DNA from: Shimia aestuarii
GTDB taxonomy: Bacteria; Pseudomonadota; Alphaproteobacteria; Rhodobacterales; Rhodobacteraceae
Length of the DNA: 64,000 nt
Assembly (NCBI RefSeq): GCF_900114635.1
Contig: NZ_FOTQ01000006.1
Span: 62,001-126,000 of the forward strand
Direction: 5' to 3'
In this document: positions 1-64,000 of the stretch, piece after piece
How the letters are laid out: the number at the start of each line of letters is the position of its first letter
Numbering within the stretch: the stretch's first letter is position 1
Program-made: the position numbers and the translations under genes
Notes under the pieces: model-generated
Seen by the model: only the letters and a program-made list of their open reading frames with translations
Told to the model about the DNA's origin: nothing
Database searches by the model: none

Positions 1-1
1 C

Positions 2-625
2 CCGCTGCCCGAAGTGATGGCCCGGATCGCGGCCAAGACCGAAGCCGTGGCGCAGGCGGGCAAGATACCGGTGACGCTGGGTGGAGAGCATTCGCTGAGC
101 TACGGGGCGGTGACGGGCGTGGCGCGCGCGCTGGGGCAGCCGATCGGGTTGGTTCAGATCGATGCCCATGCGGACCTGCGGGTCGCCTATCAGGGCAATA
201 GGCATTCACATGCCTCGGTGATGCACCTTCTGGCCGAAGAGGGCGTTCGGCTTGCACAGTTCGGCGTGCGCGCGCTGTGCCAGCAGGAGATCGACAGCCG
301 GGTCGCCAACAAGGTTTTTTACGTCGACGCCGAAGAGCTTGTGACAGGCAATATTCATGCGGTCGACCTGCCCGAGGATTTCCCGGAGTTGGTCTATGTC
401 AGTTTCGATGTCGACGGGCTGGATCCGAGCCAGATGCCCGCGACGGGCACGCCGGTGCCCGGGGGGCTGAACTTCTATCAGTCGGTGCAACTCGTCGAGG
501 CCGCGCTCAGGGGGCGGCGTTGTGTCGGGATCGACGTGGTAGAACTTGCGCCGAATGGCCAGACCGCATGGGATTTTACCGCGGCCCAGATCACCTATCG
601 GCTGATGGCGGCCTGCTGCGCCTAG
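2..625 (+). CDS. Agmatinase/arginase-family ureohydrolase, 5' end outside window
   Basis: Only the last 207 residues are present; the frame is open to the left edge, so the true start lies upstream. The ureohydrolase metal-binding motifs are clear: GGEHSL near residue 28, DAHADLR near residue 57 and SFDVDGLDPS near residue 135, followed by a PVPGGL segment. These supply the His and Asp ligands of the binuclear manganese centre that hydrolyses a guanidino group to urea. Agmatinase (agmatine to putrescine) is the commonest member with this spacing, but guanidinobutyrase, guanidinopropionase or formimidoglutamase cannot be excluded without the N-terminus. The gene ends 187 bases before a convergent gene on the other strand. 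The family call is firm; the substrate is an inference. Confidence 0.85.
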   Translation, partial: PLPEVMARIAAKTEAVAQAGKIPVTLGGEHSLSYGAVTGVARALGQPIGLVQIDAHADLRVAYQGNRHSHASVMHLLAEEGVRLAQFGVRALCQQEIDSRVANKVFYVDAEELVTGNIHAVDLPEDFPELVYVSFDVDGLDPSQMPATGTPVPGGLNFYQSVQLVEAALRGRRCVGIDVVELAPNGQTAWDFTAAQITYRLMAACCA

Positions 626-812
626 CGGCCGTGTCTGCCCGCGCGCCGGGATTACTTGGCTGGGGCCGGAAAGGGCGCGCCTCGGGGGGGCATGCTTTCC
701 GGCCGCAGATTTGACGGGGTTTCGGAAAACCGGGTCTCCGCCTGTATCCCCGGATGTCTGCTTGTCAGGACCACAGCACGCCTGAGGACCGGATCACCCA
801 TGTCCAGTCCTG

Positions 813-1820
813 CTATTGCACGACGGCATTCGTCCATTCCTTGATGAAAACGCTTCTCTTGAGGCGATCCAGATAGGTCATCAGAGCCGGTTCCAGACTG
901 ATGACCGACGGGTTTGCCCCGGCAGGGTTCAGTTCCAGAGGCGGCAGCGGAAAGTTCCCGCCGGAGGGCGCCGCAGTTTGAACCTTGATCATGTATCGCA
1001 AGAAGTCGCTTGCCGCACCGGGATGCGGCGCGTGCCGAGAAACGAAGCCAGTGCGCATCATCGTCGTGGGGAAGTCAGAAGGCCGAATGATCTCGAAACG
1101 ATTGTCGCTCTTCTGACGCGAGACAGCGTAGCTTCCCAGTACATTGTACGCCACCAGCAGGTCGCCCGAAGCGACGTGATCGATCATATCACCCGAACAG
1201 CAATACAGTTTCGCATCAAGGCTTCCCATCACCTCCATGAGCCGCCAGAAAGTCTCCGAAGCGCGCGCGTCCTGAGTGGCAAAAAGATAACCGAGGCCGG
1301 ATTGGCGTATGTCATAGGTGCCCAGCTTGCCGCGAAAGGTCTCGGGAGCCGCGCGCAGCACCTGGATCAGCTCTTGTCGGGTTCGGGGTATGGGCTTGTC
1401 GGCAAAGGCATTGCGGTTGACGACGATTGTCGCGGGTTCCGAGGTAAAGGCGAACAAGCGTTGCCGCCATTGGGCCCAATCAGGAAGGTCAACACCGCCA
1501 ACCTCAAGCGCGAACCCGTCATTGACCAACTTCAATTGCAGGTCCATGGCGCTTGAAATGACAATGTCGAATGTGTCCGGCGCGGCCTGGAACCGTCCCG
1601 TGATCTCGGCGGTGCCGGTCACGAAGTATTCGACGGACCACGTGGGGTTCTCGGCCAGAAACCCGGAAATGATCGGGGCAAAGAACACGGTATCCGTGCT
1701 GGACAGGATGCGCAGTGTCTGAGTTGGCGCGGTCCCCTTGAAAACTTGGCGATCCTCCCAGTCCTGCGCAGCTGACAGAACCGGCAACAGGCAAAGGATC
1801 AAAGCGAAAAAGTTGCGCAT
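813..1820 (-). CDS. Periplasmic ABC-type substrate-binding protein linked to a two-component system
   Basis: A 335-residue protein with a Sec signal peptide (cleavage likely after LSAA, about residue 18). It resembles type 2 periplasmic binding proteins of the iron/thiamine/sulfonate class: an early beta strand (LRILSSTD), a central segment of the type DIVISSAMD, and closing helices. No transporter permease or ATPase is adjacent. Its start overlaps the 3' end of the histidine kinase gene by 22 bases, so the two are translationally coupled and it is the last gene of a regulator-kinase-binding-protein operon. The context suggests it captures a ligand in the periplasm and presents it to the kinase sensor domain rather than feeding a transporter. 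That role is inferred; the ligand is unknown. Confidence 0.75.
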   Translation of the reverse strand: MRNFFALILCLLPVLSAAQDWEDRQVFKGTAPTQTLRILSSTDTVFFAPIISGFLAENPTWSVEYFVTGTAEITGRFQAAPDTFDIVISSAMDLQLKLVNDGFALEVGGVDLPDWAQWRQRLFAFTSEPATIVVNRNAFADKPIPRTRQELIQVLRAAPETFRGKLGTYDIRQSGLGYLFATQDARASETFWRLMEVMGSLDAKLYCCSGDMIDHVASGDLLVAYNVLGSYAVSRQKSDNRFEIIRPSDFPTTMMRTGFVSRHAPHPGAASDFLRYMIKVQTAAPSGGNFPLPPLELNPAGANPSVISLEPALMTYLDRLKRSVFIKEWTNAVVQ

Positions 1821-3166
1821 GCGCCGCCTCCGGGTAGGTTTGACAGGGTGAGTGTGCCGCCATGGGCCTCTGCCACGTCCTGGGCGATGGTGAGTCCCAA
1901 CCCCGAGCCAATGATCCCCCTGGCGTTATCCCCCCGCGAGAACCGGGTCGTCAGATCGTCGATTTCATCGGGCGGAAATCCCGGTCCCTGATCACGAATT
2001 TCAATGCGTGGTTTCGGATGCGCCATCACCTGGATCGCGATCTCGCTTTCCGGTGGGGAGTATTTCAGCGCGTTGTCGATCAGGTTGCGGAGTGCATTTT
2101 GCAGCAGAATGGCATCCCCCGTCGCAACCACGCTGTCAACGCCCGTGACATGCAAATTGATGTCCTTCATTTGAGCCACTGGGGTCATGCGGATCACCAG
2201 TTCGCGAACCATCTCCAGCAGATCGACCTGCTCTCGTTCCAAATGGTCGGCCCGGAAGGTGATCATCGCGTGATCCAGCAACTGCCCCGCCGCGCGCGAG
2301 CTTTCGTCGATTGCCCGGATCATCGCGCGTAGCGCCATCCGGTTTTCATCCCGATCCACCCGTTGAAGCGTGGCTTCGGCATGGGACCGGACCGTTGCCA
2401 GAGGGGTGCGCACCCGATGGGCGGCCTCGGCGATGAAGTCCTCGGACTGTTTGAGAGATGTATCAAGCCGCCCCATCAATCGGTTGAGCGAGGCAACCAG
2501 CGGGGCCATCTCGTTTGGAACCGGGCCTGCGACCGGGCTCAGATCATCCGGGCCGCGCCGCGTGATCGAGTTGGCCAGACGGCGCAGGGGGCGGATTGTT
2601 GTCGATGTGGCCCAGAAACTCAGAACCACGGTGAGCAGAAAGAACCCGGCCCCGAAGATCACGACGTTTCGGGAAATCCGGTTCAGCGTTACGGCCAGGG
2701 CTTCCTGCGTTTGGGCGATGGAAACAGACACGATCGTTCGCGTGTCTGCCCCGATCAGCGTCCTTGCCGCCGTGGCCATGCGTATCGCCGTGCCGTCCAA
2801 ATCAACCGTTCGATGCACCGTTGCCGCGCCTGAGACCGCGGTTGGTTCGGGAAGGATGTCATAGCCCGAAAGCAGTCCGTCGTCCTGATAGATTGCATAG
2901 AACACCCGATCATCCGCATCCGTGCTGAGCATGGACAGGGATGCATATGGAAAGTCGACCTCGACGGCACCTTCGCGCAGAATTGCCGCGTCAAGGATCG
3001 AGCTGACCGAGGCCGCCAGAATGCTGTCCTGCCCCTGCTGGGCAATCTGCGCCACGTAGCCCCGGATCACGACGAAGACCAAAACGGTCAGCACTGCGGC
3101 GCCGCCGATCAGGGTCAGCGTCAAACGGGTGCGGAGCGACCCCGAGACGTTGACAGTGTCACTCAT
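1799..3166 (-). CDS. TctE-like membrane sensor histidine kinase
   Basis: A 455-residue kinase of the two-component system that probably controls the adjacent tricarboxylate transporter. It has a transmembrane helix near residues 15-37, a periplasmic sensor region of about 125 residues, a second helix near residues 165-187, and a HAMP-like linker. The dimerisation box reads AEAAHRVRTPLATVRSHAE with the phospho-accepting His near residue 248. The ATPase domain shows an N box (NLIDNALKYSP), a G1 box (DQGPGFPP) and a G2 box (GSGLGLTIA). I chose the ATG at 3166, which overlaps the response regulator stop by 8 bases, over an alternative six codons upstream. The kinase family is clear; pairing with the regulator follows from the overlap. 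Confidence 0.88.
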   Translation of the reverse strand: MSDTVNVSGSLRTRLTLTLIGGAAVLTVLVFVVIRGYVAQIAQQGQDSILAASVSSILDAAILREGAVEVDFPYASLSMLSTDADDRVFYAIYQDDGLLSGYDILPEPTAVSGAATVHRTVDLDGTAIRMATAARTLIGADTRTIVSVSIAQTQEALAVTLNRISRNVVIFGAGFFLLTVVLSFWATSTTIRPLRRLANSITRRGPDDLSPVAGPVPNEMAPLVASLNRLMGRLDTSLKQSEDFIAEAAHRVRTPLATVRSHAEATLQRVDRDENRMALRAMIRAIDESSRAAGQLLDHAMITFRADHLEREQVDLLEMVRELVIRMTPVAQMKDINLHVTGVDSVVATGDAILLQNALRNLIDNALKYSPPESEIAIQVMAHPKPRIEIRDQGPGFPPDEIDDLTTRFSRGDNARGIIGSGLGLTIAQDVAEAHGGTLTLSNLPGGGACATFSL

Positions 3167-3824
3167 GATCCAGCCTGTAACCAAGACCGCGCAGCGTGGT
3201 TATCCGCAACGACGCGTGTTCAAGATGCCTGCGAAGTCGACCGATATAGACCTCGATCGCGTTTTCCGAGACATCCTCATCATAGGAAAACAGCCGGTCG
3301 AACAGTTTGTGCTTGGGGAAGATTTGTCCCGGCGCATTGATCAGAAGCTCCAGCAGGCGCAGTTCGCGGTTGCGCAGGGTTATGGCCTTGCCATCTACGG
3401 TCAAGCTGCCTGCCACGGGATCAAAGCGCACATTGCCAAGTTCGATCACCCCTTGCCCGGTGCCTGCCTTGCGCCGCAGAACCGCCCGGCACCTGGCCTG
3501 CAGTTCCTCGTGATCGAAGGGTTTGGTGACATAGTCGTCAGCCCCGAGATCAAGCATGCTGATTCTGTCAGAGACCTGTGACCGGGCGGTCAGAACGATG
3601 ACCGGCGTGTCCTTGCGCCCGTCGCGATGCTGTTTGAGAAAGCTGCGCCCGTCCCCATCGGGCAGCATGATATCCAGCAGGATCAGATCGTAGTCCCCGG
3701 TTTCCGAAAAGGCGAAGGCATCCTGAATTCTGTCAGCATGATCAACAACATGCCCATCCATGCGCATGCGTGCGCAGATCGCATTTGCCAGCTCTGCATT
3801 ATCTTCGACCAAGAGAAACTTCAT
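3159..3824 (-). CDS. TctD-like OmpR-family response regulator
   Basis: A 221-residue regulator. The receiver domain (residues 1-115) starts MKFLLVEDN, has the phospho-accepting Asp51 in LLDIMLPDGDG and the conserved Lys in DDYVTKPF. The C-terminal winged helix (about 125-221) contains ITLRNRELRLLELL and ends in the typical LRGLGYRL. The start at 3824 begins the receiver fold exactly; a longer reading would add 117 residues without any domain. It is the first gene of the regulator-kinase-binding-protein operon and is divergent from tctC, 107 bases away. In known TctDE systems the regulator activates tctCBA when tricarboxylates are present, and the same is inferred here. Confidence 0.88.
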   Translation of the reverse strand: MKFLLVEDNAELANAICARMRMDGHVVDHADRIQDAFAFSETGDYDLILLDIMLPDGDGRSFLKQHRDGRKDTPVIVLTARSQVSDRISMLDLGADDYVTKPFDHEELQARCRAVLRRKAGTGQGVIELGNVRFDPVAGSLTVDGKAITLRNRELRLLELLINAPGQIFPKHKLFDRLFSYDEDVSENAIEVYIGRLRRHLEHASLRITTLRGLGYRLDHE

Positions 3825-3849
3825 CGGCTTTGGGCACCTTGGTTCAGCG

Positions 3850-3865
3850 TGACAGGTCCATGTCA
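3850..3865. promoter_or_regulatory. Inverted repeat TGACA-N6-TGTCA between the regulator gene and tctC
   Basis: The 107-base divergent region holds a perfect 5-bp inverted repeat, TGACA at 3850-3854 and TGTCA at 3861-3865. A related GACA/TGTC pair lies at 3905-3914, just upstream of the tctC ribosome binding site. The repeated half-site suggests operators for the divergent response regulator. This is a pattern read by eye, not a match to a published box. Confidence 0.35.
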
Positions 3866-3931
3866 GGTTGTTGTGGTTTGCTTGGTCAACTGAGCCGCCT
3901 TTCGGACAGTTGTCAAATTTTGGAGGAAACC

Positions 3932-4918
3932 ATGACGACATTCTCACTTGGCCGCCGCGCTCTGATGGCAGCCGCAGTTGCGGCCATGGCGTTTGTAGCC
4001 CCGGCTTCGGCAGATGGACACAAGGTGCTCGACAGCATCCACTTCTTGATCCCCGGCGGCGCCGGTGGCGGTTGGGACGGAACCGCGCGCGGCACTGGCG
4101 AGGCGTTGACCAAGGCGGGTATCGTCGGCACGGCGTCTTATGAAAACATGTCCGGTGGCGGTGGCGGCAAGGCAATCGGCTACCTGATCGAAAACGCCGA
4201 AAGCAGCCACGGGACGCTGATGGTCAATTCGACCCCCATCGTGATCCGGTCGTTGACCGGCGTTTTCCCGCACAATTTCCGAGACCTGACATTGGTCGCG
4301 GGTACGATTGGCGACTATGCCGCCATCGTGGTGGGCAAGGACAGTCCGATCAATTCCATGGCCGATTTGCTGGCCGCATTTGATGCCGATCCGCGCGGCA
4401 CCGCCATCGGCGGTGGCTCGGTTCCCGGCGGTATGGACCATCTGGTCGCCGCGATGGTGATGGAAGCCGCAGGCAAGGACGCGCTGGCTGTCAAGTACAT
4501 CCCATATGACGCGGGTGGTAAAGCCATGGCAGCTTTGCTGTCTGGTGAGATCGCGGCCCTGTCGACCGGCTTTTCCGAGGCTGTGGACCTGGCGAATGCC
4601 GGGGAGGTCAAGATCATCGGCGTGACTTCGGCGGATCGTGTGCCGGCGGCGCCTGATGCCATGACCATGAAGGAACAGGGTATCGACACCACCTTCGTGA
4701 ACTGGCGCGGGTTCTTTGGCGCGCCGGGCCTGCCGGCGGACAAGCTGGCCGTGTACCAGGATGCCATTGCCAAGATGTACGACACCCCGGAGTGGGAAGA
4801 TGTTCGCGCGCGCAACGGCTGGGTCAACATCCACAATTCAGGCGACGACTTCAGAACGTTCCTGGAAGACCAGGAAAAGGTCATCGGGGACCTGATGAAG
4901 AAACTGGGCTTCCTCTGA
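3932..4918 (+). CDS. tctC: Tripartite tricarboxylate transporter substrate-binding protein TctC
   Basis: A 328-residue periplasmic binding protein of the TctC/Bug family, which captures organic acids and hands them to the TctAB membrane complex. It has a signal peptide with cleavage after PASA (about residue 27), the glycine-rich ligand loop IPGGAGGGWD and a PYDAGGKAMAALLSGE segment typical of the family. The ATG at 3932 follows a strong GGAGG site; a longer reading would remove the signal peptide from the N-terminus. It is the first gene of tctC-tctB-tctA and is divergent from the two-component operon. Family members bind citrate, tricarballylate or other dicarboxylates; the ligand cannot be read from the sequence. 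Confidence 0.9.
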   Translation: MTTFSLGRRALMAAAVAAMAFVAPASADGHKVLDSIHFLIPGGAGGGWDGTARGTGEALTKAGIVGTASYENMSGGGGGKAIGYLIENAESSHGTLMVNSTPIVIRSLTGVFPHNFRDLTLVAGTIGDYAAIVVGKDSPINSMADLLAAFDADPRGTAIGGGSVPGGMDHLVAAMVMEAAGKDALAVKYIPYDAGGKAMAALLSGEIAALSTGFSEAVDLANAGEVKIIGVTSADRVPAAPDAMTMKEQGIDTTFVNWRGFFGAPGLPADKLAVYQDAIAKMYDTPEWEDVRARNGWVNIHNSGDDFRTFLEDQEKVIGDLMKKLGFL

Positions 4919-4928
4919 AGCAGGTATC

Positions 4929-4952
4929 GGCAGAGCGGGGGACCGCTCTGCC
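4929..4952 (+). terminator. Strong stem-loop between tctC and tctB
   Basis: GGCAGAGCGG (4929-4938) and CCGCTCTGCC (4943-4952) form a perfect 10-bp stem around a GGGA loop, 10 bases after the tctC stop. There is no long T run, so it may act as a partial terminator or as a 3' stabiliser that raises tctC mRNA over tctBA, as is common for binding-protein genes. Confidence 0.65.
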
Positions 4953-4973
4953 ATTTGAAAAAGGGAGGGGACA

Positions 4974-5456
4974 ATGGCACTTGATCGCTGGATTGCGTTG
5001 GTTCTTGTCGGGATTTGCCTGGCCTATGGATATGCGGCCTGGTTCACAATGGATGGCGGGTTGGCCCCGTTCATGAAACGCAACCCGATCTGGCCCAGCA
5101 CTTTTCCCAAGGTCTTGTCGGTTCTCGGCCTGATTGCCGCGCTGATCATCCTGTTTGGCCTGGAAAAGAGCGAAGTTTCGGAGCCGGACATCGATTACCG
5201 CCGCCTTGGCGACTATCACCTGGGGCAGGCGCTTTTGCTTCTGGGGCTGATGGTGGCGTATGCGCTGTGCCTGCGCCCGCTTGGTTTCCTGTTTTCAACG
5301 ACTGCTTTCCTGATCCTTGGCTCGGTCATTCTGGGGGAGCGCAAATGGTTTGTGATGGTGCCTGTCTCGGTATTTGCCACGCTGGTCGTCTGGTATCTCG
5401 TGCAACAGGTTCTTGGCATCTACCTGCGCCCGCTGCCGGGCTTTTTCGGAGGATAA
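4974..5456 (+). CDS. tctB: Tripartite tricarboxylate transporter small membrane subunit TctB
   Basis: A 160-residue membrane protein with about four hydrophobic helices (near residues 4-25, 42-63, 82-103 and 108-150), matching the poorly conserved small subunit of the tripartite tricarboxylate transporter. It lies between tctC and tctA with a good AGGGAGGGG ribosome site upstream and only four bases before tctA, so it is in the same transcript. Identification rests on position, length and topology more than on motifs. It partners TctA in the inner membrane. Confidence 0.85.
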   Translation: MALDRWIALVLVGICLAYGYAAWFTMDGGLAPFMKRNPIWPSTFPKVLSVLGLIAALIILFGLEKSEVSEPDIDYRRLGDYHLGQALLLLGLMVAYALCLRPLGFLFSTTAFLILGSVILGERKWFVMVPVSVFATLVVWYLVQQVLGIYLRPLPGFFGG

Positions 5457-5460
5457 CGGG

Positions 5461-6975
5461 ATGCTTGAAGGACTTCTGATCGGCCTGCAAACCGCGTTTT
5501 CCCTGCAAAACCTGCTGATGGTGATCGGCGGGTGTCTGATCGGCACTTTCATCGGCATGTTGCCGGGACTTGGCCCCATGTCGATTATTGCCATCATGAT
5601 CCCCGTCGCCATTTCCATGGGTGATCCCTCTGCGGCGCTTATTCTGTTGGCTGGTGTCTACTATGGCGCCATTTTCGGTGGATCGACCTCTTCGATCCTG
5701 CTCAATGCGCCCGGGGTGGCGGGCACGGTTGCCTCCAGTTTTGACGGGTATCCGATGGCCAAGCAGGGCAAGGCAGGCAAGGCGCTGACGATTGCCGCGA
5801 TTGCCAGCTTTGCCGGAGGAAGCATCGGCGCCTTGCTCCTGATGGTGTTCGCACCGGCTCTGTCCTCGGTCGCGCTGTTGTTTCATTCGGCCGAGTACTT
5901 TGCGCTCATGGTCGTGGGCCTGTCGGCGATCGCCGCTTTTGCAGGCACCGGGCAGGTCGCCAAGGCGTTGATGATGACCATTCTTGGCCTGATCATGGCC
6001 ACCGTGGGGGAAGGCGCTCTGTTCAACCTGCCGCGTTTCACAATGGGGATCATGGACCTGCAGTCGGGCTTTGGCTTCATCACGCTTGCAATGGCGATGT
6101 TTGCCTTGCCCGAAGCGTTGTTCCTGGTCCTGAAACCAAAGACGCCGCAAGACAGTCAGGATGGCGAGATCAAGGATCTGCGGATCACTTGTGCCGAAGC
6201 CAGGGCAATTGCGCCGGTCATCGGACGCCAATCCCTGCAGGGGTTCTTCATCGGGGTATTGCCCGGGGCCGGGGCAACCATTGCCAGCTTCCTTGGCTAT
6301 GCGGTGGAGCGCAATATCGCCACCAAGGAAGAGCAGGAAGAATTCGGCAAGGGCTCGATCAAGGGGCTTGCTGCGCCTGAAACCGCCAATAACGCAGCCT
6401 GCACGGGGTCGTTCGTTCCGTTGCTGACACTGGGCATTCCCGGTTCGGGCACCACCGCGATCCTGCTTGGCGCGCTTATCGCGCTGAATGTCACGCCGGG
6501 CCCGCGCCTGATGCTGGATGAGCCCCAGATATTCTGGGCTGTCATCATGTCGATGTTCATCGGCAACCTGGTGCTGCTGATCCTGAACCTGCCGCTGATC
6601 CCCTATATTGCCAAGGTGCTGTCGATCCCGCGCAACTATCTGATCCCGTTCATCCTGTTCTTCACGCTCATGGGGGCCTATATCGGCCAGAACAACGCAA
6701 CCGAGCTCTTGTTGCTGGTCGCTTTCGGGATCTGTGCCACGGCGTTGCGTTTTGCGGATTTCCCGCTTGCGCCGTTGCTTATCGGGTTCATCCTTGGGGG
6801 AATGCTGGAAGACAATTTTGCGCGTTCGATGCAGCTCTATGACGGGATTGGGTTCATTTGGGAGCGCCCCATGACGTTGGGTCTTCTGGTGATCGCCGCG
6901 TTGCTGGTTGTGCTGCCCAGCTATCGGGCGCGGCGGGCCCGCCTTCGTGCCCAGGGAGTTGCCGACGGGGACTGA
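5461..6975 (+). CDS. tctA: Tripartite tricarboxylate transporter large permease TctA
   Basis: A 504-residue permease, the usual length for TctA, with about ten to twelve transmembrane helices. The two family repeats are visible: GTFIGMLPGLGPMS near residue 26 and GFFIGVLPGAGATIAS near residue 261, each with the conserved PG-G turn. It carries out ion-coupled uptake of the organic acid delivered by TctC. The ATG at 5461, right after tctB, fits the family N-terminus (MLEGLLIGLQ); starts further upstream would overlap tctB heavily. It is the last gene of the tctCBA operon; after it the sequence turns into transposon debris. Confidence 0.93.
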   Translation: MLEGLLIGLQTAFSLQNLLMVIGGCLIGTFIGMLPGLGPMSIIAIMIPVAISMGDPSAALILLAGVYYGAIFGGSTSSILLNAPGVAGTVASSFDGYPMAKQGKAGKALTIAAIASFAGGSIGALLLMVFAPALSSVALLFHSAEYFALMVVGLSAIAAFAGTGQVAKALMMTILGLIMATVGEGALFNLPRFTMGIMDLQSGFGFITLAMAMFALPEALFLVLKPKTPQDSQDGEIKDLRITCAEARAIAPVIGRQSLQGFFIGVLPGAGATIASFLGYAVERNIATKEEQEEFGKGSIKGLAAPETANNAACTGSFVPLLTLGIPGSGTTAILLGALIALNVTPGPRLMLDEPQIFWAVIMSMFIGNLVLLILNLPLIPYIAKVLSIPRNYLIPFILFFTLMGAYIGQNNATELLLLVAFGICATALRFADFPLAPLLIGFILGGMLEDNFARSMQLYDGIGFIWERPMTLGLLVIAALLVVLPSYRARRARLRAQGVADGD

Positions 6976-7179
6976 CAGAGGCCAAGAAAATTGCCGTCTC
7001 GCACATGGAGTCTCATTAGGTCGACATTCCGTGAATCTCGGGTGTTTCCAAGGCTTGTTTTGCCGGGCCTTGTGGACCGGCACCGGCGCGTCAGAACGGA
7101 ATGGTAGCGGCGGCGGCTTCGACCGCCTTGCTCACATCTTCCAATCCGGCGGCCGGGGCAACGGTGGCCACATTACCGG

Positions 7180-7520
7180 TTGCCGGGGCGTGGCGTTCAA
7201 CGGTCTGGCCCGAAGTTTGCTTCGAAAATCCTCAAGAAGCGGGCGCAGCACTTGCGGGCTCATTCCAACTGGGGCTCGCAACTGGACGCGATGTCCGTGG
7301 AGATGTCCGGCCAGCGGCACCACACTTGGCGGGGTGTCATACATGAGGGAGAATTCCTGGAATGCTATGTGACGAAGACGCGGGACAAGAAAGCAGCATT
7401 GAAATTCCTCAAGATATCAATGCGTAGGTTTGGGCGACCCGAAGTTATCGTTACGGATAGACTTCGGTATTACGGCGCAGCAATGAAGGAAATCGGGACG
7501 CGGGTCGGCAGTAAACCTGC
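7180..7520 (+). pseudogene. Decayed IS6-family transposase fragment
   Basis: The frame across this stretch reads like the middle of an IS6-family DDE transposase: LDAMSVEMSG corresponds to the first catalytic block, TWRGVIHEGEFLECYV to the beta-strand core, TKTRDKKAALKFLK to the RDxxAAxxFL block, and VIVTDRLRYYGAAMKEIG to the second catalytic Asp block. The N-terminal HTH is missing or scrambled and the sequence diverges after KEIG, so the catalytic Glu and the C-terminus are gone. No terminal inverted repeats were found on either side. It is dead and old, lying between tctA and the 485-aa CxxCH gene. Family assignment is by recalled motif similarity. Confidence 0.7.
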
Positions 7521-7671
7521 CCAAGCTGAGACGAGTTCGAACGGGTCTGGCTGCACTGTTCTAGAAAGTCTGTGCTTGGGGCGAATCGTTGGTCTGGGCT
7601 AGGCTCGGGGCAACAACAGTATTTAATTGGTCGCGATGTTTCCGCTGAAATCGTGTTGTGGAGATCAACTG

Positions 7672-9129
7672 ATGTTGAGGATTTTGGGTTTCGCCTTGAG
7701 CGCAACCTTTGTGCTTTTCACTCATGCGCTTTGGGCTGATGAAGCGAACTGCCAATGGCAGGATCAACTCGTCTGCGCCTGTGAAAATGCCAACATCTCC
7801 CTTGACGATCCGAAGTGGCGGGCCTGTTTTCTGGGTGACGTGAATTACGCCACGACGACGCAGGTCGATCCGCTTTCATCGAGGGCTTTTTCGGCCTTGA
7901 ACTGGCCCGTTACCGTGGACGAAAACGGACAGGCGATCATTGGTGTTCCAGATCTGGATGCCGACCGGCAAGGGGATTGGACACCGGTTTGGGCAACTTG
8001 GAAAAGCACCAGGCAGATCTTTCGCGGTGGACAACCTCCCTTGGGGTGGGATGATCTTCAAAGTGCCGTTCCAGCAGCCTGCAGCGAACTGATTCTGGAC
8101 GCCGAAATGGCCAAGGTCGCATACGCGGATACGATCTCCAGGGCTGTTCCTCCAAGATTGCTGAACGAGTATCTCAATCCCGAAGGGCATGCTCTGCTGG
8201 ATGCGGCAGGCCAGCCGGTGCGTTATGACATCATTTTCAATAGGCAGGCTTACCAGTACGTGGTCGAAAACAAGCTTTGGGACCCGCGCAGTCTGGAGCA
8301 GTACATTTCCGCGAATGGCAAACTAGACATGCCTATGGGGAGTTGGGACCAAGGCGCCGACAATCCAGCGCGTCGCGGCGCCATTGCCCTGAAAACGTCA
8401 TGGAAAATCCTGACCGATGCAGATGACCCAGAACGATTTCACAAGCAATGGGCCTATATCACGCCGGTCATCTCGGAAGGGCGTCGCATCCACGATTGCC
8501 AATTGAAGCCGGTTGCGCTTGTTGGAATGCACATCGTCTACAAAACGGAAACCATGCCTGAATGGGCGTGGGGAACTTTCGAACATGTGGACGTTGCACC
8601 GACATGGGACCAGATTGGGGATACCAATGCCGGGATCACTCCGTCTGGCGAAAAGGTGCCTGACTGGCTCTTCTTCAAAAAAAATCATTCGGGTGCGGCA
8701 CAGATCAACGTTGCCCCGAAATCTGCTTTGGTCGGGAAACCTTCACGGATCGCGAAGGCCTATGAACCAGGTTATTATTTCGGACCGGTCGGCGCCAAAG
8801 GCTATTCCGCAACTCCGTGCGGACCCGCCAATCAGGAGTTCCACTGCATCAACAAGCTGATGTGGGATTTCTTTTCCGGTTCGGTGTTCGAGAATTACCA
8901 TCTGATCGGCACGCAATGGCGACAGGGCGGGGCGTATGACGGGTTGCTGATCCCGCAAATCCTGGCGAATTCCACCATGGAATCCTACAGCCAGACCACG
9001 TCGAGCTGTATCGGATGCCATTCCTATGCGGGACCGTCCGATGAGGCGGGCAAGAAGCGGGTATATGATTTTCTCTTCACTTTTGAACGCGATGTGAACA
9101 CGCTGTCCGTTCCAGTACAGGGAAATTAG
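7672..9129 (+). CDS. Exported protein with a C-terminal CxxCH haem-binding motif
   Basis: A 485-residue secreted protein starting MLRILGFALSATF with signal cleavage after LWA. I chose the ATG at 7672 because it opens directly into the signal peptide; an upstream TTG would add 15 polar residues. Cysteines cluster just after the signal (CQWQDQLVCACE). Near residue 446 there is CIGCH, a c-type haem attachment motif, with SYAGPSDEAG after it. The middle has the striking motif LVGMHIVYKT...EWAWGTFEHVD, which I associate with uncharacterised proteobacterial cytochrome-like proteins. It is the first gene of a four-gene run with short gaps (51, 21 and 31 bases). A periplasmic redox role is inferred from the haem motif; the substrate is unknown. 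Confidence 0.6.
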   Translation: MLRILGFALSATFVLFTHALWADEANCQWQDQLVCACENANISLDDPKWRACFLGDVNYATTTQVDPLSSRAFSALNWPVTVDENGQAIIGVPDLDADRQGDWTPVWATWKSTRQIFRGGQPPLGWDDLQSAVPAACSELILDAEMAKVAYADTISRAVPPRLLNEYLNPEGHALLDAAGQPVRYDIIFNRQAYQYVVENKLWDPRSLEQYISANGKLDMPMGSWDQGADNPARRGAIALKTSWKILTDADDPERFHKQWAYITPVISEGRRIHDCQLKPVALVGMHIVYKTETMPEWAWGTFEHVDVAPTWDQIGDTNAGITPSGEKVPDWLFFKKNHSGAAQINVAPKSALVGKPSRIAKAYEPGYYFGPVGAKGYSATPCGPANQEFHCINKLMWDFFSGSVFENYHLIGTQWRQGGAYDGLLIPQILANSTMESYSQTTSSCIGCHSYAGPSDEAGKKRVYDFLFTFERDVNTLSVPVQGN

Positions 9130-9180
9130 GAAACAGGTTTGACGACATCACCTTAACTCCGGCAAAGAGAGGAATACGAC

Positions 9181-9417
9181 ATGGCTGAACAAGGCACCCC
9201 TGCGTACTACACCACGATGGCAGTGGCGAAGTTGTTCGAGAACGAGCCGATGAGGGCCGAATTCATGAACATCTACAGCCAAAGCACAGCGGCTGCGCAA
9301 AAGTACCTCGAAGACAACCTTGATATTCCAGGACCGATGGCGGAGGCGATTGTCACCAAGAAAGACAAGGAACTTAGCGATTTCGTTGGCGCGAACGTCT
9401 GTACTTATCTTTGGTGA
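9181..9417 (+). CDS. Small protein of unknown function (78 aa)
   Basis: A 78-residue protein with a good ribosome site (AGAGAGG, about 9 bases before the ATG). There is no signal peptide or membrane helix. The N-terminal two thirds look helical and charged, with a run MRAEFMNIYSQSTAAAQKYL. The C-terminus ends abruptly in a short hydrophobic, Cys- and Trp-containing tail, VGANVCTYLW. It sits between the CxxCH protein and the 323-aa protein in a tight same-strand run leading to a giant sensor/cyclase. The layout of a helical leader plus a short tail is what a ribosomally made peptide precursor could look like, but I recognise no precursor family and no cleavage site. Function unknown. Confidence 0.6.
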   Translation: MAEQGTPAYYTTMAVAKLFENEPMRAEFMNIYSQSTAAAQKYLEDNLDIPGPMAEAIVTKKDKELSDFVGANVCTYLW

Positions 9418-9438
9418 TCCGCGCCTGATCGGTTCGGG

Positions 9439-10410
9439 ATGATCTGCCCACAGTCCCATGTCGAGGACGCCTTGAGCTTGATTGGACCCAATTTGATTGG
9501 GGCTGCATGTGCACGGAGCGTTTCCGCCTTTGCGGCGTCACTGCCAGATGTTGCGTCAGGGCACGTTCTGGAATGTCGGCTGGGCGAAGCCGGCGGTATT
9601 TGCGATTATTCGTTTGTGTTGAGCCGGGGAAATGGGGGGCTGGACCGGTTTGCAGCTTTTGTGCCGGAGGACCCGTTCTGGTCTCAAACAGCGGAAGTAA
9701 TCCGCTCTGCAGAAGGGGCGCTTGTGGACGCGGGCCTGATCTGGCTCGAGGTGGATTTTGGCGCGAAAGAACCGTCTCGCCCAAGTTTCTTTGTGTCGCA
9801 TGGTCCGGATCTGAGGACGCGCGCCGAGAGGTTTGATTTGGCCCGTGCCTTGGCGGGGGTATTTGATGTGTCACTAAGGGATGCCCTGGATACCCTGATG
9901 CGGAAGTTGCCCGAGCCGGTTGCGCCGAAACAAGCCGGGATCATGGCCGGACGCTCGGGAAGACAATTGAGACTGGTGCTGGACGGGATCAAGGTTTCAC
10001 AAGTTTGCGCCATGTTGGCGAGGATTGGGTGGCCCGGACATGCGCGGTCGCTGGTCCGTGTTTCGGACTTGGCACGACAGCTCGCTGGAGATGCATCCTG
10101 CCGTGTTGATCTGGATCTGGACGAAAGAGTGGCACCGTCAGTTGGACTCGAGTTGGGGTATCCGGCGCTGACCGATCCGGAACGTGTTGTAAGATGCCTT
10201 GAGGCAGAGGGGCTGTGTACACCGGATACGGGTTCAGCGTTGCATTTGGCGATGTCACGCCGGACTCTTGCCAAGCCACGAACAGGCGGTCGGATCGACT
10301 TTGGATTGAACCACTTGAAGCTTGGCTTGCGTTCCGCAGCGGCCGACATCCAGGCCAAAGCGTATTTCAGTTTGGTTAACTTGCCTGACTTTCAAGGTAA
10401 TTCCGTCTAA
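9439..10410 (+). CDS. Conserved-looking protein of unknown family (323 aa)
   Basis: A soluble 323-residue protein with no signal peptide or transmembrane helix. Its most distinctive segment is IWLEVDFGAKEPSRPSFFV near residues 94-112; the remainder is mixed alpha/beta with no catalytic motif that I recognise. It follows the 78-aa gene by 21 bases and precedes the giant fusion protein by 31 bases, so the three are probably co-transcribed and may work together, for example as a modifying or binding partner of the 78-aa protein. The ribosome site before the ATG at 9439 is weak, suggesting translation linked to the upstream gene. I do not recognise the family. Confidence 0.6.
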   Translation: MICPQSHVEDALSLIGPNLIGAACARSVSAFAASLPDVASGHVLECRLGEAGGICDYSFVLSRGNGGLDRFAAFVPEDPFWSQTAEVIRSAEGALVDAGLIWLEVDFGAKEPSRPSFFVSHGPDLRTRAERFDLARALAGVFDVSLRDALDTLMRKLPEPVAPKQAGIMAGRSGRQLRLVLDGIKVSQVCAMLARIGWPGHARSLVRVSDLARQLAGDASCRVDLDLDERVAPSVGLELGYPALTDPERVVRCLEAEGLCTPDTGSALHLAMSRRTLAKPRTGGRIDFGLNHLKLGLRSAAADIQAKAYFSLVNLPDFQGNSV

Positions 10411-10441
10411 GATCGAGATAAACCAACCGGAGAAGACTGAC

Positions 10442-13400
10442 GTGATCCGCGCAATTCAGGACAAAACAGTCAGGTCCGGCCTGTTCATGGCGGAAAGCGA
10501 TGAAGCTGGTGAACCGTTGCTGGTCTGGCAAAGCCCGGCGCAAACTCGCTTGCAGCAACGGCGCCTAGAAGCGCGACTGGCGGGCCTGCAGCAATTATCG
10601 GGAACACAGGTTGCGCAGGTGGTCGATTTCGACATGGACCACGATATTGCGCAGGTCGTGATGATGCGCCCCACAGGAGACCCCTTGTCGCGGGTGACCG
10701 GGCGAGGGGGATTGCGGGTAGGGCAATTCCTGGGGCTTGCCGTTCAAATGGCCGGTGCCGTTCAATCCCTGCACAATCGCCGCATCCCGCATGGTCATAT
10801 CAAGCCGGAGGCGCTTTACGTGCATCCGCAAACCGGTGCCGTGACGCTGGCGTTGCATCCAGATTCCATGATGCAACCGTCCGGGCGTCCTTCGGATATT
10901 GCCGGGCGCGCATTGGAAGATATTGCTTATTCAGCGCCGGAACAAAGCGGGCGGATCGAAACAGTCGCAGACCTGCGAGCGGATTTGTATGCGCTGGGCG
11001 TAGTGTTCTACGAAATGCTGACGGGTGCTCCGCCTTTCAACGCTTTGGACGAAATGGAGCTGGTGCACCAGCATTTGGCCGTCCCTCCGAGACCGCTTTC
11101 GCAAGCGCGCAAGAATGTGCCCCGCCAGCTGGCACGACTGGTGCACAAGCTTTTGGAGAAGGGGCCAGAAGCGCGGTATCAAACAGCCTTTGGCCTCTTG
11201 AGTGATTTGAAAAGATGCGTCGAGTGTTTTGAACAGGACACCGATATCCCCGAATTTGTTCTGGGCGCTCAGGATGATCACTCGGTGTTTCATATCCCTG
11301 ATCGCCTGTTTGGCCGAGAGCGGGAAGTGCGGCGCATGAACGAGGCGGCTGAGCGGGTGTGTGCCGGAGGCGTGGAATGCGTGCTCTTGGCCGGTCGAAG
11401 CGGGACGGGAAAATCGGCGCTCGCTGCAAAATTGCGTGATCTCGGGGGGACGGCACCACAGCCGCTGTTCATTTCGGGAAAATACGAGGAAATCCAGAGC
11501 CTGCCGTATCTGGCGATTATCGAGGCCTTGCGTAGCTTTGTTCTGCTCAAGGTGTCGCAAGGCCCTGAGGAACTGGAGAGCTACCGTTTGCGGCTCGTCG
11601 AGGCTTTGGGCGACAACCTGGGTGTGATCGCTGAGTTCCTGCCAGAGCTGAAGATGGTGACGGGCGACATCTCCGCTCCGGTGAACGCTGACTCGATGGA
11701 GCGCAATCAGCGTTTCCGGCTGGCCATTCAGGCTTTCTTTGAAACGATGTCGGACCCGGATAGCCCGGTCATCCTGTTTCTAGACGATTTGCATTGGGCC
11801 GAAGCCGCATCCATAACATTGCTTGAGGATATGATCCGCACTGCGCGCCTGTCTCATCTTCTGATCGTTGGAGCCTACCGCGACAATGCGAAAGGAGCAG
11901 GCGAGAAGGCAGCACGTTTGATCGACGCGTTCGTCGATGCTGGCTATCCTTGCGAAACCCTGAACATTCGCCCGCTTCAGGGGAATGATACGCTCGAGAT
12001 CATCGCCGAATCCATGGGGCTTGAGGATCGTTCGGTCGTAACTCACCTGGCGCGCGTTTTGCATGGCAAAACCCAGGGCAACGCGTTCCACCTGCGCCGA
12101 CTATTGGCTGTGCTCTATCAAGAAGGTGCAATCCGTTTCGATATGGAGGCGGCGCGATGGGTCTGGGGCATGGACGCCGTTACTCAGCACGTGGTCGAAT
12201 CCGATGTCGCTTTGCTTATGACGGAGCGGATCGAGCTATTGTCGCTGCCAGCATTGGAAATACTGCGATACGCAGCTTGCTTCGGTACCAATGTGGCCCC
12301 GGAATCGTTGCAGTTGCTGAGCGAGCGGGGTGAAGACGAGATCGAGGCTTTGTTGCAGGAAGCCGCGGACGCAGGCTTCCTCGAGCGTGACGGAACGCAG
12401 CAGGAGTTGTTCCGCTTCTCGCATGACATGGTGCGAGACGCGGCCTACCGTTTGACACCTGACGAAGACCGCGCCTTGCTGCACTATCGCATCGGGTCCT
12501 TTTTGTTGGGCGACATGGAGGACATGAACACTGATGAGCGGCTTTTCGTTGCGTTGGATCAAGTAAATCGGGGCATTGACCGCCTGCGAGACCCCCCCGT
12601 GGGCCGACTGATTGTCAGTGCTTCGCTTGCGGCGGCATACCGGGCCAAGGCTCTGGCGGCCTATGACACCGCGCATCGTTACCTCTCTGTGGCAATGAGC
12701 ATTTCAACTGATCTCGGCGGAGTCGACTGGGATGTCGAGCCCGAAATCACGGCGCGTCTGCGGCGGGAGATGCTGGAGATGACTTTTCTTGTTTCCGGTT
12801 TCGATGCCGCGCGGCCGCTTTTTGAAGAACTGCTCGAGAACTTGCCCACGCCTAGTGAGAAAGCCCGGATCTACCAGTTGCTGGTAACGCTGTTCACATT
12901 CCGGTCGGATTATGAGCAGGCGTTGGAATTCGGGGTCGCCGGGTTGAAGCTTTTGGGTATTAATCTGTCCGCACCGCTGAACCCGAAGATCGGACAGCAA
13001 TTGGCGTTGACCCATCTGGCTTTGCGCAAGCATGATGTCTTTGATTTTTCGTCGTTGCCGGAAATGGAGAACGAAGCGTCCGAGCAGTTGATGGAAATGC
13101 TCATGATCGTTTCGACGCCAGCGTTTCTGACCAACAAGGACCTGTTCGTTCTTATCTCTCTTCGGATGTTCCGGATCACGTTGCGAGACGGTTTGACAAG
13201 TGCGGGCATCTTCTCGATCCAGAACTATGCCATCGTGATGTATATCGCATTCAAGTCCGTTGACCGGGCATTTCGCATTGGCACGAACCTTTTCCCGCTA
13301 CTGGAAAGCCGGAACGTCTCTGCGCAGGTGCGCGGACGATTATATTATACTTACTGCGTCGTGGTCGCATGGCATTTCAAGGATTACGACGAATTGCATG

Positions 13401-16400
13401 CCCTGTTGGGCGAGGGCATCGGACACAGCTGGTCGGCGGTAGATCTGGAATATGTGGGGTACTTTTACTACGGCTTGTTGAAGTACACTTGGGTTGGCTG
13501 CAAGCCACTATCCAACCTATTGGCGGAGCTTGACGAGTTCGATCGGTACCAGAAACGTCTCAAACACGAAGTACTGAACGATATCACGTCTGTTTACCGC
13601 CGGGCGCTGCAACGGCTGACGGGCAGCGTCGAGGACCGGGCGTGGTCCAAACAGGATAGTGAGCTGTGGCGTGAAATGGCGGGCGAGGCAGCGGTGGGCA
13701 GTTTTCTGACCACCGAAATGCTGCTGACCCATATCTATGGCGACTGGAAGGTCGTTCGTAACCTTTACACCAGTTTGCTGGCCGAAGAGGGGTTCACGAC
13801 GCTGGGCCCCGAGTTTGTCGATTATCACCTGTTGTCTGGGTTATGCATAACGCGTCCGCCATCCGTATCGCTTGGCTTGAGTCACCGTCAACGCAGATTG
13901 CGGTTACGTAAACACCTCAAGGCGCTCAAGAGGTTGCAGGATCATTTTCCGACCAATCACAGCTTTCAGTATCTTTTGTTGCTTGGCGAGGCCGAGCGGG
14001 AGAAGGGAAACGCGGAGACCGGCCTGCTTTATGTCACCGAAGCCGTTGAGCGCGCCGAGGAGGCAGGGATCTGGTCTTATGTCGGAATCGGATGCGAATG
14101 TGCAGCCCAGGCCGCGAAGGAGTTGGATGACAAGACAGCCCGTGAAATGTGGCTGCGGCGCGCGTTGAATGCCTATGACAAATGGGGTGCCCAGTCGAAA
14201 TGTGATGAGTTGTTGGACCAGCACCCTGAACTGGAAGTGATCGCGACTACTGCTGATATGATCGGGCAACCGTCCGAACTGGATTTGTCGACCATCGTCA
14301 AGACCAGCCAGGCGATCTTGGAGATCACGGACGTAAACACGTTGCTGAAAAGACTTTTGGCAATTGCCGTAGAAAATGCAGGTGCGAATCTTGGTGAACT
14401 TTTCCTGCGCAGGGACGGCCGTCTGGTTCTCGCGGCGAGTGCAGATACGTCGCACGGAGATGTTTCGGTGACGCTCATCAAGCCGAACCTCCCTCTTGGC
14501 GAACTTTCAGATCAGAAACACCCCAAAGACCTTGTGGCCCGTGTCGAGGCGATGAAAACCTCCGTGATTCTGGCAGACGCAAGTACAGCTCCGGGTTATG
14601 AGCGCGACCGCTATGTACAGCGCAACGCGCCGAAATCCCTTTTTACGATGCCGATCATCGGGTCGGGCGAGGTGCTTGGAGTGCTGCACCTTGAAAATAC
14701 TCTGGCCAAAGGTGTGTTCACCCCCGCCCGTCGGGAAATCCTGTCAACGATCATGACGCTGGCGTCGATTTCGCTCACCAACGCGCTGCTTTATGCGCGA
14801 CAGGAAGAGGCCCTGGAAGTTGAAAAACGCGCTTCACGCGAGTTGGCAAAGATCAACCAGGCGAAGGACGAATTCCTGGCCAATACGGGCCATGAACTGC
14901 GTACGCCCTTGAATGGGATTATCGGTCTCGCGGATGGAATGCTAAGCGGTGCCAACGGGCCCATTCCTGATCAGGCACGGGCGACTCTGGATTTGATCGT
15001 TACTTCGGGGCGGCGGTTGAGCAACTTGGTCAATGATATTCTGGATTTCTCGCGGCTCAAGGACGGGCAGATCGACCTAAAGGCTGTTCCACTAGATCTT
15101 CATTCAGCCATCAACGTCGTTTTTGCCTTGATGGACAACCGCGCGCGGAGCGCGGAAGTGACGCTGGTCAACGAAGTGCCGCAGAACGCGCCCAACGTGC
15201 TCGCGGACGAAAACAGGTTGCAGCAGATCTTGTTCAACTTGGTGGACAACGCCGTCAAATTTGCGCCCGGTGGTACAGTACGGATGGGGTGCGTCGCGAA
15301 AGGCGATCGCGTGGAGATCATTGTTGCAGATGATGGGCCGGGCATTCCCGAAGAAAGCAAGACACAGATATTCCGTGGGTTCGAGCAGGTCGATGCTTCG
15401 TCCCGCCGTGAACAAGGGGGACTCGGGTTGGGGCTCGCCATAGTCGAGCGCCTGACAAAACTGCAAGGCGGCGAAATCACGGAAGTTGGGACCTTTGGTC
15501 AGGGCGCACAGTTCCGGGTAGACCTGCCTGCGACGGAAGAAGAGGCAGTTGCGCAACACGCCGGAGGTGACACAGTCTCTCGGCCGATCGTTGATGTGGG
15601 CTCTTACATGGCAGACGTGATTCTGCGGCCGTCACAGAACATTGGCAAGAAACGTCGCAACAAGGCCTTGCTGGTGGACGATGATCCAGTGAACCTTCAG
15701 GTTCTTGAAAACTACATGTCCCTTGAGGGGTTCGAAACCCAATCCGCAAGTGATGGAGAAACAGCACTAAAGCTGGTCGCTGACGGGTACGAGCCGGATA
15801 TCGTTCTTCTTGATGTGATGATGCCGCGTATGTCGGGTTACGAAGTCTGTGCGAGGTTGCGTGAAACGCATCCGGCATCGCGCCTCCCAATTGTAATGCT
15901 GACGGCCAAGAACCGGCTTGAGGATTTGCGTGCCGGATTCGAAGCGGGCGCAACGGATTACCTTGCCAAACCGTTTTCGCGTGACGAGCTTTCAGCACGC
16001 ATGCATGCTCACCTGTCTCTGACACGGGTGTCCAATGCCTATAAACGCTTTGTGCCGGTCGAGTTTCTTGATTTTCTGAAACGGGATAGCATCCTTGACA
16101 TTGATTTGGGTGACAACGTTTCGCGCAACATGACGATCATGTTCACCGACATTCGCGGGTTCACGACAATTGCGGAGAACATGACACCGCATGAGAGCTT
16201 CGAGTTCTTGAACGAATACTTCCGTCGGATCGGGCCTATTGTGCAGGAACACAAAGGGGTGGTCGCGCAATTTCTTGGAGATGGCATGATGGCTCTGTTT
16301 CCAAACGAACCGCAGGATGCGTGCAACGCGGCAATTGAAATTCAGCGAGAGCTACGCCGCATCAATGTTGACCGCGCGGCGCTCAACCTGGCACCAGTTG

Positions 16401-16897
16401 GTACCGGGATCGGGCTGCATTCCGGCGATCTGATCATGGGTATCCTTGGGGACAGGTACCGGTTGAACGGCAATGTCGTGTCGGACACGGTGAATGTCGC
16501 CGCAAGACTCGAAACCTTGACGGCGCAGTGTGGAATATCCATCGCGGCCTCGGGCGTGGTCGTCTCCGCTTTGTCAGAAAATGTGCGCGCCGAATGTCGC
16601 AAGATGACACGCGTGCGAATGGCTGGAAAGTCCAATGCCATGGATGTGTTCGAGATATTTGCAGGTGATATCGTGCCGGACATTCGCATGAAACAAGAGA
16701 CGCGGAGTGCCTTTGAAGCGGCGGGAGAGCATTTCCGCAATGCCCAGTTTGGTCTGGCGCAGTTGGCCTTTCGCGACTTGTCCGACAGGTATCCTCGAGA
16801 CTCGGCTGCAGCGTGGATGGCCGAACGTTCACGGCAGTTGGCAGTCAGCGGAGCAGAAAAAGATTGGCAGGGCGCGGATACGTTGACGCAGAAGTAG
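10442..16897 (+). CDS. Giant fusion: pseudokinase, AAA ATPase, helical repeats, GAF, hybrid histidine kinase, receiver and class III cyclase
   Basis: A 2151-residue signalling protein. The GTG at 10442 follows GGAGA by eight bases, just after the upstream gene. Domains in order: a Ser/Thr-kinase-like fold (1-260) that keeps YSAPE and DLYALGVVFYEMLTG but has HGHIKPE where HRDLKPEN is expected and no DFG, so probably a pseudokinase; an AAA/STAND ATPase (about 290-540) with Walker A AGRSGTGKSA and Walker B ILFLDDLHWAE; a long TPR-like helical region to about 1270; a GAF domain (1290-1440); a HisKA domain with GHELRTPLNGII near 1480; an HATPase with DDGPGIP and GLGLGLAI; a receiver with VDDDPVN and LLDVMMPRMSG near 1787; and a class III nucleotide cyclase with FTDIRGFT, FLGDGMMALF and DTVNVAARLE. 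It is cytoplasmic, with no membrane helix seen. Likely output is cAMP or cGMP under phospho-control; the signal is unknown. Confidence 0.88.
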   Translation: MIRAIQDKTVRSGLFMAESDEAGEPLLVWQSPAQTRLQQRRLEARLAGLQQLSGTQVAQVVDFDMDHDIAQVVMMRPTGDPLSRVTGRGGLRVGQFLGLAVQMAGAVQSLHNRRIPHGHIKPEALYVHPQTGAVTLALHPDSMMQPSGRPSDIAGRALEDIAYSAPEQSGRIETVADLRADLYALGVVFYEMLTGAPPFNALDEMELVHQHLAVPPRPLSQARKNVPRQLARLVHKLLEKGPEARYQTAFGLLSDLKRCVECFEQDTDIPEFVLGAQDDHSVFHIPDRLFGREREVRRMNEAAERVCAGGVECVLLAGRSGTGKSALAAKLRDLGGTAPQPLFISGKYEEIQSLPYLAIIEALRSFVLLKVSQGPEELESYRLRLVEALGDNLGVIAEFLPELKMVTGDISAPVNADSMERNQRFRLAIQAFFETMSDPDSPVILFLDDLHWAEAASITLLEDMIRTARLSHLLIVGAYRDNAKGAGEKAARLIDAFVDAGYPCETLNIRPLQGNDTLEIIAESMGLEDRSVVTHLARVLHGKTQGNAFHLRRLLAVLYQEGAIRFDMEAARWVWGMDAVTQHVVESDVALLMTERIELLSLPALEILRYAACFGTNVAPESLQLLSERGEDEIEALLQEAADAGFLERDGTQQELFRFSHDMVRDAAYRLTPDEDRALLHYRIGSFLLGDMEDMNTDERLFVALDQVNRGIDRLRDPPVGRLIVSASLAAAYRAKALAAYDTAHRYLSVAMSISTDLGGVDWDVEPEITARLRREMLEMTFLVSGFDAARPLFEELLENLPTPSEKARIYQLLVTLFTFRSDYEQALEFGVAGLKLLGINLSAPLNPKIGQQLALTHLALRKHDVFDFSSLPEMENEASEQLMEMLMIVSTPAFLTNKDLFVLISLRMFRITLRDGLTSAGIFSIQNYAIVMYIAFKSVDRAFRIGTNLFPLLESRNVSAQVRGRLYYTYCVVVAWHFKDYDELHALLGEGIGHSWSAVDLEYVGYFYYGLLKYTWVGCKPLSNLLAELDEFDRYQKRLKHEVLNDITSVYRRALQRLTGSVEDRAWSKQDSELWREMAGEAAVGSFLTTEMLLTHIYGDWKVVRNLYTSLLAEEGFTTLGPEFVDYHLLSGLCITRPPSVSLGLSHRQRRLRLRKHLKALKRLQDHFPTNHSFQYLLLLGEAEREKGNAETGLLYVTEAVERAEEAGIWSYVGIGCECAAQAAKELDDKTAREMWLRRALNAYDKWGAQSKCDELLDQHPELEVIATTADMIGQPSELDLSTIVKTSQAILEITDVNTLLKRLLAIAVENAGANLGELFLRRDGRLVLAASADTSHGDVSVTLIKPNLPLGELSDQKHPKDLVARVEAMKTSVILADASTAPGYERDRYVQRNAPKSLFTMPIIGSGEVLGVLHLENTLAKGVFTPARREILSTIMTLASISLTNALLYARQEEALEVEKRASRELAKINQAKDEFLANTGHELRTPLNGIIGLADGMLSGANGPIPDQARATLDLIVTSGRRLSNLVNDILDFSRLKDGQIDLKAVPLDLHSAINVVFALMDNRARSAEVTLVNEVPQNAPNVLADENRLQQILFNLVDNAVKFAPGGTVRMGCVAKGDRVEIIVADDGPGIPEESKTQIFRGFEQVDASSRREQGGLGLGLAIVERLTKLQGGEITEVGTFGQGAQFRVDLPATEEEAVAQHAGGDTVSRPIVDVGSYMADVILRPSQNIGKKRRNKALLVDDDPVNLQVLENYMSLEGFETQSASDGETALKLVADGYEPDIVLLDVMMPRMSGYEVCARLRETHPASRLPIVMLTAKNRLEDLRAGFEAGATDYLAKPFSRDELSARMHAHLSLTRVSNAYKRFVPVEFLDFLKRDSILDIDLGDNVSRNMTIMFTDIRGFTTIAENMTPHESFEFLNEYFRRIGPIVQEHKGVVAQFLGDGMMALFPNEPQDACNAAIEIQRELRRINVDRAALNLAPVGTGIGLHSGDLIMGILGDRYRLNGNVVSDTVNVAARLETLTAQCGISIAASGVVVSALSENVRAECRKMTRVRMAGKSNAMDVFEIFAGDIVPDIRMKQETRSAFEAAGEHFRNAQFGLAQLAFRDLSDRYPRDSAAAWMAERSRQLAVSGAEKDWQGADTLTQK

Positions 16898-16916
16898 GGT
16901 TGAAGATGGTTCGACG

Positions 16917-16934
16917 CTGCCACTTGGGTGGCAG
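16917..16934 (+). terminator. Stem-loop after the giant fusion gene
   Basis: CTGCCAC and GTGGCAG form a perfect 7-bp stem with a TTGG tetraloop, starting 19 bases after the stop codon and lying between convergent genes. There is no T run on either strand, so its action as an intrinsic terminator is uncertain. The rest of 16935-17106 shows no gene I can support. Confidence 0.4.
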
Positions 16935-17106
16935 GGTAATCTGAAGCTGGCCTTTGGGCGGGGTACTCGTGCTCATCAATGGTGCGGCGATCGCCGAGTG
17001 GCGCCAGCTTTGTGCGGAGTAAAACGCAGCTTTACTGTCCAAGCTCAGACGCATTCGAAACCGTCTGACAGCGCCGGCAAATCGCTTTCGGCAGACGGTG
17101 TCAGGA

Positions 17107-17910
17107 TCAATGTTTCCTGGACCTGGAATCCCCGGCCAGCAATGTGTCGATGAACTTGGAAAACAGCTCACCTTGAGAGTTGATCTGAAGCTTGGAGTAA
17201 ATGTTGCGACGGTGGATGCGAACTGTGCCGGGAGAGATTTCAAGAATACGCCCAACAGCGTCGGCGGAATGCCCTTTCAACGTATGTTCGACGACCTGCC
17301 GTTCGCGAGGGGTAAGGACGCCTTCGCCAAAACTGGTGAAGGCAATCTCAACACTGTTTTGGAGAGAGGCATCGGATTCGGGGTTGGCGCTGTTGTCAAA
17401 ACTGCTCGCCAGGGTCTTCCAATGCCTTGCACAGGTTGCCCGTACAATCGGCCAGTATTCCTTGAGTTGGCGAATCTCCTTGGCTGAAAATGCTTTCTCG
17501 GCACGCATCAGCGAGACAACGACAGTCGCGTTTCCGGGGAGGTCGATGAAGAAACCGATCTCTTCTGCAAGCCCGGTCCGCGCATAGTAGTTTCGAAAAT
17601 ACTCCCCCTGAAAAAAGCGGTCTGGGGCAAGTTCCTTGATCCGGTAAAGCCCCGGAGCGACATTGTTGACGCAAGCGAGGTAAAACGGATCCAGCAAGTA
17701 AGGCCCTTCCTGATAGTCCTCGACGAAAATTTGACGTTTACCCCTTGGGAAATCGTCAAAAAGGTCCATCGGACGAGCTGATCCGAGATACCCGAAAACA
17801 ACGGTGAAATCGAACGGCGCGATCGTGCGAAGTGTATTCGAAAGGGTGTTGGCGAAGTCGTCGGCTTCGATTGAATCGACGAGTTGTCCGGTTGCCTCGA
17901 TCAAGCTCAA
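17107..17910 (-). CDS. LuxR-type HTH transcriptional regulator
   Basis: A 267-residue regulator. The last 65 residues are a LuxR/FixJ helix-turn-helix, LTPRERQVVEHTLKGHSADA followed by LEISPGTVRIHRRNIYSKL. The N-terminal 190 residues do not show the acyl-homoserine-lactone binding signature of quorum regulators; they look like a GAF-type sensor seen in many Rhodobacteraceae. The start is a TTG at 17910 preceded by GAGAGGG at the right distance; the overlapping ATG is in another frame. It is divergent from potA by 124 bases, so control of the polyamine transporter is the simplest inference. It is convergent with the giant fusion gene. Confidence 0.82.
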   Translation of the reverse strand: MSLIEATGQLVDSIEADDFANTLSNTLRTIAPFDFTVVFGYLGSARPMDLFDDFPRGKRQIFVEDYQEGPYLLDPFYLACVNNVAPGLYRIKELAPDRFFQGEYFRNYYARTGLAEEIGFFIDLPGNATVVVSLMRAEKAFSAKEIRQLKEYWPIVRATCARHWKTLASSFDNSANPESDASLQNSVEIAFTSFGEGVLTPRERQVVEHTLKGHSADAVGRILEISPGTVRIHRRNIYSKLQINSQGELFSKFIDTLLAGDSRSRKH

Positions 17911-18034
17911 AATGCATCCCTCTCGGGTTTTTTAGTGAATATACCCAAAACGTGATATATACATCAGTTTTGATTTTTTTTACAGTTTCCGACAATACGA
18001 TGGTAGTCCAAAAATCAAAAAAAGATAGGGATAA

Positions 18035-19156
18035 ATGGAAAGCGTGCAATATGCCACCAAGACAGATTTGGTAAGCGGAAACGCGATTGCCGAGCTTAGA
18101 GGCGTGACCAAGCGCTACGGTTCAGTGTTGGCCGCCAGTGATCTCGATCTTGCAATTGAGCCGGGCGAATTTCTTTCGTTTCTGGGGCCATCAGGCTGTG
18201 GCAAAACCACGGCATTGCGCATGCTGGCAGGGTTCGAAACGCCGACCGAAGGTCAAGTGCTGCTAGACGGTGAAGTCGTGAACGATGTGGACGCCCATCA
18301 TCGTCCAGTGAACATGGTGTTCCAGCAATACGCGCTTTTTCCCCATATGACGGTGGCTCAAAACATCGGCTATGGCCTGCGCCAAATTCGTCCGCGTATC
18401 CCCAAGGAGCAGATCAATGAAAGGGTCGGCAAGGCGCTTGCAACTGTACGCCTGGCCGGGTTCGAAGACCGGCGTATCTGGGAGATGTCCGGCGGTCAGC
18501 AGCAGCGCGTTGCGCTAGCGAGGGCCATTGTCAACGAACCAAAGCTTTTGCTTCTTGACGAACCGATGGCCGCGTTGGACCGAAAACTGCGCAAGGAAAT
18601 GCAAATCGAATTGCAAGACTTGCAGCGGGAACTGGGTATTACCTTTGTTCTTGTCACGCATGATCAGGAAGAAGCTCTGTCGATGAGCGACCGCATTTGC
18701 ATCATGCGGGATGGAAGAATAGTCCAGATCGGGTCGCCGCAGGAACTCTATGACACTCCGAAATCACGGTATGTCGCCGATTTTGTCGGTACGTCCAATT
18801 TCTTTGACGGCAAAGTCGTCGGCTACCAGGGGGATTTGGTGTCCGTCCGACTGAGTGACGGTACTGTCGTAGAAGCCAGATCGCTCCATCAGGTCGCTGA
18901 CGGGCAAGATGCGTGCGTAAGCGTCCGGCCCGAGCAAATGCGATTGTCGCGCGAAGAAGGTGGGCTGCCAGTGCATGTCCACAATCGGATCTTTCTCGGG
19001 GAACATACCGAGTATCTCGTAACGCATGCGATCCTTGGTGAATTCCTGGTCCTGTCACCAAGGCAAACGGAAATGAACGATGGTCCGTTCAACGCGGGCG
19101 AAAGCCTTACGGTGTCCTGGGACGCCGGAACGGCGCTCGTATTGGAACAAGAATAA
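18035..19156 (+). CDS. potA: Polyamine ABC transporter ATP-binding protein, PotA-like
   Basis: A 373-residue ATPase that energises import. The nucleotide-binding domain shows Walker A GPSGCGKTTALRML, the signature MSGGQQQRVALARA and Walker B LLLLDEPMAALD, with the H loop in VTHDQEEAL. A TOBE-like C-terminal domain occupies about residues 285-373. These features and length fit the PotA/CysA/UgpC group, and the spermidine/putrescine-type binding protein and two permeases downstream point to polyamines. It is the first gene of an operon of potA-potD-potB-potC-SDR. An ATG at 18035 with AGGG upstream is taken as the start. Confidence 0.85.
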   Translation: MESVQYATKTDLVSGNAIAELRGVTKRYGSVLAASDLDLAIEPGEFLSFLGPSGCGKTTALRMLAGFETPTEGQVLLDGEVVNDVDAHHRPVNMVFQQYALFPHMTVAQNIGYGLRQIRPRIPKEQINERVGKALATVRLAGFEDRRIWEMSGGQQQRVALARAIVNEPKLLLLDEPMAALDRKLRKEMQIELQDLQRELGITFVLVTHDQEEALSMSDRICIMRDGRIVQIGSPQELYDTPKSRYVADFVGTSNFFDGKVVGYQGDLVSVRLSDGTVVEARSLHQVADGQDACVSVRPEQMRLSREEGGLPVHVHNRIFLGEHTEYLVTHAILGEFLVLSPRQTEMNDGPFNAGESLTVSWDAGTALVLEQE

Positions 19157-19186
19157 AAGCCACCAAACACCAACAGGAGAGAAACC

Positions 19187-20344
19187 ATGACAGACAGAAC
19201 TGACCACATCTCGAAGAAAAAGTTCATGGAGGAGTTGGAGCGCTATCGTAAAGGCTCGATCAGTCGCCGCCATTTCCTTCGTGTGACCGGCCTTGGTGCC
19301 GCCACTGCCGTTTTGGGTTCGACCATGCCTGGCCTGCGACCGCGCCCCGCTTTTGCCGGTGATATCGGGGATCGCGTTGTTTTGGCCACATGGCCGAATT
19401 ATCACGATACGGCGAATTTCGACGCCTTTACCGAGGCAACCGGTGCGCATGTGCAGGTGAATGTTTTCGGGTCGAACGAAGAAATGCTCGCCAAACTTCA
19501 GGCCGGGGCGACCGGTTGGGACGTTTATGTTCCGACGAATTACACGTTCGAAGACTATGTCAAGGAAGACCTGATCGAGCCTTTGGACGTGTCGCGCTTG
19601 CCCAACTACGAACCTGCGGCCTTTGATCCGCGTTATGCCGAAGCCGGTTCGGTGAATGGCAAGCTTTACGGTGTTCCCAAGAACTGGGGATCGACCGGCA
19701 TGGCGATCAACACCAAACACAACAATGGGAAGGGCATTTCTTCGTGGAAAGAGTTCTTTGACATCACGATGGACAAGTTCTCGGGGCGCACGGTTGTCCA
19801 CGATTATCAGCTTACCACGATCGGAAGTGCGCTGAACTATTATGGCTATTCCTTCAACTCGGTGGATGAAAAAGAGTTGGCGGATGCCGAGAAACTTCTG
19901 ATCGACGTCAAACCGCATCTTTTTGCAATCACGTCAGATTACCAGCCGCCGATGCGCAATGGTGATGCCTGGTTGACGATCTGCTGGTCGGGGGACGGCA
20001 AGCAACTTAATACCGACATGCCCGAGATTGCATATGCCCTTGGCAGCGATGGCGGCGAGATCTGGAGCGACTACTACGCAATCCCCAAAAGCTCGGAACG
20101 TAAGGATGCCGCGTACGCGCTCATCAACTTCCTGATCAATCCTGAAGTGAATGCCAAGGAGGTTCTTGCGCATGGATATCCGACAGCGGATTCGCGGACG
20201 TTTGATCTTTTGCCGGATGCGCTGAAGAACGATCCCATCATCTTCCCCGCGCAGGAGTTGCTGAGCCCGCTTGAATTCGGTGCTGCAGTGACGCTCACGG
20301 ATCCGAACCGCGCCGAGTTGATGGCGCGCTTCAAATCTGCCTGA
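19187..20344 (+). CDS. potD: Polyamine-type periplasmic binding protein with Tat signal
   Basis: A 385-residue binding protein of the PotD/PotF class. The N-terminus carries a twin-arginine export signal (SRRHFLRVTGLGAA, residues 25-38) ending near RPAFA, so it is folded before export; the classical E. coli PotD uses the Sec route. After the signal it reads VVLATWPNYHD, then YVPTNYTFEDYVKEDLIEPLD, matching the ligand-domain start of PotD proteins. It captures polyamine or a related amine for PotABC. It follows potA by 30 bases with an AGGAGAG site. The exact ligand (putrescine, spermidine or another cationic compound) is not determined. Confidence 0.83.
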   Translation: MTDRTDHISKKKFMEELERYRKGSISRRHFLRVTGLGAATAVLGSTMPGLRPRPAFAGDIGDRVVLATWPNYHDTANFDAFTEATGAHVQVNVFGSNEEMLAKLQAGATGWDVYVPTNYTFEDYVKEDLIEPLDVSRLPNYEPAAFDPRYAEAGSVNGKLYGVPKNWGSTGMAINTKHNNGKGISSWKEFFDITMDKFSGRTVVHDYQLTTIGSALNYYGYSFNSVDEKELADAEKLLIDVKPHLFAITSDYQPPMRNGDAWLTICWSGDGKQLNTDMPEIAYALGSDGGEIWSDYYAIPKSSERKDAAYALINFLINPEVNAKEVLAHGYPTADSRTFDLLPDALKNDPIIFPAQELLSPLEFGAAVTLTDPNRAELMARFKSA

Positions 20345-20366
20345 ACCTGAAAAAAACGAGAACAAC

Positions 20367-21218
20367 ATGAAGCAGAACAAGCGAAACTGGCTGTTGTTGG
20401 CGCCGGCAGGAACATGGTTCCTGGTCATGCTGATCATTCCGCTGAGTGTTGTTCTCATATTCAGTTTCGGAGAGCGAGCGCCGTCAGGTGGCGTTGTGCT
20501 TGCTCTTTCGCTTGAGCAATATGCAAACCTCCCCGCACGCTGGACGGCATTCAAAAACACCATGACACTGGCGCCGATCGGAACGCTTGCGGCGTTGTTG
20601 ATCGCCTATCCCCTGGCGTATTTCCTGGCTGTGAAGGTCAATCCGAAATGGAAGACGATCCTTCTGGTTCTGGTCATCGTTCCTTTTTGGACCTCGATAC
20701 TGATACGCAGCTATGCCTGGATTTTTCTTTTGGGAGGAAGGGGGCTGCCTGCGCTTCTGGACTGGATTGGCATAGAAGGTGTCCGGCTGATCAACACGCC
20801 TTTCGCGGTGCTTGTGGGAATTGTGTATGGGTATCTGCCTCTCATGGTTTTTCCTATCTTCGTAAGTCTTGATCGCCTCGACAAACGGCTTCTGGAGGCC
20901 GCCTCTGACCTAGGCGCAAGCCGTTGGAACGCGTTTCTACAAATCACGCTTCCCCTTTCCATTCCGGGTATCGCGACCGGATGCATGCTCGTGTTTATCC
21001 TGCTGATGGGAGAGTTCCTGATCCCGGCCTTGTTGGGCGGCGGCAAGGTATTCTTTGTTGGCAACGCGCTGGTCGACTTGTTCCTGCAGTCGCGCAACTG
21101 GGCATTTGGATCGGCAGTCGCGGTCACTCTGGTTGTGGTGATGCTGATCACGGTCACGATCTACATGCGACTGATCGCGCGGCTCGGGGCCAGCCGCGAC
21201 GATGTCGCGATCATGTGA
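20367..21218 (+). CDS. potB: Polyamine ABC transporter permease, PotB-like
   Basis: A 283-residue inner-membrane permease with about six transmembrane helices. The coupling-helix EAA motif is visible near residues 173-190 (LEAASDLGASRWNAFLQIT), followed by the conserved LPLSIPGI. It pairs with the next permease and the ATPase encoded first in the operon. It starts 22 bases after the binding-protein gene. The long hydrophobic N-terminus (NWLLLAPAGTWFLVMLIIP) fits PotB/PotH proteins. Confidence 0.85.
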   Translation: MKQNKRNWLLLAPAGTWFLVMLIIPLSVVLIFSFGERAPSGGVVLALSLEQYANLPARWTAFKNTMTLAPIGTLAALLIAYPLAYFLAVKVNPKWKTILLVLVIVPFWTSILIRSYAWIFLLGGRGLPALLDWIGIEGVRLINTPFAVLVGIVYGYLPLMVFPIFVSLDRLDKRLLEAASDLGASRWNAFLQITLPLSIPGIATGCMLVFILLMGEFLIPALLGGGKVFFVGNALVDLFLQSRNWAFGSAVAVTLVVVMLITVTIYMRLIARLGASRDDVAIM

Positions 21219-21228
21219 GGGGGGCAGT

Positions 21229-22047
21229 ATGAGAATTTACGCTATTAGTGTTTACCTGTTCCTGTATATTCCCATCGGGGTGATTGCACTGTTCAGCTTC
21301 AATGCCGGGCGGCACGCCAGCCAGCTTCAGGGGCTTTCGACAAAATGGTACGGCAAGGCGCTGTCCAATCCTTTTGTCATGGATGCGCTGGAAACCAGTC
21401 TGATCGTTGCATTCACGTCCGCGCTTCTCGCCAGTGTTTTCGGCACCATGGCGGCAGTTGCACTCCAGGGGATCAAAGGGCCGGTCCGCGTGTTCTTCGA
21501 CCTGCTGATTTATGTTGCGGTCATGATTCCAGGCATCGTCATCGGCATTGCGACCCTGATAGGGCTGGTCACATTGTTTGATCAATTGAACCCCCTTCTC
21601 GCGGCTGTCTGGCCTGAGGGGTGGACGCCACCGAAGCTGCGAATGGGCGTCGGTTCGCTGATTGCAGCGCATACCATGTTTCTAATGGCCCTCGTGATCA
21701 TCATTGTTCGTGCGCGTTTATCCGGCATGGACCGCGCCCTGATCGAGGCTTCCGCCGATCTCTATGCAAGCCCGGTCGGCACCTTCTTTCAGGTCACGTT
21801 GCCTATGATATTCCCTGCCATTCTGGCTGGCTTTCTGTTGAGTTTCACTTTCAGTTTTGACGACTTCATCATCGCATTCTTTGTCGCCGGTTCGGAAACA
21901 ACTCTGCCAATCTACGTGTTCTCATCCATCCGCCGAGGTGTGACGCCCGAGATCAACGCGATCGGCACGATGGTACTGGCCGTTTCATTGGTGTTGCTGG
22001 TGACGGCCCAACTTCTCTTGCAACGCGGAGGCAAGAAACCCAAATGA
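21229..22047 (+). CDS. potC: Polyamine ABC transporter permease, PotC-like
   Basis: A 272-residue permease with about six membrane helices and the EAA motif IEASADLYASPVGTFFQVTLP near residues 170-190. The C-terminal part contains FDDFIIAFFVAGSETTLPI, a hallmark of PotC/PotI proteins. I start at the ATG at 21229, which has GGGGGGCAG upstream and opens straight into the first membrane helix; an alternative nine codons upstream overlaps potB. The stop overlaps the next gene in an ATGA arrangement, so the dehydrogenase is co-translated. Confidence 0.85.
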   Translation: MRIYAISVYLFLYIPIGVIALFSFNAGRHASQLQGLSTKWYGKALSNPFVMDALETSLIVAFTSALLASVFGTMAAVALQGIKGPVRVFFDLLIYVAVMIPGIVIGIATLIGLVTLFDQLNPLLAAVWPEGWTPPKLRMGVGSLIAAHTMFLMALVIIIVRARLSGMDRALIEASADLYASPVGTFFQVTLPMIFPAILAGFLLSFTFSFDDFIIAFFVAGSETTLPIYVFSSIRRGVTPEINAIGTMVLAVSLVLLVTAQLLLQRGGKKPK

Positions 22048-22841
22048 CCATTGCGCTCTCGAAAAATCGTTCTACGACCAAACTGCAGCTTGATGGGAAG
22101 GTCGCTCTAGTTACCGGAGCCGGTTCGGGCATCGGCAGAGCCGGCGCCATGGCGCTCGCCCGAAATGGGGCCGTGGTCATTGTCACCGATTTGGACGCTG
22201 GCAAATCAAGAGATGTTGTCACTGAATTGCGGGCCGAAGGTGTGATCGCGCATGCGGCCGAACTGGACGTTACGAATGATGCTGCGGTCGCGTCGACGGT
22301 AGACGATATCGTCCGACGCCATGGCCGGATCGACGTGTTGCACTCGCATGCCGGGTACCAGATCGAGGGGAATCTGGAACAGGTGCCGATTGAAGGGATG
22401 GACCGATCCTGGCAACTGAACGTCCGCTCGCACTTCATTGCGGCAAGAGCTTCGGTTGCGCACATGCGCGCTCAGGGTGGGGGCAGCATAATCATAACGT
22501 CGTCCAATTCAGGTGTGCAATATGACCGCGAAATGGTTGCCTACGCGACCACCAAACACGCCGTGATCGCCATGACACGTCAAATGGCCGCCGATTACGC
22601 CAAGGAAAACATCCGCATCAATGCCCTTTGCCCGGGCTTCATCGACACGCCCTTCAATGCGGGCTTCGAAAAACAAATGGGCGGTCGGGACAGGCTGGAA
22701 AACTACGTCGCCGAAACAATTCCAATGGGGCGTTGGGGCTCGGTTGACGAAATCGCCGATTCAATCCTGTTTCTTGCTTCGGACATGTCCTCGTTCATGA
22801 CGGGGCATGCCTTGGTTGTGGATGGCGGTGAAAGCATTTGA
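22044..22841 (+). CDS. SDR-family NAD(P)-dependent dehydrogenase
   Basis: A 265-residue short-chain dehydrogenase/reductase. The cofactor loop reads VTGAGSGIGRAG (about residues 28-39), the following acidic residue in VTDLDAGKS suggests NAD preference, the catalytic Ser lies in IIITSSNSG and the catalytic pair is YATTK (near 167-171). The C-terminus VVDGGESI is typical. It overlaps potC by four bases, making it the last gene of the polyamine transport operon, so it may oxidise or reduce a product of the imported amine. The substrate cannot be assigned. Confidence 0.87.
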   Translation: MTIALSKNRSTTKLQLDGKVALVTGAGSGIGRAGAMALARNGAVVIVTDLDAGKSRDVVTELRAEGVIAHAAELDVTNDAAVASTVDDIVRRHGRIDVLHSHAGYQIEGNLEQVPIEGMDRSWQLNVRSHFIAARASVAHMRAQGGGSIIITSSNSGVQYDREMVAYATTKHAVIAMTRQMAADYAKENIRINALCPGFIDTPFNAGFEKQMGGRDRLENYVAETIPMGRWGSVDEIADSILFLASDMSSFMTGHALVVDGGESI

Positions 22842-22878
22842 GTGGGTGTTGTCAGAGCGATGGCGCCTGAGACGGGCC

Positions 22879-22923
22879 GGGCTGTTTCGGAACGTTGCTC
22901 TATAAGGAATCACAGCCCTTTTT
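22879..22923 (+). terminator. Possible intrinsic terminator of the polyamine operon
   Basis: GGGCTGT (22879-22885) pairs with ACAGCCC (22912-22918), followed directly by TTTTT. The 26-base loop is long for an intrinsic terminator but the T run is well placed, 38 bases after the SDR stop codon. Confidence 0.5.
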
Positions 22924-23271
22924 CTGCTTTCGTACGTTGCCAGAAGTCATCCGCTTGGCGGCGGTGTTTCATGTCTGTTTCCTGCCGTTGAATCGCAATG
23001 CGGGCGTTATGGTGGATGAGCCGGGCGTCGCTAACCTGCAGAAAATGGGGTATTGGCGGAGCAATTGCGTCGAGAATTCGCACCTCTCGTTCTGACGACG
23101 AGAACGGGCCATGATCCGCCTTTGGCGCATGCGAAGTGGGCTGATGTTCTCGCCCGTTTGCGCCTCAGTCTCTGTTTGGACAAGAAGGGCGCGCTGCTCA
23201 GCCCGGTACGAATTCGTAGTGGGCGGGCCGCGCGCCTCCTTAGGAAATGCATGTAAAGGCGACAAAAATTT

Positions 23272-23290
23272 TTATTGTATACCTCAATAA
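23272..23290. promoter_or_regulatory. Inverted repeat TTATTG-N7-CAATAA in an AT-rich promoter region
   Basis: TTATTG (23272-23277) and CAATAA (23285-23290) flank TATACCT. The centre resembles the TTGTATAC cores bound by GntR-type regulators. It lies about 205 bases before the peptide-binding protein gene. No GntR gene is nearby; the XRE-cupin regulator encoded at 28906 is the nearest candidate binder. Inference only. Confidence 0.3.
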
Positions 23291-23496
23291 TTTTTTTTAG
23301 GGTTCTTCCCGTGCGACGCCTCACATAGGCGGAGCAGTATCTGCAAGCCTGTTACTAATGCGGCAACCACGGAGATGGGGCGTTTTTCGTCGAAAAAAGC
23401 TCCCCAGAAAATCAATGAGTGCTTCTTTGCGGATTCTTGATCAGGACAAACAATAACGACTGCTTGCGGAAAACACCTACTGACAGCGAGGAAACC

Positions 23497-25077
23497 ATGA
23501 AAAAAACAGCAACGATCCTGGCGGTTGCGGCGCTCATGTCGTCAACTGCCGTGGCCAACGCCGAGACCCTAAAATGGGCGCGCGCGGGCGACGCCCTGAC
23601 ATTGGACCCCCATTCGCAGAACGAAGGCCCCAGCCACACCATGCGTCACCAGATGTATGAGCCGCTGATCATCCGCGATACCAGCGGCGCATTCGTGCCG
23701 ACGCTGGCAACCGACTGGGCTCCGAGCGCAGACAACCCCAACGTCTGGGTCTTCAACCTGCGCAAAGGCGTGAAATTTCACGATGGTGCCGATTTTACTG
23801 CGGAAGACGTAGTGTTCAGCTTTGAGCGTGCGAAGCAGCCGAACTCGGACATGAAAGAACTGATCGGTTCGATCGTCGCGGTACGCGCGGTCGACGACCA
23901 TACGGTCGAGATCGAAACGGATGGTCCAAACCCGATCCTGCCGTCGAACCTGACCAACCTGTTCATGATGGACAAGGGCTGGACCGAGGCGAACAACACG
24001 GTCAAGGTGCAGGACTTTGAAGGTGGCGAGATCACCTATGCGACCACCAATGTGAACGGCACCGGCGCCTATCGGCTGGTCAGCCGCGAGCCCGACGTGA
24101 AAACCGTCATGGTGCGCAACGAAGAGTATTGGGGTCGCAACGATTTCCCGATGGAAGTCAGCGAAATCATCTATACCCCGATCCAGAACGCCGCGACCCG
24201 TGTGGCCGCCCTTCTTTCGGGTGAGGTGAATTTCCTTCAGGACATGCCGGTGCAGGATCTGGCCCGTGTGGATGGCGCAGATGGTTTGATGGTCAAACAG
24301 GCCCCGCAGAACCGCGTGATCTTCTTTGGGATGAACCAGGGCGCGGATGACATTGAAGCCGACAACGTCGACGGCAAGAACCCGCTGGCCGACGTGCGCG
24401 TGCGCAAGGCAATGTCGATGGCGATCAACCGCGACGCAATTCGTCAGGTTGTGATGCGGGGCCAGTCGCAGCCTGCGGGCATGATTGCGCCGCCCTTCGT
24501 CAACGGCTGGACGGCCGAGATGGACGGCGAAAGCACCACCGATATTGAAGGTGCCAAGGCGCTGATGGCCGAAGCCGGGTATGGCGACGGCTTCTCGATC
24601 CGCCTGGATTGTCCGAACGACCGCTACATCAACGACGAGCCGATCTGTCAGGCCGCGGTTGGCATGCTGGGTCAGATTGGCATCACGGTGAACCTGGACG
24701 CCATTCCGAAGGCACAGCACTTCCCCAAGATTACCGACGGCAAGACCGACTTCTACATGCTGGGCTGGGGTGTTCCGACCTATGACTCGGAGTACATCTT
24801 CAACTTCCTGGTGCATGGTCGTGAAAGCGACATCGGCACCTGGAACGGCACCGGCTTTAACAATGCCGAGATCAACGCCAAGATCAAATCGCTGGCATCC
24901 AACACCGATCTGGATGCGCGCAACGCGGATATCGCGGCTATCTGGCGTGTGGTTCAGGACGAACAGCTTTACATCCCGATCCACCACCAGGTGCTGAACT
25001 GGGGTATGAGCGAAAACGTTGGCATCGAGGTGGATCCCGAGGATCAGCCCCGCGTCAAATACTTCACCATGAAGTAA
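23497..25077 (+). CDS. Peptide ABC transporter substrate-binding protein (DppA/OppA type)
   Basis: A 526-residue periplasmic binding protein of the large peptide/nickel class. It begins MKKTATILAVAALMSSTAVA with cleavage after ANA, then LKWARAGDALTLDPHSQNEG. The family signature near residue 95-115 reads WVFNLRKGVKFHDGADFTAEDVVFSFER. The ATG at 23497 follows GAGGAAACC. It is the first gene of an operon with two permeases and a fused ATPase, and an M24 peptidase downstream suggests that small peptides are imported and then cleaved. A 138-base spacer with two hairpins separates it from the permeases. The ligand is not determined; opines, glutathione or dipeptides are alternatives within the family. 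Confidence 0.9.
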   Translation: MKKTATILAVAALMSSTAVANAETLKWARAGDALTLDPHSQNEGPSHTMRHQMYEPLIIRDTSGAFVPTLATDWAPSADNPNVWVFNLRKGVKFHDGADFTAEDVVFSFERAKQPNSDMKELIGSIVAVRAVDDHTVEIETDGPNPILPSNLTNLFMMDKGWTEANNTVKVQDFEGGEITYATTNVNGTGAYRLVSREPDVKTVMVRNEEYWGRNDFPMEVSEIIYTPIQNAATRVAALLSGEVNFLQDMPVQDLARVDGADGLMVKQAPQNRVIFFGMNQGADDIEADNVDGKNPLADVRVRKAMSMAINRDAIRQVVMRGQSQPAGMIAPPFVNGWTAEMDGESTTDIEGAKALMAEAGYGDGFSIRLDCPNDRYINDEPICQAAVGMLGQIGITVNLDAIPKAQHFPKITDGKTDFYMLGWGVPTYDSEYIFNFLVHGRESDIGTWNGTGFNNAEINAKIKSLASNTDLDARNADIAAIWRVVQDEQLYIPIHHQVLNWGMSENVGIEVDPEDQPRVKYFTMK

Positions 25078-25085
25078 TGTGATCC

Positions 25086-25112
25086 GGGCCGCCCGACCGT
25101 TTCGGGCGGCCC
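25086..25112 (+). terminator. Strong stem-loop after the peptide-binding protein gene
   Basis: GGGCCGCCCGA (25086-25096) and TCGGGCGGCCC (25102-25112) form a perfect 11-bp GC-rich stem with a CCGTT loop, eight bases after the stop codon and followed by GTTTCTG. It probably ends part of the transcription or protects the upstream mRNA, so that binding protein exceeds permease. Confidence 0.72.
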
Positions 25113-25172
25113 GTTTCTGCCGAAGACGGAGACGTTCCGCGCCTCGGCACCTTTCCGTGATCCGTCAAGTCA

Positions 25173-25191
25173 ACGCGTGGTTCCCACGCGT
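25173..25191 (+). other. Second stem-loop in the spacer before the peptide permease gene
   Basis: ACGCGTGG (25173-25180) and CCACGCGT (25184-25191) form a perfect 8-bp stem with a TTC loop, 24 bases before the permease ATG. It has no T run. It could influence translation of the permease or be a processing site. Confidence 0.45.
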
Positions 25192-25214
25192 ATTGGCACA
25201 AGAAAGCCTCTGCG

Positions 25215-26186
25215 ATGTTGCCATTCATCCTAAAGCGCGTGTTCCAGTCATTTCTGGTTCTGGTCATTACCGGAGCTATTGCGTTTTCCATGTTCACCTT
25301 TGTCGGCGATCCGATTGACAATATGCTTGGTCAGGAGCGCACGATGGAAGACGTCGAGCGTCTGCGCGCGCAATTGGGCCTCGATAAGCCGGTTCCGGTG
25401 CAGTATTTCCGATTTCTGAACGAAGCGATCCAAGGCAATTTCGGCGTCAGCTATCGTCAGGGGCGTGAAGTTTCCGAGATCATCTTGGAGCGTGCACCCG
25501 CCACTTTGGAGCTGGCTGCTCTGTCCGCGATTTTTGCCGTTGTAATGGGGATTGCGCTGGGTGTGTTCACCGCCATTCGTCGTGACGGGTTCGCCGCCAA
25601 TTTCATCATGTCCGCGTCGCTGATCGGGGTTTCCCTGCCGACCTTCCTGATCGGTATTCTACTGATCTATCTGTTTTCGGTTGAGCTGGGCTGGTTGCCG
25701 AGCTTTGGCCGCGGTGAAGTGGTCCAGATCGGTGGATGGACCACTGGTTTTCTGACTGAATCCGGTCTCAAGGCGCTGATCCTTCCGGCGATCACCCTGG
25801 GGCTCTACCAAATGACGCTCATCATGCGGTTGGTGCGTTCGGAAATGCTTGAAGTTCTGCGTCAGGACTATATCCGTTTTGCCCGCGCACGCGGCCTGAG
25901 TGACCGGGTGATCAACTTCCGTCATGCGCTCAAGAACACCATGGTTCCGGTGATCACCGTCATCGGCCTGCAATTGGGCGCGATCATCGCGTTTGCGATC
26001 ATCACCGAAACCGTATTTCAGTGGCCCGGCCTCGGGCTTTTGTTCATCAACGCAATCCAGTTCGTCGATATCCCGGTCATGGCGGCATATCTGATGATGA
26101 TCTCGGTGATGTTCGTCGTCATCAACCTTCTGGTTGATATCCTCTATGCCTTCATCGATCCACGCTTAAGGGTGAGTGCCAAGTGA
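25215..26186 (+). CDS. Peptide ABC transporter permease, DppB type
   Basis: A 323-residue inner-membrane permease. The N-terminus MLPFILKRVFQSFLVLVIT is typical of DppB/OppB, with six helices and an extended periplasmic region holding MEDVERLRAQLGLDKPVPVQ. The coupling motif YIRFARARGLSDRVI lies near residues 216-230, followed by NTMVPVITVIG. It pairs with the DppC-type permease, whose GTG start overlaps its stop by four bases. Together they form the channel for the ligand delivered by the binding protein encoded at 23497. Confidence 0.9.
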   Translation: MLPFILKRVFQSFLVLVITGAIAFSMFTFVGDPIDNMLGQERTMEDVERLRAQLGLDKPVPVQYFRFLNEAIQGNFGVSYRQGREVSEIILERAPATLELAALSAIFAVVMGIALGVFTAIRRDGFAANFIMSASLIGVSLPTFLIGILLIYLFSVELGWLPSFGRGEVVQIGGWTTGFLTESGLKALILPAITLGLYQMTLIMRLVRSEMLEVLRQDYIRFARARGLSDRVINFRHALKNTMVPVITVIGLQLGAIIAFAIITETVFQWPGLGLLFINAIQFVDIPVMAAYLMMISVMFVVINLLVDILYAFIDPRLRVSAK

Positions 26187-27145
26187 CCGATCAACCCATC
26201 TCTGCGCAAAAAGAGACGCAATCGGCGTCTCCGTCCCGCCTGCGCCGCGCGCTGGACAGTGACTTTTATTACGCTTTCCGCCACTCGCCTGTCGCAATGG
26301 TCTCGGCCGCTGTGTCGATCCTGCTGATCCTGTCGGCTGTCTTCGCGCCGTTGATTGCGACAACCAATCCGTTCGATCCCACGACGCTGAACCTGATGAA
26401 TGGGTTCACGCCGCCGATGACGCCCAACGCCTTTACCGGCGAGACGTTCCTGATGGGCACCGACGATCAGGGGCGGGACGTCTTCTCCACCATCCTTTAC
26501 GGAATGCGCATTTCGCTGTTCGTCGGCTTTGCTGCCGTGCTGTTTGCGGTGGTTCTGGGCATCTTCCTTGGCCTTTTGGCAGGCTATTTTGGGGGCTGGA
26601 CCGATAGTTTCATCATGCGCGCCGCTGACGTGCAGCTGACGTTCCCGTCCATCCTTGTCGCGATGCTGATCTTTGGTATTGCCAAAGGCATCACCCCGGT
26701 TGAACACCGCGATCAGATGGCAATCTGGGTGCTGATCCTTGCCATTGGCCTCAGCGACTGGGTGCAGTTCGCCCGCGTCGTGCGCGGTGCCACATTGGTG
26801 GAAAAAAACAAGGATTACGTGTCCGCAGCCCGCCTGATCGGGCGCCGCCCCTCCGCCATTATGCTGCGGCACATCTTGCCCAACATCCTGTCGCCCGTGC
26901 TGGTGATTGCCACCATCTCGCTGGCGCTCGCGATCATCGCCGAGGCCACGCTCAGTTTTCTCGGAGTGGGGGCGCCGCCCACGCAACCCTCGCTGGGGAC
27001 ACTGATCCGTATCGGGCAGGGCTACCTGTTCTCCGGTGAATGGTGGATCCTGTTTTTTCCGGCCTGCACCCTGCTTGCCCTGGCGCTGAGTGTGAACATG
27101 CTGGGCGACTGGCTGCGTGATGTATTGAATCCGAGGCTGAAATGA
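26183..27145 (+). CDS. Peptide ABC transporter permease, DppC type
   Basis: A 320-residue permease that starts with a GTG overlapping the upstream stop (GTGA). It has a cytoplasmic N-terminal tail, a first helix near residues 35-55, the segment LMGTDDQGRDVFSTILYGMR typical of DppC/OppC, and the coupling motif YVSAARLIGRRPSAIMLRHI near residue 212. It ends WLRDVLNPRLK, the usual family ending. Its stop overlaps the fused ATPase start by four bases, so the transporter core is translationally coupled. Confidence 0.9.
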   Translation: MTDQPISAQKETQSASPSRLRRALDSDFYYAFRHSPVAMVSAAVSILLILSAVFAPLIATTNPFDPTTLNLMNGFTPPMTPNAFTGETFLMGTDDQGRDVFSTILYGMRISLFVGFAAVLFAVVLGIFLGLLAGYFGGWTDSFIMRAADVQLTFPSILVAMLIFGIAKGITPVEHRDQMAIWVLILAIGLSDWVQFARVVRGATLVEKNKDYVSAARLIGRRPSAIMLRHILPNILSPVLVIATISLALAIIAEATLSFLGVGAPPTQPSLGTLIRIGQGYLFSGEWWILFFPACTLLALALSVNMLGDWLRDVLNPRLK

Positions 27146-28833
27146 CCGAACCCGTACTCTCCATCCGCAACCTGACGGTCGAAATCCCCACCCGCCGCGG
27201 GCTGTTCAAACCGGTGCAGAATGTCAGCTATGACATTCATCCCGGCGAAATCCGCGGTGTTGTCGGCGAAAGTGGCGCGGGCAAGTCGATGACAGGGAAT
27301 GCCGTCATCGGGCTGCTGGACGAACCCGCGCGCATCGCGTCCGGGGAAATCTGGCTCAAGGGGCGTCGCATCGACAACCTCAGTGCCGAGGAAAAGCGCG
27401 CCATTCGTGGGCGTGAGATCGGCATGATCTTTCAGGATCCATTGACCTCGCTCAACCCGCTGTTCACCATTGGCGAACAGCTGGTCGAAACCATTCAGCT
27501 GCACCTCAAGGTTTCTGCCTCTGAGGCAAAGGAGCGCGCTCTTGCGTTGCTGGAGCGGGTCTCGATCCCGGACCCAAAGACGCGGTTCGACCAGTATCCG
27601 CACCAGTTCTCGGGCGGGATGCGCCAGCGGGTCGTGATCGCGCTGGCCTTGTGCTCGGAGCCTTCGGTCATCGTGGCGGATGAGCCGACCACGGCGCTGG
27701 ATGTCTCGATTCAGGCGCAGGTGCTGGATCTGATCAAGGAACTGGCTTCGGAAACGCAGGTGGGGGTGATCCTTGTCACGCACGACATGGGCGTCATCGC
27801 TGACACCACCGAACAGGTCACCGTGATGTATTCCGGCGAGGTCGTCGAAAACGGACCGACCGACAAGGTGCTGAGCGCGCCGGAGCATGAATACACCAAG
27901 TCGCTGATCTCTGCCGTACCGCGTCCGCAAGTCAAACTGCACCGCTTCCCGCAGGTCAGCTATGGCGGTCGTGAAACCACCTTCAAGATCGAAGACCTTG
28001 CGCGCAACTGGCACAAACCAGAGCTGTCCAAGTCGGGCAAGCTGGTCGAAGTCAAAGGCATCACCAAGAAGTTTCTGGAAAAATCCGCGCTTCTGCCGTC
28101 GCGGCGCACCTATTTTACGGCTGTTGATGACGTGTCATTCGATATCAAGGACGGTGAGGTTTTTGGCCTTGTCGGGGAAAGCGGATCAGGCAAGTCCACC
28201 GTGGCGCGCATGATCGGCACACTATTGCCGGTTGATGGTGGCCAGATCCATTTCGACGGCGATGACGTCACCGCAATGTCGGCGGTCGAGATGGCGAATT
28301 ACCGCAAACAGATCCAGATGATCTTCCAGGATCCGTTCTCAAGCCTGAATCCGCGCATGAAGGTGGAAAGCATTGTCGCCGAGCCGCTGTTGCATCACAA
28401 GCTCTTGCCGCCGGATCAGGTCAGCGGGCGGGTGCATGAATTGCTGGATCGTGTCGGTCTGACACGCGCGGCTGCCACGAAGTATCCGCACGAGTTCTCG
28501 GGTGGCCAAAGACAGCGCATTTCGATTGCACGCGCTTTGGCGACGCAACCAAGGTTCTTGATCTGCGATGAACCCACCAGCGCTCTGGATGTGTCGATTC
28601 AGGCGCAGATCCTCAATATCCTCAAAGATTTGCAGGAACATCTGGGCCTGACCATGTTGTTCATCAGCCACGACCTTCCGGTGGTGCGCCAGATGTGTGA
28701 CCGCGTCGGCGTGATGAAACAGGGCCAGCTGATCGAGGTGCAGGATACCGAGACGCTCTTTGCCAATCCCGAGCAGGCGTATACGGCCCAGTTGCTTGAT
28801 CTGATGCCCCGGTTGGCGCAGCTGTCGAGCTAA
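27142..28833 (+). CDS. Fused dual ATPase of the peptide ABC transporter (DppD-DppF type)
   Basis: A 563-residue protein that contains both ATPase subunits in one chain, as in GsiA/YliA proteins. The first domain has Walker A GESGAGKSMTGNA, signature FSGGMRQRVVIALAL and Walker B VIVADEPTTALD; the second has GESGSGKSTVARM, FSGGQRQRISIARAL and LICDEPTSALD. Each domain is followed by the oligopeptide-transporter C-terminal extension (for example HEYTKSLISAVP). Fusion replaces the separate DppD and DppF genes. It is the last gene of the transporter proper; the XRE-cupin regulator follows 72 bases later. Confidence 0.93.
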   Translation: MTEPVLSIRNLTVEIPTRRGLFKPVQNVSYDIHPGEIRGVVGESGAGKSMTGNAVIGLLDEPARIASGEIWLKGRRIDNLSAEEKRAIRGREIGMIFQDPLTSLNPLFTIGEQLVETIQLHLKVSASEAKERALALLERVSIPDPKTRFDQYPHQFSGGMRQRVVIALALCSEPSVIVADEPTTALDVSIQAQVLDLIKELASETQVGVILVTHDMGVIADTTEQVTVMYSGEVVENGPTDKVLSAPEHEYTKSLISAVPRPQVKLHRFPQVSYGGRETTFKIEDLARNWHKPELSKSGKLVEVKGITKKFLEKSALLPSRRTYFTAVDDVSFDIKDGEVFGLVGESGSGKSTVARMIGTLLPVDGGQIHFDGDDVTAMSAVEMANYRKQIQMIFQDPFSSLNPRMKVESIVAEPLLHHKLLPPDQVSGRVHELLDRVGLTRAAATKYPHEFSGGQRQRISIARALATQPRFLICDEPTSALDVSIQAQILNILKDLQEHLGLTMLFISHDLPVVRQMCDRVGVMKQGQLIEVQDTETLFANPEQAYTAQLLDLMPRLAQLSS

Positions 28834-28862
28834 TGGAATGCGTCGTTTTTTCATACCCCCGG

Positions 28863-28897
28863 CCTCCTGCGCGGATCGTATCCTCGCGATCCGGAGG
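28863..28897 (+). promoter_or_regulatory. Hairpin that could hide the ribosome binding site of the XRE-cupin gene
   Basis: CGGATCG (28872-28878) pairs with CGATCCG (28887-28893), and CCTCC just upstream (28863-28867) can extend pairing towards GGAGG (28893-28897), which is the ribosome binding site eight bases before the ATG at 28906. Folding would mask translation initiation. Read by eye; no energy was computed. Confidence 0.4.
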
Positions 28898-28905
28898 AAT
28901 GTGAA

Positions 28906-29508
28906 ATGATGGCATCCGATCAGCTCGAACCGGCCAAGCTGGGTAATTTGATCCGCAAGTGCCGGCAGCAGCGCAAGCTGACGCTGAAAGAACTCTGCGA
29001 CAAGGCTGGCGTTTCTGTAGGCTACCTGTCGCAGGTCGAACGGGGCAATGCGACGCCGTCTCTCGGCACCTTGGCCCAGATTGCCCGCGCGCTTGACTTG
29101 GGCCTTGATTACTTTGTGGCCCGACCCAAACCAGGGGATGCGGTGTCCTATGCGGCTCAACGGCGCAAATTTTCGATCTCGGACTCCGGTGTCACCTACG
29201 AGGCTCTCAGCACCGACTTTCCCGGTCACGAATTGTCGGCCTTCATCATGAACTGCCCTCCGGGATTTGAATCCGAGACGTTTCAGCACGAGGGCGAAGA
29301 GTTCATCTACGTCCTCAGCGGCTCGATTGAAAAAAGCCTGGATGGGGAAACCTTTACCCTGCGCGAGGGCGACAGCCTGCATTACAACGGAATGACACCG
29401 CATTCGTGGAAAACCCTCGGCGACACGCCCGCCCGCATGCTGTGGACAGGCACATTGGTCGTACTGCAAGGGGATCAAAACAGCCGCCTTCCAGGGCATC
29501 GCGGGTAG
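28906..29508 (+). CDS. XRE-family regulator with C-terminal cupin domain
   Basis: A 200-residue regulator. An N-terminal Cro/C1 helix-turn-helix (about residues 10-65) reads LTLKELCDKAGVSVGYLSQV and ERGNATPSLGTLAQIARAL. The C-terminal half is a cupin barrel (about 120-190) with FQHEGEEFIYVLSGSIE and LREGDSLHYNGMTPHSW, giving possible metal or small-ligand contacts. This architecture, as in PuuR-like proteins, usually represses amine, amino-acid or peptide catabolism until the ligand binds the cupin. Lying between the transporter and the peptidase, it probably controls both. The ATG at 28906 has GGAGG upstream; the next codon is also ATG. Confidence 0.88.
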   Translation: MMASDQLEPAKLGNLIRKCRQQRKLTLKELCDKAGVSVGYLSQVERGNATPSLGTLAQIARALDLGLDYFVARPKPGDAVSYAAQRRKFSISDSGVTYEALSTDFPGHELSAFIMNCPPGFESETFQHEGEEFIYVLSGSIEKSLDGETFTLREGDSLHYNGMTPHSWKTLGDTPARMLWTGTLVVLQGDQNSRLPGHRG

Positions 29509-29543
29509 GTCCAATCATTGAGGCGTCATTCAGGAGAGGTTCA

Positions 29544-30659
29544 ATGTCAGATATTGTGAAAAACAGGTTGGCGCGGCTTCGCAAGCGCATGGATGAAACC
29601 AATACCGATCTGGTCGCCATCGGACCGGGCAGTCACATGCAGTGGCTGCTGGGATTGAATCCGCATGGTGATGAACGTCCGGTCATGGCGATTGTGACTG
29701 CCGAACACGTCGGCGTGCTCATGCCCCTTCTGAACGCAGAAGCGTCGCGCGCGCAATGTGCAGACATACCGTTTTATGAGTGGGGTGACGCCGACGGCCC
29801 GTTGGGTGCGCTCAAGCAGCTTTTGAACAAGTCAAATGCCAACCGGCCCGGCCTCAGCATCGTGCTGGACGAGACGATGCGCACCGATTTCTCGTTCCTT
29901 CTTCTCGGCCAGCTTGATGCGCCGACCCACCGTTTCACGTTGGACACGGTTGGCTTCCTGCGCGCTGAAAAAGGCGCGGAGGAGCGCCAGCTCCTGAAGG
30001 ACAGTGCCCTTTTGAACGATGCCGCCTTTGAACGGGCGTTTGACGCTTTGCGCACCGGAATGACCGAGCTCGATGTGCGCGATATCATTATCAATCACTA
30101 CGTTGAAAACGGAGCTCAACCCGCCTTTTGCATCGTCGCATTTGGGGAAAACAGCGCCTACCCGCACCATCATACGGGTACGGATACCCTGCAACCGAAC
30201 ATGGCAGTGCTGATTGATGCCGGGTGCCGCTTGCGGGGCTATCCTTCGGATATGACCCGCTGTGCCTGGTATGGGGATACGCCCAGTCCACGGTTCAACG
30301 AGATTGCCAGCATCGTTGAACAAGCGGTGCAGGCCGCGCAATCCGAGGCTTTGCCCGGTACCCTGTGCAGCGACGTTGACAAAGCCGCCCGCACGGTCGT
30401 TGCAGACGGAGGCTATGGCCCGGAGTTCCTGCACCGCACCGGCCATGGTCTGGGTGTAGACGTCCACGAACCGCCCTATATTGCCGCCAACTATCCCGAA
30501 CCCTTGCGGGTTGGAAATGTCTTCTCCATTGAACCGGGCATCTACTTGAACGAGGAGTTTGGCATTCGGCTCGAGGATGTGGCGTTTCTACATCCCAATG
30601 GTGTCGAATTCCTGTCTGAATTGCCCCGCACTGTGCGGCGGCTGCCGGTCAGAGATTAA
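29544..30659 (+). CDS. M24-family metallopeptidase (Xaa-Pro aminopeptidase/creatinase fold)
   Basis: A 371-residue pita-bread-fold enzyme. The N-terminal domain (about 1-130) precedes a catalytic domain with all five metal ligands in order: Asp in VLIDAGCRL, Asp in YPSDMTR, His in HRTGHGLGVDVHE, Glu in SIEPGIY and Glu in IRLEDVAFL. It should remove an N-terminal residue ahead of proline or cleave a related C-N bond. The start at 29544 has AGGAGAGG upstream. It follows the XRE-cupin gene by 35 bases and probably processes the imported peptide in the cytoplasm. Prolidase or a creatinase-like hydrolase cannot be separated by motif alone. Confidence 0.88.
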   Translation: MSDIVKNRLARLRKRMDETNTDLVAIGPGSHMQWLLGLNPHGDERPVMAIVTAEHVGVLMPLLNAEASRAQCADIPFYEWGDADGPLGALKQLLNKSNANRPGLSIVLDETMRTDFSFLLLGQLDAPTHRFTLDTVGFLRAEKGAEERQLLKDSALLNDAAFERAFDALRTGMTELDVRDIIINHYVENGAQPAFCIVAFGENSAYPHHHTGTDTLQPNMAVLIDAGCRLRGYPSDMTRCAWYGDTPSPRFNEIASIVEQAVQAAQSEALPGTLCSDVDKAARTVVADGGYGPEFLHRTGHGLGVDVHEPPYIAANYPEPLRVGNVFSIEPGIYLNEEFGIRLEDVAFLHPNGVEFLSELPRTVRRLPVRD

Positions 30660-30894
30660 GAAACAAGCCCGAAAATATTCGTTCGGCGGTGACGCTGTGT
30701 GCCCGGTCTCTGTTATCGCATCGGAGCATGGACAATTTGTTGCGCGACAGTGGCTTTGACAAGAGCCTGTCATCTGTTCGATTCTGGTGGCAGGGATTTG
30801 CCGCTTTCAATCGGGAGGCGCAGTTTCTGTAGCAGAAAAAGTCAGTTCTGCAGTTCCAGCTGAGACCCGTTTGATTCTGTCTGACACGGCGGCC

Positions 30895-32088
30895 TCAGAT
30901 CCTGAGCAGCACTGGGTTTGGGGCTGCGCTCACCGTGGTCAGGTCGCGGTCGTCCGGGGCCAGAAGACGAGACCGTCCGAAACGGGGTTTCCAGTGGCAC
31001 AGGTCAGGAGACAGGGCGCGCCAGACGGGGACCGAGAATTCAGGCCGGGTCTGGCACAGGAAGGCGACGCGTATCCCCGCGTCTTGCAAACGCGTACCGA
31101 TCGAGGTTGGTACATTGGGCGGGATTGCAGATGGAGGCGCGCCAAGCGACAGGGGAGGCGCGTGATCTCCGGCCTCCTGCGCCCATGTCTCAAGCCCCGG
31201 TCGGGCTTCTCCGACACCGCCCTGAAACACGAGTGCCATTTGAGCCATCTCCGCCAACGCCTTGAGGGCAGCGGCCTGGAAGGTGGGCGCTGCGGCGAAG
31301 CCCAGGGCCGGTGGGGCTTTCGCGGATTGTCCAACGGCGGCAACGACCGGGACACCGATATCGCTGGTGATGTCGAAAAGGCGTGTGGCCAGTCCAACGG
31401 TGCGGCAAGCTTCGATCAGATGCCTGCCTGCGTCGTCTAGCATGGTGTCAGCAAGGTGATGGCGCGCGCGACACCCGTACCACCAGCGCCCGGCGGCATC
31501 CCGTTCGATCAATTCGAGCAGGGCGCCTGCTTGCGCCGCGCTGTCAGATGACCCCGCAGCGCAGCCGTTGGTGTCGGCAACAAGGATTGCCTCGGGGTCG
31601 CCGGACCGGTGTTCTCCGAGAAAAACGGCTTGTGCGGGTACCCAGACGGCCGCACCCGTCAAGTCGACGATCTGCACCCATTCGGTTTCGGTCGTGTCGG
31701 GGTTCGGGGCAATCCAATCGGTGCCCTTGAGATGCGCGTTCCATTCCTCTCTGTTTGATCTCTGGTCCTGAGAGAACCCGGCCAATGTATTCGCGCTCCA
31801 GACCTCGCCCGGCAGATCCTTCTCGTGGGCCTTCTCCGTTGCCTCATCGCCCCATCGGCAGAGGCTCGCGACTTCGACGGCCTCGCCAAGACCGCTGATT
31901 AGGGCCAGTTGTGCAGTCACACCATGTCCCGACGCTGCCCGCCCGGCGGATGGTAGTGCGGCAGAGGGCCAGTGCGGCCAGCGTGCCAAGGCCGCGTCGT
32001 TCGGGGTTGTCAGATTGCAATGAACCGGCCAGCCCTCGGGCGAGAGAGCAAAAACATCGAAAAACTCGGCAATTTCCGCTAGGCTCAT
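30895..32088 (-). CDS. Stand-alone YcaO-family ATP-dependent backbone-modifying protein
   Basis: A 397-residue YcaO protein. The ATP/Mg-binding signatures are intact: GLGEAVE with the ExxE pair near residue 70, and DTNGCAAGSS followed by AAQAGALLELIERD near residues 172-200, including the Gln, Glu and ERD positions. The later segment LFDITSDIGVPVVAAVG and the helix with ALAEMAQM complete the fold. YcaO enzymes phosphorylate the peptide amide and can form azolines, thioamides or macrocycles, usually with a partner and a precursor peptide. Here there is no TfuA, E1-like docking protein, dehydrogenase or obvious precursor adjacent, and no PxPxP C-terminus. It is divergent from a class III cyclase gene with only 37 bases between starts. 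Substrate unknown. Confidence 0.82.
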   Translation of the reverse strand: MSLAEIAEFFDVFALSPEGWPVHCNLTTPNDAALARWPHWPSAALPSAGRAASGHGVTAQLALISGLGEAVEVASLCRWGDEATEKAHEKDLPGEVWSANTLAGFSQDQRSNREEWNAHLKGTDWIAPNPDTTETEWVQIVDLTGAAVWVPAQAVFLGEHRSGDPEAILVADTNGCAAGSSDSAAQAGALLELIERDAAGRWWYGCRARHHLADTMLDDAGRHLIEACRTVGLATRLFDITSDIGVPVVAAVGQSAKAPPALGFAAAPTFQAAALKALAEMAQMALVFQGGVGEARPGLETWAQEAGDHAPPLSLGAPPSAIPPNVPTSIGTRLQDAGIRVAFLCQTRPEFSVPVWRALSPDLCHWKPRFGRSRLLAPDDRDLTTVSAAPNPVLLRI

Positions 32089-32125
32089 GGGGTAATCTTA
32101 TTTCGAATGCACCTGTGGCGATAGT

Positions 32126-34606
32126 ATGAAACCGCACCAAGATATCCCGGATCAGGCAACTGAACCGTCTCCAGATGGGACGCAGGAGCGGGTGGTCTTG
32201 TTCATCGACATGGTGTCCTACAGCCAACGTATCGGCGAAGACGAGGCGGCCACGCTGGAGTTCATGTCTGCGTGTTTCGATACGTTGCGTATTCTGGCGC
32301 GGCGCTATCAGGGCAAGCTGGTCAAGACGCTTGGTGATGGCGCGATGCTGTTGTTTGACGAGGCGCATAACGCCATAGAGTACGGGGTGGAGTTCCAGCG
32401 CATCGTCACGAAACTGCAGACCGCGGTGGCCGATCCCTATGTTTTTCGGGTTGGGGTGCACAAGGGTGCCGTCCTGATCCATAACGGAGATGCGTTTGGC
32501 AACACGGTCAATGTTGCGGCCCGTTTGCAATCCGTCGCCGCGCCGGGCCGATGTGTTGTTTCCCAGATCGTTTACGAGCTAGCCCATGACGTCATCGATC
32601 TGGAGTTCGAGGCGCTTGGGGCTCCGGCTTTGAAGAATATCCGTGAACGCATCCCGGTCTATGGCGTGGTTGATCCGCTTCTTCAGAGGCAGTTTAGTGA
32701 ACGGCCTGCCGTTCCGCAAATCGAGGTGCTGAAAGGTGCCTTTATCGCGCGCGGGCCTGCGCTGAATCATGATGTGCGATTGCTTCTGGGGTATCTTGCC
32801 CTTTGTCCCGGACATGCCGACAGCCTCGAACGGCTGGCCGCGCTTCTTGGAGGTCAAGGCGCGGCGGCACGGGTCGCGGATGCGGTCCTTGCGCTTGAAG
32901 GGGACCACGGGTTTCTGGGCCGTGCCGTCAGTCAGTTTGGAGGGCTTGTGGCGCTTGATCCGGTGGCTTTGGAAACCGATCTGGACATCCTGTTGCGCGA
33001 TCTCCGACAGAACCGTGTGCCTGAGTTGCTGCTCTCGGATGCGGAGTGGCCTCAGCGTATTCTTGCGGGGTTCAGGGAGGCAGGGCCGGTGTTCGCCGGG
33101 TGGCGTCGGGTGATCAGAGCGACCTGGAAGCGGCGGCTGATGCACGAGATGGAGCGCCTGCTGGAGCGCAGTTCGTCGAGTGAGGATGTGCATGAAGATG
33201 CCGCAGATGCCATGCTGTTGCTTGAGCCCGGAAACGAGATCGCAGCCGAGGCGCGGATCAGGGTCCGCATCGCGCGCGGGGACCAGGGCGGGGCGCTTGC
33301 CGAGTTCGAACGGCTGGAGCAATACCTTGCGGAAACTTACGGCGTGGCACCGGGAGAGCGGATCCGAGCTCTGGTCAGTGCGCTGGTAAAGAAAGGCGGT
33401 CAAAGCTTGCTGCGGCCTGCCACATCGCGCCCCCGGCGGCTGTTGCGGATCGCAGTGGGCGGGTTCGAAGGGAACGGGCAGGCCGTGTCCGAGCAGCTGG
33501 CGGCCTTTCGTGGCGACCTGATCGCAAATCTCGCGCGTTTTCGTGACTGGTCGGTGATTGATAGCCTCGTGGGCGATGAGGGGCAAACGGTAATAGACTA
33601 CCGTGTCGATGGGCGTTCGACAGGGCAAGGCGGCGCGCCAACACTGGCGCTGACACTAAATGAGCATGCCAGCGGGCGCACTCTCTGGGCCGAGGCGTTC
33701 ACGGTCTCCTCCGACGCGTGGGAGCGGTCGCAGCGCGAGATCATTCGGCGCATTGCGGCCACGATCGAGAGCTACATCTCGGCGGATCGTCTGGCAATTG
33801 TGCTTGGGGCGCGAAGTGATGATGTGACCAGCCACGACGCGTGGTTGCGGGGCGACCGGGCATTGATGCGCTGGACACCGGAAGGGGCCGAAGAGGCGCG
33901 GGCCATATTCGAAGGTATCCTTGAAAAAGACCCCGATCACACGCCGTCGCTGTATCGGCTCGCTTCGATTTCAAACGTGCAGCACGTGATCTGGCCGGGG
34001 CGGGCGCGGCGTTCGGCGGAGGATGCCGAGGCGGACAGGTTCGCGTCCCGTGCGGTTGACCTTGATCCCATGGATGCACGTGTGCAGCGCACAGTTGCGT
34101 GGACCGCCGCCATGAACGGGGCTTTCGCGCGGGCCACGATGCATATGGACCTGGCTGTGAGCCTCAATCCCAACAGCCCGACATCGCTGGCGAGCTGCGC
34201 GATGGGCTTTGCGTGGTTTGGGGAACAGGAAAAGGCGGACGCAGCGTTGACACGTTGCCTGTCGATAGCTCCCCTGTTGCCGGAATGGGGGTGGGCCTAC
34301 AACGCGGCAACTTATTTCGTTCTGGGGCGCCTGGACGAGGCGCTTGAAGCTGCCGAGCTCGGCGGGGACAGTATCGCAGACACGCAGGGATGGATCGCGG
34401 CCGCCCACGCGCGGCGTGGGGATACCAGCGCGGCCGGCGCCGCGTTTCGGCGCTTTGTGGCGATGATCTCGCCCGCCTGGAGCGGACCGGAGCCGGTCAC
34501 GTTCGAGAGCGCGGCTGATTGGTTCGCAGAGGCGTATCCGTTGCGCTATGAAGACGATCGCACGCGATTGAGCGAGGCGATCCACACCGCAAGACGCGCG
34601 GCGTGA
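32126..34606 (+). CDS. Class III nucleotide cyclase fused to BTAD-like and TPR regions
   Basis: An 826-residue cytoplasmic protein. Residues 20-185 form a class III adenylate/guanylate cyclase: metal-binding Asp in VLFIDMVSYS, Asp in TLGDGAMLLF, and transition-state residues in NTVNVAARL, so all catalytic positions I can check are kept. Residues about 200-430 resemble the winged and helical parts of bacterial transcriptional activator (BTAD) proteins. Residues 445-570 resemble the TolB-like region of cyclase-TPR proteins (GRTLWAEAFTV, EIIRRIAATIESY). The C-terminal 250 residues are TPR repeats. It is divergent from ycaO with a 37-base shared control region and convergent with the 156-aa gene six bases away. 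Signal and partners are unknown. Confidence 0.85.
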   Translation: MKPHQDIPDQATEPSPDGTQERVVLFIDMVSYSQRIGEDEAATLEFMSACFDTLRILARRYQGKLVKTLGDGAMLLFDEAHNAIEYGVEFQRIVTKLQTAVADPYVFRVGVHKGAVLIHNGDAFGNTVNVAARLQSVAAPGRCVVSQIVYELAHDVIDLEFEALGAPALKNIRERIPVYGVVDPLLQRQFSERPAVPQIEVLKGAFIARGPALNHDVRLLLGYLALCPGHADSLERLAALLGGQGAAARVADAVLALEGDHGFLGRAVSQFGGLVALDPVALETDLDILLRDLRQNRVPELLLSDAEWPQRILAGFREAGPVFAGWRRVIRATWKRRLMHEMERLLERSSSSEDVHEDAADAMLLLEPGNEIAAEARIRVRIARGDQGGALAEFERLEQYLAETYGVAPGERIRALVSALVKKGGQSLLRPATSRPRRLLRIAVGGFEGNGQAVSEQLAAFRGDLIANLARFRDWSVIDSLVGDEGQTVIDYRVDGRSTGQGGAPTLALTLNEHASGRTLWAEAFTVSSDAWERSQREIIRRIAATIESYISADRLAIVLGARSDDVTSHDAWLRGDRALMRWTPEGAEEARAIFEGILEKDPDHTPSLYRLASISNVQHVIWPGRARRSAEDAEADRFASRAVDLDPMDARVQRTVAWTAAMNGAFARATMHMDLAVSLNPNSPTSLASCAMGFAWFGEQEKADAALTRCLSIAPLLPEWGWAYNAATYFVLGRLDEALEAAELGGDSIADTQGWIAAAHARRGDTSAAGAAFRRFVAMISPAWSGPEPVTFESAADWFAEAYPLRYEDDRTRLSEAIHTARRAA

Positions 34607-34612
34607 TCAGAA

Positions 34613-35083
34613 TCACTGACAGCGGTTGAGGAAAATGACAGCGAGGAGGTACTCCTTGGCTTTCTGATCGTCGTCTTCGTCGCACAAAAAGTGTCTCAGG
34701 TGCTGGACCATCTTCTCTGTATACCCGCCGCCGGTCAGGTCATCGCGCGCCTGCGGGATCGGAATTGTCATGCGCACGTTTTTTTTGCCATTACTCTCCC
34801 AGTCTGCGTCTTCTTCGCATTTCACACGAAGAAAGTAGTCGTTGGCACCGTCATTGAACTTGTATTTATTTCCTTGTTTCATGATCTCGGGTTCCAGACC
34901 GTCACGCTCGATCCTGAATTCATGTGTGTTCTTCAGGCTGGCAAATAGGTCGTCAAAGAAATCCTCGGCATCATTGTCTGGATCATCCATCCACAGATTG
35001 ATCTCTTCCCCGGCTTTTTGCATGCCATCACGATGCGTGACGTCGTTGGGACCTCCTTTGAGGTGTGCAATGATGTTGGTCAT
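34613..35083 (-). CDS. Small acidic protein of unknown function (156 aa)
   Basis: A 156-residue soluble protein rich in Asp and Glu (WMDDPDNDAEDFFDDLFASL; CDEDDDQKAKEYLLAV) with three cysteines and no signal peptide. It has a good AGGAAAGGAG site and starts 20 bases after the haem peroxidase gene, so the two are one transcript. I recognise no domain. Acidic stretches could bind calcium, relevant because animal-type peroxidases often need calcium, but no EF-hand loop is evident. It might be a partner or activity modulator of the peroxidase. Function unknown. Confidence 0.65.
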   Translation of the reverse strand: MTNIIAHLKGGPNDVTHRDGMQKAGEEINLWMDDPDNDAEDFFDDLFASLKNTHEFRIERDGLEPEIMKQGNKYKFNDGANDYFLRVKCEEDADWESNGKKNVRMTIPIPQARDDLTGGGYTEKMVQHLRHFLCDEDDDQKAKEYLLAVIFLNRCQ

Positions 35084-35103
35084 TAGAAGTCTCCTTTCCT
35101 AAT

Positions 35104-36831
35104 TCAGAGTACGCCGGTATTGGCCAATGCAACGATGTCGGAGAGCCGGGTGGGCTCTCCGCCAGCGCTTAGACTGAGAAATGAAGTGCGCTGGAAACCG
35201 CCCTGCGCCGTTCGGGTCAAGATGGTGTCTTCCGCCTCGGCAAGCGCGCTCACGATGGTCTCCATGACCACGCGCCCACCCAAAGGCCCCAACTGGCCGT
35301 TTCCGAGCGTTTCTGCCTCGGCCAGCACATAAAACCAGAGGGGTGTTGAAAGGCAGAGATGCTGGTTCCCGACAAGGCCGTCAAACTCGTTGGCATGAGT
35401 CTGAAGAAATGCCGCCACATCGAAATGTCCGACAAGCCCGGCTTGCGCGGCAAGATCCTGGCCGGAGGGCAGTCCAAGTTGGGCGCCTTTTTCCAAGGTG
35501 CGCTGCGCCAGAGAATGGGGGCCGGATGGCAGGCCCTGATCGAAATGGCTGGCGTCAAGTTGGGAGAGATCCGGCTGGATCGAGGCGCTGATCGGACGAG
35601 CCATGGAGGTGGTCACCGGCAGATTGAGGCCGATGTCATCGATCATATTCAGCCAAGGTTGGTTCCAGTTGAAGGGCAACCGGCCGTTTTTGAGTTGGCC
35701 GCCTTTGGAGGTGTAGCCAAGCAGGGCAGACAGGCGTGCGATCCTGGACGTCACGGGGAGGGGCGGCGGGTAGCGGATCGCCCATTCGGAGTAAATCTCC
35801 TGCACCATCGAATGCCCGAAGCGAAAGCAGGCGAGGGCGAACTCGAGCGGTACCAGAAAGTTTCCCGGCGTTGAGGTGACCAGCAGGGGGCCATCGGCCA
35901 TCACTTTGTCGTAAACGTTTTTGGGGATGATGCGTGGCAGGTAGTCCATCAGGACAATTGTTTGAAGATGTTGACGGGTTGCCGTCTTGCTGGCTGCGTC
36001 GTTCAAACCCTGCGTTTCGGACAGATGTTGGTGGAAGCGTACAAACAACACATGCAGCTGTGCCAGACCGAGGTTTGCGTCGACTCTTGGATCGAGGCAG
36101 CAATGGGTGCCGATGTTTGGATCCTCGCGGGGAAGGTCATAAGCGTCATCAAGGATGGCGGGACATTTGTGCAGGCGGCCCAGAGAACTCCCGCCGCTTT
36201 CACGCCACGGGCTGGTGCGGGGCGCGGTCTCCGGTTCGGTTCCGAAAATCGTGTCGAAATCCAGCGCGTGCATGTGGCGGGCATTGCTCCATCCGCCAAG
36301 GCCGGGTCCCAGCAGGTCGGGGTTCCATTTCATGTATGACATGTCATGGGCGAGGAATTGGCCAAGGTAGGTATAGGCAGCAGGGATCCCCTGGCCCTGC
36401 TGGGGCGGGTTCCGGGCGGCCATCTTCTCTGCAAGAAGCTGATACAGATTGCCGGTATCACCTGCTGTCGCGTAAGGGCCGTCAAAGAGTTGATCGTAGA
36501 AACTGACATGTTCAAAACCGGACAGGGCCACGTTGCCTTGATTGGCAGCGAGCACGGTGCTGCGGGCTCGAGTGCGCGAGGAGGTCTGCAGGTTAGAGTG
36601 AGCCAGCTTGAACGCGTCAATTTCCGCATCGAAAAGAACTGGTGTGGAAGCGATCCGATCATCAACGTCTGTTGTGGGTTGGTCCGGCACATATTGGAGT
36701 GTCAGTCTCAACTCGTCCTGGCGGCCATTGAGCCAGAAGTTCTCACGCATTCCAGCGCGTCGCATGCCGAGTTTGTTGCTGTCAGAGCGGAGCCGAACAA
36801 AGCTGACCCCCGCGCCGTGAGACAGTGCCAT
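35104..36831 (-). CDS. Animal-type (peroxidase-cyclooxygenase superfamily) haem peroxidase
   Basis: A 575-residue bacterial member of the animal haem peroxidase family. The distal region reads YTYLGQFLAHDMSYMKW, with the His next to Asp as in the GQFxDHD signature, and the helix DPRVDANLGLAQLHVLFVRF matches the conserved segment before the catalytic Arg. A later FRFGHSMVQEIY gives the probable proximal His in FGHSM. It should oxidise halides, phenols or amino-acid side chains with peroxide. No Sec or Tat signal is seen at the chosen ATG, which follows GGTGGAAC; a longer reading adds 17 residues without features. It is followed by the 156-aa gene. Its position beside YcaO and a cyclase suggests a specialised oxidative modification or defence role, which is inference. 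Confidence 0.85.
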   Translation of the reverse strand: MALSHGAGVSFVRLRSDSNKLGMRRAGMRENFWLNGRQDELRLTLQYVPDQPTTDVDDRIASTPVLFDAEIDAFKLAHSNLQTSSRTRARSTVLAANQGNVALSGFEHVSFYDQLFDGPYATAGDTGNLYQLLAEKMAARNPPQQGQGIPAAYTYLGQFLAHDMSYMKWNPDLLGPGLGGWSNARHMHALDFDTIFGTEPETAPRTSPWRESGGSSLGRLHKCPAILDDAYDLPREDPNIGTHCCLDPRVDANLGLAQLHVLFVRFHQHLSETQGLNDAASKTATRQHLQTIVLMDYLPRIIPKNVYDKVMADGPLLVTSTPGNFLVPLEFALACFRFGHSMVQEIYSEWAIRYPPPLPVTSRIARLSALLGYTSKGGQLKNGRLPFNWNQPWLNMIDDIGLNLPVTTSMARPISASIQPDLSQLDASHFDQGLPSGPHSLAQRTLEKGAQLGLPSGQDLAAQAGLVGHFDVAAFLQTHANEFDGLVGNQHLCLSTPLWFYVLAEAETLGNGQLGPLGGRVVMETIVSALAEAEDTILTRTAQGGFQRTSFLSLSAGGEPTRLSDIVALANTGVL

Positions 36832-37094
36832 CGTTCCACCTCGCGGTGATTTAGATGTCCACCATACATTCTTTGGAGGCAATCACCAAATCCGAACCCG
36901 AGATCGGGCTTCCAGAACCCCAAAGTCCGCGCGACGGAAATTGATCCCAGGATTTGCTATCCGGAAGGGCATCATCCTGAGATGCTGCCCGTCTGGCCAG
37001 GTCCATGGCTGGGCCGGTGTGCCAGAAACTCTATCTTGTCATTGCGACCGAAACCGTTCTGTTGGCGCTGATGTCTGACAAGTTTGACCCACGG

Positions 37095-37523
37095 TCAGAC
37101 ATCGGGTGGGGTGAAGAACGCGGGGCGATAGACGCAATCGGCCAATGTGCTTTGGTTGAGGTCTGCAATGAAGGACGCCTCGGCCTGGGCCAGCCGTGCC
37201 TTCAATCGGCAATGCGGCGTCAGAGTACAGGCAGCGCCGCCCGGCAAAAAGCACTCGACCAACACCTGATCAGCTTCCAGAATGGCCACCACATCGCCAA
37301 GACGTATCTCTTCCGGTGGGCGGGTCAACTTGGCCCCGCCGCTTCCACCGCGCCGGGTTTCGAGGTAGCCGGCCGCGGAAAGTGCGGAAATCACCTTGGC
37401 GAGGTGATTGCGCGAAACATTGAACTCGGCAGCGAGTTCGCCGGTTGTCATGACGCTATCGGGGGCTCCGGCCAAACGCATCAGGACGCGCAGTCCGTAG
37501 TCGGTGAATGAGGTGAGGCGCAA
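37095..37523 (-). CDS. nsrR: Rrf2-family iron-sulfur repressor, NsrR-like
   Basis: A 142-residue repressor. It begins (as TTG) RLTSFTDYGLRVLMRLA, the canonical NsrR N-terminus, with the winged helix including FNVSRNHLAKVISALSAAGY. Three cysteines for an Fe-S cluster lie in CFLPGGAAC and TLTPHCRLK, and the end SFIADLNQSTLADCV matches NsrR. NsrR senses nitric oxide and derepresses NO-responsive genes. I chose the TTG at 37523, with AGGA upstream, over a TTG 20 codons further up, because homologues start at RLTSF. It is divergent from the 48-aa gene and ubiTUV. Cysteine spacing (8 and 6) differs from E. coli NsrR as I remember it, so another Rrf2 role is possible. Confidence 0.78.
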   Translation of the reverse strand: MRLTSFTDYGLRVLMRLAGAPDSVMTTGELAAEFNVSRNHLAKVISALSAAGYLETRRGGSGGAKLTRPPEEIRLGDVVAILEADQVLVECFLPGGAACTLTPHCRLKARLAQAEASFIADLNQSTLADCVYRPAFFTPPDV

Positions 37524-37631
37524 GGTCGCGATCCTGTTTTGGTATTTACAATGCGTATTAATCGGGCGTAATCGGTAAATCAAATGCTAATTCGATCTCG
37601 TCAAGGCGAATCGAAACTGAAAGGACCGGCC

Positions 37632-37778
37632 ATGAGACATGATGCCGTCACCCTTGCACAGGAAGAAATCGGCACGCGGGTTGCCTCTGTTTTGATCCGT
37701 TGTTATCGCGCGCTTCTGGCAGGCCTCGTGTTCCCGGCGCCCCTTGCGGTTTGTGTCGGACGGGGGCGGACCAGATGA
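37632..37778 (+). CDS. Small protein coupled to the DUF2478-like gene (48 aa)
   Basis: A 48-residue frame beginning MRHDAVTLAQEEIGTRVASV with a short hydrophobic centre (CYRALLAGLVFPAPLAVCV) and a basic end. GAAAGGA lies upstream at a proper distance, and its stop overlaps the next start (ATGA), so it is probably translated. It is the first gene after the NsrR-like divergent promoter region. It is a small, possibly membrane-attached protein of unknown function, or a coupling leader peptide. Confidence 0.5.
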   Translation: MRHDAVTLAQEEIGTRVASVLIRCYRALLAGLVFPAPLAVCVGRGRTR

Positions 37779-38344
37779 CGAGACTAGCGAGTGTTTCGGC
37801 CGTGGGTCGGGGGGCTACGGACCTGTTGCTTTCAGCGGTTGCTGAACGGCTGCAGGCTGAGGGGGTCCGGGTTGGTGGGGCGCTGCGCCCACAAAAACCG
37901 CAGGATGAGGCCTCACATTGCAACAGTGATTTGTTGCTTCTGCCGGATGGGCCGATCGCCCGTATCACGCAAGACCTTGGTGCAGGTTCCACAGCTTGCC
38001 GAATGGACTCTGGGGCACTGGAGGAGGCGGCGGCAACCGCAACTGCGCGGCTTGTTTCGGGCGGGGTTGATCTGATCGTGTTGAACAAGTTCGGGATCAG
38101 CGAGGCGGAAGGGCGCGGTTTCCGCGTCCTGATCGCCGAAGCCTTGTCGCGAGATATTCCGGTTGTGGTTGGCGTGTCCGATGCCCACAGGGCGGCTTTC
38201 GAACGCTTCGCGGACGGTATGGCCACGGCGCTGTCGGACAGCGAGAGCGCCGTAGTGACCTGGTGCCTGGCGGCGGTTGCCAATTCCGTTGAGTCATCCG
38301 GCGAGGAACCAACCTGTCGGCAGCAAGAGAGGCTTGAGAAATGA
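37775..38344 (+). CDS. DUF2478-like protein
   Basis: A 189-residue protein resembling DUF2478 proteins, which are found with molybdenum or anaerobic-respiration genes. Visible features include the opening SAVGRGATDLLLSAVAERL, a Cys/His-containing segment (EASHCNSDLLLLPDG) and DLIVLNKFGISEAEGRGFR, a segment reminiscent of the nucleotide-binding NKxG motif. The start at 37775 overlaps the 48-aa gene stop, and its own stop overlaps the ubiT start, so all three are translationally coupled. A role in anaerobic cofactor or quinone metabolism is inferred from that linkage. The family label is from recall and moderately sure. Confidence 0.65.
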   Translation: MTRLASVSAVGRGATDLLLSAVAERLQAEGVRVGGALRPQKPQDEASHCNSDLLLLPDGPIARITQDLGAGSTACRMDSGALEEAAATATARLVSGGVDLIVLNKFGISEAEGRGFRVLIAEALSRDIPVVVGVSDAHRAAFERFADGMATALSDSESAVVTWCLAAVANSVESSGEEPTCRQQERLEK

Positions 38345-38850
38345 CATCAAACACCGACGCCGTTCGCCGCCCGCGCTTGCCGGGGCACCGCCCGGTGGCG
38401 CGATTGTCGGCTGCAATAGCGCAGCCGATCCTGACGCGGGTGGTGCGTCGCATTGCAGAGCGCCATCCGTCGCTCTTCGCCCGGCTTGGGCCCCACCAGA
38501 AAACCGATTTCATTATTGACCCGATCGAGCTTCCCTTTGCGCTGCATCTTCGTCCTGATCCGGATGCGCTGATCTTTCGCGCCGTGCCGCGCGACCTTGC
38601 GCCCGTCGCCGGGGCAGCGATCCGCGGTCGTTTCATGCTGTTGCTGGAGTTGGTTGATTCCGAGGAGGATGGGGATGCCGCTTTCTTCTCGCGTGATCTT
38701 GAAGTGACTGGCGATACAGAAGCCGTCGTGCGGCTGCGCAACGCGCTCGACGATGTCGACGGCTCCATTGCCGAGGAAACTGCCGACATGTTTGGTGCAC
38801 CGGGCCGCGCAATCCTGGCGCGGCTGCGCCGATCCTACCCCGCAAACTGA
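38341..38850 (+). CDS. ubiT: UbiT-like SCP2-domain lipid-binding protein
   Basis: A 169-residue protein with an SCP2 sterol-carrier-like domain (about residues 30-130), including FIIDPIELPFALHLRPD and AAIRGRFMLLLELVDSEEDG. UbiT binds the hydrophobic ubiquinone precursors and is needed for oxygen-independent ubiquinone synthesis. The ATG overlaps the upstream stop (ATGA), and ubiU and ubiV follow directly, which makes the assignment strong. No signal peptide or membrane helix is seen. Confidence 0.82.
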   Translation: MTSNTDAVRRPRLPGHRPVARLSAAIAQPILTRVVRRIAERHPSLFARLGPHQKTDFIIDPIELPFALHLRPDPDALIFRAVPRDLAPVAGAAIRGRFMLLLELVDSEEDGDAAFFSRDLEVTGDTEAVVRLRNALDDVDGSIAEETADMFGAPGRAILARLRRSYPAN

Positions 38851-38867
38851 AAGGAAACAGGCTGACC

Positions 38868-39866
38868 ATGAGCCTTGCCGAACTGATCTGCCCCGCCGGG
38901 ACGCCCGCCGCTCTGCGTACCGCCGTCGATGCTGGCGCCGACGCCGTATATTGCGGTTTCCAGGACGCCACCAACGCCCGCAACTTTCCGGGCCTGAATT
39001 TCACACCGGATGAACTGGCCGAGTCCGTCACGTATGCCCATGCCAAGGGGGCAAAAGTCCTGTTGGCTCTCAACACCTATCCGCCGGCGGGCAGGGTCGA
39101 CCTTTGGCGGCAGGCCGCCGATACCGGTGCGCGATTTGGTGTTGATGCGTTCATCGTCGCGGATATGGGCGTCGCCGACTACATCGCCCGCACCCATCCC
39201 GGCGTCAGGTTGCACCTGTCAGTGCAGGCCGCAGCCTCAAGCCCCGAGGCCATCCGCTATTATTGCGAGAATTTCGGCGTGAAGCGTGTTGTCCTGCCGC
39301 GCATATTGACGATCCCCGAGATCCGGCAAATTCGCAAGGAAATCCCTTGCGAGATCGAGACCTTCATTTTTGGCAACCACGGCCTCATGGTGGAGGGGCG
39401 GTGCAGCTTGACCAACTATCTGACGGGACAGTCGACCAATCTGGATGGCGTCTGCTCCCCGGCTTCGGATGTCGAATATGTCCGCCACGATGATGGTTCG
39501 ATGTCTTCTCAACTTGCAGGTTTCACCATTGATTGTTTCGGTCCGGACGAAAAGGCGGGTTATCCCACGATCTGCAAAGGGCGCTATACCGCGCCCCATC
39601 GGCAGGAGGGCTACTATGCCTTCGAGGAACCCATCAGTCTCAACCTCTCCAGATTGTTGCCGGAACTGATCGAGGCGGGGGTGCACGCCTTCAAGATCGA
39701 GGGGCGGCAACGGTCGAAAAGCTATGTGCGCAATGTCGTAAAGGCTTTTCGCGCAGCGGTGGATGACATCCGGGCGGGGCGGGAGGCGAATATCGCTGAC
39801 CTCGTCGCGTTGACCGAAGGACAGAAACAGACACAGGGCGCCTTTGAGACTAAGAAATGGCGGTGA
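38868..39866 (+). CDS. ubiU: UbiU, U32-family Fe-S protein of oxygen-independent ubiquinone synthesis
   Basis: A 332-residue U32 'peptidase' family protein that, with UbiV, hydroxylates the ubiquinone ring without oxygen. It opens with LAELICPAGTPAALRTAVDA and contains YLTGQSTNLDGVCSPAS and AGYPTICKGRY, the UbiU hallmarks, and the late KIEGRQRSKSYV. Cysteines at 179, 196 and 236 match three of the four cluster ligands of E. coli UbiU as I recall it. The position of its first ligand (Cys169 in E. coli) is Gly here in FGNHGLMVEGRC, while an extra Cys occurs at 223. The ribosome site is AAAGGAAA. ubiV overlaps or follows within a few bases. Confidence 0.9.
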   Translation: MSLAELICPAGTPAALRTAVDAGADAVYCGFQDATNARNFPGLNFTPDELAESVTYAHAKGAKVLLALNTYPPAGRVDLWRQAADTGARFGVDAFIVADMGVADYIARTHPGVRLHLSVQAAASSPEAIRYYCENFGVKRVVLPRILTIPEIRQIRKEIPCEIETFIFGNHGLMVEGRCSLTNYLTGQSTNLDGVCSPASDVEYVRHDDGSMSSQLAGFTIDCFGPDEKAGYPTICKGRYTAPHRQEGYYAFEEPISLNLSRLLPELIEAGVHAFKIEGRQRSKSYVRNVVKAFRAAVDDIRAGREANIADLVALTEGQKQTQGAFETKKWR

Positions 39867-39871
39867 CGAAC

Positions 39872-40783
39872 ATGACAAAACTGACTCTCGGACCGATAGC
39901 CTATCACTGGTCCGCCGATCGGCGGCGCGATTTCTATGCCCGCATCGCGGATGAGGCGCCCGTTGACGAAGTGTATCTTGGAGAGGTGATCTGCTCCAAG
40001 CGCGCGCCTTTCCAGGAGGCTGATCTGCCAACAATCATCGAGCGGTTGGAACGTGCAGGCAAACGGGTGGTCTTGTCCTCGCTTGCCGAGGTGATGCTGA
40101 CGCGAGAGCGGAAGGCGACCGCGGACATGGCTGCGATGGACAGTCACGAGATCGAGATCAATAACGCCGCAGGGTTATATGCGCGCGGCAAACGCCCCCA
40201 TCGCATTGGCCTCTTCATGAATGCCTATAACGAGGCGACGATCAAATGGATGGCCGACCAGGGGGCAACGCATGTTGTCCTGCCAACAGAGTTGCCCGCT
40301 CCGGCGATTGCCGTCGCAACGCGCGTTGCCCGAGACCTAGGGCTTGACGTTGAGGTGCAGGTTTTTGGTCGAGCTTCGCTGGCGGTGTCGGCGCGTTGCT
40401 ATCACGCCCGTGCGCATGGCCGTACCAAGGACAATTGCCAGTTCGTGTGTGAAGACGATGCGGACGGCATGCCGCTGACCACGAGTGACGACCAGCCAAT
40501 CCTGCGGGTGAATGGTATCCAGACCCAGTCAGAGAGCTACGTTGACCTTCTGCCGGAAGCGACACGTCTGGTCGGCGACGGTGTCACGCATTTGCGTCTG
40601 ATGCCACAAGCGGTTGATATGGTGGCTGTCGCGCAAGTTTTTCGTCGTACATTGGACGGCGATCACGAACTTTCCGAAGCGGAGGCAGAGCTGCGTCGGA
40701 TTTGTGGCGACACACCGTTCAGCAATGGCTTTTTTTACGGAGAGGCCGGATACCGGCGCATCGCCAACGTCAATCGGGTTTAG
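39872..40783 (+). CDS. ubiV: UbiV, U32-family partner of UbiU
   Basis: A 303-residue U32-family protein. MTKLTLGPIAYHWSADRRRD matches the UbiV N-terminus, so I place the start at 39872, six bases past the ubiU stop; an ATG five codons upstream overlaps ubiU and cannot be excluded. All four cluster cysteines expected in UbiV are present: one in YLGEVICSKR, one in SARCYHARAHGR, and two in KDNCQFVCEDD. UbiU and UbiV form a heterodimer that adds hydroxyl groups using prephenate as oxygen donor, allowing ubiquinone synthesis without air. It is the last gene of this operon and is convergent with dabA. Confidence 0.88.
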   Translation: MTKLTLGPIAYHWSADRRRDFYARIADEAPVDEVYLGEVICSKRAPFQEADLPTIIERLERAGKRVVLSSLAEVMLTRERKATADMAAMDSHEIEINNAAGLYARGKRPHRIGLFMNAYNEATIKWMADQGATHVVLPTELPAPAIAVATRVARDLGLDVEVQVFGRASLAVSARCYHARAHGRTKDNCQFVCEDDADGMPLTTSDDQPILRVNGIQTQSESYVDLLPEATRLVGDGVTHLRLMPQAVDMVAVAQVFRRTLDGDHELSEAEAELRRICGDTPFSNGFFYGEAGYRRIANVNRV

Positions 40784-40794
40784 TCGTGCGGTTG

Positions 40795-40830
40795 GGCGCG
40801 TCGGATCCGAAATACGCGGATCGACGCGCC
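40795..40830. terminator. Bidirectional hairpin between ubiV and dabA
   Basis: GGCGCGTCGGATCCG and CGGATCGACGCGCC pair over 14 positions with one bulged G and a short loop. It lies in the 79-base convergent gap, 11 bases past the ubiV stop and 32 bases beyond the dabA stop on the other strand. There is no clear T run, but stem strength and position fit a shared terminator. Confidence 0.55.
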
Positions 40831-40862
40831 GCCAAGCAATGTCCAAGCGGGCAAAGCCTCGG

Positions 40863-43271
40863 TTACTCCGCCGCAAGTGTCGGCATGGCGTCGGAATGCT
40901 CTTCCAGTGGGGTCCACTTCAGGTCACCGCGATAGCGCCACGCCAGCTTGCCCTCGTCATCCATGGCGATCAGGTGCAGCCAGCCATTGTCAAAGAGCTT
41001 GCGCACTTCGGTGTGGCGCTCGAGAATGTCGGACATTGCCTCTCGCGGTGCTTCTATGATGACGGACAAGCGCAGCGGTTCATGTTGGAACCGGTTGCCG
41101 TCATGGACGGACTGCCATGGCAGACCCGGTCGAGGGGCACCATTGTTGCCCTCCAGCACGCCGATGCCCCCCACCACGTTGTGCAGCAGCTTATTCCCGC
41201 CACCAAACAGATTGGGAGCTACGGTCGAGCCGTAATATTGAAGGCTGATCCAACTGGCGACGACGACGGGGGCGGTCATGATAAGTTCAAGAACGCCAAA
41301 ACCGTCATCGCGACGCCAGTCGTAATTGTGAAGAAACGCCTGCCCGGACAAGTCTGCGCCGTCGGTGCGGTGCCGCGGCGCGGCGATGAAGGCAAGGCAC
41401 CCGGCCAAGCCCCATTCGGGGCGCGTCTCTGCCCAGTCCCGCGCCCGGTTTGCGACGGTCGCGGGACTGGAAGCGCGGGGCAGGCGCTGGGCGCGCTCTG
41501 CTCTGGCGAGGTTTCCGGCCGCGGTCAGCCATTGTTTCAGCTCCATAAGGCCCGCCACCGGTTTCCCTTTCGGTAGATCCTGCTCGAAGAGCGTCACCGC
41601 GTCGGTCGTCGTATGGTGCAAAGCTGGCAAGAAGACCGTGTCCGACGGGATGTCGATGCCGGCTTCACGCAGCCCAAGCTGCACGTCGGGGTCATTCAGC
41701 AGGCCCGCCAGTAGCCGGGCGTTCACGTCGCCCGCGTAACCGCCGCACGCACCACATTGCAAAGCGCTTGCATGCGGGTTGTTGGTTACGTCGGCCCCGT
41801 GACCGGCCAGCAGAACGATCTTTGCGAAGTTGTCCGTAAGCGACATGGCCGTCAGAACGGACTTTGCCATTCCAACGCGCGTTTCAAGGTCGATGGCCGA
41901 GTCCAGCCGGGGCGCGGGATCTGCTGCGGGTTTGCCGCCGATACCAAGGGAGTCTCGTACGAGTTTTCCTGCGTAGAGCGGCCCCGTGGCCTCCACAAAG
42001 GCGAATGACGAGACGGCTGCCAATTTGAACCGTCCCCAAGCACGTTTGGCCCGGGCGGTGTAGCGGCGCCCCAGATCAGCTGTTTCGGGTTCGATCGACT
42101 GCGATGTTACATCGGGTTGCAACAATACCGGGCCGCGCCGTTCGGCTACGTCCGATCCGGCAGCCTTGTGTGCGCTTGCAAGACCAAAGAAACCGGCAAA
42201 CCCGATTGTCTCGATCTTCTCGTCCTGCGCCTCGAGCGCGCGGCGGAAGACTTCGGAACGAACGTCGATGCAGAACGCCGCCTGCACATCCGCTCGGCCC
42301 TCGGGATTTGGCGGTTTGCTCTGCTGCAGCCTGTTGCCAAGGAGGCGTTGCTCGGCCCTTTCGGAGGCGTCCTGAAGAACCGCATCAATCACGTGGTCTT
42401 TCGACGGGGTGACTGGGGCCTGGTGTGCTGCGACGGTTTCTTGCCAACGCTCTGCGATCTGATCCTCGTAGAACTCGAACAGGGCTTCGTCGAACACCAT
42501 CCGGATCGCAAGAAGCTCGGTCACGGTGTTTTCATGGCCACCATCCAGTTCCGCCTGCCACAAAAGGTAGCGCCCATATTGTGCCCATCCGCCCATAGAC
42601 ATCAGCCACCGGTGGAAGGCGGTGGTGGCGGCACAGGCAGTTATCCCAAGTTTTTCCGAGGCGCGGCCTATGGCGCGCCAAGGCGACCGGTTGGTGCCCG
42701 CGACATAGGCGCAGAAGCCGGTCAGGCCCTGAATTTCGGGCGTGAGGTCACGTGCGGCGTAATCCCGCCAGGAGCTGAAGGGTCCGCCGGACCGGGCCTG
42801 CTGCCAGAGTGCCTGGCCCTCGTCGAAATGACCGGCGGCCCACGCGCCGATGCGGTCCTCGATCAGGCCCGGCCAATCGATACCGGAAACGTCTGCCGCC
42901 AGTTCGGCCACTGTGGGAAGGGCCTCGGGTTTGGGTGCGCTGTTTGCCAATGCGTCGCGGAGTTCCTGAAGGCTGGGCGCATTGAAATGTCCGCTGTGGG
43001 CGGCCAGCGCGTCTATCAGGTCCTTTTCGGAAATGTCGCCTGTATCAAGCTTCTTGGCCCAATGGGCGCGGGAGGGCATGATCCGCACACCTCCGACCCG
43101 CGCCAGACGTGCAGCGGTGACTGCGAGAGGTTCTCCGGTCTGTCCCAGGAATGGGTTGACCGCGACGCTGGCCGATAGCGGGAAAAGGGGTGGGATCGCC
43201 CTGGCCGCATTGTTGGCCTCGGCGATGAGTTCCAGCAAGGGGGCGGGGTATGACTCTAGTTTTGCGAACAT
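40863..43271 (-). CDS. dabA: DabA, zinc-binding subunit of the DAB inorganic carbon pump
   Basis: An 802-residue DUF2309/UPF0753 protein. In characterised DAB systems DabA is a carbonic-anhydrase-like subunit that hydrates CO2 vectorially at the membrane, driven by DabB. The expected zinc site is intact: Cys and Asp in [10 protein letters not shown] (near 332), His in LLAGHGAD (near 490) and Cys in CGACGG fifteen residues later, the same spacing as in the Halothiobacillus protein as I recall it. The start at 43271 follows AAAGGAAC; an upstream in-frame extension into dabB is rejected. It begins 14 bases after the dabB stop, so the two are one operon, divergent from a LysR gene. It would raise cytoplasmic bicarbonate. 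Confidence 0.92.
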
Positions 43272-43285
43272 GGGATCTGTTCCTT

Positions 43286-44836
43286 TCAAGCTGTTGACCG
43301 CTTGGACCAACCGTCCAAGAGCTTGTCGAAGATTGCATTTGCGTAAAGGCCGTTGGTCAGGTGAACGCGCAATCCGGCTGCTGCGGGATGCGATGCCCAG
43401 AGCGGGAATGTTGATTGCGCAACGGCCACAAGGCCAAAGCTCGCCAGTGCAAGGATGATGAGGGCCCATTCGAGCGGTCCGGGCGTCGGGGTGGGGGGAA
43501 GGGTCCCTGCGGTGAGTGATTGCGCGATGACCTGCAGGGCGAAGTAACTCACCGATGTTACCAGCGAATAGGCGATGGTATGGCGCATCAAGGCGCGCGG
43601 TGCGGCATCTGCGAAACCCTGTGCGAGCAGGTAGGCAACGCCGAAGATCAGGATCACGCCTAGCACGATGGCCTGGATCGACTTTCCGTCAAACCCGATG
43701 ATTGCGCCGACCAGGCCGTAAATCACGATGGCGACGGAAAAAGCGTGAAGCACGTTGCGAGCACTTGGCACTGCAATCGGTCCGGGCTGTCGGATGGCTG
43801 TGACGTTGCGCACGGCCTCACCGGAGCTGAGGAACGCGTGGGCTTTGTAGAGTGAGTGGGCGACGATGTGCAGCAAGGCGAGAGGAAATAGCGCAAGGCC
43901 ACATTGCATGATCATGAAGGCCATCTGCGCGATGGTCGACCATGCCAGCGATGTCTTTACTGCCGGCTGAGTCAGCATCACCAGACCGCCGAAGAGCGCT
44001 GTGAACCCGCCGAGCATGACGAGTAGTGCCATGACACCAGGCGCCAGAAGCATCACATCGGCAAACCTGATCAGGAGGAATCCGCCTGCATTTATGACTC
44101 CTGCATGCAATAGGGCCGATACCGGCGTCGGGGCCTCCATCACCTCGGTCAACCATCCGTGGATCGGGAATTGTGCCGAGGCAAAAACGGTCGCGAGCGC
44201 GATCAGGATGGCTGCAAATGCCGTTAGCCAGTTGGCCTCGACCGTTGCGAGGATAGTGTAGATATCGGTGGTTCCGGTTGCGGCGATCAGAAGGATGACA
44301 GCACCTGCCAGGGTGGCTTCGCTCAACCGCGCGACAAGGGCTTTCTTGCGGGCGGCACGCCGCGCCGTATTCCGTTCGGGGTAGAAGAGCAGCAATTGGT
44401 TCAGGGACAAGCTGGTCAGCGTCCAGGCCACAAAGAGCTGAATGAGGTTGCCGGACATCACCAGCAGCAGAACTGCGGCCAAAGTTGCGGCCATCCAGCC
44501 AGTGAAACGTCCCTGGCGGGCCTCTCCATCCATGTAGGTCTTTGAATACCGCAGCACGATCCAGCCGATAAAGCTGACCAGCACCAGCATCACGGTGCTT
44601 ACCACGTCGAGGCGCACGGACAGGCCTATGCCAAAAAGACCGATTAATGGCGACGTTCCGGGGCCATTCACCACAAGCAGCACGGCAGCCCCAACGGCAA
44701 TCACAAAGGCGAAAAACGCGGCGGCTTCTGCCAGTGCCGGCACGCGTCCGGGACGTCTGCCCGGCTGCCGTGCCGCGTGAATTGCCGCCATTAGCAGGAC
44801 GAGCGGACTGAGTAGGGACAAGAAGAGATAAACCAT
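43286..44836 (-). CDS. dabB: DabB, proton-conducting membrane subunit of the DAB pump
   Basis: A 516-residue membrane protein related to NuoL/MrpA (proton-translocating antiporter family) with about 13 helices. Family signatures are visible: [20 protein letters not shown] with the conserved Glu and the ALLHAG turn, then [18 protein letters not shown] and [17 protein letters not shown] with the conserved His and Lys. In DAB systems it couples cation flow to CO2 hydration by DabA. It is the first gene of dabBA and starts 110 bases from the divergent LysR gene. Without dabA next to it, a NADH dehydrogenase subunit would have been the default call. Confidence 0.9.
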
Positions 44837-44924
44837 GATCGAACTCCGTTGGTTTCAGTCAGAGACTTCGGAGCACTTGATAGGGCAGGGTATCAGGCAA
44901 TAAAAATTCATTGTTTTTCATCAA

Positions 44925-44945
44925 TCGTTCTAATAATTAGAACGA
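44925..44945. promoter_or_regulatory. Perfect 10-bp palindrome at the LysR start codon
   Basis: TCGTTCTAAT (44925-44934) and ATTAGAACGA (44936-44945) are exact inverted repeats around a single A, ending one base before the LysR ATG. It also sits about 90 bases upstream of dabB. It contains T-N11-A LysR-type half-sites and is likely the autoregulatory operator. It occupies the position where a ribosome site should be. Confidence 0.6.
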
Positions 44946-44946
44946 T

Positions 44947-45837
44947 ATGCCGCTAAACTACCATCATCTCCGTTATTTCTGGGCTGTCGCGCATGAGGGG
45001 AACCTCACGCGTACAGCGCAGCATCTGAACCTTTCTCAGTCCGCCCTATCGGTTCAGATCAAGCAATTGGAAGAACGTCTGGGGCACACCTTGTTCGAAC
45101 GGCGCGGGCGGCAGATGCATCTGACAGAGGCCGGGCGCATTGCGTTGGACCACGCGGATGCGATTTTCGCGACCGGTCAGGAACTTGTGGCCACGCTGAC
45201 GGGCACCGTTCAAAGCCGAAAGGCGTTGCGCGTGGGAGCGCTCGCGACCCTGTCGCGCAACTTCCAGATCGGTTTTCTCAGACCGATGCTGTCGCGAATG
45301 GATGTCGAGGTGATCCTCCGCTCGGGAGGTCCCACCGAATTGCTTGAAGGGTTGGGAACGCTCAACCTTGACCTTGTGCTCATGAACCGCCCGCCACCAG
45401 ACGATAGCCTGACACCGTATGAAACCCATCAGGTTGGCGAGCAGGAAGTCAGCATTGTCGGCACCCCGGAGCGGCTGGCCCCTGATCGTCCGATAAGAGA
45501 CCTGCTCAAAGAGCAGCCATTCATTCTACCCACGACCGACAGCAGCGTGCGGACCGCATTCGACGCCATGGCCAGCCGAATGTCCGTGCGCCCGCAAATC
45601 GCCGCCGAGGTGGATGATATGGCGATGATGCGTCTGTTGGCGCGAGAAGATATCGGGCTTGCACTTGTGGCACCGATCGTCGTGAAAGATGAATTGAACA
45701 CAGGCCGGTTGAAGGAAGCCAAAGAGCACCCACGGATCAAGGAGACCTTTTACGCGATCACGCTTCGGCGGCGGTTTCCGAACGCAGTGGTGCAGGATCT
45801 GCTCGAACGAAATGCCGGTTCCGAACTTTTGTCATGA
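44947..45837 (+). CDS. LysR-family regulator of the dab operon (NhaR-like)
   Basis: A 296-residue LysR regulator. The winged helix starts LNYHHLRYFWAVAHEGNLTR with the recognition helix in LSQSALSVQIKQLEERLG. The effector domain (about 90-296) is intact, and the N-terminus resembles the NhaR subgroup. It is divergent from dabBA by 110 bases with a perfect palindrome in between, so it most likely senses CO2/bicarbonate limitation or an ion signal and controls the pump. No Shine-Dalgarno sequence precedes the ATG, since the palindrome fills that space; the next possible start would delete part of the DNA-binding domain. Confidence 0.87.
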   Translation: MPLNYHHLRYFWAVAHEGNLTRTAQHLNLSQSALSVQIKQLEERLGHTLFERRGRQMHLTEAGRIALDHADAIFATGQELVATLTGTVQSRKALRVGALATLSRNFQIGFLRPMLSRMDVEVILRSGGPTELLEGLGTLNLDLVLMNRPPPDDSLTPYETHQVGEQEVSIVGTPERLAPDRPIRDLLKEQPFILPTTDSSVRTAFDAMASRMSVRPQIAAEVDDMAMMRLLAREDIGLALVAPIVVKDELNTGRLKEAKEHPRIKETFYAITLRRRFPNAVVQDLLERNAGSELLS

Positions 45838-46005
45838 ATTGAAACACATCGGCGTTCATCAGGGCGATTGCGGAGCTGGGTTGTTGGGGGGCATGCACTC
45901 TGTGGCGCGTCGTCGATCTTGTCATCAGGCTCGGAAACGGCCCACGGCATTCCGGCGCTTTTGTTTTTTGTTCTCTGCGCCTAAGCTTTTGTCAAGAGGA
46001 GTGTC

Positions 46006-47334
46006 ATGCAGCAGGATTCGACCAAGTTTTCGGCAGAGCAAGAAGAGCTTGGTGACAGAGCTTGGGCTGATGTTCTTGAAGCCGTAGACAAAACCTATGC
46101 CGAGCTGGTCGATTACCAGGAGCAACTGGAGGCGCGAAACTCTGAGTTGCTGACCTTGCGCAGCTTCCTTGGTTCCATCATGACGTCTATCAGCGACTAT
46201 CTCATTGTTGCTGGCAAGGACGGCCTGATCGTGGATGCAAGCGTGTCGTTCTGTACGGCGCTGGGTGTTTCGGTTGATGACCTTGTTGGCCGCCATATCG
46301 GCAACTTTTTTCTCGAAGCGGACCGCGACCTTGTGCTTTCGACTGTTTCGCAGGTCGCATCGTTGCGCCAACCGGCGACGATCGACGTCGAGTTGCAGAT
46401 TGAGTCCGGGGCTGAACCTGTTGAAGTGCGGATCGCACCGCGCCTAGATCGGCGCCGAAGGGGCGCGGGTGTTATTCTTACGGGGCGCCCTCTTGGGGAA
46501 CTGCACAATGCCTACATGAGCCTCGAGCAGAGCCACGAGGATCTGAAGCAGGCGCAAAGCCAACTGGTGCGCAATGAGAAGCTGGCGAGCCTGGGCCGGT
46601 TGCTCGCGGGTGTGGCCCATGAACTGAATAATCCAATCAGTTTCGTTTATGCAAACACGCACTCTCTGGAAAAATATCTCGATCGGTTCGAAACCTATTT
46701 TGAGAGCGTTCAGCAGGGCGCATCACGTGAGGAGCTTGTGCAATTGCGCGAGGATCTTCGTCTTGACAGGGATCTCAAGAACCTGCGCTTGGCTATCGAA
46801 GGCGCACGGGACGGTTCGGAAAGGGTGCGCGCCATCGTCGAGGACCTGCGCCGCCTGTCTGCCGAGGGTTCGGGCGACATGATCCGGCTTGATCTTGTTG
46901 ATACCACCAGAATTGCTGCGAACTGGATCGAACGTGGAAGCAGGTCCAGTGTGAACTTCGTTTGGGAAGGTGAAGACCCCTGTTGGGCCATTGGTCGACC
47001 GGGGCATATTCAACAGGTCATGATGAACCTGATCCAGAATGCCACGGATGCGATGGAACATGTGGCAGAGCCAGAGTTGAAAATGACCTTTGCCTATGAG
47101 GGCGACCTGGCAACTGTCACAATTCGAGACAACGGTCCCGGCATTCCAGAAGAAATGAAGGAAGCGGTTTTTGATCCCTTTTTCACGACAAAGGATGTCG
47201 GGCAGGGAACCGGTCTCGGCCTGTCGATATCGCACAAGATCATTGAAGAGCATGGGGGCGCGTTGTCTTTGGGGCCGGATCAGGGAGTGGGCGCCTGTTT
47301 CAGGCTGACGCTCAAGAAAGGGGAAGCCGAGTGA
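46006..47334 (+). CDS. hupT: HupT, histidine kinase of the H2-sensing system
   Basis: A 442-residue soluble kinase. A short coiled-coil N-terminus (LVDYQEQLEARNSELLTLR) is followed by a PAS domain (about 60-165), a dimerisation box LAGVAHELNNPISFVYAN with the His near residue 205, and an ATPase domain with NLIQNATDAM, DNGPGIPEEM and GTGLGLSIS. In R. capsulatus HupT phosphorylates HupR in the absence of H2 and is inhibited by the HupUV complex when H2 is present. The start at 46006 has AGAGGAG upstream. hupU starts as a GTG overlapping its stop by four bases. There is no transmembrane segment, as expected for this cytoplasmic sensor. Confidence 0.92.
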   Translation: MQQDSTKFSAEQEELGDRAWADVLEAVDKTYAELVDYQEQLEARNSELLTLRSFLGSIMTSISDYLIVAGKDGLIVDASVSFCTALGVSVDDLVGRHIGNFFLEADRDLVLSTVSQVASLRQPATIDVELQIESGAEPVEVRIAPRLDRRRRGAGVILTGRPLGELHNAYMSLEQSHEDLKQAQSQLVRNEKLASLGRLLAGVAHELNNPISFVYANTHSLEKYLDRFETYFESVQQGASREELVQLREDLRLDRDLKNLRLAIEGARDGSERVRAIVEDLRRLSAEGSGDMIRLDLVDTTRIAANWIERGSRSSVNFVWEGEDPCWAIGRPGHIQQVMMNLIQNATDAMEHVAEPELKMTFAYEGDLATVTIRDNGPGIPEEMKEAVFDPFFTTKDVGQGTGLGLSISHKIIEEHGGALSLGPDQGVGACFRLTLKKGEAE

Positions 47335-48323
47335 ACATCTTGTGGCTGCAATCAGCAGGGTGCGGTGGATGCACGATGTCACTTCTTTGCGCGGAGAGCC
47401 CGAATGTGCTCGAAACCTTGGAAGATGCGGGAATCTCGTTCCTTTGGCACCCGGCGCTCAGTCAGGAAACCGGTGCCGAAGTGCGCGATCTGTTGACCCA
47501 GATTGAAACGGGCGCAATCGTGCTGGATGTCCTCTGCGTCGAAGGATCTATTGTGCGCGGGCCACTTGGGACTGGCCGGTATCACATGCTGGCCGGTACG
47601 GGGCGATCCATGTTGGACTGGGTGCAAAGCCTCGCCCGGAAGGCACAGTTCGTGGTCGCGGTCGGAACTTGTGCAGCATACGGAGGAGTCACCTCCGCCG
47701 GAGAAAACCCGTCTGATGCGATCGGCTTGCAGTATGACGGCGCCCATGCCGGAGGCGCGTTGGATGCAGTGTTCCGAAGCGTCGGTGGGATGCCTGTCAT
47801 CAACGTCGCCGGGTGTCCGACACATCCGGATTGGGTCACCGAAACATTGCTTCTGCTTGCGGCGGGCGCTTTGGATGCGGGGCAACTGGATGACTTCGGG
47901 CGTCCCCGGTTTTATGCTGATCACCTCGTGCACCATGCCTGCCCAAAGAACGAGTTTTATGAGTACAAGGCCAGCGCCAATGCACTTTCCCAAGCCGGAT
48001 GCCTGATGGAACATCTGGGATGTGTCGGAACACAGGCAGTTGGTGACTGCAATATCCGGACGTGGAATGGAGACGGCAGCTGCACGCGGGCGGGATACCC
48101 TTGCATCAACTGTACAGCTCCTGAGTTTGAAGAACCCGGACATGCCTTTGCCGAAACCCCCAAGTTTGCAGGCATACCAATCGGGTTGCCGTCGGACATG
48201 CCCAAGGCCTGGTTCATGGCCTTGGCCAGCCTCTCCAAAGCGGCAACGCCACATCGTATCGCGACCAATGCAGTCGCTGATCGTGTCCAGGTTCCCCCGA
48301 CAATCAAGAAGCCCAAGTCATGA
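47331..48323 (+). CDS. hupU: HupU, small subunit of the H2-sensing regulatory hydrogenase
   Basis: A 330-residue [NiFe]-hydrogenase small subunit lacking a Tat signal, which marks the regulatory type. It starts (GTG) NILWLQSAGCGGCTMSLL, giving the proximal cluster cysteines, with further ligands in VAVGTCAAYGG and NVAGCPTHPDW. The C-terminal cluster region carries HHACPKNEFYEYKASANAL, then CLMEHLGCVG and CINCTAP. With HupV it forms a soluble H2 sensor that signals to HupT. It overlaps both neighbours by four bases. Confidence 0.93.
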   Translation: MNILWLQSAGCGGCTMSLLCAESPNVLETLEDAGISFLWHPALSQETGAEVRDLLTQIETGAIVLDVLCVEGSIVRGPLGTGRYHMLAGTGRSMLDWVQSLARKAQFVVAVGTCAAYGGVTSAGENPSDAIGLQYDGAHAGGALDAVFRSVGGMPVINVAGCPTHPDWVTETLLLLAAGALDAGQLDDFGRPRFYADHLVHHACPKNEFYEYKASANALSQAGCLMEHLGCVGTQAVGDCNIRTWNGDGSCTRAGYPCINCTAPEFEEPGHAFAETPKFAGIPIGLPSDMPKAWFMALASLSKAATPHRIATNAVADRVQVPPTIKKPKS

Positions 48324-49750
48324 CCGACACCAGATTGATCGTTGGCCCTTTCAACCGTGTGGAAGGTGATTTGGAAATCCGGCTCGACGTGTCGGATGGG
48401 GCGGTTCAGGCGGCGTACACAAACTCTCCGCTGTTTCGGGGCTTTGAGCGAATCCTCGTGGGGAAAGCGCCCGAAGATGCGTTGACGATAACGCCGCGCA
48501 TCTGTGGGATTTGCTCTATTAGCCAATCCGTCGCTGCTGCTCGGGCCTTGGCAGACGTTGCTGGCGTTGCACCGACTCCGGCGGCGGAGAAGGCGGCGGC
48601 CATGTTGCATGCAGTCGAAAACTTGGCGGATCACGTCACACATTTCAACCTGTTCTTCATGCCGGATTTCGCGCGTCCAGCGTATACCAGCCATCCTTGG
48701 CATGCGGATGCCGTGGCACGTTTCCTTGCGGCAAAAGGCAGTGCAATTCATGCGGCGATTGAGGCACGCGCAGGGCTTTTGCATATCGTCGGGCTGTTGG
48801 CGGGGAAATGGCCACATACTTTGGCCATCCAACCCGGCGGGATGACGCGAGCGATGACGGCTCGCGACAAGGTACGCATCGCGTCGGACCTGCGGCGGTT
48901 CCGGAGGTATCTCGAGCGCAATCTGTTTGGCGCGCCGCTGGAAGCCTTCGCAAGTTTGTCATCGATCAACGAACTGGAAGGTTGGCGGACCGGGGACGTT
49001 GGCTTTTTCCTGATGCTTGCGTCGGAACTCGGGCTCGACATATCGGGCCGTGGGGCGGCGCGGTACCTATCGTTCGGCGCTTACCCAACAAACGAGGGGC
49101 CGCTTTTCAAGCGCGGTATCTGGCAAAACGGAGAACGTCGGGACCTGGACAGTTCCGAAATCTATGAAGATCTCAGCCGGGCCTGGATGTTGGGTGAGAG
49201 TCGCCATCCTTCCTCTGGTGTTACCGTGCCGGATGAACTGATGCGCGAAGATGCCTATAGCTGGTGCAAGGCGCCGCGTATTGACGGGCACGGCTTTGAG
49301 ACGGGCGCCCTGTCTCGTCAGATCATGGACGGTCACCCACTGGCCCTAGCGCTTGCCGGGGAGGGTGGCGTTCGCGCCCGTATCGTGGGACGTTTCCTTG
49401 AAACTGCGCGCACACAAATCCTGCTTGAAAGGCTATTGTCGGAAATCGACCCGTCGGGTCCTTTCATGCAGTCGGTTGACCTGCCGTACCAAGGAATGGG
49501 CGAGGGGCTCGTCGAAGCCGCGCGCGGAGCGTTGGGGCATTGGGTGCAGATCAGGAACGGGGTGATCGAGAACTACCAGATCATTGCGCCCACAACATGG
49601 AATTTCAGCCCTCGGGATAGCGCAGGAACACCCGGTCCGCTGGAGGCGGCATTGGTTGGCGCCAACGTCAAAGAGGGAGAGGAAACGCCGATTAGTGTAC
49701 AACACATCGTGCGGAGTTTCGATCCCTGCATGGTGTGTACGGTGCACTGA
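48320..49750 (+). CDS. hupV: HupV, large subunit of the H2-sensing regulatory hydrogenase
   Basis: A 476-residue [NiFe]-hydrogenase large subunit. The two Cys pairs that hold the NiFe(CN)2CO site are RICGICSISQS near residue 58 and DPCMVCTVH at the very end. The protein stops right after this motif, so it lacks the C-terminal peptide that HupD-type proteases remove; this is a known feature of H2 sensors such as HoxC/HupV. It overlaps hupU by four bases and hypF by one. It works in the cytoplasm and needs the Hyp proteins for cofactor insertion. Confidence 0.93.
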   Translation: MTDTRLIVGPFNRVEGDLEIRLDVSDGAVQAAYTNSPLFRGFERILVGKAPEDALTITPRICGICSISQSVAAARALADVAGVAPTPAAEKAAAMLHAVENLADHVTHFNLFFMPDFARPAYTSHPWHADAVARFLAAKGSAIHAAIEARAGLLHIVGLLAGKWPHTLAIQPGGMTRAMTARDKVRIASDLRRFRRYLERNLFGAPLEAFASLSSINELEGWRTGDVGFFLMLASELGLDISGRGAARYLSFGAYPTNEGPLFKRGIWQNGERRDLDSSEIYEDLSRAWMLGESRHPSSGVTVPDELMREDAYSWCKAPRIDGHGFETGALSRQIMDGHPLALALAGEGGVRARIVGRFLETARTQILLERLLSEIDPSGPFMQSVDLPYQGMGEGLVEAARGALGHWVQIRNGVIENYQIIAPTTWNFSPRDSAGTPGPLEAALVGANVKEGEETPISVQHIVRSFDPCMVCTVH

Positions 49751-51987
49751 TGAACGGGCGTCGCATACGCGTGCGCGGTCAGGTGCAGGGTGTAGGGTTT
49801 CGCCCGTTTGTCTGGCAATTGGCGCGGCGGTTCGGGCTGAAGGGGACAGTTCTCAACGATCCCGAAGGGGTGTTGGTTTTTGCCTCTGGTGAAGATTTGG
49901 AGCAGTTCGAAGCGGCAATCGCGGCCGAAGCCCCGCCGTTGGCGCGTGTTGACGCTGTTGAAAGCGAACCCTGTGACGTCAGGGCGGATGATGGGTTTGA
50001 AATCGTCGCATCGGAAGGGGCAGGGGCGGAAACGCGTGTGACGCCGGACGCAGCGACGTGTCAGGATTGTTTGTGTGAAATCAATGATGTGAATGACCGG
50101 CGATATGGCTATGCCTTTGCCAATTGCACCCATTGCGGGCCGCGTTTCACAATTCTGAAGGCCCTGCCGTATGACCGGGATCAGACGACGATGGCGCCGT
50201 TCGACATGTGTTCGGCCTGCAGGGAGGAATATGGTGATCCGGGAGATCGGCGGTTCCATGCCCAGCCGGTCGCTTGTCCCGATTGCGGGCCGCGTGTGTG
50301 GATTGAACCATCGTCCGGAGGGGACGCCATTGTCGAGGCGGCGGCGCGGCTGAGACTTGGCGAAGTGTTGGCGATCAAAGGGTTGGGCGGTTTTCATTTG
50401 GCCGTGGATGCGTGCAACGCGGACGCTGTGGCGCTTTTGAGGGACAGAAAGCGACGTCCGGGTAAACCCTTTGCGTTGATGGGAACGCTTGAGGTCGTCT
50501 GTCGCTATGCCTCTGTTTCAAAAACGGAAAGAGTGCTGTTGCAGGATGTGGCGGCGCCGATCGTGTTGTTGCGAAAGGGGGAAGAGGCGCTGCCGGAGGG
50601 AGTTGCCCCGGGGCAGGCAAGCTTGGGGTGGATGCTGCCCTACACGCCGTTACATCACCTTTTGTTGCAAGCCTTTGAGGGGCCGCTGGTGATGACGTCG
50701 GGCAACCTTTCGGGGGAACCTCAGGTGATCGGAAATGCGGAAGCCATTGAGAAGCTGGAGAATTTTGCGGATGCTTTTGTGATGCACGACCGCGACATCG
50801 CGCGGCGGCTGGATGACTCGGTTGAGCGGATCACACCGCATGGACCGATGGTGTTACGGCGGGCACGTGGGCGGGTGCCGGGGACGTTACCCTTGCCGGA
50901 AGGGTTTGAAAACGCACCACATATCGCGGCCTATGGCGGGCAGATGAAGGCGGCGATCTGCCTTATCAAGAACGGTCAGGCGCTCTTGGGGCATCATCTG
51001 GGCGAGCTGGATGAGGCGCTGACCTGGGATGCGTTTGTGCAGGCGGATGCGGATTATGCGGATCTCTTCGACCACCATCCCGAGGCGGTGGCTTGCGATC
51101 TGCATCCCGATTTTTCTGCAACAAAACACAGCTATTCCAAAGGTTTGCCCGTGGAAACAGTGCAGCATCACCATGCGCATCTGGCGGCGTGTCTGGGTGA
51201 GAATGGCTGGCCGTTGGAGGGCGGCAAGGTGGCCGGGATCATCCTTGACGGTTTGGGATTGGGGCCGGATGGAACCGTCTGGGGCGGTGAGGTTTTGTTG
51301 GGGGATTACAGAGGGTTCGAACGGACCCATTGGCTGAGGCAAGCACCTCTGCCGGGCGGAGACATGGCGCAGCGCGATCCCTGGCGCAACCTGTTGATGC
51401 GGTTGGACCAGGCCGGAATGGCGGATTTGGCTGACCAGTTTCTCGGAGTTTGTCCCGTTGATTTATTAAGGCAATCCGTGACAGCAGGGGTCAATGCCCC
51501 GATGTCCTCTTCGGCAGGGCGGCTGTTTGATGCCTTTGCCGCAGCGTTGGAACTGGTCGCGGGCGCGCAGAGTTTTGAGGGCGAGGCCGCGATGCGGTTG
51601 GAGGCATTGGCGCTGGAATGGGAGGCCGATGTTGAGGGCTATCCGTTTGACGTGAGGGATGGGGAAATTGATCCGGCGCCGCTGTTCCGGGCGTGGCTTC
51701 AGGATCGGGAAAGTGGCGTCGAAGCGGCCAAAATGGCACGTCGGTTTCACGTCGGTATTGCGTCGGTATTTGGTCGGTGCGCGCGGGAACTGGTCGAAAG
51801 TGGCCGGGCCAAGGCGATTGCGCTGTCTGGTGGGTGTTTTCAAAACGCCTTGCTTCTGGATCTGGTCGCAAGAGAGTTGCAGGATTTGCCGGTGCTGATC
51901 CATACCAAGACCCCGGCCAATGATGGCGGGCTGGCGCTTGGCCAAGCGCTGGTTGCGGCGGCGCGGTGGGATGGGCGCCGGGCTTGA
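49750..51987 (+). CDS. hypF: HypF, carbamoyltransferase for the NiFe cyanide ligands
   Basis: A 745-residue maturation protein. Domains in order: acylphosphatase (about 1-90) starting RRIRVRGQVQGVGFRPFVW; two zinc fingers (about 105-185) with CQDCLCEI, CTHCGPRF, CSACREEYG and CPDCGPRVW; a YrdC-like domain (200-390) with RKRRPGKPFALM; and a Kae1-like domain to the end with CDLHPDFSATKHS and VQHHHAHLAAC. It transfers the carbamoyl group from carbamoyl phosphate to HypE, where it becomes cyanide. The start at 49750 overlaps the hupV stop; a reading five codons longer is possible but less likely. It closes the hupTUV-hypF cluster and is followed by a 306-base control region. Confidence 0.94.
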   Translation: MNGRRIRVRGQVQGVGFRPFVWQLARRFGLKGTVLNDPEGVLVFASGEDLEQFEAAIAAEAPPLARVDAVESEPCDVRADDGFEIVASEGAGAETRVTPDAATCQDCLCEINDVNDRRYGYAFANCTHCGPRFTILKALPYDRDQTTMAPFDMCSACREEYGDPGDRRFHAQPVACPDCGPRVWIEPSSGGDAIVEAAARLRLGEVLAIKGLGGFHLAVDACNADAVALLRDRKRRPGKPFALMGTLEVVCRYASVSKTERVLLQDVAAPIVLLRKGEEALPEGVAPGQASLGWMLPYTPLHHLLLQAFEGPLVMTSGNLSGEPQVIGNAEAIEKLENFADAFVMHDRDIARRLDDSVERITPHGPMVLRRARGRVPGTLPLPEGFENAPHIAAYGGQMKAAICLIKNGQALLGHHLGELDEALTWDAFVQADADYADLFDHHPEAVACDLHPDFSATKHSYSKGLPVETVQHHHAHLAACLGENGWPLEGGKVAGIILDGLGLGPDGTVWGGEVLLGDYRGFERTHWLRQAPLPGGDMAQRDPWRNLLMRLDQAGMADLADQFLGVCPVDLLRQSVTAGVNAPMSSSAGRLFDAFAAALELVAGAQSFEGEAAMRLEALALEWEADVEGYPFDVRDGEIDPAPLFRAWLQDRESGVEAAKMARRFHVGIASVFGRCARELVESGRAKAIALSGGCFQNALLLDLVARELQDLPVLIHTKTPANDGGLALGQALVAAARWDGRRA

Positions 51988-52293
51988 TGGTGTCGCAGTG
52001 TTCGGTCCGACTTAGGCCTGTTTTCAGTGCAGGGCCTTCGCTTTCCGCTCTGTCACTCTCACCGGTAAGCACCTAACCGGAGCCAATGGAAGGTGGTTGA
52101 TCACTGGCCGGTTGCGGGGCCGGGATTTCTGCGGAAATCGCGCACAACAATCTGACATATATACGTAAATTATTAAATGCACTGATCTCCCCGATATCTT
52201 TGATTGCGGAGTGGGGTCTCTGGTTTCTTGGTCTCGAAGGAGTGCGCGCACAGGGCACTCAAGCAGAATCGCTTAGGCGCGGGAGGACCAGCA
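51988..52293 (+). promoter_or_regulatory. Control region of the hupSL uptake hydrogenase operon
   Basis: This 306-base gap separates hypF from hupS and should carry the H2-controlled promoter. An inverted repeat CCGGT-N9-ACCGG lies at 52062-52080, and an AT-rich segment at 52145-52180 could hold the promoter or an IHF site. I found no TTG-N5-CAA site like the HupR target described in R. capsulatus, and no sigma-54 GG/GC element. The hupS ribosome site GGGAGG is at 52281-52286. The regulatory role is inferred from position. Confidence 0.45.
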
Positions 52294-53382
52294 TTGAGCC
52301 AGATAGAAACCTTTTATGATGTGATGCGGCGGCAGGGGATCACCCGGCGCAGCTTCATGAAATACTGTTCGCTGACGGCGGCGGCGCTGGGGCTGTCCCC
52401 TGCTTACGTGCCCAAGATTGCGCACGCCATGGAGACCAAACCGCGCACGCCGGTGATCTGGGTGCATGGGTTGGAATGCACCTGTTGTTCCGAAAGCTTC
52501 ATTCGCTCGGCCCATCCCTTGGCCAAGGACGTGGTGCTGTCGATGATCAGCCTCGACTATGACGACACGCTGATGGCGGCTGCCGGGCATCAGGCCGAGG
52601 CGGCGTTGCAGGACACGATCGAGAAATACAAGGGCAACTATATCCTCGCGGTCGAGGGGAACCCGCCGCTGAACGAGGACGGGATGTTCTGTATCGTGGG
52701 CGGCAAGCCCTTCGTGGAGCAGTTGAAGCATGCCGCAGAGCACGCCAAGGCGGTCATCTCGTGGGGCGCCTGCGCATCTTATGGCTGTGTGCAGGCCGCC
52801 AAGCCGAACCCGACGCGGGCGACGCCGGTGCACAAGGTCATCACCGACAAGCCGATCATCAAGGTGCCGGGCTGTCCGCCGATTGCCGAGGTCATGACCG
52901 GGGTCATCACCTATATGCTGACCTTCGACCGCCTGCCCGAGCTGGATCGTCAGGGGCGCCCGGCGATGTTTTATAGCCAGCGTATCCACGACAAATGCTA
53001 TCGCCGTCCGCATTTCGATGCAGGCCAGTTCGTCGAAGCCTGGGACGATGAGAACGCGCGCAAGGGCTATTGCCTGTACAAAATGGGTTGTAAGGGGCCG
53101 ACCACCTACAACGCCTGTTCGACCGTGCGGTGGAATGAAGGCGTCAGCTTCCCCATTCAATCCGGTCACGGCTGTATCGGTTGCTCCGAGGACGGGTTCT
53201 GGGATCACGGATCGTTCTACAACCGCGTGACGGACCTGACGCAGTTTGGCGTGGAATCCAATGCCGACAAGGTCGGGCTTGCGGCGGCGGGCGTCGTCGG
53301 GGCCGGGGTTGCCGCCCATGCGGCGATCAGCGCGCTGAAATCGGCGCAGAAGAAAACCCAATCCAGCAAAGAGGAGGTCTAA
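52294..53382 (+). CDS. hupS: HupS, small subunit of the membrane-bound uptake hydrogenase
   Basis: A 362-residue Fe-S subunit. I start at the TTG at 52294, seven bases after GGGAGG, because this gives the known N-terminus [20 protein letters not shown] with a twin-arginine signal (TRRSFMKYC); no ATG is nearby. Cluster ligands include [30 protein letters not shown] and, at the C-terminal end, [22 protein letters not shown] and GCIGCSEDG. The last 50 residues hold the C-terminal membrane helix ([20 protein letters not shown]) that anchors it to HupC. It is exported folded with HupL by the Tat route. It passes electrons from the NiFe site to cytochrome b. Confidence 0.95.
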
Positions 53383-53385
53383 GAC

Positions 53386-55176
53386 ATGGCTGCTACTCCA
53401 AACGGTTTTGACCTCGACAATTCGGGACGCCGGATCGTTGTCGACCCGGTGACGCGCATCGAAGGGCATATGCGCTGCGAAGTGAACGTGGATGACGAGG
53501 GGGTCATTCGTAACGCCGTCAGCACAGGGACCATGTGGCGCGGGCTGGAAGTGATCCTGAAGGGGCGCGATCCGCGCGACGCATGGGCCTTTACCGAGCG
53601 CATCTGCGGGGTCTGCACCGGCACGCATGCGTTGACGTCTGTTCGCGCGGTGGAGGATGCGCTGGGCATCACCATTCCTGACAACGCCAATTCAATCCGC
53701 AACATCATGCAGTTGAACCTGCAGATTCACGACCACATCGTGCATTTCTACCACCTGCATGCGCTGGACTGGGTGAACCCGGTGAATGCATTGCGCGCAG
53801 ACCCCAAAGCCACCAGTGAATTGCAGCAGGCGGTGAGTCCGTCGCATCCGCTGTCATCGCCGGGTTATTTCCGCGATGTGCAGAACCGTCTGAAGAAGTT
53901 CGTGGAAAGCGGGCAACTGGGGCTGTTCAAGAACGGCTACTGGGACAACCCGGCCTATAAGCTGCCACCCGAGGCGGATCTCATGGCGACCACCCATTAC
54001 CTTGAGGCGCTGGACCTGCAGAAAGAGGTCGTCAAGATTCATACGATCTTTGGCGGCAAGAACCCGCATCCGAACTGGTTGGTGGGCGGTGTGCCTTGTC
54101 CGATCAACGTGCATGGCGTTGGTGCAACCGGTGCAATCAACATGGAGCGCCTCAACCAGGTCAGCTCGATCATTCAGCTTTGCACCGACTTCGTGAACAA
54201 CGTCTATCTGCCCGACCTTGTGGCGATTGGCGGGTTCTACAAGCAGTGGGGCTATGGTGGTGGTCTGGCCGGGAAATCGATGCTGTCTTATGGGGACATC
54301 CCCGAGCATCCCAGTTACTTCTCGCCCGAGCAGCTGCATTTGCCAGCGGGGGCGATCATCAATGGCGACCTGAGCACCGTGCATGAGGTGGATGTCCGGG
54401 ACCCCCAGCAGGTGCAGGAGTTCGTTGATCACTCGTGGTATGACTATGGCACGCCGGGTCAAGGGCTGCATCCCTGGGATGGTGTGACCGAGCCGAAATA
54501 CGAGCTTGGGCCGAATGCCAAGGGCACGCGCACCAATATCGAGGAGCTTGACGAGGCCGCGAAGTATTCTTGGATCAAGGCGCCGCGCTGGAAAGGCAAT
54601 GCGATGGAGGTGGGGCCGCTCAGTCGCTATGTCATCGGTTATGCCAAGGGGCATGAGGACATCAAGAACCAGGTCGATGGCCTGCTTCGCACGATGGACC
54701 TGCCGGTTGAAGCGTTGTTCTCGACGCTGGGGCGGACCGCGGCGCGAGCGCTGGAAGCGGAGTATTGCGCGCGGCTTCAGAAGCATTTCTTCGACAAGCT
54801 GGTCACCAACATCAAAAACGGCGACTCCAGCACGGCAAATGTCGAGAAGTGGGACCCGAACACATGGCCCAAGGAGGCCAAGGGCGTGGGTATGACCGAA
54901 GCGCCGCGCGGCGCGTTGGGCCATTGGATCAAGATCAAGGATGGGCGCATCGAGAACTATCAATGTGTCGTGCCGACCACATGGAACGGGTCGCCGCGTG
55001 ACAGTCAGGGCAATATCGGAGCGTTTGAAGCAAGTCTTCTGAATACGCCGATGGAGCGTCCGGACGAGCCGGTGGAAATCCTGCGGACCCTGCACAGTTT
55101 CGATCCGTGCCTGGCCTGCTCAACCCACGTGATGTCGCCAGATGGCGAAGAACTCACCCAAGTCAAAGTACGCTGA
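53386..55176 (+). CDS. hupL: HupL, large NiFe subunit of the uptake hydrogenase
   Basis: A 596-residue large subunit that splits H2. The NiFe ligands are the Cys pairs in [20 protein letters not shown] (near 65) and DPCLACSTH near the C-terminus. After that His there is a 15-residue tail, [15 protein letters not shown], which HupD removes once nickel is inserted; its presence separates HupL from the unprocessed sensor subunit HupV. It has no own signal and travels with HupS. It starts three bases after hupS and is followed by the 64-aa gene and hupC. Confidence 0.96.
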
Positions 55177-55190
55177 GGGAGGATACAGCG

Positions 55191-55385
55191 ATGAAGAAGG
55201 CAACAACATTCCTGATCCTGTCGGCAGGCGCGGCAAGTGCCCATGGTGGGCACGGCGCCGAAAACGAAGCGCATTGGCTGAGCCAGGGCGACCACATTGC
55301 GGTGGTTGCTCTGACGGCGGCTGTTCTGGGCTTTGGCGCCCGCGTTCTGCTGAAACGCAGAGGGCGCAAGACCAAAGACGCGTGA
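55191..55385 (+). CDS. Small His-rich membrane protein between hupL and hupC (64 aa)
   Basis: A 64-residue protein: signal-like N-terminus KKATTFLILSAGAASAHGGH, a His/Glu segment (HGGHGAENEAHW), one transmembrane helix (HIAVVALTAAVLGFGARVLL) and a basic KRRGRKTK tail. After processing at ASA the mature N-terminus would begin with His, as in metal carriers. GGGAGG precedes the ATG 14 bases after hupL, and hupC follows 10 bases later, so it is a genuine operon member. I think it matches a small uncharacterised rhodobacterial family (DUF6732), from recall only. A nickel-delivery or assembly role resembling the N-terminus of HupE is speculative. Confidence 0.72.
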   Translation: MKKATTFLILSAGAASAHGGHGAENEAHWLSQGDHIAVVALTAAVLGFGARVLLKRRGRKTKDA

Positions 55386-55395
55386 GGGTGGAGTG

Positions 55396-56172
55396 ATGAG
55401 TGAGAAATCCATTCACGAAGCCAACCCGGATGTCGAAATTCTCAAGGCGGCGACCCTGACAGGGGACGCCACTGCAGAAGATCTCGACAGTATCCGTCGC
55501 CGCACCTCGGTCTATGTCTATGAAACCCCGGTGCGCCTGTGGCACTGGATTAATGCGCTGGCGATACTGGTGCTGTGCGGTACGGGCTGGTTCATCGGCA
55601 ATCCGCCCCCCTCGATGCAGATTGCCGAGGCCACGCATCAATTTGTGTTCGGCTATATCCGGTTTGCCCATTTCGCGGCGGGCATGATCCTGACGGTGGG
55701 GTTCCTTGGGCGCATTTACTGGGCTTTTGTTGGCAATCACCATGCCAAGCAGTTGTTCATCCTGCCTGTGTGGAACAAGCACTGGTGGTCGGAAGTGTTC
55801 TTTGAGCTGCGGTGGTACCTGTTCCTTGAAAAAGAGCCGAAAAAGTATGTGGGTCACAACCCGCTGGCGCAGGCTGCGATGTTCTTTTTCATGACGCTGG
55901 GGATCACGTTCATGATTGTCACAGGGCTGGCGCTCTATTCCGAGGGCGCGGGGCAGGGTGGTTTCTGGGATAGCCTGTTCGGCTGGGTCATCCCGCTTTT
56001 CGGCAATAGCCAGGCGCTGCATTCAATCCACCATCTGGGCATGTGGGCCATCGTGATCTTCATGATCATCCACATCTATGCCGCCATCCGCGAGGACATC
56101 ATGAGCCGTCAGTCGATGGTTTCCACGATGATTTCCGGCACCCGGACGTTCAAGGATGACCGGCCCGAATAA
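55396..56172 (+). CDS. hupC: HupC, b-type cytochrome subunit of the uptake hydrogenase
   Basis: A 258-residue membrane protein of the HyaC/HupC family. After a 40-residue cytoplasmic tail, four helices are visible, starting VRLWHWINALAILVLCGTGW; the conserved His ligands for two haems lie in LWHWIN, IRFAHFAAG and SIHHLGMWA. It anchors HupSL and passes electrons to the quinone pool. I take the ATG at 55396; a GTG one codon upstream is in frame. It closes the hupSL transcript, as a strong terminator follows 23 bases downstream. Confidence 0.93.
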   Translation: MSEKSIHEANPDVEILKAATLTGDATAEDLDSIRRRTSVYVYETPVRLWHWINALAILVLCGTGWFIGNPPPSMQIAEATHQFVFGYIRFAHFAAGMILTVGFLGRIYWAFVGNHHAKQLFILPVWNKHWWSEVFFELRWYLFLEKEPKKYVGHNPLAQAAMFFFMTLGITFMIVTGLALYSEGAGQGGFWDSLFGWVIPLFGNSQALHSIHHLGMWAIVIFMIIHIYAAIREDIMSRQSMVSTMISGTRTFKDDRPE

Positions 56173-56194
56173 GGGTGAATCAGAACAAGATTTC

Positions 56195-56223
56195 AAAAGG
56201 GCAGAGCAGGTCTCTGCCCTTTT
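56195..56223 (+). terminator. Intrinsic terminator after hupC
   Basis: AAAAGGGCAGAG (56195-56206) and CTCTGCCCTTTT (56212-56223) form a perfect 12-bp stem with a CAGGT loop and a T-rich end (TTTTGTTGTTT). It separates the structural genes hupSLC from the maturation cluster, implying a distinct promoter or regulated read-through for hupD. The following 224 bases up to hupD hold no gene. Confidence 0.87.
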
Positions 56224-56447
56224 GTTGTTTGAATACCTTCCAGAATTATACAAGAGTGAGAGGTAGTTTTCCACTTTTAGCCATGCAGGGCCTTGAATAC
56301 GTGTCGAAATCTTAAGCAATTCCAAAGGTTAATCGGTATGCCGTTGTATTCCGCTTTTTCTGTATTCGCGAAAACCAACAAGGGTACGTTCGTTCAAACG
56401 GGGGATCGGAAAGTTTCCATCCACCTTGGGGGACGAGGGAGGACAAA

Positions 56448-57056
56448 TTGACCACAAATGTGCTGATCCTTGGGATTGGGAATGTCCTTTGGGCCGATGA
56501 GGGCTTTGGCGTGCGCTGTGTCGAGCGTCTGGCCGAGACCCATGCCTTTGATGACAACGTGCGGATCATGGATGGCGGTACGCAGGGGCTCTACCTCTTA
56601 CCGTTCCTTGAAGAGGCCGACGTGCTGGTCGTGTTTGACGCCGTTGATTACGGGCTGGAGCCGGGCACGCTGAAGATTGTCGAAGGGGACGAGGTGCCGC
56701 GTTTCATGGGCGCCAAGAAGATGAGTCTGCATCAGACCGGGTTTCAGGATGTGATCGCGACGGCGCAGTTGATGGAGCAATGCCCGGAGACGCTGTTGCT
56801 GATCGGGTGCCAGCCGGTTGAGCTTGAGGACTATGGCGGAGGGTTGCGCGATGCAGTCGCTGCGCAGATCGATCCCTCGATCGAGATCGCTTTGGAAAAG
56901 CTGGCGGCCTTGGAAGTGCGTGCCCGCAAGGGACGGACCGGCAGCAATGATCTGGCCGATGCCTCGATCAAGCGCGACGCCTATGAGGGCGGACGGCCAA
57001 GCGAAGACGAAGCCTGTCGCATTGGCGATGACCGCTTTTTCCCGGAAAGGGCCTGA
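56448..57056 (+). CDS. hupD: HupD, endopeptidase that matures HupL
   Basis: A 202-residue hydrogenase maturation protease. The N-terminus LILGIGNVLWADEGFGVRC has the nickel-sensing Glu in ADEG; the second metal residue Asp is in VVFDAVDYG and the His in KMSLHQTGFQD. It cuts the C-terminal tail of HupL after nickel insertion. The start is a TTG at 56448 with GAGGGAGGAC upstream and no better ATG. A 275-base gap with a terminator precedes it, so it heads the maturation operon hupDFGHJK-hypAB-hupR-hypCD. Confidence 0.93.
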   Translation: MTTNVLILGIGNVLWADEGFGVRCVERLAETHAFDDNVRIMDGGTQGLYLLPFLEEADVLVVFDAVDYGLEPGTLKIVEGDEVPRFMGAKKMSLHQTGFQDVIATAQLMEQCPETLLLIGCQPVELEDYGGGLRDAVAAQIDPSIEIALEKLAALEVRARKGRTGSNDLADASIKRDAYEGGRPSEDEACRIGDDRFFPERA

Positions 57057-57059
57057 GCA

Positions 57060-57380
57060 ATGTGTGTCGGCGTTCCGATGCAGATCCTGTCAGTCGATGG
57101 CATTGCCGCCAGAGCCACGGACGGGGAATGCGAAGAGGTAATCGACCTGTCCCTGACGGGGCCGGTTGCCGTGGGCGGCTGGGTGCTGAGCTTTCTCGGG
57201 GCTGCGCGCGAAGTGCTCGACGAGGACGAAGCGATGAAGATCAAGGCCGCGCTGGGCGGGTTGAAAAACCTGATGCAGGGGCGGGATCTGGGCGACGCCT
57301 TTGCTGATCTTGAAGAACGTGGGCCACAATTGCCGCCGCATTTGCAGGCGGCCCTGGACAAGGGAGAAACCACCGCATGA
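57060..57380 (+). CDS. hupF: HupF, HypC-like chaperone for uptake hydrogenase
   Basis: A 106-residue paralogue of HypC with the essential N-terminal Cys in MCVGVPMQI and a longer helical C-terminus than HypC. HupF is proposed to protect the HupL precursor during maturation under oxygen. It starts three bases after hupD, and its stop overlaps hupG by four bases. Two paralogues occur in this window; the true hypC is at 62967. Confidence 0.9.
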
Positions 57381-57760
57381 GCCATCCGTTGATAACACGT
57401 CTGGTCGAGGAAATGGGTTGGCCCAATCTCGCCAATGACAGCGATCTGGCCGAATTCACAAGCCGTGAAGGTGTGCATGTGTTGTTCGTGCCGGGCGATG
57501 CGAAGCGCAATCTTGAAACCGCGGATGTGGCGGTGATCCTGCCCGAGCTGAAGCTGGCTTTTCAGGGGCGGTTTGACTGTGCAGTGGTGGATGATGCGAT
57601 CGAGACCGCTGTGCGTGAGCAGACAGGCGTTCTGAAGACGCCGAGCCTGATTTTCTATCGTGACGGGCAGGTGATCGGGGGCATCCCGCGGGTGCGGGAC
57701 TGGGACGAATACATGCAACGGATCGCGCAGATCCTCGCGGCCCCAGTGGCGGCGGAGTAA
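57377..57760 (+). CDS. hupG: HupG, HyaE-like hydrogenase accessory protein
   Basis: A 127-residue protein with a thioredoxin-like fold ([40 protein letters not shown]) but without a CxxC pair, as known for HyaE/HupG. These proteins act in assembly or Tat proofreading of the hydrogenase small subunit. It overlaps hupF by four bases and precedes hupH by 11. The call relies on fold pattern and operon position. Confidence 0.85.
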
Positions 57761-57771
57761 GGAGAACAGGA

Positions 57772-58611
57772 ATGGTCGGCAACTTTCACATGCCCCCGAC
57801 AGGATATGGGCCGGGCTCACAGCCTTTGGGCGAAGACGGCAAGGAGCTGGAATATATGCCCATGCCTCAGGATATGCGGGCCTACACGCTGCATATCCCC
57901 GAAATCGAGGTGGGCGAAACACACGCCCCGGCTCTGACGCTTTTATCAGAGATTGCGCGGGCTTGTGAGGCGGCGGCCAAGGGGGGCGGGTCGCAACAGT
58001 TTGACCTGAGCGGGTTGGACGAGGCCAATCGCGCGCTGATTGCAGAGACCATGGGCGAGGGCGAAGTGTCAGTGCGGATGCACGGTATTCCGGCGGTGGC
58101 GGCACAAGAGAGCGTATTTGCCGGGGTCTGGGGCCTGAAGGGAGCCGGGCTTGATGCTGTTGAGGTCGGACCTGTGCCTGCAATGGCTTTTGCGCGTGCG
58201 TTTGCGCCCCGCAAGGCGGCGGGTGGGTCGGCGACCCCACTGAGACCCGGCGTGGTGAATGCACCGCCGCTGGTCGTGGAACTCAACGACAAGTCGGCAA
58301 ACTTCACTGCCGGTGATGCGCCGCATGTGGTGAACCTGACGCTGTTGCCGCACACCGAGGAAGACCTGATGTGGCTGGATTCTGCGATGGGGCAGGGCTC
58401 GGTTGATATCCTGTCGCGCGGCTATGGCAATTGCCGGGTAACGGCGACGGCCACGGCGCATGTGTGGCGGGTGCAGTTCTTCAACTCGATGGATGTGCCG
58501 ATCCTCGACACGTTCGAAGTGACGGCAATGCCCGAGGTGGCCTTGGCCGCACAGGAAGACCTGATGGACAGCGCCGAGCGTATTGTCGAAGTGCTGGAGG
58601 CGTTGCGGTGA
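57772..58611 (+). CDS. hupH: HupH, HyaF-like hydrogenase accessory protein
   Basis: A 279-residue protein of the HyaF/HupH family, implicated in small-subunit maturation. Visible family segments include PQDMRAYTLHIPEIEV near residue 30, QFDLSGLDEANRALIAETMG, and the C-terminal DILSRGYGNCRVTATA followed by VWRVQFFNSMDVPILDTFEV. It has no membrane helix. It follows hupG by 11 bases with AAGGAGAAC, and the hupJ GTG start overlaps its stop. Confidence 0.9.
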   Translation: MVGNFHMPPTGYGPGSQPLGEDGKELEYMPMPQDMRAYTLHIPEIEVGETHAPALTLLSEIARACEAAAKGGGSQQFDLSGLDEANRALIAETMGEGEVSVRMHGIPAVAAQESVFAGVWGLKGAGLDAVEVGPVPAMAFARAFAPRKAAGGSATPLRPGVVNAPPLVVELNDKSANFTAGDAPHVVNLTLLPHTEEDLMWLDSAMGQGSVDILSRGYGNCRVTATATAHVWRVQFFNSMDVPILDTFEVTAMPEVALAAQEDLMDSAERIVEVLEALR

Positions 58612-59408
58612 ACCGGTTCGAAGGATCCTATCTGGGCGCCAATGATCGGATCAGTCCGCAGGCGATCATGGAATGCAAGATTTGCTGGACGCCCTATGAT
58701 CCGGCAGAGGGCGACGACACGCGCCAGATTTCCGAAGGCACGCCGTTTATTGCGCTGCCCGATGACTGGTCCTGCCCGAATTGCGATGCACCCAAGGAGC
58801 AGTTTCTGGTCAGCGAAGATCCCGGATCGGATGCGATGCGCGAAGCGGCTTGGATCGGTGGGCGAACCGAGGCACTGGTGACGGATTTCACCGAGGTCTG
58901 GCACGCCAAGATGCGCGATGTGCCGATGGTCAACAAGGTGCTGCATGTGCAGGCGGTGGGGTTCCGGTTGCACGACGGGCGGCCTTTGGGGGTGCTGATC
59001 TCTCCATGGTTCATGAACCTTGTGATGCTGCCTGCCGAGGGCGAGGATTGGTCGGACCTGATGGCGGGCGCAAAAGAGGTGATTGGCTTTCCGTCAGGGG
59101 AGTACGAGTTCATCCACAATACCCGCGAGATGACGGGTGGTTACAAGGCGTGTTCGTTGTTTTCACCGATGGGCGATTTCAACACACAGGCGCAGGCCGT
59201 CGAGGTGGCCGAGGCGGTGATGGTGGCCCTGTTTGACGAGGAACACCGGGCCGAGACAGATCGGGCGGCTGATATTCGGGCCAACCGGGAGGCCGAGATT
59301 GCGGCTGCGGAAGAAGCGGCGTCCGAAGAGGATGAGGTGAAGGTGAGTGATGCGCCGACGCGCCGTCAGGTAATCTCGGGTGGTCTTGCGGTTGAGGATG
59401 CCGACTAG
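58608..59408 (+). CDS. hupJ: HupJ with N-terminal rubredoxin domain (HupI-HupJ fusion)
   Basis: A 266-residue fusion. Residues about 15-65 form a rubredoxin with the iron site CKICWTPYD and CPNCDAPKEQF, corresponding to the separate HupI of Rhizobium. Residues 85-210 are a HybE/HupJ chaperone-like domain including GVLISPWFMNLVMLP and EYEFIHNTREMTGGYKACSL. The tail is acidic and low-complexity. The start is a GTG at 58608 overlapping the hupH stop. HupJ-type proteins help maturation of the small subunit when oxygen is present. Rubredoxin fusion is, to my recollection, also found in R. capsulatus. Confidence 0.88.
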   Translation: MNRFEGSYLGANDRISPQAIMECKICWTPYDPAEGDDTRQISEGTPFIALPDDWSCPNCDAPKEQFLVSEDPGSDAMREAAWIGGRTEALVTDFTEVWHAKMRDVPMVNKVLHVQAVGFRLHDGRPLGVLISPWFMNLVMLPAEGEDWSDLMAGAKEVIGFPSGEYEFIHNTREMTGGYKACSLFSPMGDFNTQAQAVEVAEAVMVALFDEEHRAETDRAADIRANREAEIAAAEEAASEEDEVKVSDAPTRRQVISGGLAVEDAD

Positions 59409-60290
59409 ATGCTGAGCAGCCCCCATACCCACGAAAACGGCCTGCAGGCCGTAATGCCAGCGCCCTTGCCGGTGGCGGAGTTGGTGTTGGGGAAACCTGT
59501 GGAAGAGGTCTGTGCGCTGATCCCGCGCCTGTTCAACCTGTGCCGGACGGCTCAGTCGGTTGCGGTGCGCATGGCGCTGGGCGTGCGGGTCGATGACACA
59601 CATGACCTGAGACGCGAGATCAAGCGCGAACACATTTTGCGGCTGGCGGTGATCCTGCCTACGCGGCTGGGGATGGTGCCCTTGGAGATTCCGGGCCGCG
59701 ATGACGAGGTTGCGGCGGGACTATTTGGGCAGGAGCGGTTTGCCGAGACACCGGAGGCGTTTGAGGCGTTTCTTGCATCAGGCAAAGGGGTTGCGCTGGT
59801 TTTCAACGCGATCCGCGGGGTCTTTGATGCCGGAGAAGCGGTCACCGGGGTCTTGCCCTGTCTGGTGGATGACACAGTCTTCGACGATGTGGCAATTGAA
59901 AACAGCGTCGCAGCGCGTCACCCCGATCATCCGGTTTTGCGATATGTCGAAGATCAATTTGGCCGCGGCCCGCTTTGGCGTGCGGTGGCGCGGGCGGTGG
60001 ACTTGCAGGCTGTTCTGGACGGCGATCTGCCAGAGCCGCGCGTGACAACGCAAGGTGTGGCGATGGTGCCTGCGGCGCGAGGAACTTATTCAGTGGCGGC
60101 GCAAACCCAAGGAGGAAAGGTCATACAGTTCCGCCGTGCGACGCCGACGGATCACATGCTGGCCCCCGACGGGATCATGCAGCGCAGCCTTGCCAGTCTG
60201 CCGGTTGCCAAGCACGATCAGGCCGGGCTGTTGGTCGATATTCTCGACCCGTGCACGCCGCTGGAAGTGAGGGGGATGGCCGATGCATGA
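59409..60290 (+). CDS. hupK: HupK, scaffold protein for HupL cofactor assembly
   Basis: A 293-residue protein of the HupK family, distantly related to hydrogenase large subunits. [20 protein letters not shown] near residue 37 resembles a degenerate L1 Cys motif, and near the C-terminus [11 protein letters not shown] resembles the DPCxxC motif with one Cys kept. This fits a role as a temporary carrier of the Fe(CN)2CO fragment. The ATG directly follows the hupJ stop, and the stop overlaps the hypA start. Confidence 0.87.
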
Positions 60291-60624
60291 GATGTCGCTT
60301 TGTGAAGGCATCCGCACCGTGATCGAGGATCAGGCGCGCGCGCATGACGTCAAGGCGGTGAAGCGTGTGCGGCTGGAAATCGGGCGCTTTGCCGGGGTCG
60401 AGAAACCGGCGATGGAATTTGCGTTTGACGTGGTCATGCGCGGTTCGGTTGCCGAAGGCGCGGTGCTGGAGATGATCGAGCTGCCGGGGCGGGCCATGTG
60501 TTACGACTGTATGAAAGAGGTCGAGATCGAAGATCGGCTTGACCCATGTCCGGAGTGCGGCGGTGGCAAGCTGATGCCCGTCGCTGGCGATGAAATGAGA
60601 ATCAAAGATCTGGAGGTGATCTGA
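60283..60624 (+). CDS. hypA: HypA, nickel-insertion metallochaperone
   Basis: A 113-residue HypA. The N-terminal MHEMSLCEG supplies the nickel-binding His2 with Glu3. The zinc site has two CxxC pairs, CYDCMKE and CPECGGGK. It delivers nickel to HupL and HupV with HypB. It overlaps hupK by eight bases and hypB by one base. Confidence 0.95.
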
Positions 60625-61475
60625 TGTGTAGCGTTTGCGGATGCGGAACAGGAAGTGTTGAGGGCCACAGCCACAGTCATGATCACACGCATGGCCACGG
60701 GCATGGCCATGATCACAGTCACGATCACGGGCACCACCACCACGGACATGATCTGCATTTCGGGCATGGGCCGGCGGGTGTCGAAGTGGCTGGCATGAGC
60801 CAGGAACGGCTGATTGAGATCGAGACCGACATTCTGGCCAAGAACGATGCCTATGCCGATGCCAACCGTAAGGTTCTGACCGGGTTGGGGGCCTTTGCGG
60901 TCAACCTCGTGTCGTCTCCGGGATCGGGCAAAACCTCGCTTTTGTGCAAGACGATCGAGGCTCTGGGTGAGCAGCCATTGGCGGTGATCGAGGGCGACCA
61001 GCAGACAGCCAACGACGCCGACCGCATCCGGGCAACAGGAGCGCCCGCGGTGCAGGTGAACACAGGCAAGGGTTGTCATCTCGATGGGCATATGGTGGGC
61101 CACGCGATGGAGCATCTGGACCTGAAAGAAGCGTCGTTGCTGTTCATCGAGAATGTTGGGAATCTTGTGTGTCCGGCGGGGTTCGATCTGGGCGAGGACT
61201 GCAAGGTCGCAATCCTGTCGGTGACGGAAGGCGAAGACAAGCCGTTGAAATATCCGGACATGTTTACCGCGTCGCGGTTGGCGCTTTTGAACAAGGTCGA
61301 TCTGGCGCCGCACTGTGACGTTGATCTCGACCTTTATGAAAAGAACCTGCGTCGGGTGAACCCGGGTATCGAGGTGATCCGCATTTCGGCACGCACCGGC
61401 GAGGGCATGGAGAACTGGCTCAACTGGCTTCGGGGCAGCCTGGCGCGTAAGTCGGGCAAGGCGGCGGCCGAGTAA
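60624..61475 (+). CDS. hypB: HypB, GTPase for nickel insertion with His-rich tail
   Basis: A 283-residue GTPase. The start CSVCGCG gives the high-affinity N-terminal nickel site, followed by a His-rich stretch (about 18 His between residues 14 and 50) that can store nickel. The GTPase domain (about 85-275) has a P loop [13 protein letters not shown], the metal-binding region CHLDGHM, and NKVDLAPHC as the guanine motif. The His-rich form is typical of rhizobia and Rhodobacter. It lies between hypA and hupR. Confidence 0.95.
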
Positions 61476-61479
61476 TCCC

Positions 61480-62964
61480 ATGTCCGAGAACCTGCCCACC
61501 ATCCTGTTGATCGACGACGAAGAGCATTCGCTTGCCGCCATGCGGATGGCGCTTGAAGACGATTTCGAGTGTCTGACGGCGACCGGGGCGGATGCTGCCA
61601 AGGCGCTGATGGAAGAGCATTTTGTACAGGTGATCTTTTGCGACCAGCGCATGCCGGGCAAGACCGGGGTCGATTTCCTGACCGAGGTGCGGGACCGTTG
61701 GCCGGAAACGGTGCGGATCATCATCACGGGTTATACCGAGACCAACGATATGATCGCCGCGATCAATGAGGCGGGAATTTACCAGTTCCTGACCAAGCCG
61801 TGGCATCCGGATCACCTGGTGATGACCGCGAAAAATGCTGGGGACCTGTTCCGGCTCAACCGCGAGCATGACCAGATGTCCTTGGAAATGCGGTACCTGT
61901 CCCGTTCCGTTGAAAGCAAGCTGGAAGATCACCGCCGCGCCCTGCGTGAAGGATTGGGGTTCGAAAACGTGCTGCGCTCGCCCAATTCGCCGCTGAACGC
62001 TGTGGTGGCGCAGGCGCGGCAGTTTGCCAGTTTCGATGTGCCGGTGCTGATCACCGGGGAACCGGGCACGGGGAAGGCGGCGTTGGCGCGGGCGATGCAT
62101 TATAGCTCGCTGCGTTCGGACAAGCCTTTTTACGAGATCAACTGCACCAGCGTAGATGATGACATTCTAGAAATGGAGTTGTTCGGAGCCAAACGGGGGG
62201 CGGTGGCCGGGCAGCAGACGCAGAAGCTTGGCCTGTTGCGCAAGGCGGATCAGGGGACGGTGTTCCTCAATGGGATATCTGAGCTTTCGCCGCGTATGCA
62301 GTTGGTCTTGTCCCGGTTTGCCGAAGAGGGCGCGTTTCGCCCGCTCGGTAGCCACGAGATGATCCGTTCGGATGTGCGCTTGTTGGTGGGCAGTGATCGC
62401 GAGTTGCGTCAGGACGTGGCCGAGGGGCGGTTCCGGTCGGACCTTTATTTCGCGTTGGCCAAGGCGACGCTGTCGGTGCCGCCGCTGAATGCACGCCCCG
62501 AAGACCTGCCAATCCTTGCGCAGAACTTGTTGTTCGAAGCCTCAAAAGCGCATGGCAAGCCGGTGCATGGATTGTCCGATGACGCGGTGCAGTTTCTGCA
62601 AGGCTACAGCTGGCCCGGAAACCTGCGCGAGTTGGAAAACGAGTTGGTGCGGATGCTGATCTTTTCGCAGGACCCGCTTCTGGGGCCCGAACTGATCTCG
62701 CGCCATATTCTTCAGGCCAGCCCTCTGCCGGACAAGACCGACCAAAGCGTCGATATGGTTCTGGTGGGCGAAGGCACGCTCAAAGACCGGGTTGAGCTGA
62801 TCGAGATGCGCATTTTGCGCGAAACGTTGACCCGGCTGAAATGGAACAAGAGCCGTGCGGCAAACGAGCTTGGGCTCAGTCGCGTGGGGCTGCGCGCAAA
62901 AATCGAGAGATATGGCATCGCGGAACCGGACAAGACCGGCGCCGGCGGTAACGAGGAGGAATAG
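61480..62964 (+). CDS. hupR: HupR, response regulator of hydrogenase genes with degenerate AAA+ domain
   Basis: A 494-residue NtrC-type regulator. Receiver (1-120) with Asp55 in FCDQRMPGK and Lys in [11 protein letters not shown]+ domain (about 170-395) with Walker [12 protein letters not shown]; Fis-type helix-turn-helix at the end ([18 protein letters not shown]). The sigma-54 contact loop GAFTGA is replaced by GAVAGQ near residue 235, and Walker B reads VFLNGISEL where LFLDEIGEL is usual, so ATPase-driven sigma-54 activation is unlikely. This agrees with reports that R. capsulatus HupR works with sigma-70 and is active unphosphorylated. HupT is its kinase. It sits between hypB and hypC. 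Confidence 0.93.
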
Positions 62965-62966
62965 CC

Positions 62967-63257
62967 ATGTGTTTGGGAATACCCGGCCAGATCGTCGAGG
63001 TAACCGACGGTGAACGCCAGATGGCCATGGCCGATGTGTCAGGCGTGAAACGAGAAGTGAGCGTGGCCTGTGTCGCGCAAGGTGATCTGGAGGACCTGGT
63101 TGGCAAGTGGGTGCTGATCCATGTCGGCTTTGCCATGAGCATCATCGACGAGGAAGAGGCCGCCGAAACGCTCGAGGCGCTGCGCGGCCTTGGCGAGGCG
63201 CAGGAAACACTGGAAGCAATGGCGCATGGCGTGTCGGCGTTGGAGGGCACACAATGA
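62967..63257 (+). CDS. hypC: HypC, chaperone for Fe(CN)2CO assembly
   Basis: A 96-residue HypC with the essential Cys2 in MCLGIPGQIVE and a typical beta-barrel followed by a helical tail. It forms a complex with HypD on which the iron ligands are assembled, and then carries the cofactor to the hydrogenase precursor. It starts three bases after hupR with GAGGAGG upstream, and overlaps hypD by four bases. It is shorter at the C-terminus than its paralogue HupF. Confidence 0.94.
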   Translation: MCLGIPGQIVEVTDGERQMAMADVSGVKREVSVACVAQGDLEDLVGKWVLIHVGFAMSIIDEEEAAETLEALRGLGEAQETLEAMAHGVSALEGTQ

Positions 63258-64000
63258 GGTTTACCGAGGAATTTCGCGATCCCAAGGCGGCCAAAGCGCT
63301 GTTGAAGGAAATCAACAAGGTGGTCGATGAGATCGGCGCTACCAAGGAGAAACCGGTGCATATCATGGAGATTTGCGGTGGGCATACCCACGCGATTTTC
63401 CGCTATGGGCTGGACAAGCTGACGCCAGCGGGGATCGAGTTCATTCATGGCCCGGGTTGTCCGGTTTGTGTTCTACCGATGAGCCGCGTGGATGAATGTA
63501 TAGAACTGGCCGAGAAGCCCGAAGTTATTTTTACCACCTTTGGCGACGCGATGCGGGTGCCGGGCACGAAAAAGTCGCTGATGCAGGCCAAGGCGGAGGG
63601 GGCGGATATACGCATGGTCTATTCACCGCTTGATGCTTTGGAACTGGCACGTCGGCATCCCGAGCGCGAGGTGGTTTTCTTTGGCCTTGGGTTCGAGACC
63701 ACGACGCCGTCGACGGCGCTTTCGATTCAGCAGGCGGCGCGTGAAGGGCTGACCAATTTCTCGGTGTTCTGCAACCACATCACCGTGCCGCCCCCGATCA
63801 AGGCGCTTCTGGACGATCCGCATATGGTGCTGGATGGCTTTGTCGGTCCGGGTCACGTGAGCATGGTGATCGGCACGCATGAATATGATTTCATTGCAGA
63901 AGATTACGGCAAGCCGATCGTTGTGGCGGGTTTTGAGCCGATCGACCTGTTGCAATCGGTGCTGATGGTGCTGGAGCAGATCCGTGACGGGCGCGCCGAG
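63254..64000 (+). CDS. hypD: HypD, Fe-S scaffold protein, 3' end outside window
   Basis: The first 249 residues of HypD are visible and the frame stays open to the right edge. The start MRFTEEFRDPKAAKAL overlaps the hypC stop (ATGA). Diagnostic motifs are MEICGGHTHAIFRYG near residue 38 and HGPGCPVCVLP near residue 68, which hold catalytic cysteines for Fe(CN)2CO assembly, and the later GFETTTPSTAL. The Cys-rich 4Fe-4S C-terminus and hypE should lie beyond the window. Confidence 0.95.
   Translation, partial: MRFTEEFRDPKAAKALLKEINKVVDEIGATKEKPVHIMEICGGHTHAIFRYGLDKLTPAGIEFIHGPGCPVCVLPMSRVDECIELAEKPEVIFTTFGDAMRVPGTKKSLMQAKAEGADIRMVYSPLDALELARRHPEREVVFFGLGFETTTPSTALSIQQAAREGLTNFSVFCNHITVPPPIKALLDDPHMVLDGFVGPGHVSMVIGTHEYDFIAEDYGKPIVVAGFEPIDLLQSVLMVLEQIRDGRAE

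What the first reader, a model, noticed from the sequence alone, without database searches (positions are those of the whole stretch)
7672..16897. Four-gene run linking a CxxCH exported protein, a 78-aa protein, an unknown 323-aa protein and a 2151-aa sensor/cyclase
Seen directly: four same-strand genes with gaps of 51, 21 and 31 bases. The 78-aa protein has a helical body and a short VGANVCTYLW tail; the 323-aa protein has no recognised family; the last gene carries nearly every bacterial signalling module. Known: TOMM-type peptide clusters can include kinase/cyclase fusion proteins. Inference: the 78-aa product may be a modified or sensed peptide, the 323-aa protein its partner, and the giant protein the signalling hub. 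This is the strongest candidate for an undescribed system in the window.
Basis: partly seen in the sequence, partly recalled or inferred. Interest (0 to 1): 0.78.

Follow-up and report, generated by a model that had tools for sequence, protein, structure and literature searches.

The report
Mobile prenyl-peptide and sensor gene cassette
Four neighbouring genes that travel together among related bacteria appear to make a small peptide, attach a fat-like isoprene group to its tail with an enzyme recognisable only by its predicted shape, and read out the result with a giant signalling protein.

The parts
7672..9129 (+). gene A: putatively exported 485-aa protein, one CxxCH near the C-terminus, ten Cys invariant in the 7 cassettes
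   Evidence: CxxCH invariant in 14 of 14 aligned relatives
9181..9417 (+). gene B: 78-aa putative precursor peptide or small protein
   Evidence: next to A, C and D in the window and 6 of 6 further loci
9394..9417 (+). B tail N-V-C-T-Y-L-W-stop, putative prenylation site
   Evidence: N-[V/I]-C-x-Y-L-W at the extreme C-terminus in 7 of 7; DNA pattern in 3 of 275 family genomes, the three with the cassette
9439..10410 (+). gene C: 323-aa ABBA/PT-barrel-fold protein, putative peptide (Trp) prenyltransferase
   Evidence: AlphaFold2 pLDDT 89.2, pTM 0.90; Foldseek and VIA matches to prenyltransferases
10442..16897 (+). gene D: 2151-aa signalling protein, probably cytosolic
   Evidence: Pfam domains; motif check on 7 orthologues; no transmembrane-like segment shared by the orthologues
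10577..11182 (+). D: pseudokinase domain
   Evidence: Pkinase match lacking the first 48 profile positions; HRD to HGH/HGR in 7 of 7
11303..11869 (+). D: AAA_16 ATPase, Walker A and B kept
14327..14776 (+). D: GAF domain
14861..15535 (+). D: HisKA + HATPase_c, phospho-acceptor His kept in 7 of 7
15668..16000 (+). D: receiver domain, acceptor Asp kept in 7 of 7
16124..16639 (+). D: class III nucleotide cyclase domain, metal Asp residues kept in 7 of 7
7180..7602 (+). IS240-type transposase remnant at the left edge (mobility)
   Evidence: PF13610 here and beside the cassette of L032; 172-base DNA match between the two, 69%

Best explanation
The cassette is a small ribosomal-peptide modification and signalling module. 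Inferred steps: (1) B is made as a helical leader-like body with a fixed C-terminal tail GxN[V/I]CxYLW. (2) C, an ABBA/PT-barrel prenyltransferase, transfers an isoprenyl group from a prenyl diphosphate to the tail, most likely to the C-terminal Trp (Tyr or Cys possible), with the body of B serving for recognition. (3) The lipidated B, or a fragment cut from it, is the signal, or the membrane-tethered activator, that the AAA, TPR-like and GAF part of D senses; D then changes phosphotransfer (His to Asp) and cyclic nucleotide synthesis. (4) A is an exported heme-c-type protein acting on, or reporting to, the same pathway outside the inner membrane. Shown here by computation: the gene unit, its conservation and changing surroundings, the predicted fold of C, the link of C relatives to peptide-modification clusters, the invariant tail of B, and the kept and lost catalytic motifs of D. 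Not shown: prenylation, its site, processing, export and sensing.
Against: No experiment. C matches no prenyltransferase by sequence, and its putative active-site residues were not aligned with a solved enzyme. B matches no known leader family. The tail does not vary between species, unlike the ComX variants. No exporter or peptidase domain was found in the four proteins, and the genome has no C39 peptidase hit. D has no conserved membrane-like segment, so a signal would have to act inside the cell. The place of A is unexplained, and its model is poor (pLDDT 65, no fold match). Six of 290 family genomes have a D relative without A, B or C in the DNA fetched around it.
Confidence: 0.55

Rival explanations
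1. Membrane-anchor or cofactor reading (overlaps with the best explanation in the prenylation step): prenylated B is not a secreted signal but a full-length small protein tethered to the membrane, or a peptide-derived cofactor, that serves A or scaffolds D.
For: The tail is invariant in 7 of 7; no exporter or peptidase domain in the four proteins and no C39 peptidase hit in the genome; the whole of B is conserved (mean column identity 65%). A relatives occur in gene runs with a tyrosinase or a GMC oxidoreductase in 2 of the 4 plasmid loci looked at (not in 93, 94) and next to a MauG-type peroxidase gene in L021.
Against: A is putatively exported while B has no signal-like segment, so the two should be in different compartments; nothing shows B bound to A or D.
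Confidence: 0.25
2. Antimicrobial reading: the cassette makes a secreted prenylated peptide that acts on competitors, with D only regulating production.
For: The three C relatives outside the cassette lie in lanthipeptide clusters.
Against: No transporter, immunity or protease domain found in the four proteins; an invariant tail and an oversized sensor are unusual for a bacteriocin (general knowledge).
Confidence: 0.12
3. C has the PT-barrel fold but a non-prenyltransferase role, for example binding B or a small aromatic ligand.
For: No sequence match to known prenyltransferases; the invariant residues on the strands include five acidic ones (E45, D56, E104, D106, E238) and only R178, K294, K307 and H292 as basic ones.
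Against: The charged and aromatic residues on the strands are kept across proteobacterial and cyanobacterial relatives, and an ABBA enzyme of a lanthipeptide cluster (MppC, PMC12715784) is an active Trp geranyltransferase.
Confidence: 0.15
4. TOMM-type thiazole/oxazole peptide system with a kinase/cyclase fusion.
For: D shares an AAA-region and a kinase-region stretch with TIGR03903 (83 and 26 bits); a YcaO gene lies 14 kb away in the window; one D relative of six lies in a run with a YcaO gene.
Against: The score is far below the 706-bit cut-off, and the model also rings below its cut-off in 14 of 14 control genomes; no YcaO among the four genes; no YcaO relative in the fetched flanks of the other cassettes; no B matches a TOMM precursor model.
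Confidence: 0.04

Closest known systems
PalP-PalX-PalQ of Paenibacillus alvei (PMC10853753; abstract and sections 2.1 and 2.3 read)
   Same: Three-gene unit of histidine kinase, precursor of about 80 residues with C-terminal Trp (core DNVRRFFW) and prenyltransferase; here B ends ANVCTYLW.
   Different: PalQ is related to isoprene synthases and PalX has an NHLP leader; here the enzyme has the PT-barrel fold, B matches no NHLP model, the kinase is a giant hybrid with a cyclase, and a CxxCH protein is added.
ComQ-ComX-ComP-ComA of Bacillus (PMC5331326; passages read)
   Same: Peptide with a prenylated Trp near its C-terminus, prenyltransferase, histidine kinase and receiver in one cluster.
   Different: ComQ shares homology with farnesyl diphosphate synthases and ComP is a transmembrane kinase; here C has the PT-barrel fold and D has no shared membrane segment and a fused receiver.
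Lanthipeptide prenyltransferase MppC (PMC12715784; main text, parts 1 and 2 of 3, read)
   Same: ABBA-type enzyme of a LanM cluster with a Nif11-like leader that geranylates Trp in a leader-dependent way; C relatives L019, L045 and L046 lie in such clusters.
   Different: No LanM or Nif11 precursor in the cassette; direct homology of C and MppC was not tested (MppC sequence not at hand).
Cyanobactin F-type prenyltransferases and NctPC (PMC13290415; abstract, sections 2.3 and 2.4 and passages read)
   Same: ABBA-barrel fold, peptide substrates including Trp.
   Different: No protease domain in the four cassette proteins; no sequence match of C to a known prenyltransferase.
TIGR03903 TOMM kinase/cyclase fusion
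   Same: Kinase-like, AAA and cyclase parts beside a small peptide gene.
   Different: Far below the family cut-off; D adds HisKA, HATPase_c and a receiver.

Membership tests
ABBA/PT-barrel prenyltransferase (fold class) | five alpha-alpha-beta-beta repeats forming a ten-stranded barrel | tested here: met
ABBA/PT-barrel prenyltransferase (fold class) | recognised by a sequence model of a prenyltransferase family (usual, not strictly defining) | tested here: inconclusive
   no match in Pfam, NCBIfam or PDB sequences; PMC13290415 notes low similarity even between known groups of this fold
ABBA/PT-barrel prenyltransferase (fold class) | prenyl-diphosphate and acceptor residues in the barrel | tested here: inconclusive
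   10 of 11 invariant charged/Tyr residues lie on strands; not mapped on a solved enzyme
ABBA/PT-barrel prenyltransferase (fold class) | transfer of a prenyl group | not testable with these tools
   needs an assay
Lanthipeptide prenyltransferase (MppC-like) | gene in a cluster with LanM and a Nif11/NHLP precursor | tested here: not met
   cassette: none among the four genes and no DUF4135 hit in the own genome (its controls were silent too); the 3 non-cassette relatives meet it
Cyanobactin cluster | PatA/PatG-type proteases | tested here: not met
   no protease domain in the four proteins
ComQXPA | isoprenoid-synthase-type ComQ | tested here: not met
   C has the PT-barrel fold
ComQXPA | precursor with Trp at or near the C-terminus | tested here: met
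   C-terminal Trp in 7 of 7
ComQXPA | membrane histidine kinase receptor | tested here: not met
   HisKA/HATPase_c present but no transmembrane-like segment shared by the 7 orthologues in a hydropathy scan
PalQXP | NHLP-type leader in the precursor | tested here: not met
   0 of 7 B members match TIGR03793 at E up to 10; hhalign probability 0.7%
PalQXP | C-terminal Trp plus neighbouring histidine kinase | tested here: met
TOMM with kinase/cyclase (TIGR03903) | score above the family cut-off | tested here: not met
   83.3 bits against 705.75
TOMM with kinase/cyclase (TIGR03903) | YcaO cyclodehydratase in the cluster | tested here: not met
   none among the four genes; nearest YcaO at 30895-32088, no relative in the fetched flanks of the other cassettes

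The most novel reading that the evidence does not exclude
A Gram-negative counterpart of ComQXP that arose independently: a PT-barrel enzyme, shared with lanthipeptide clusters, prenylates the invariant C-terminal NVCxYLW tail of a small protein, and a cytosolic pseudokinase-ATPase hybrid histidine kinase/cyclase reads the lipopeptide, all on one mobile cassette that also carries its own exported c-type heme protein.
Probability: 0.3. Interest if true: 0.85.

Novelty: new variant of a known kind. Interest (0 to 1): 0.72.

Why it matters
In the papers read here, a prenylated peptide tied to a histidine kinase is described as a signal in Bacillus (ComX), and a Trp-prenylated peptide with a clustered histidine kinase in Paenibacillus (PalX). 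This cassette would extend the theme to alphaproteobacteria (Sulfitobacter and kin; class recalled) with a different enzyme fold and a cytosolic receptor, and it gives a putative peptide prenyltransferase that the sequence libraries do not recognise. It is directly testable with two small proteins and prenyl diphosphates.

Tried and rejected
NHLP or Nif11 leader in B: the eye sees a resemblance to the NHLP peptides of L046, but neither model matches any of 7 B members at E up to 10 (the four models that did match one member each are unrelated, best E 0.0045 for a dehydrogenase model), and profile comparison gives probability 0.7% (NHLP, 9 sequences) and 6.4% over 15 columns (Nif11, 4 sequences; single-comparison E 0.0057); not claimed.

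TOMM_kin_cyc for D: rejected on the cut-off.

First A scan of genome contigs with the window protein alone: 4 pattern matches, 0 relatives; the profile scan then found 6. C hit in G118: false, a binding-protein-like frame beside stops; dropped. PF11468 in 200 phylum genomes: nothing, and the controls were silent too, so no evidence of absence. C alignment A4 in 398 phylum genomes: only G000 and G250. Weak Pfam matches of single C members (DUF2267 E 0.055, DUF6205 E 0.1) were taken as chance.

Fold of A: low-confidence model, 0 matches at E 0.001 or less; inconclusive. Residue mapping of C on a solved prenyltransferase: not possible, no sequence hit to align. Homology to MppC not tested. Promoter- and terminator-like sites are no more than in shuffles, and no Rfam match.

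L017 and L030 (G137, Seohaeicola zhoushanensis) and L018 and L032 (G251, Sulfitobacter sabulilitoris) are the same loci and are counted once.

Print search: no paper on such a cassette was listed in searches of the held open-access library (top rows only seen); most subscription papers are not covered.

The odds of the readings overlap, since several share the prenylation step.
Full report
Observation. The four ORFs and their gaps are as described. Here they are called A (7672-9129), B (9181-9417), C (9439-10410) and D (10442-16897). None of A, B or C of the window has a Pfam or NCBIfam match below E 0.1. D carries Pkinase-like, AAA_16, GAF, HisKA, HATPase_c, Response_reg and Guanylate_cyc domains.

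One unit. A profile of three A proteins found 6 relatives among 39 pattern matches in genome contigs; a first scan with the window's A alone had found none. All 6 have B, C and D directly after A, in the same order and strand: an uncultured Sulfitobacter, a Tropicimonas, Seohaeicola zhoushanensis, a Sulfitobacter MAG, Sulfitobacter sabulilitoris and Antarcticimicrobium sediminis. This scan can only find close A relatives, so it was checked from the other genes. In the window's family, C was found in G000, G137 and G251 plus a distant one in G250 (295 genomes; a fifth hit, G118, was false). Close D (48% identity or more over the first 653 residues) was found in G000, G137 and G251 (290 genomes). 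The B tail pattern was found in the same three (275 genomes; the backward control pattern matched once, in another genome). The one other genome of the window's genus in these searches, G210, has none of the three. Apart from one 61-base match to L029 and the transposase remnant, DNA similarity of window 5001-19500 to the other six loci stays within the cassette. IS240-type transposase fragments lie beside the cassette in the window and in L032. The unit therefore seems to move as a cassette. Differences between window and L028 by codon position (A 132/91/302, B 21/19/42, C 147/97/205, D 535/340/1233) show coding constraint on all four.

C relatives belong to peptide modification. Outside the cassette three relatives were found, and all three lie in class II lanthipeptide clusters: L019 (G250: DUF4135/LANC synthetase, JmjC and Nif11 precursor, with the C gene divergent from them); L045 (Pseudanabaena galeata plasmid: LanM, Nif11-type precursors, C domain fused to a 2OG-Fe(II) oxygenase); L046 (Nostoc sp. 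UHCC 0926 plasmid: LanM, radical SAM, one Nif11 and one NHLP precursor confirmed by model and two more by eye). A published ABBA enzyme from such a cluster, MppC, geranylates a Trp of its precursor in a leader-dependent way (PMC12715784, main text parts 1 and 2 of 3 read). This is the main reason to see B as the substrate of C.

B. Seven B proteins (77-79 aa) share a conserved body and the fixed end N-[V/I]-C-x-Y-L-W-stop, x being T, T, K, G, D, D, D. Trp, Tyr and Cys are all possible prenyl acceptors; the C-terminal Trp is the likeliest by analogy with PalX, whose core DNVRRFFW is prenylated on its C-terminal Trp by PalQ, in a cluster with a histidine kinase (PMC10853753, abstract and sections 2.1 and 2.3). 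B is not recognisably an NHLP or Nif11 leader. The fixed tail argues against a strain-specific pheromone.

D. The Ser/Thr kinase-like domain has lost HRD and DFG in 7 of 7, whereas Walker A/B, the phospho-acceptor His, ATP-binding boxes, receiver Asp and cyclase metal Asp are kept in 7 of 7; where a Lys is usual in the cyclase (recalled) there is Q in 6 and N in 1. Residues 801-1000, read here as TPR-like from their place after AAA_16 (no TPR model matched D; a relative, L049, weakly matches one), are among the best conserved (45 and 47 invariant per 100). No transmembrane-like segment is shared by the orthologues, so D should sit in the cytosol. Six of 290 family genomes have D relatives (28-35% identity) with no A, B or C in the DNA fetched around them (for L047 only 7.6 kb). 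One of these six lies in a run with a YcaO gene and a Trp-halogenase gene (L049) and another next to a nucleotidyltransferase PF14907 (L047).

A. A has an N-terminal hydrophobic segment, ten Cys invariant in 7 of 7 cassettes, and a CxxCH invariant in 14 of 14 aligned relatives. More distant relatives occur widely without the cassette: 8 of 385 class genomes including the own one and 24 plasmid records. Four plasmid loci were looked at: one has a tyrosinase and one a GMC oxidoreductase in the same gene run, two do not. In L021 a MauG-type peroxidase gene is next to it, and one relative (L023) carries a cytochrome P460 match just below the cut-off. A redox role is likely, but its link to B is unknown. 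Its model is poor and matches nothing.

Mechanism. The best-supported chain is: C prenylates the tail of B; the product activates or tethers D; D signals by phosphotransfer and cyclic nucleotide. Only the gene unit, the predicted fold and the conserved features rest on results. Export is a weak point: no transporter domain in the four proteins and no C39 peptidase hit in the genome (8 of 14 controls ring). A membrane-anchor reading is therefore kept as the main rival.

Comparison. It works like ComQXP (PMC5331326, passages) and PalQXP but fails their defining enzyme class or leader class. It shares the enzyme fold with cyanobactin and lanthipeptide prenyltransferases (PMC13290415, sections 2.3 and 2.4; PMC12715784) but lacks their clusters. 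Filed as a new variant of a known kind.

Noticed in passing
window 30895-32088 (-) and 32126-34606 (+): A YcaO gene (the only YcaO hit in the genome) stands head to head with a cyclase-BTAD protein that weakly matches a 'putative peptide modification system cyclase' model (24 bits, cut-off 400); possibly a second peptide-modification locus in the window.
   Followed up: partly
window 35104-36882 (-): Animal-haem-peroxidase-like protein about 3 kb from the YcaO gene.
   Followed up: no
L049 (G078), 93-11280: YcaO protein, a Trp-halogenase gene with a weaker second one (just below the cut-off), and a giant kinase-AAA-GAF-cyclase protein in one run: a candidate halogenated peptide cluster with a built-in sensor.
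   Followed up: partly
L046 (Nostoc sp. UHCC 0926 plasmid pn1), 1-8981: Mixed cluster of LanM, Nif11 and NHLP precursors, radical SAM and a C-family gene in a record whose PLSDB gene table lists one feature.
   Followed up: partly
L045 (Pseudanabaena galeata pPg_03), 7001-8794: C-family domain fused to a 2OG-Fe(II) oxygenase, annotated only as oxygenase.
   Followed up: partly
L048, 5222-7513; L047 right edge: Lipoxygenase-type protein next to a D-like giant in L048; the cut-off ORF after the D-like gene of L047 begins alike by eye.
   Followed up: no
window 17107-17910 (-): LuxR-type regulator converging on the end of D; its conservation beside other cassettes was not checked.
   Followed up: no
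L029-L033, B to C gap: The spacing between B and C is exactly 34 bases in 5 of 7 cassettes, and by eye C often lacks a clear ribosome-binding site where B has one.
   Followed up: no
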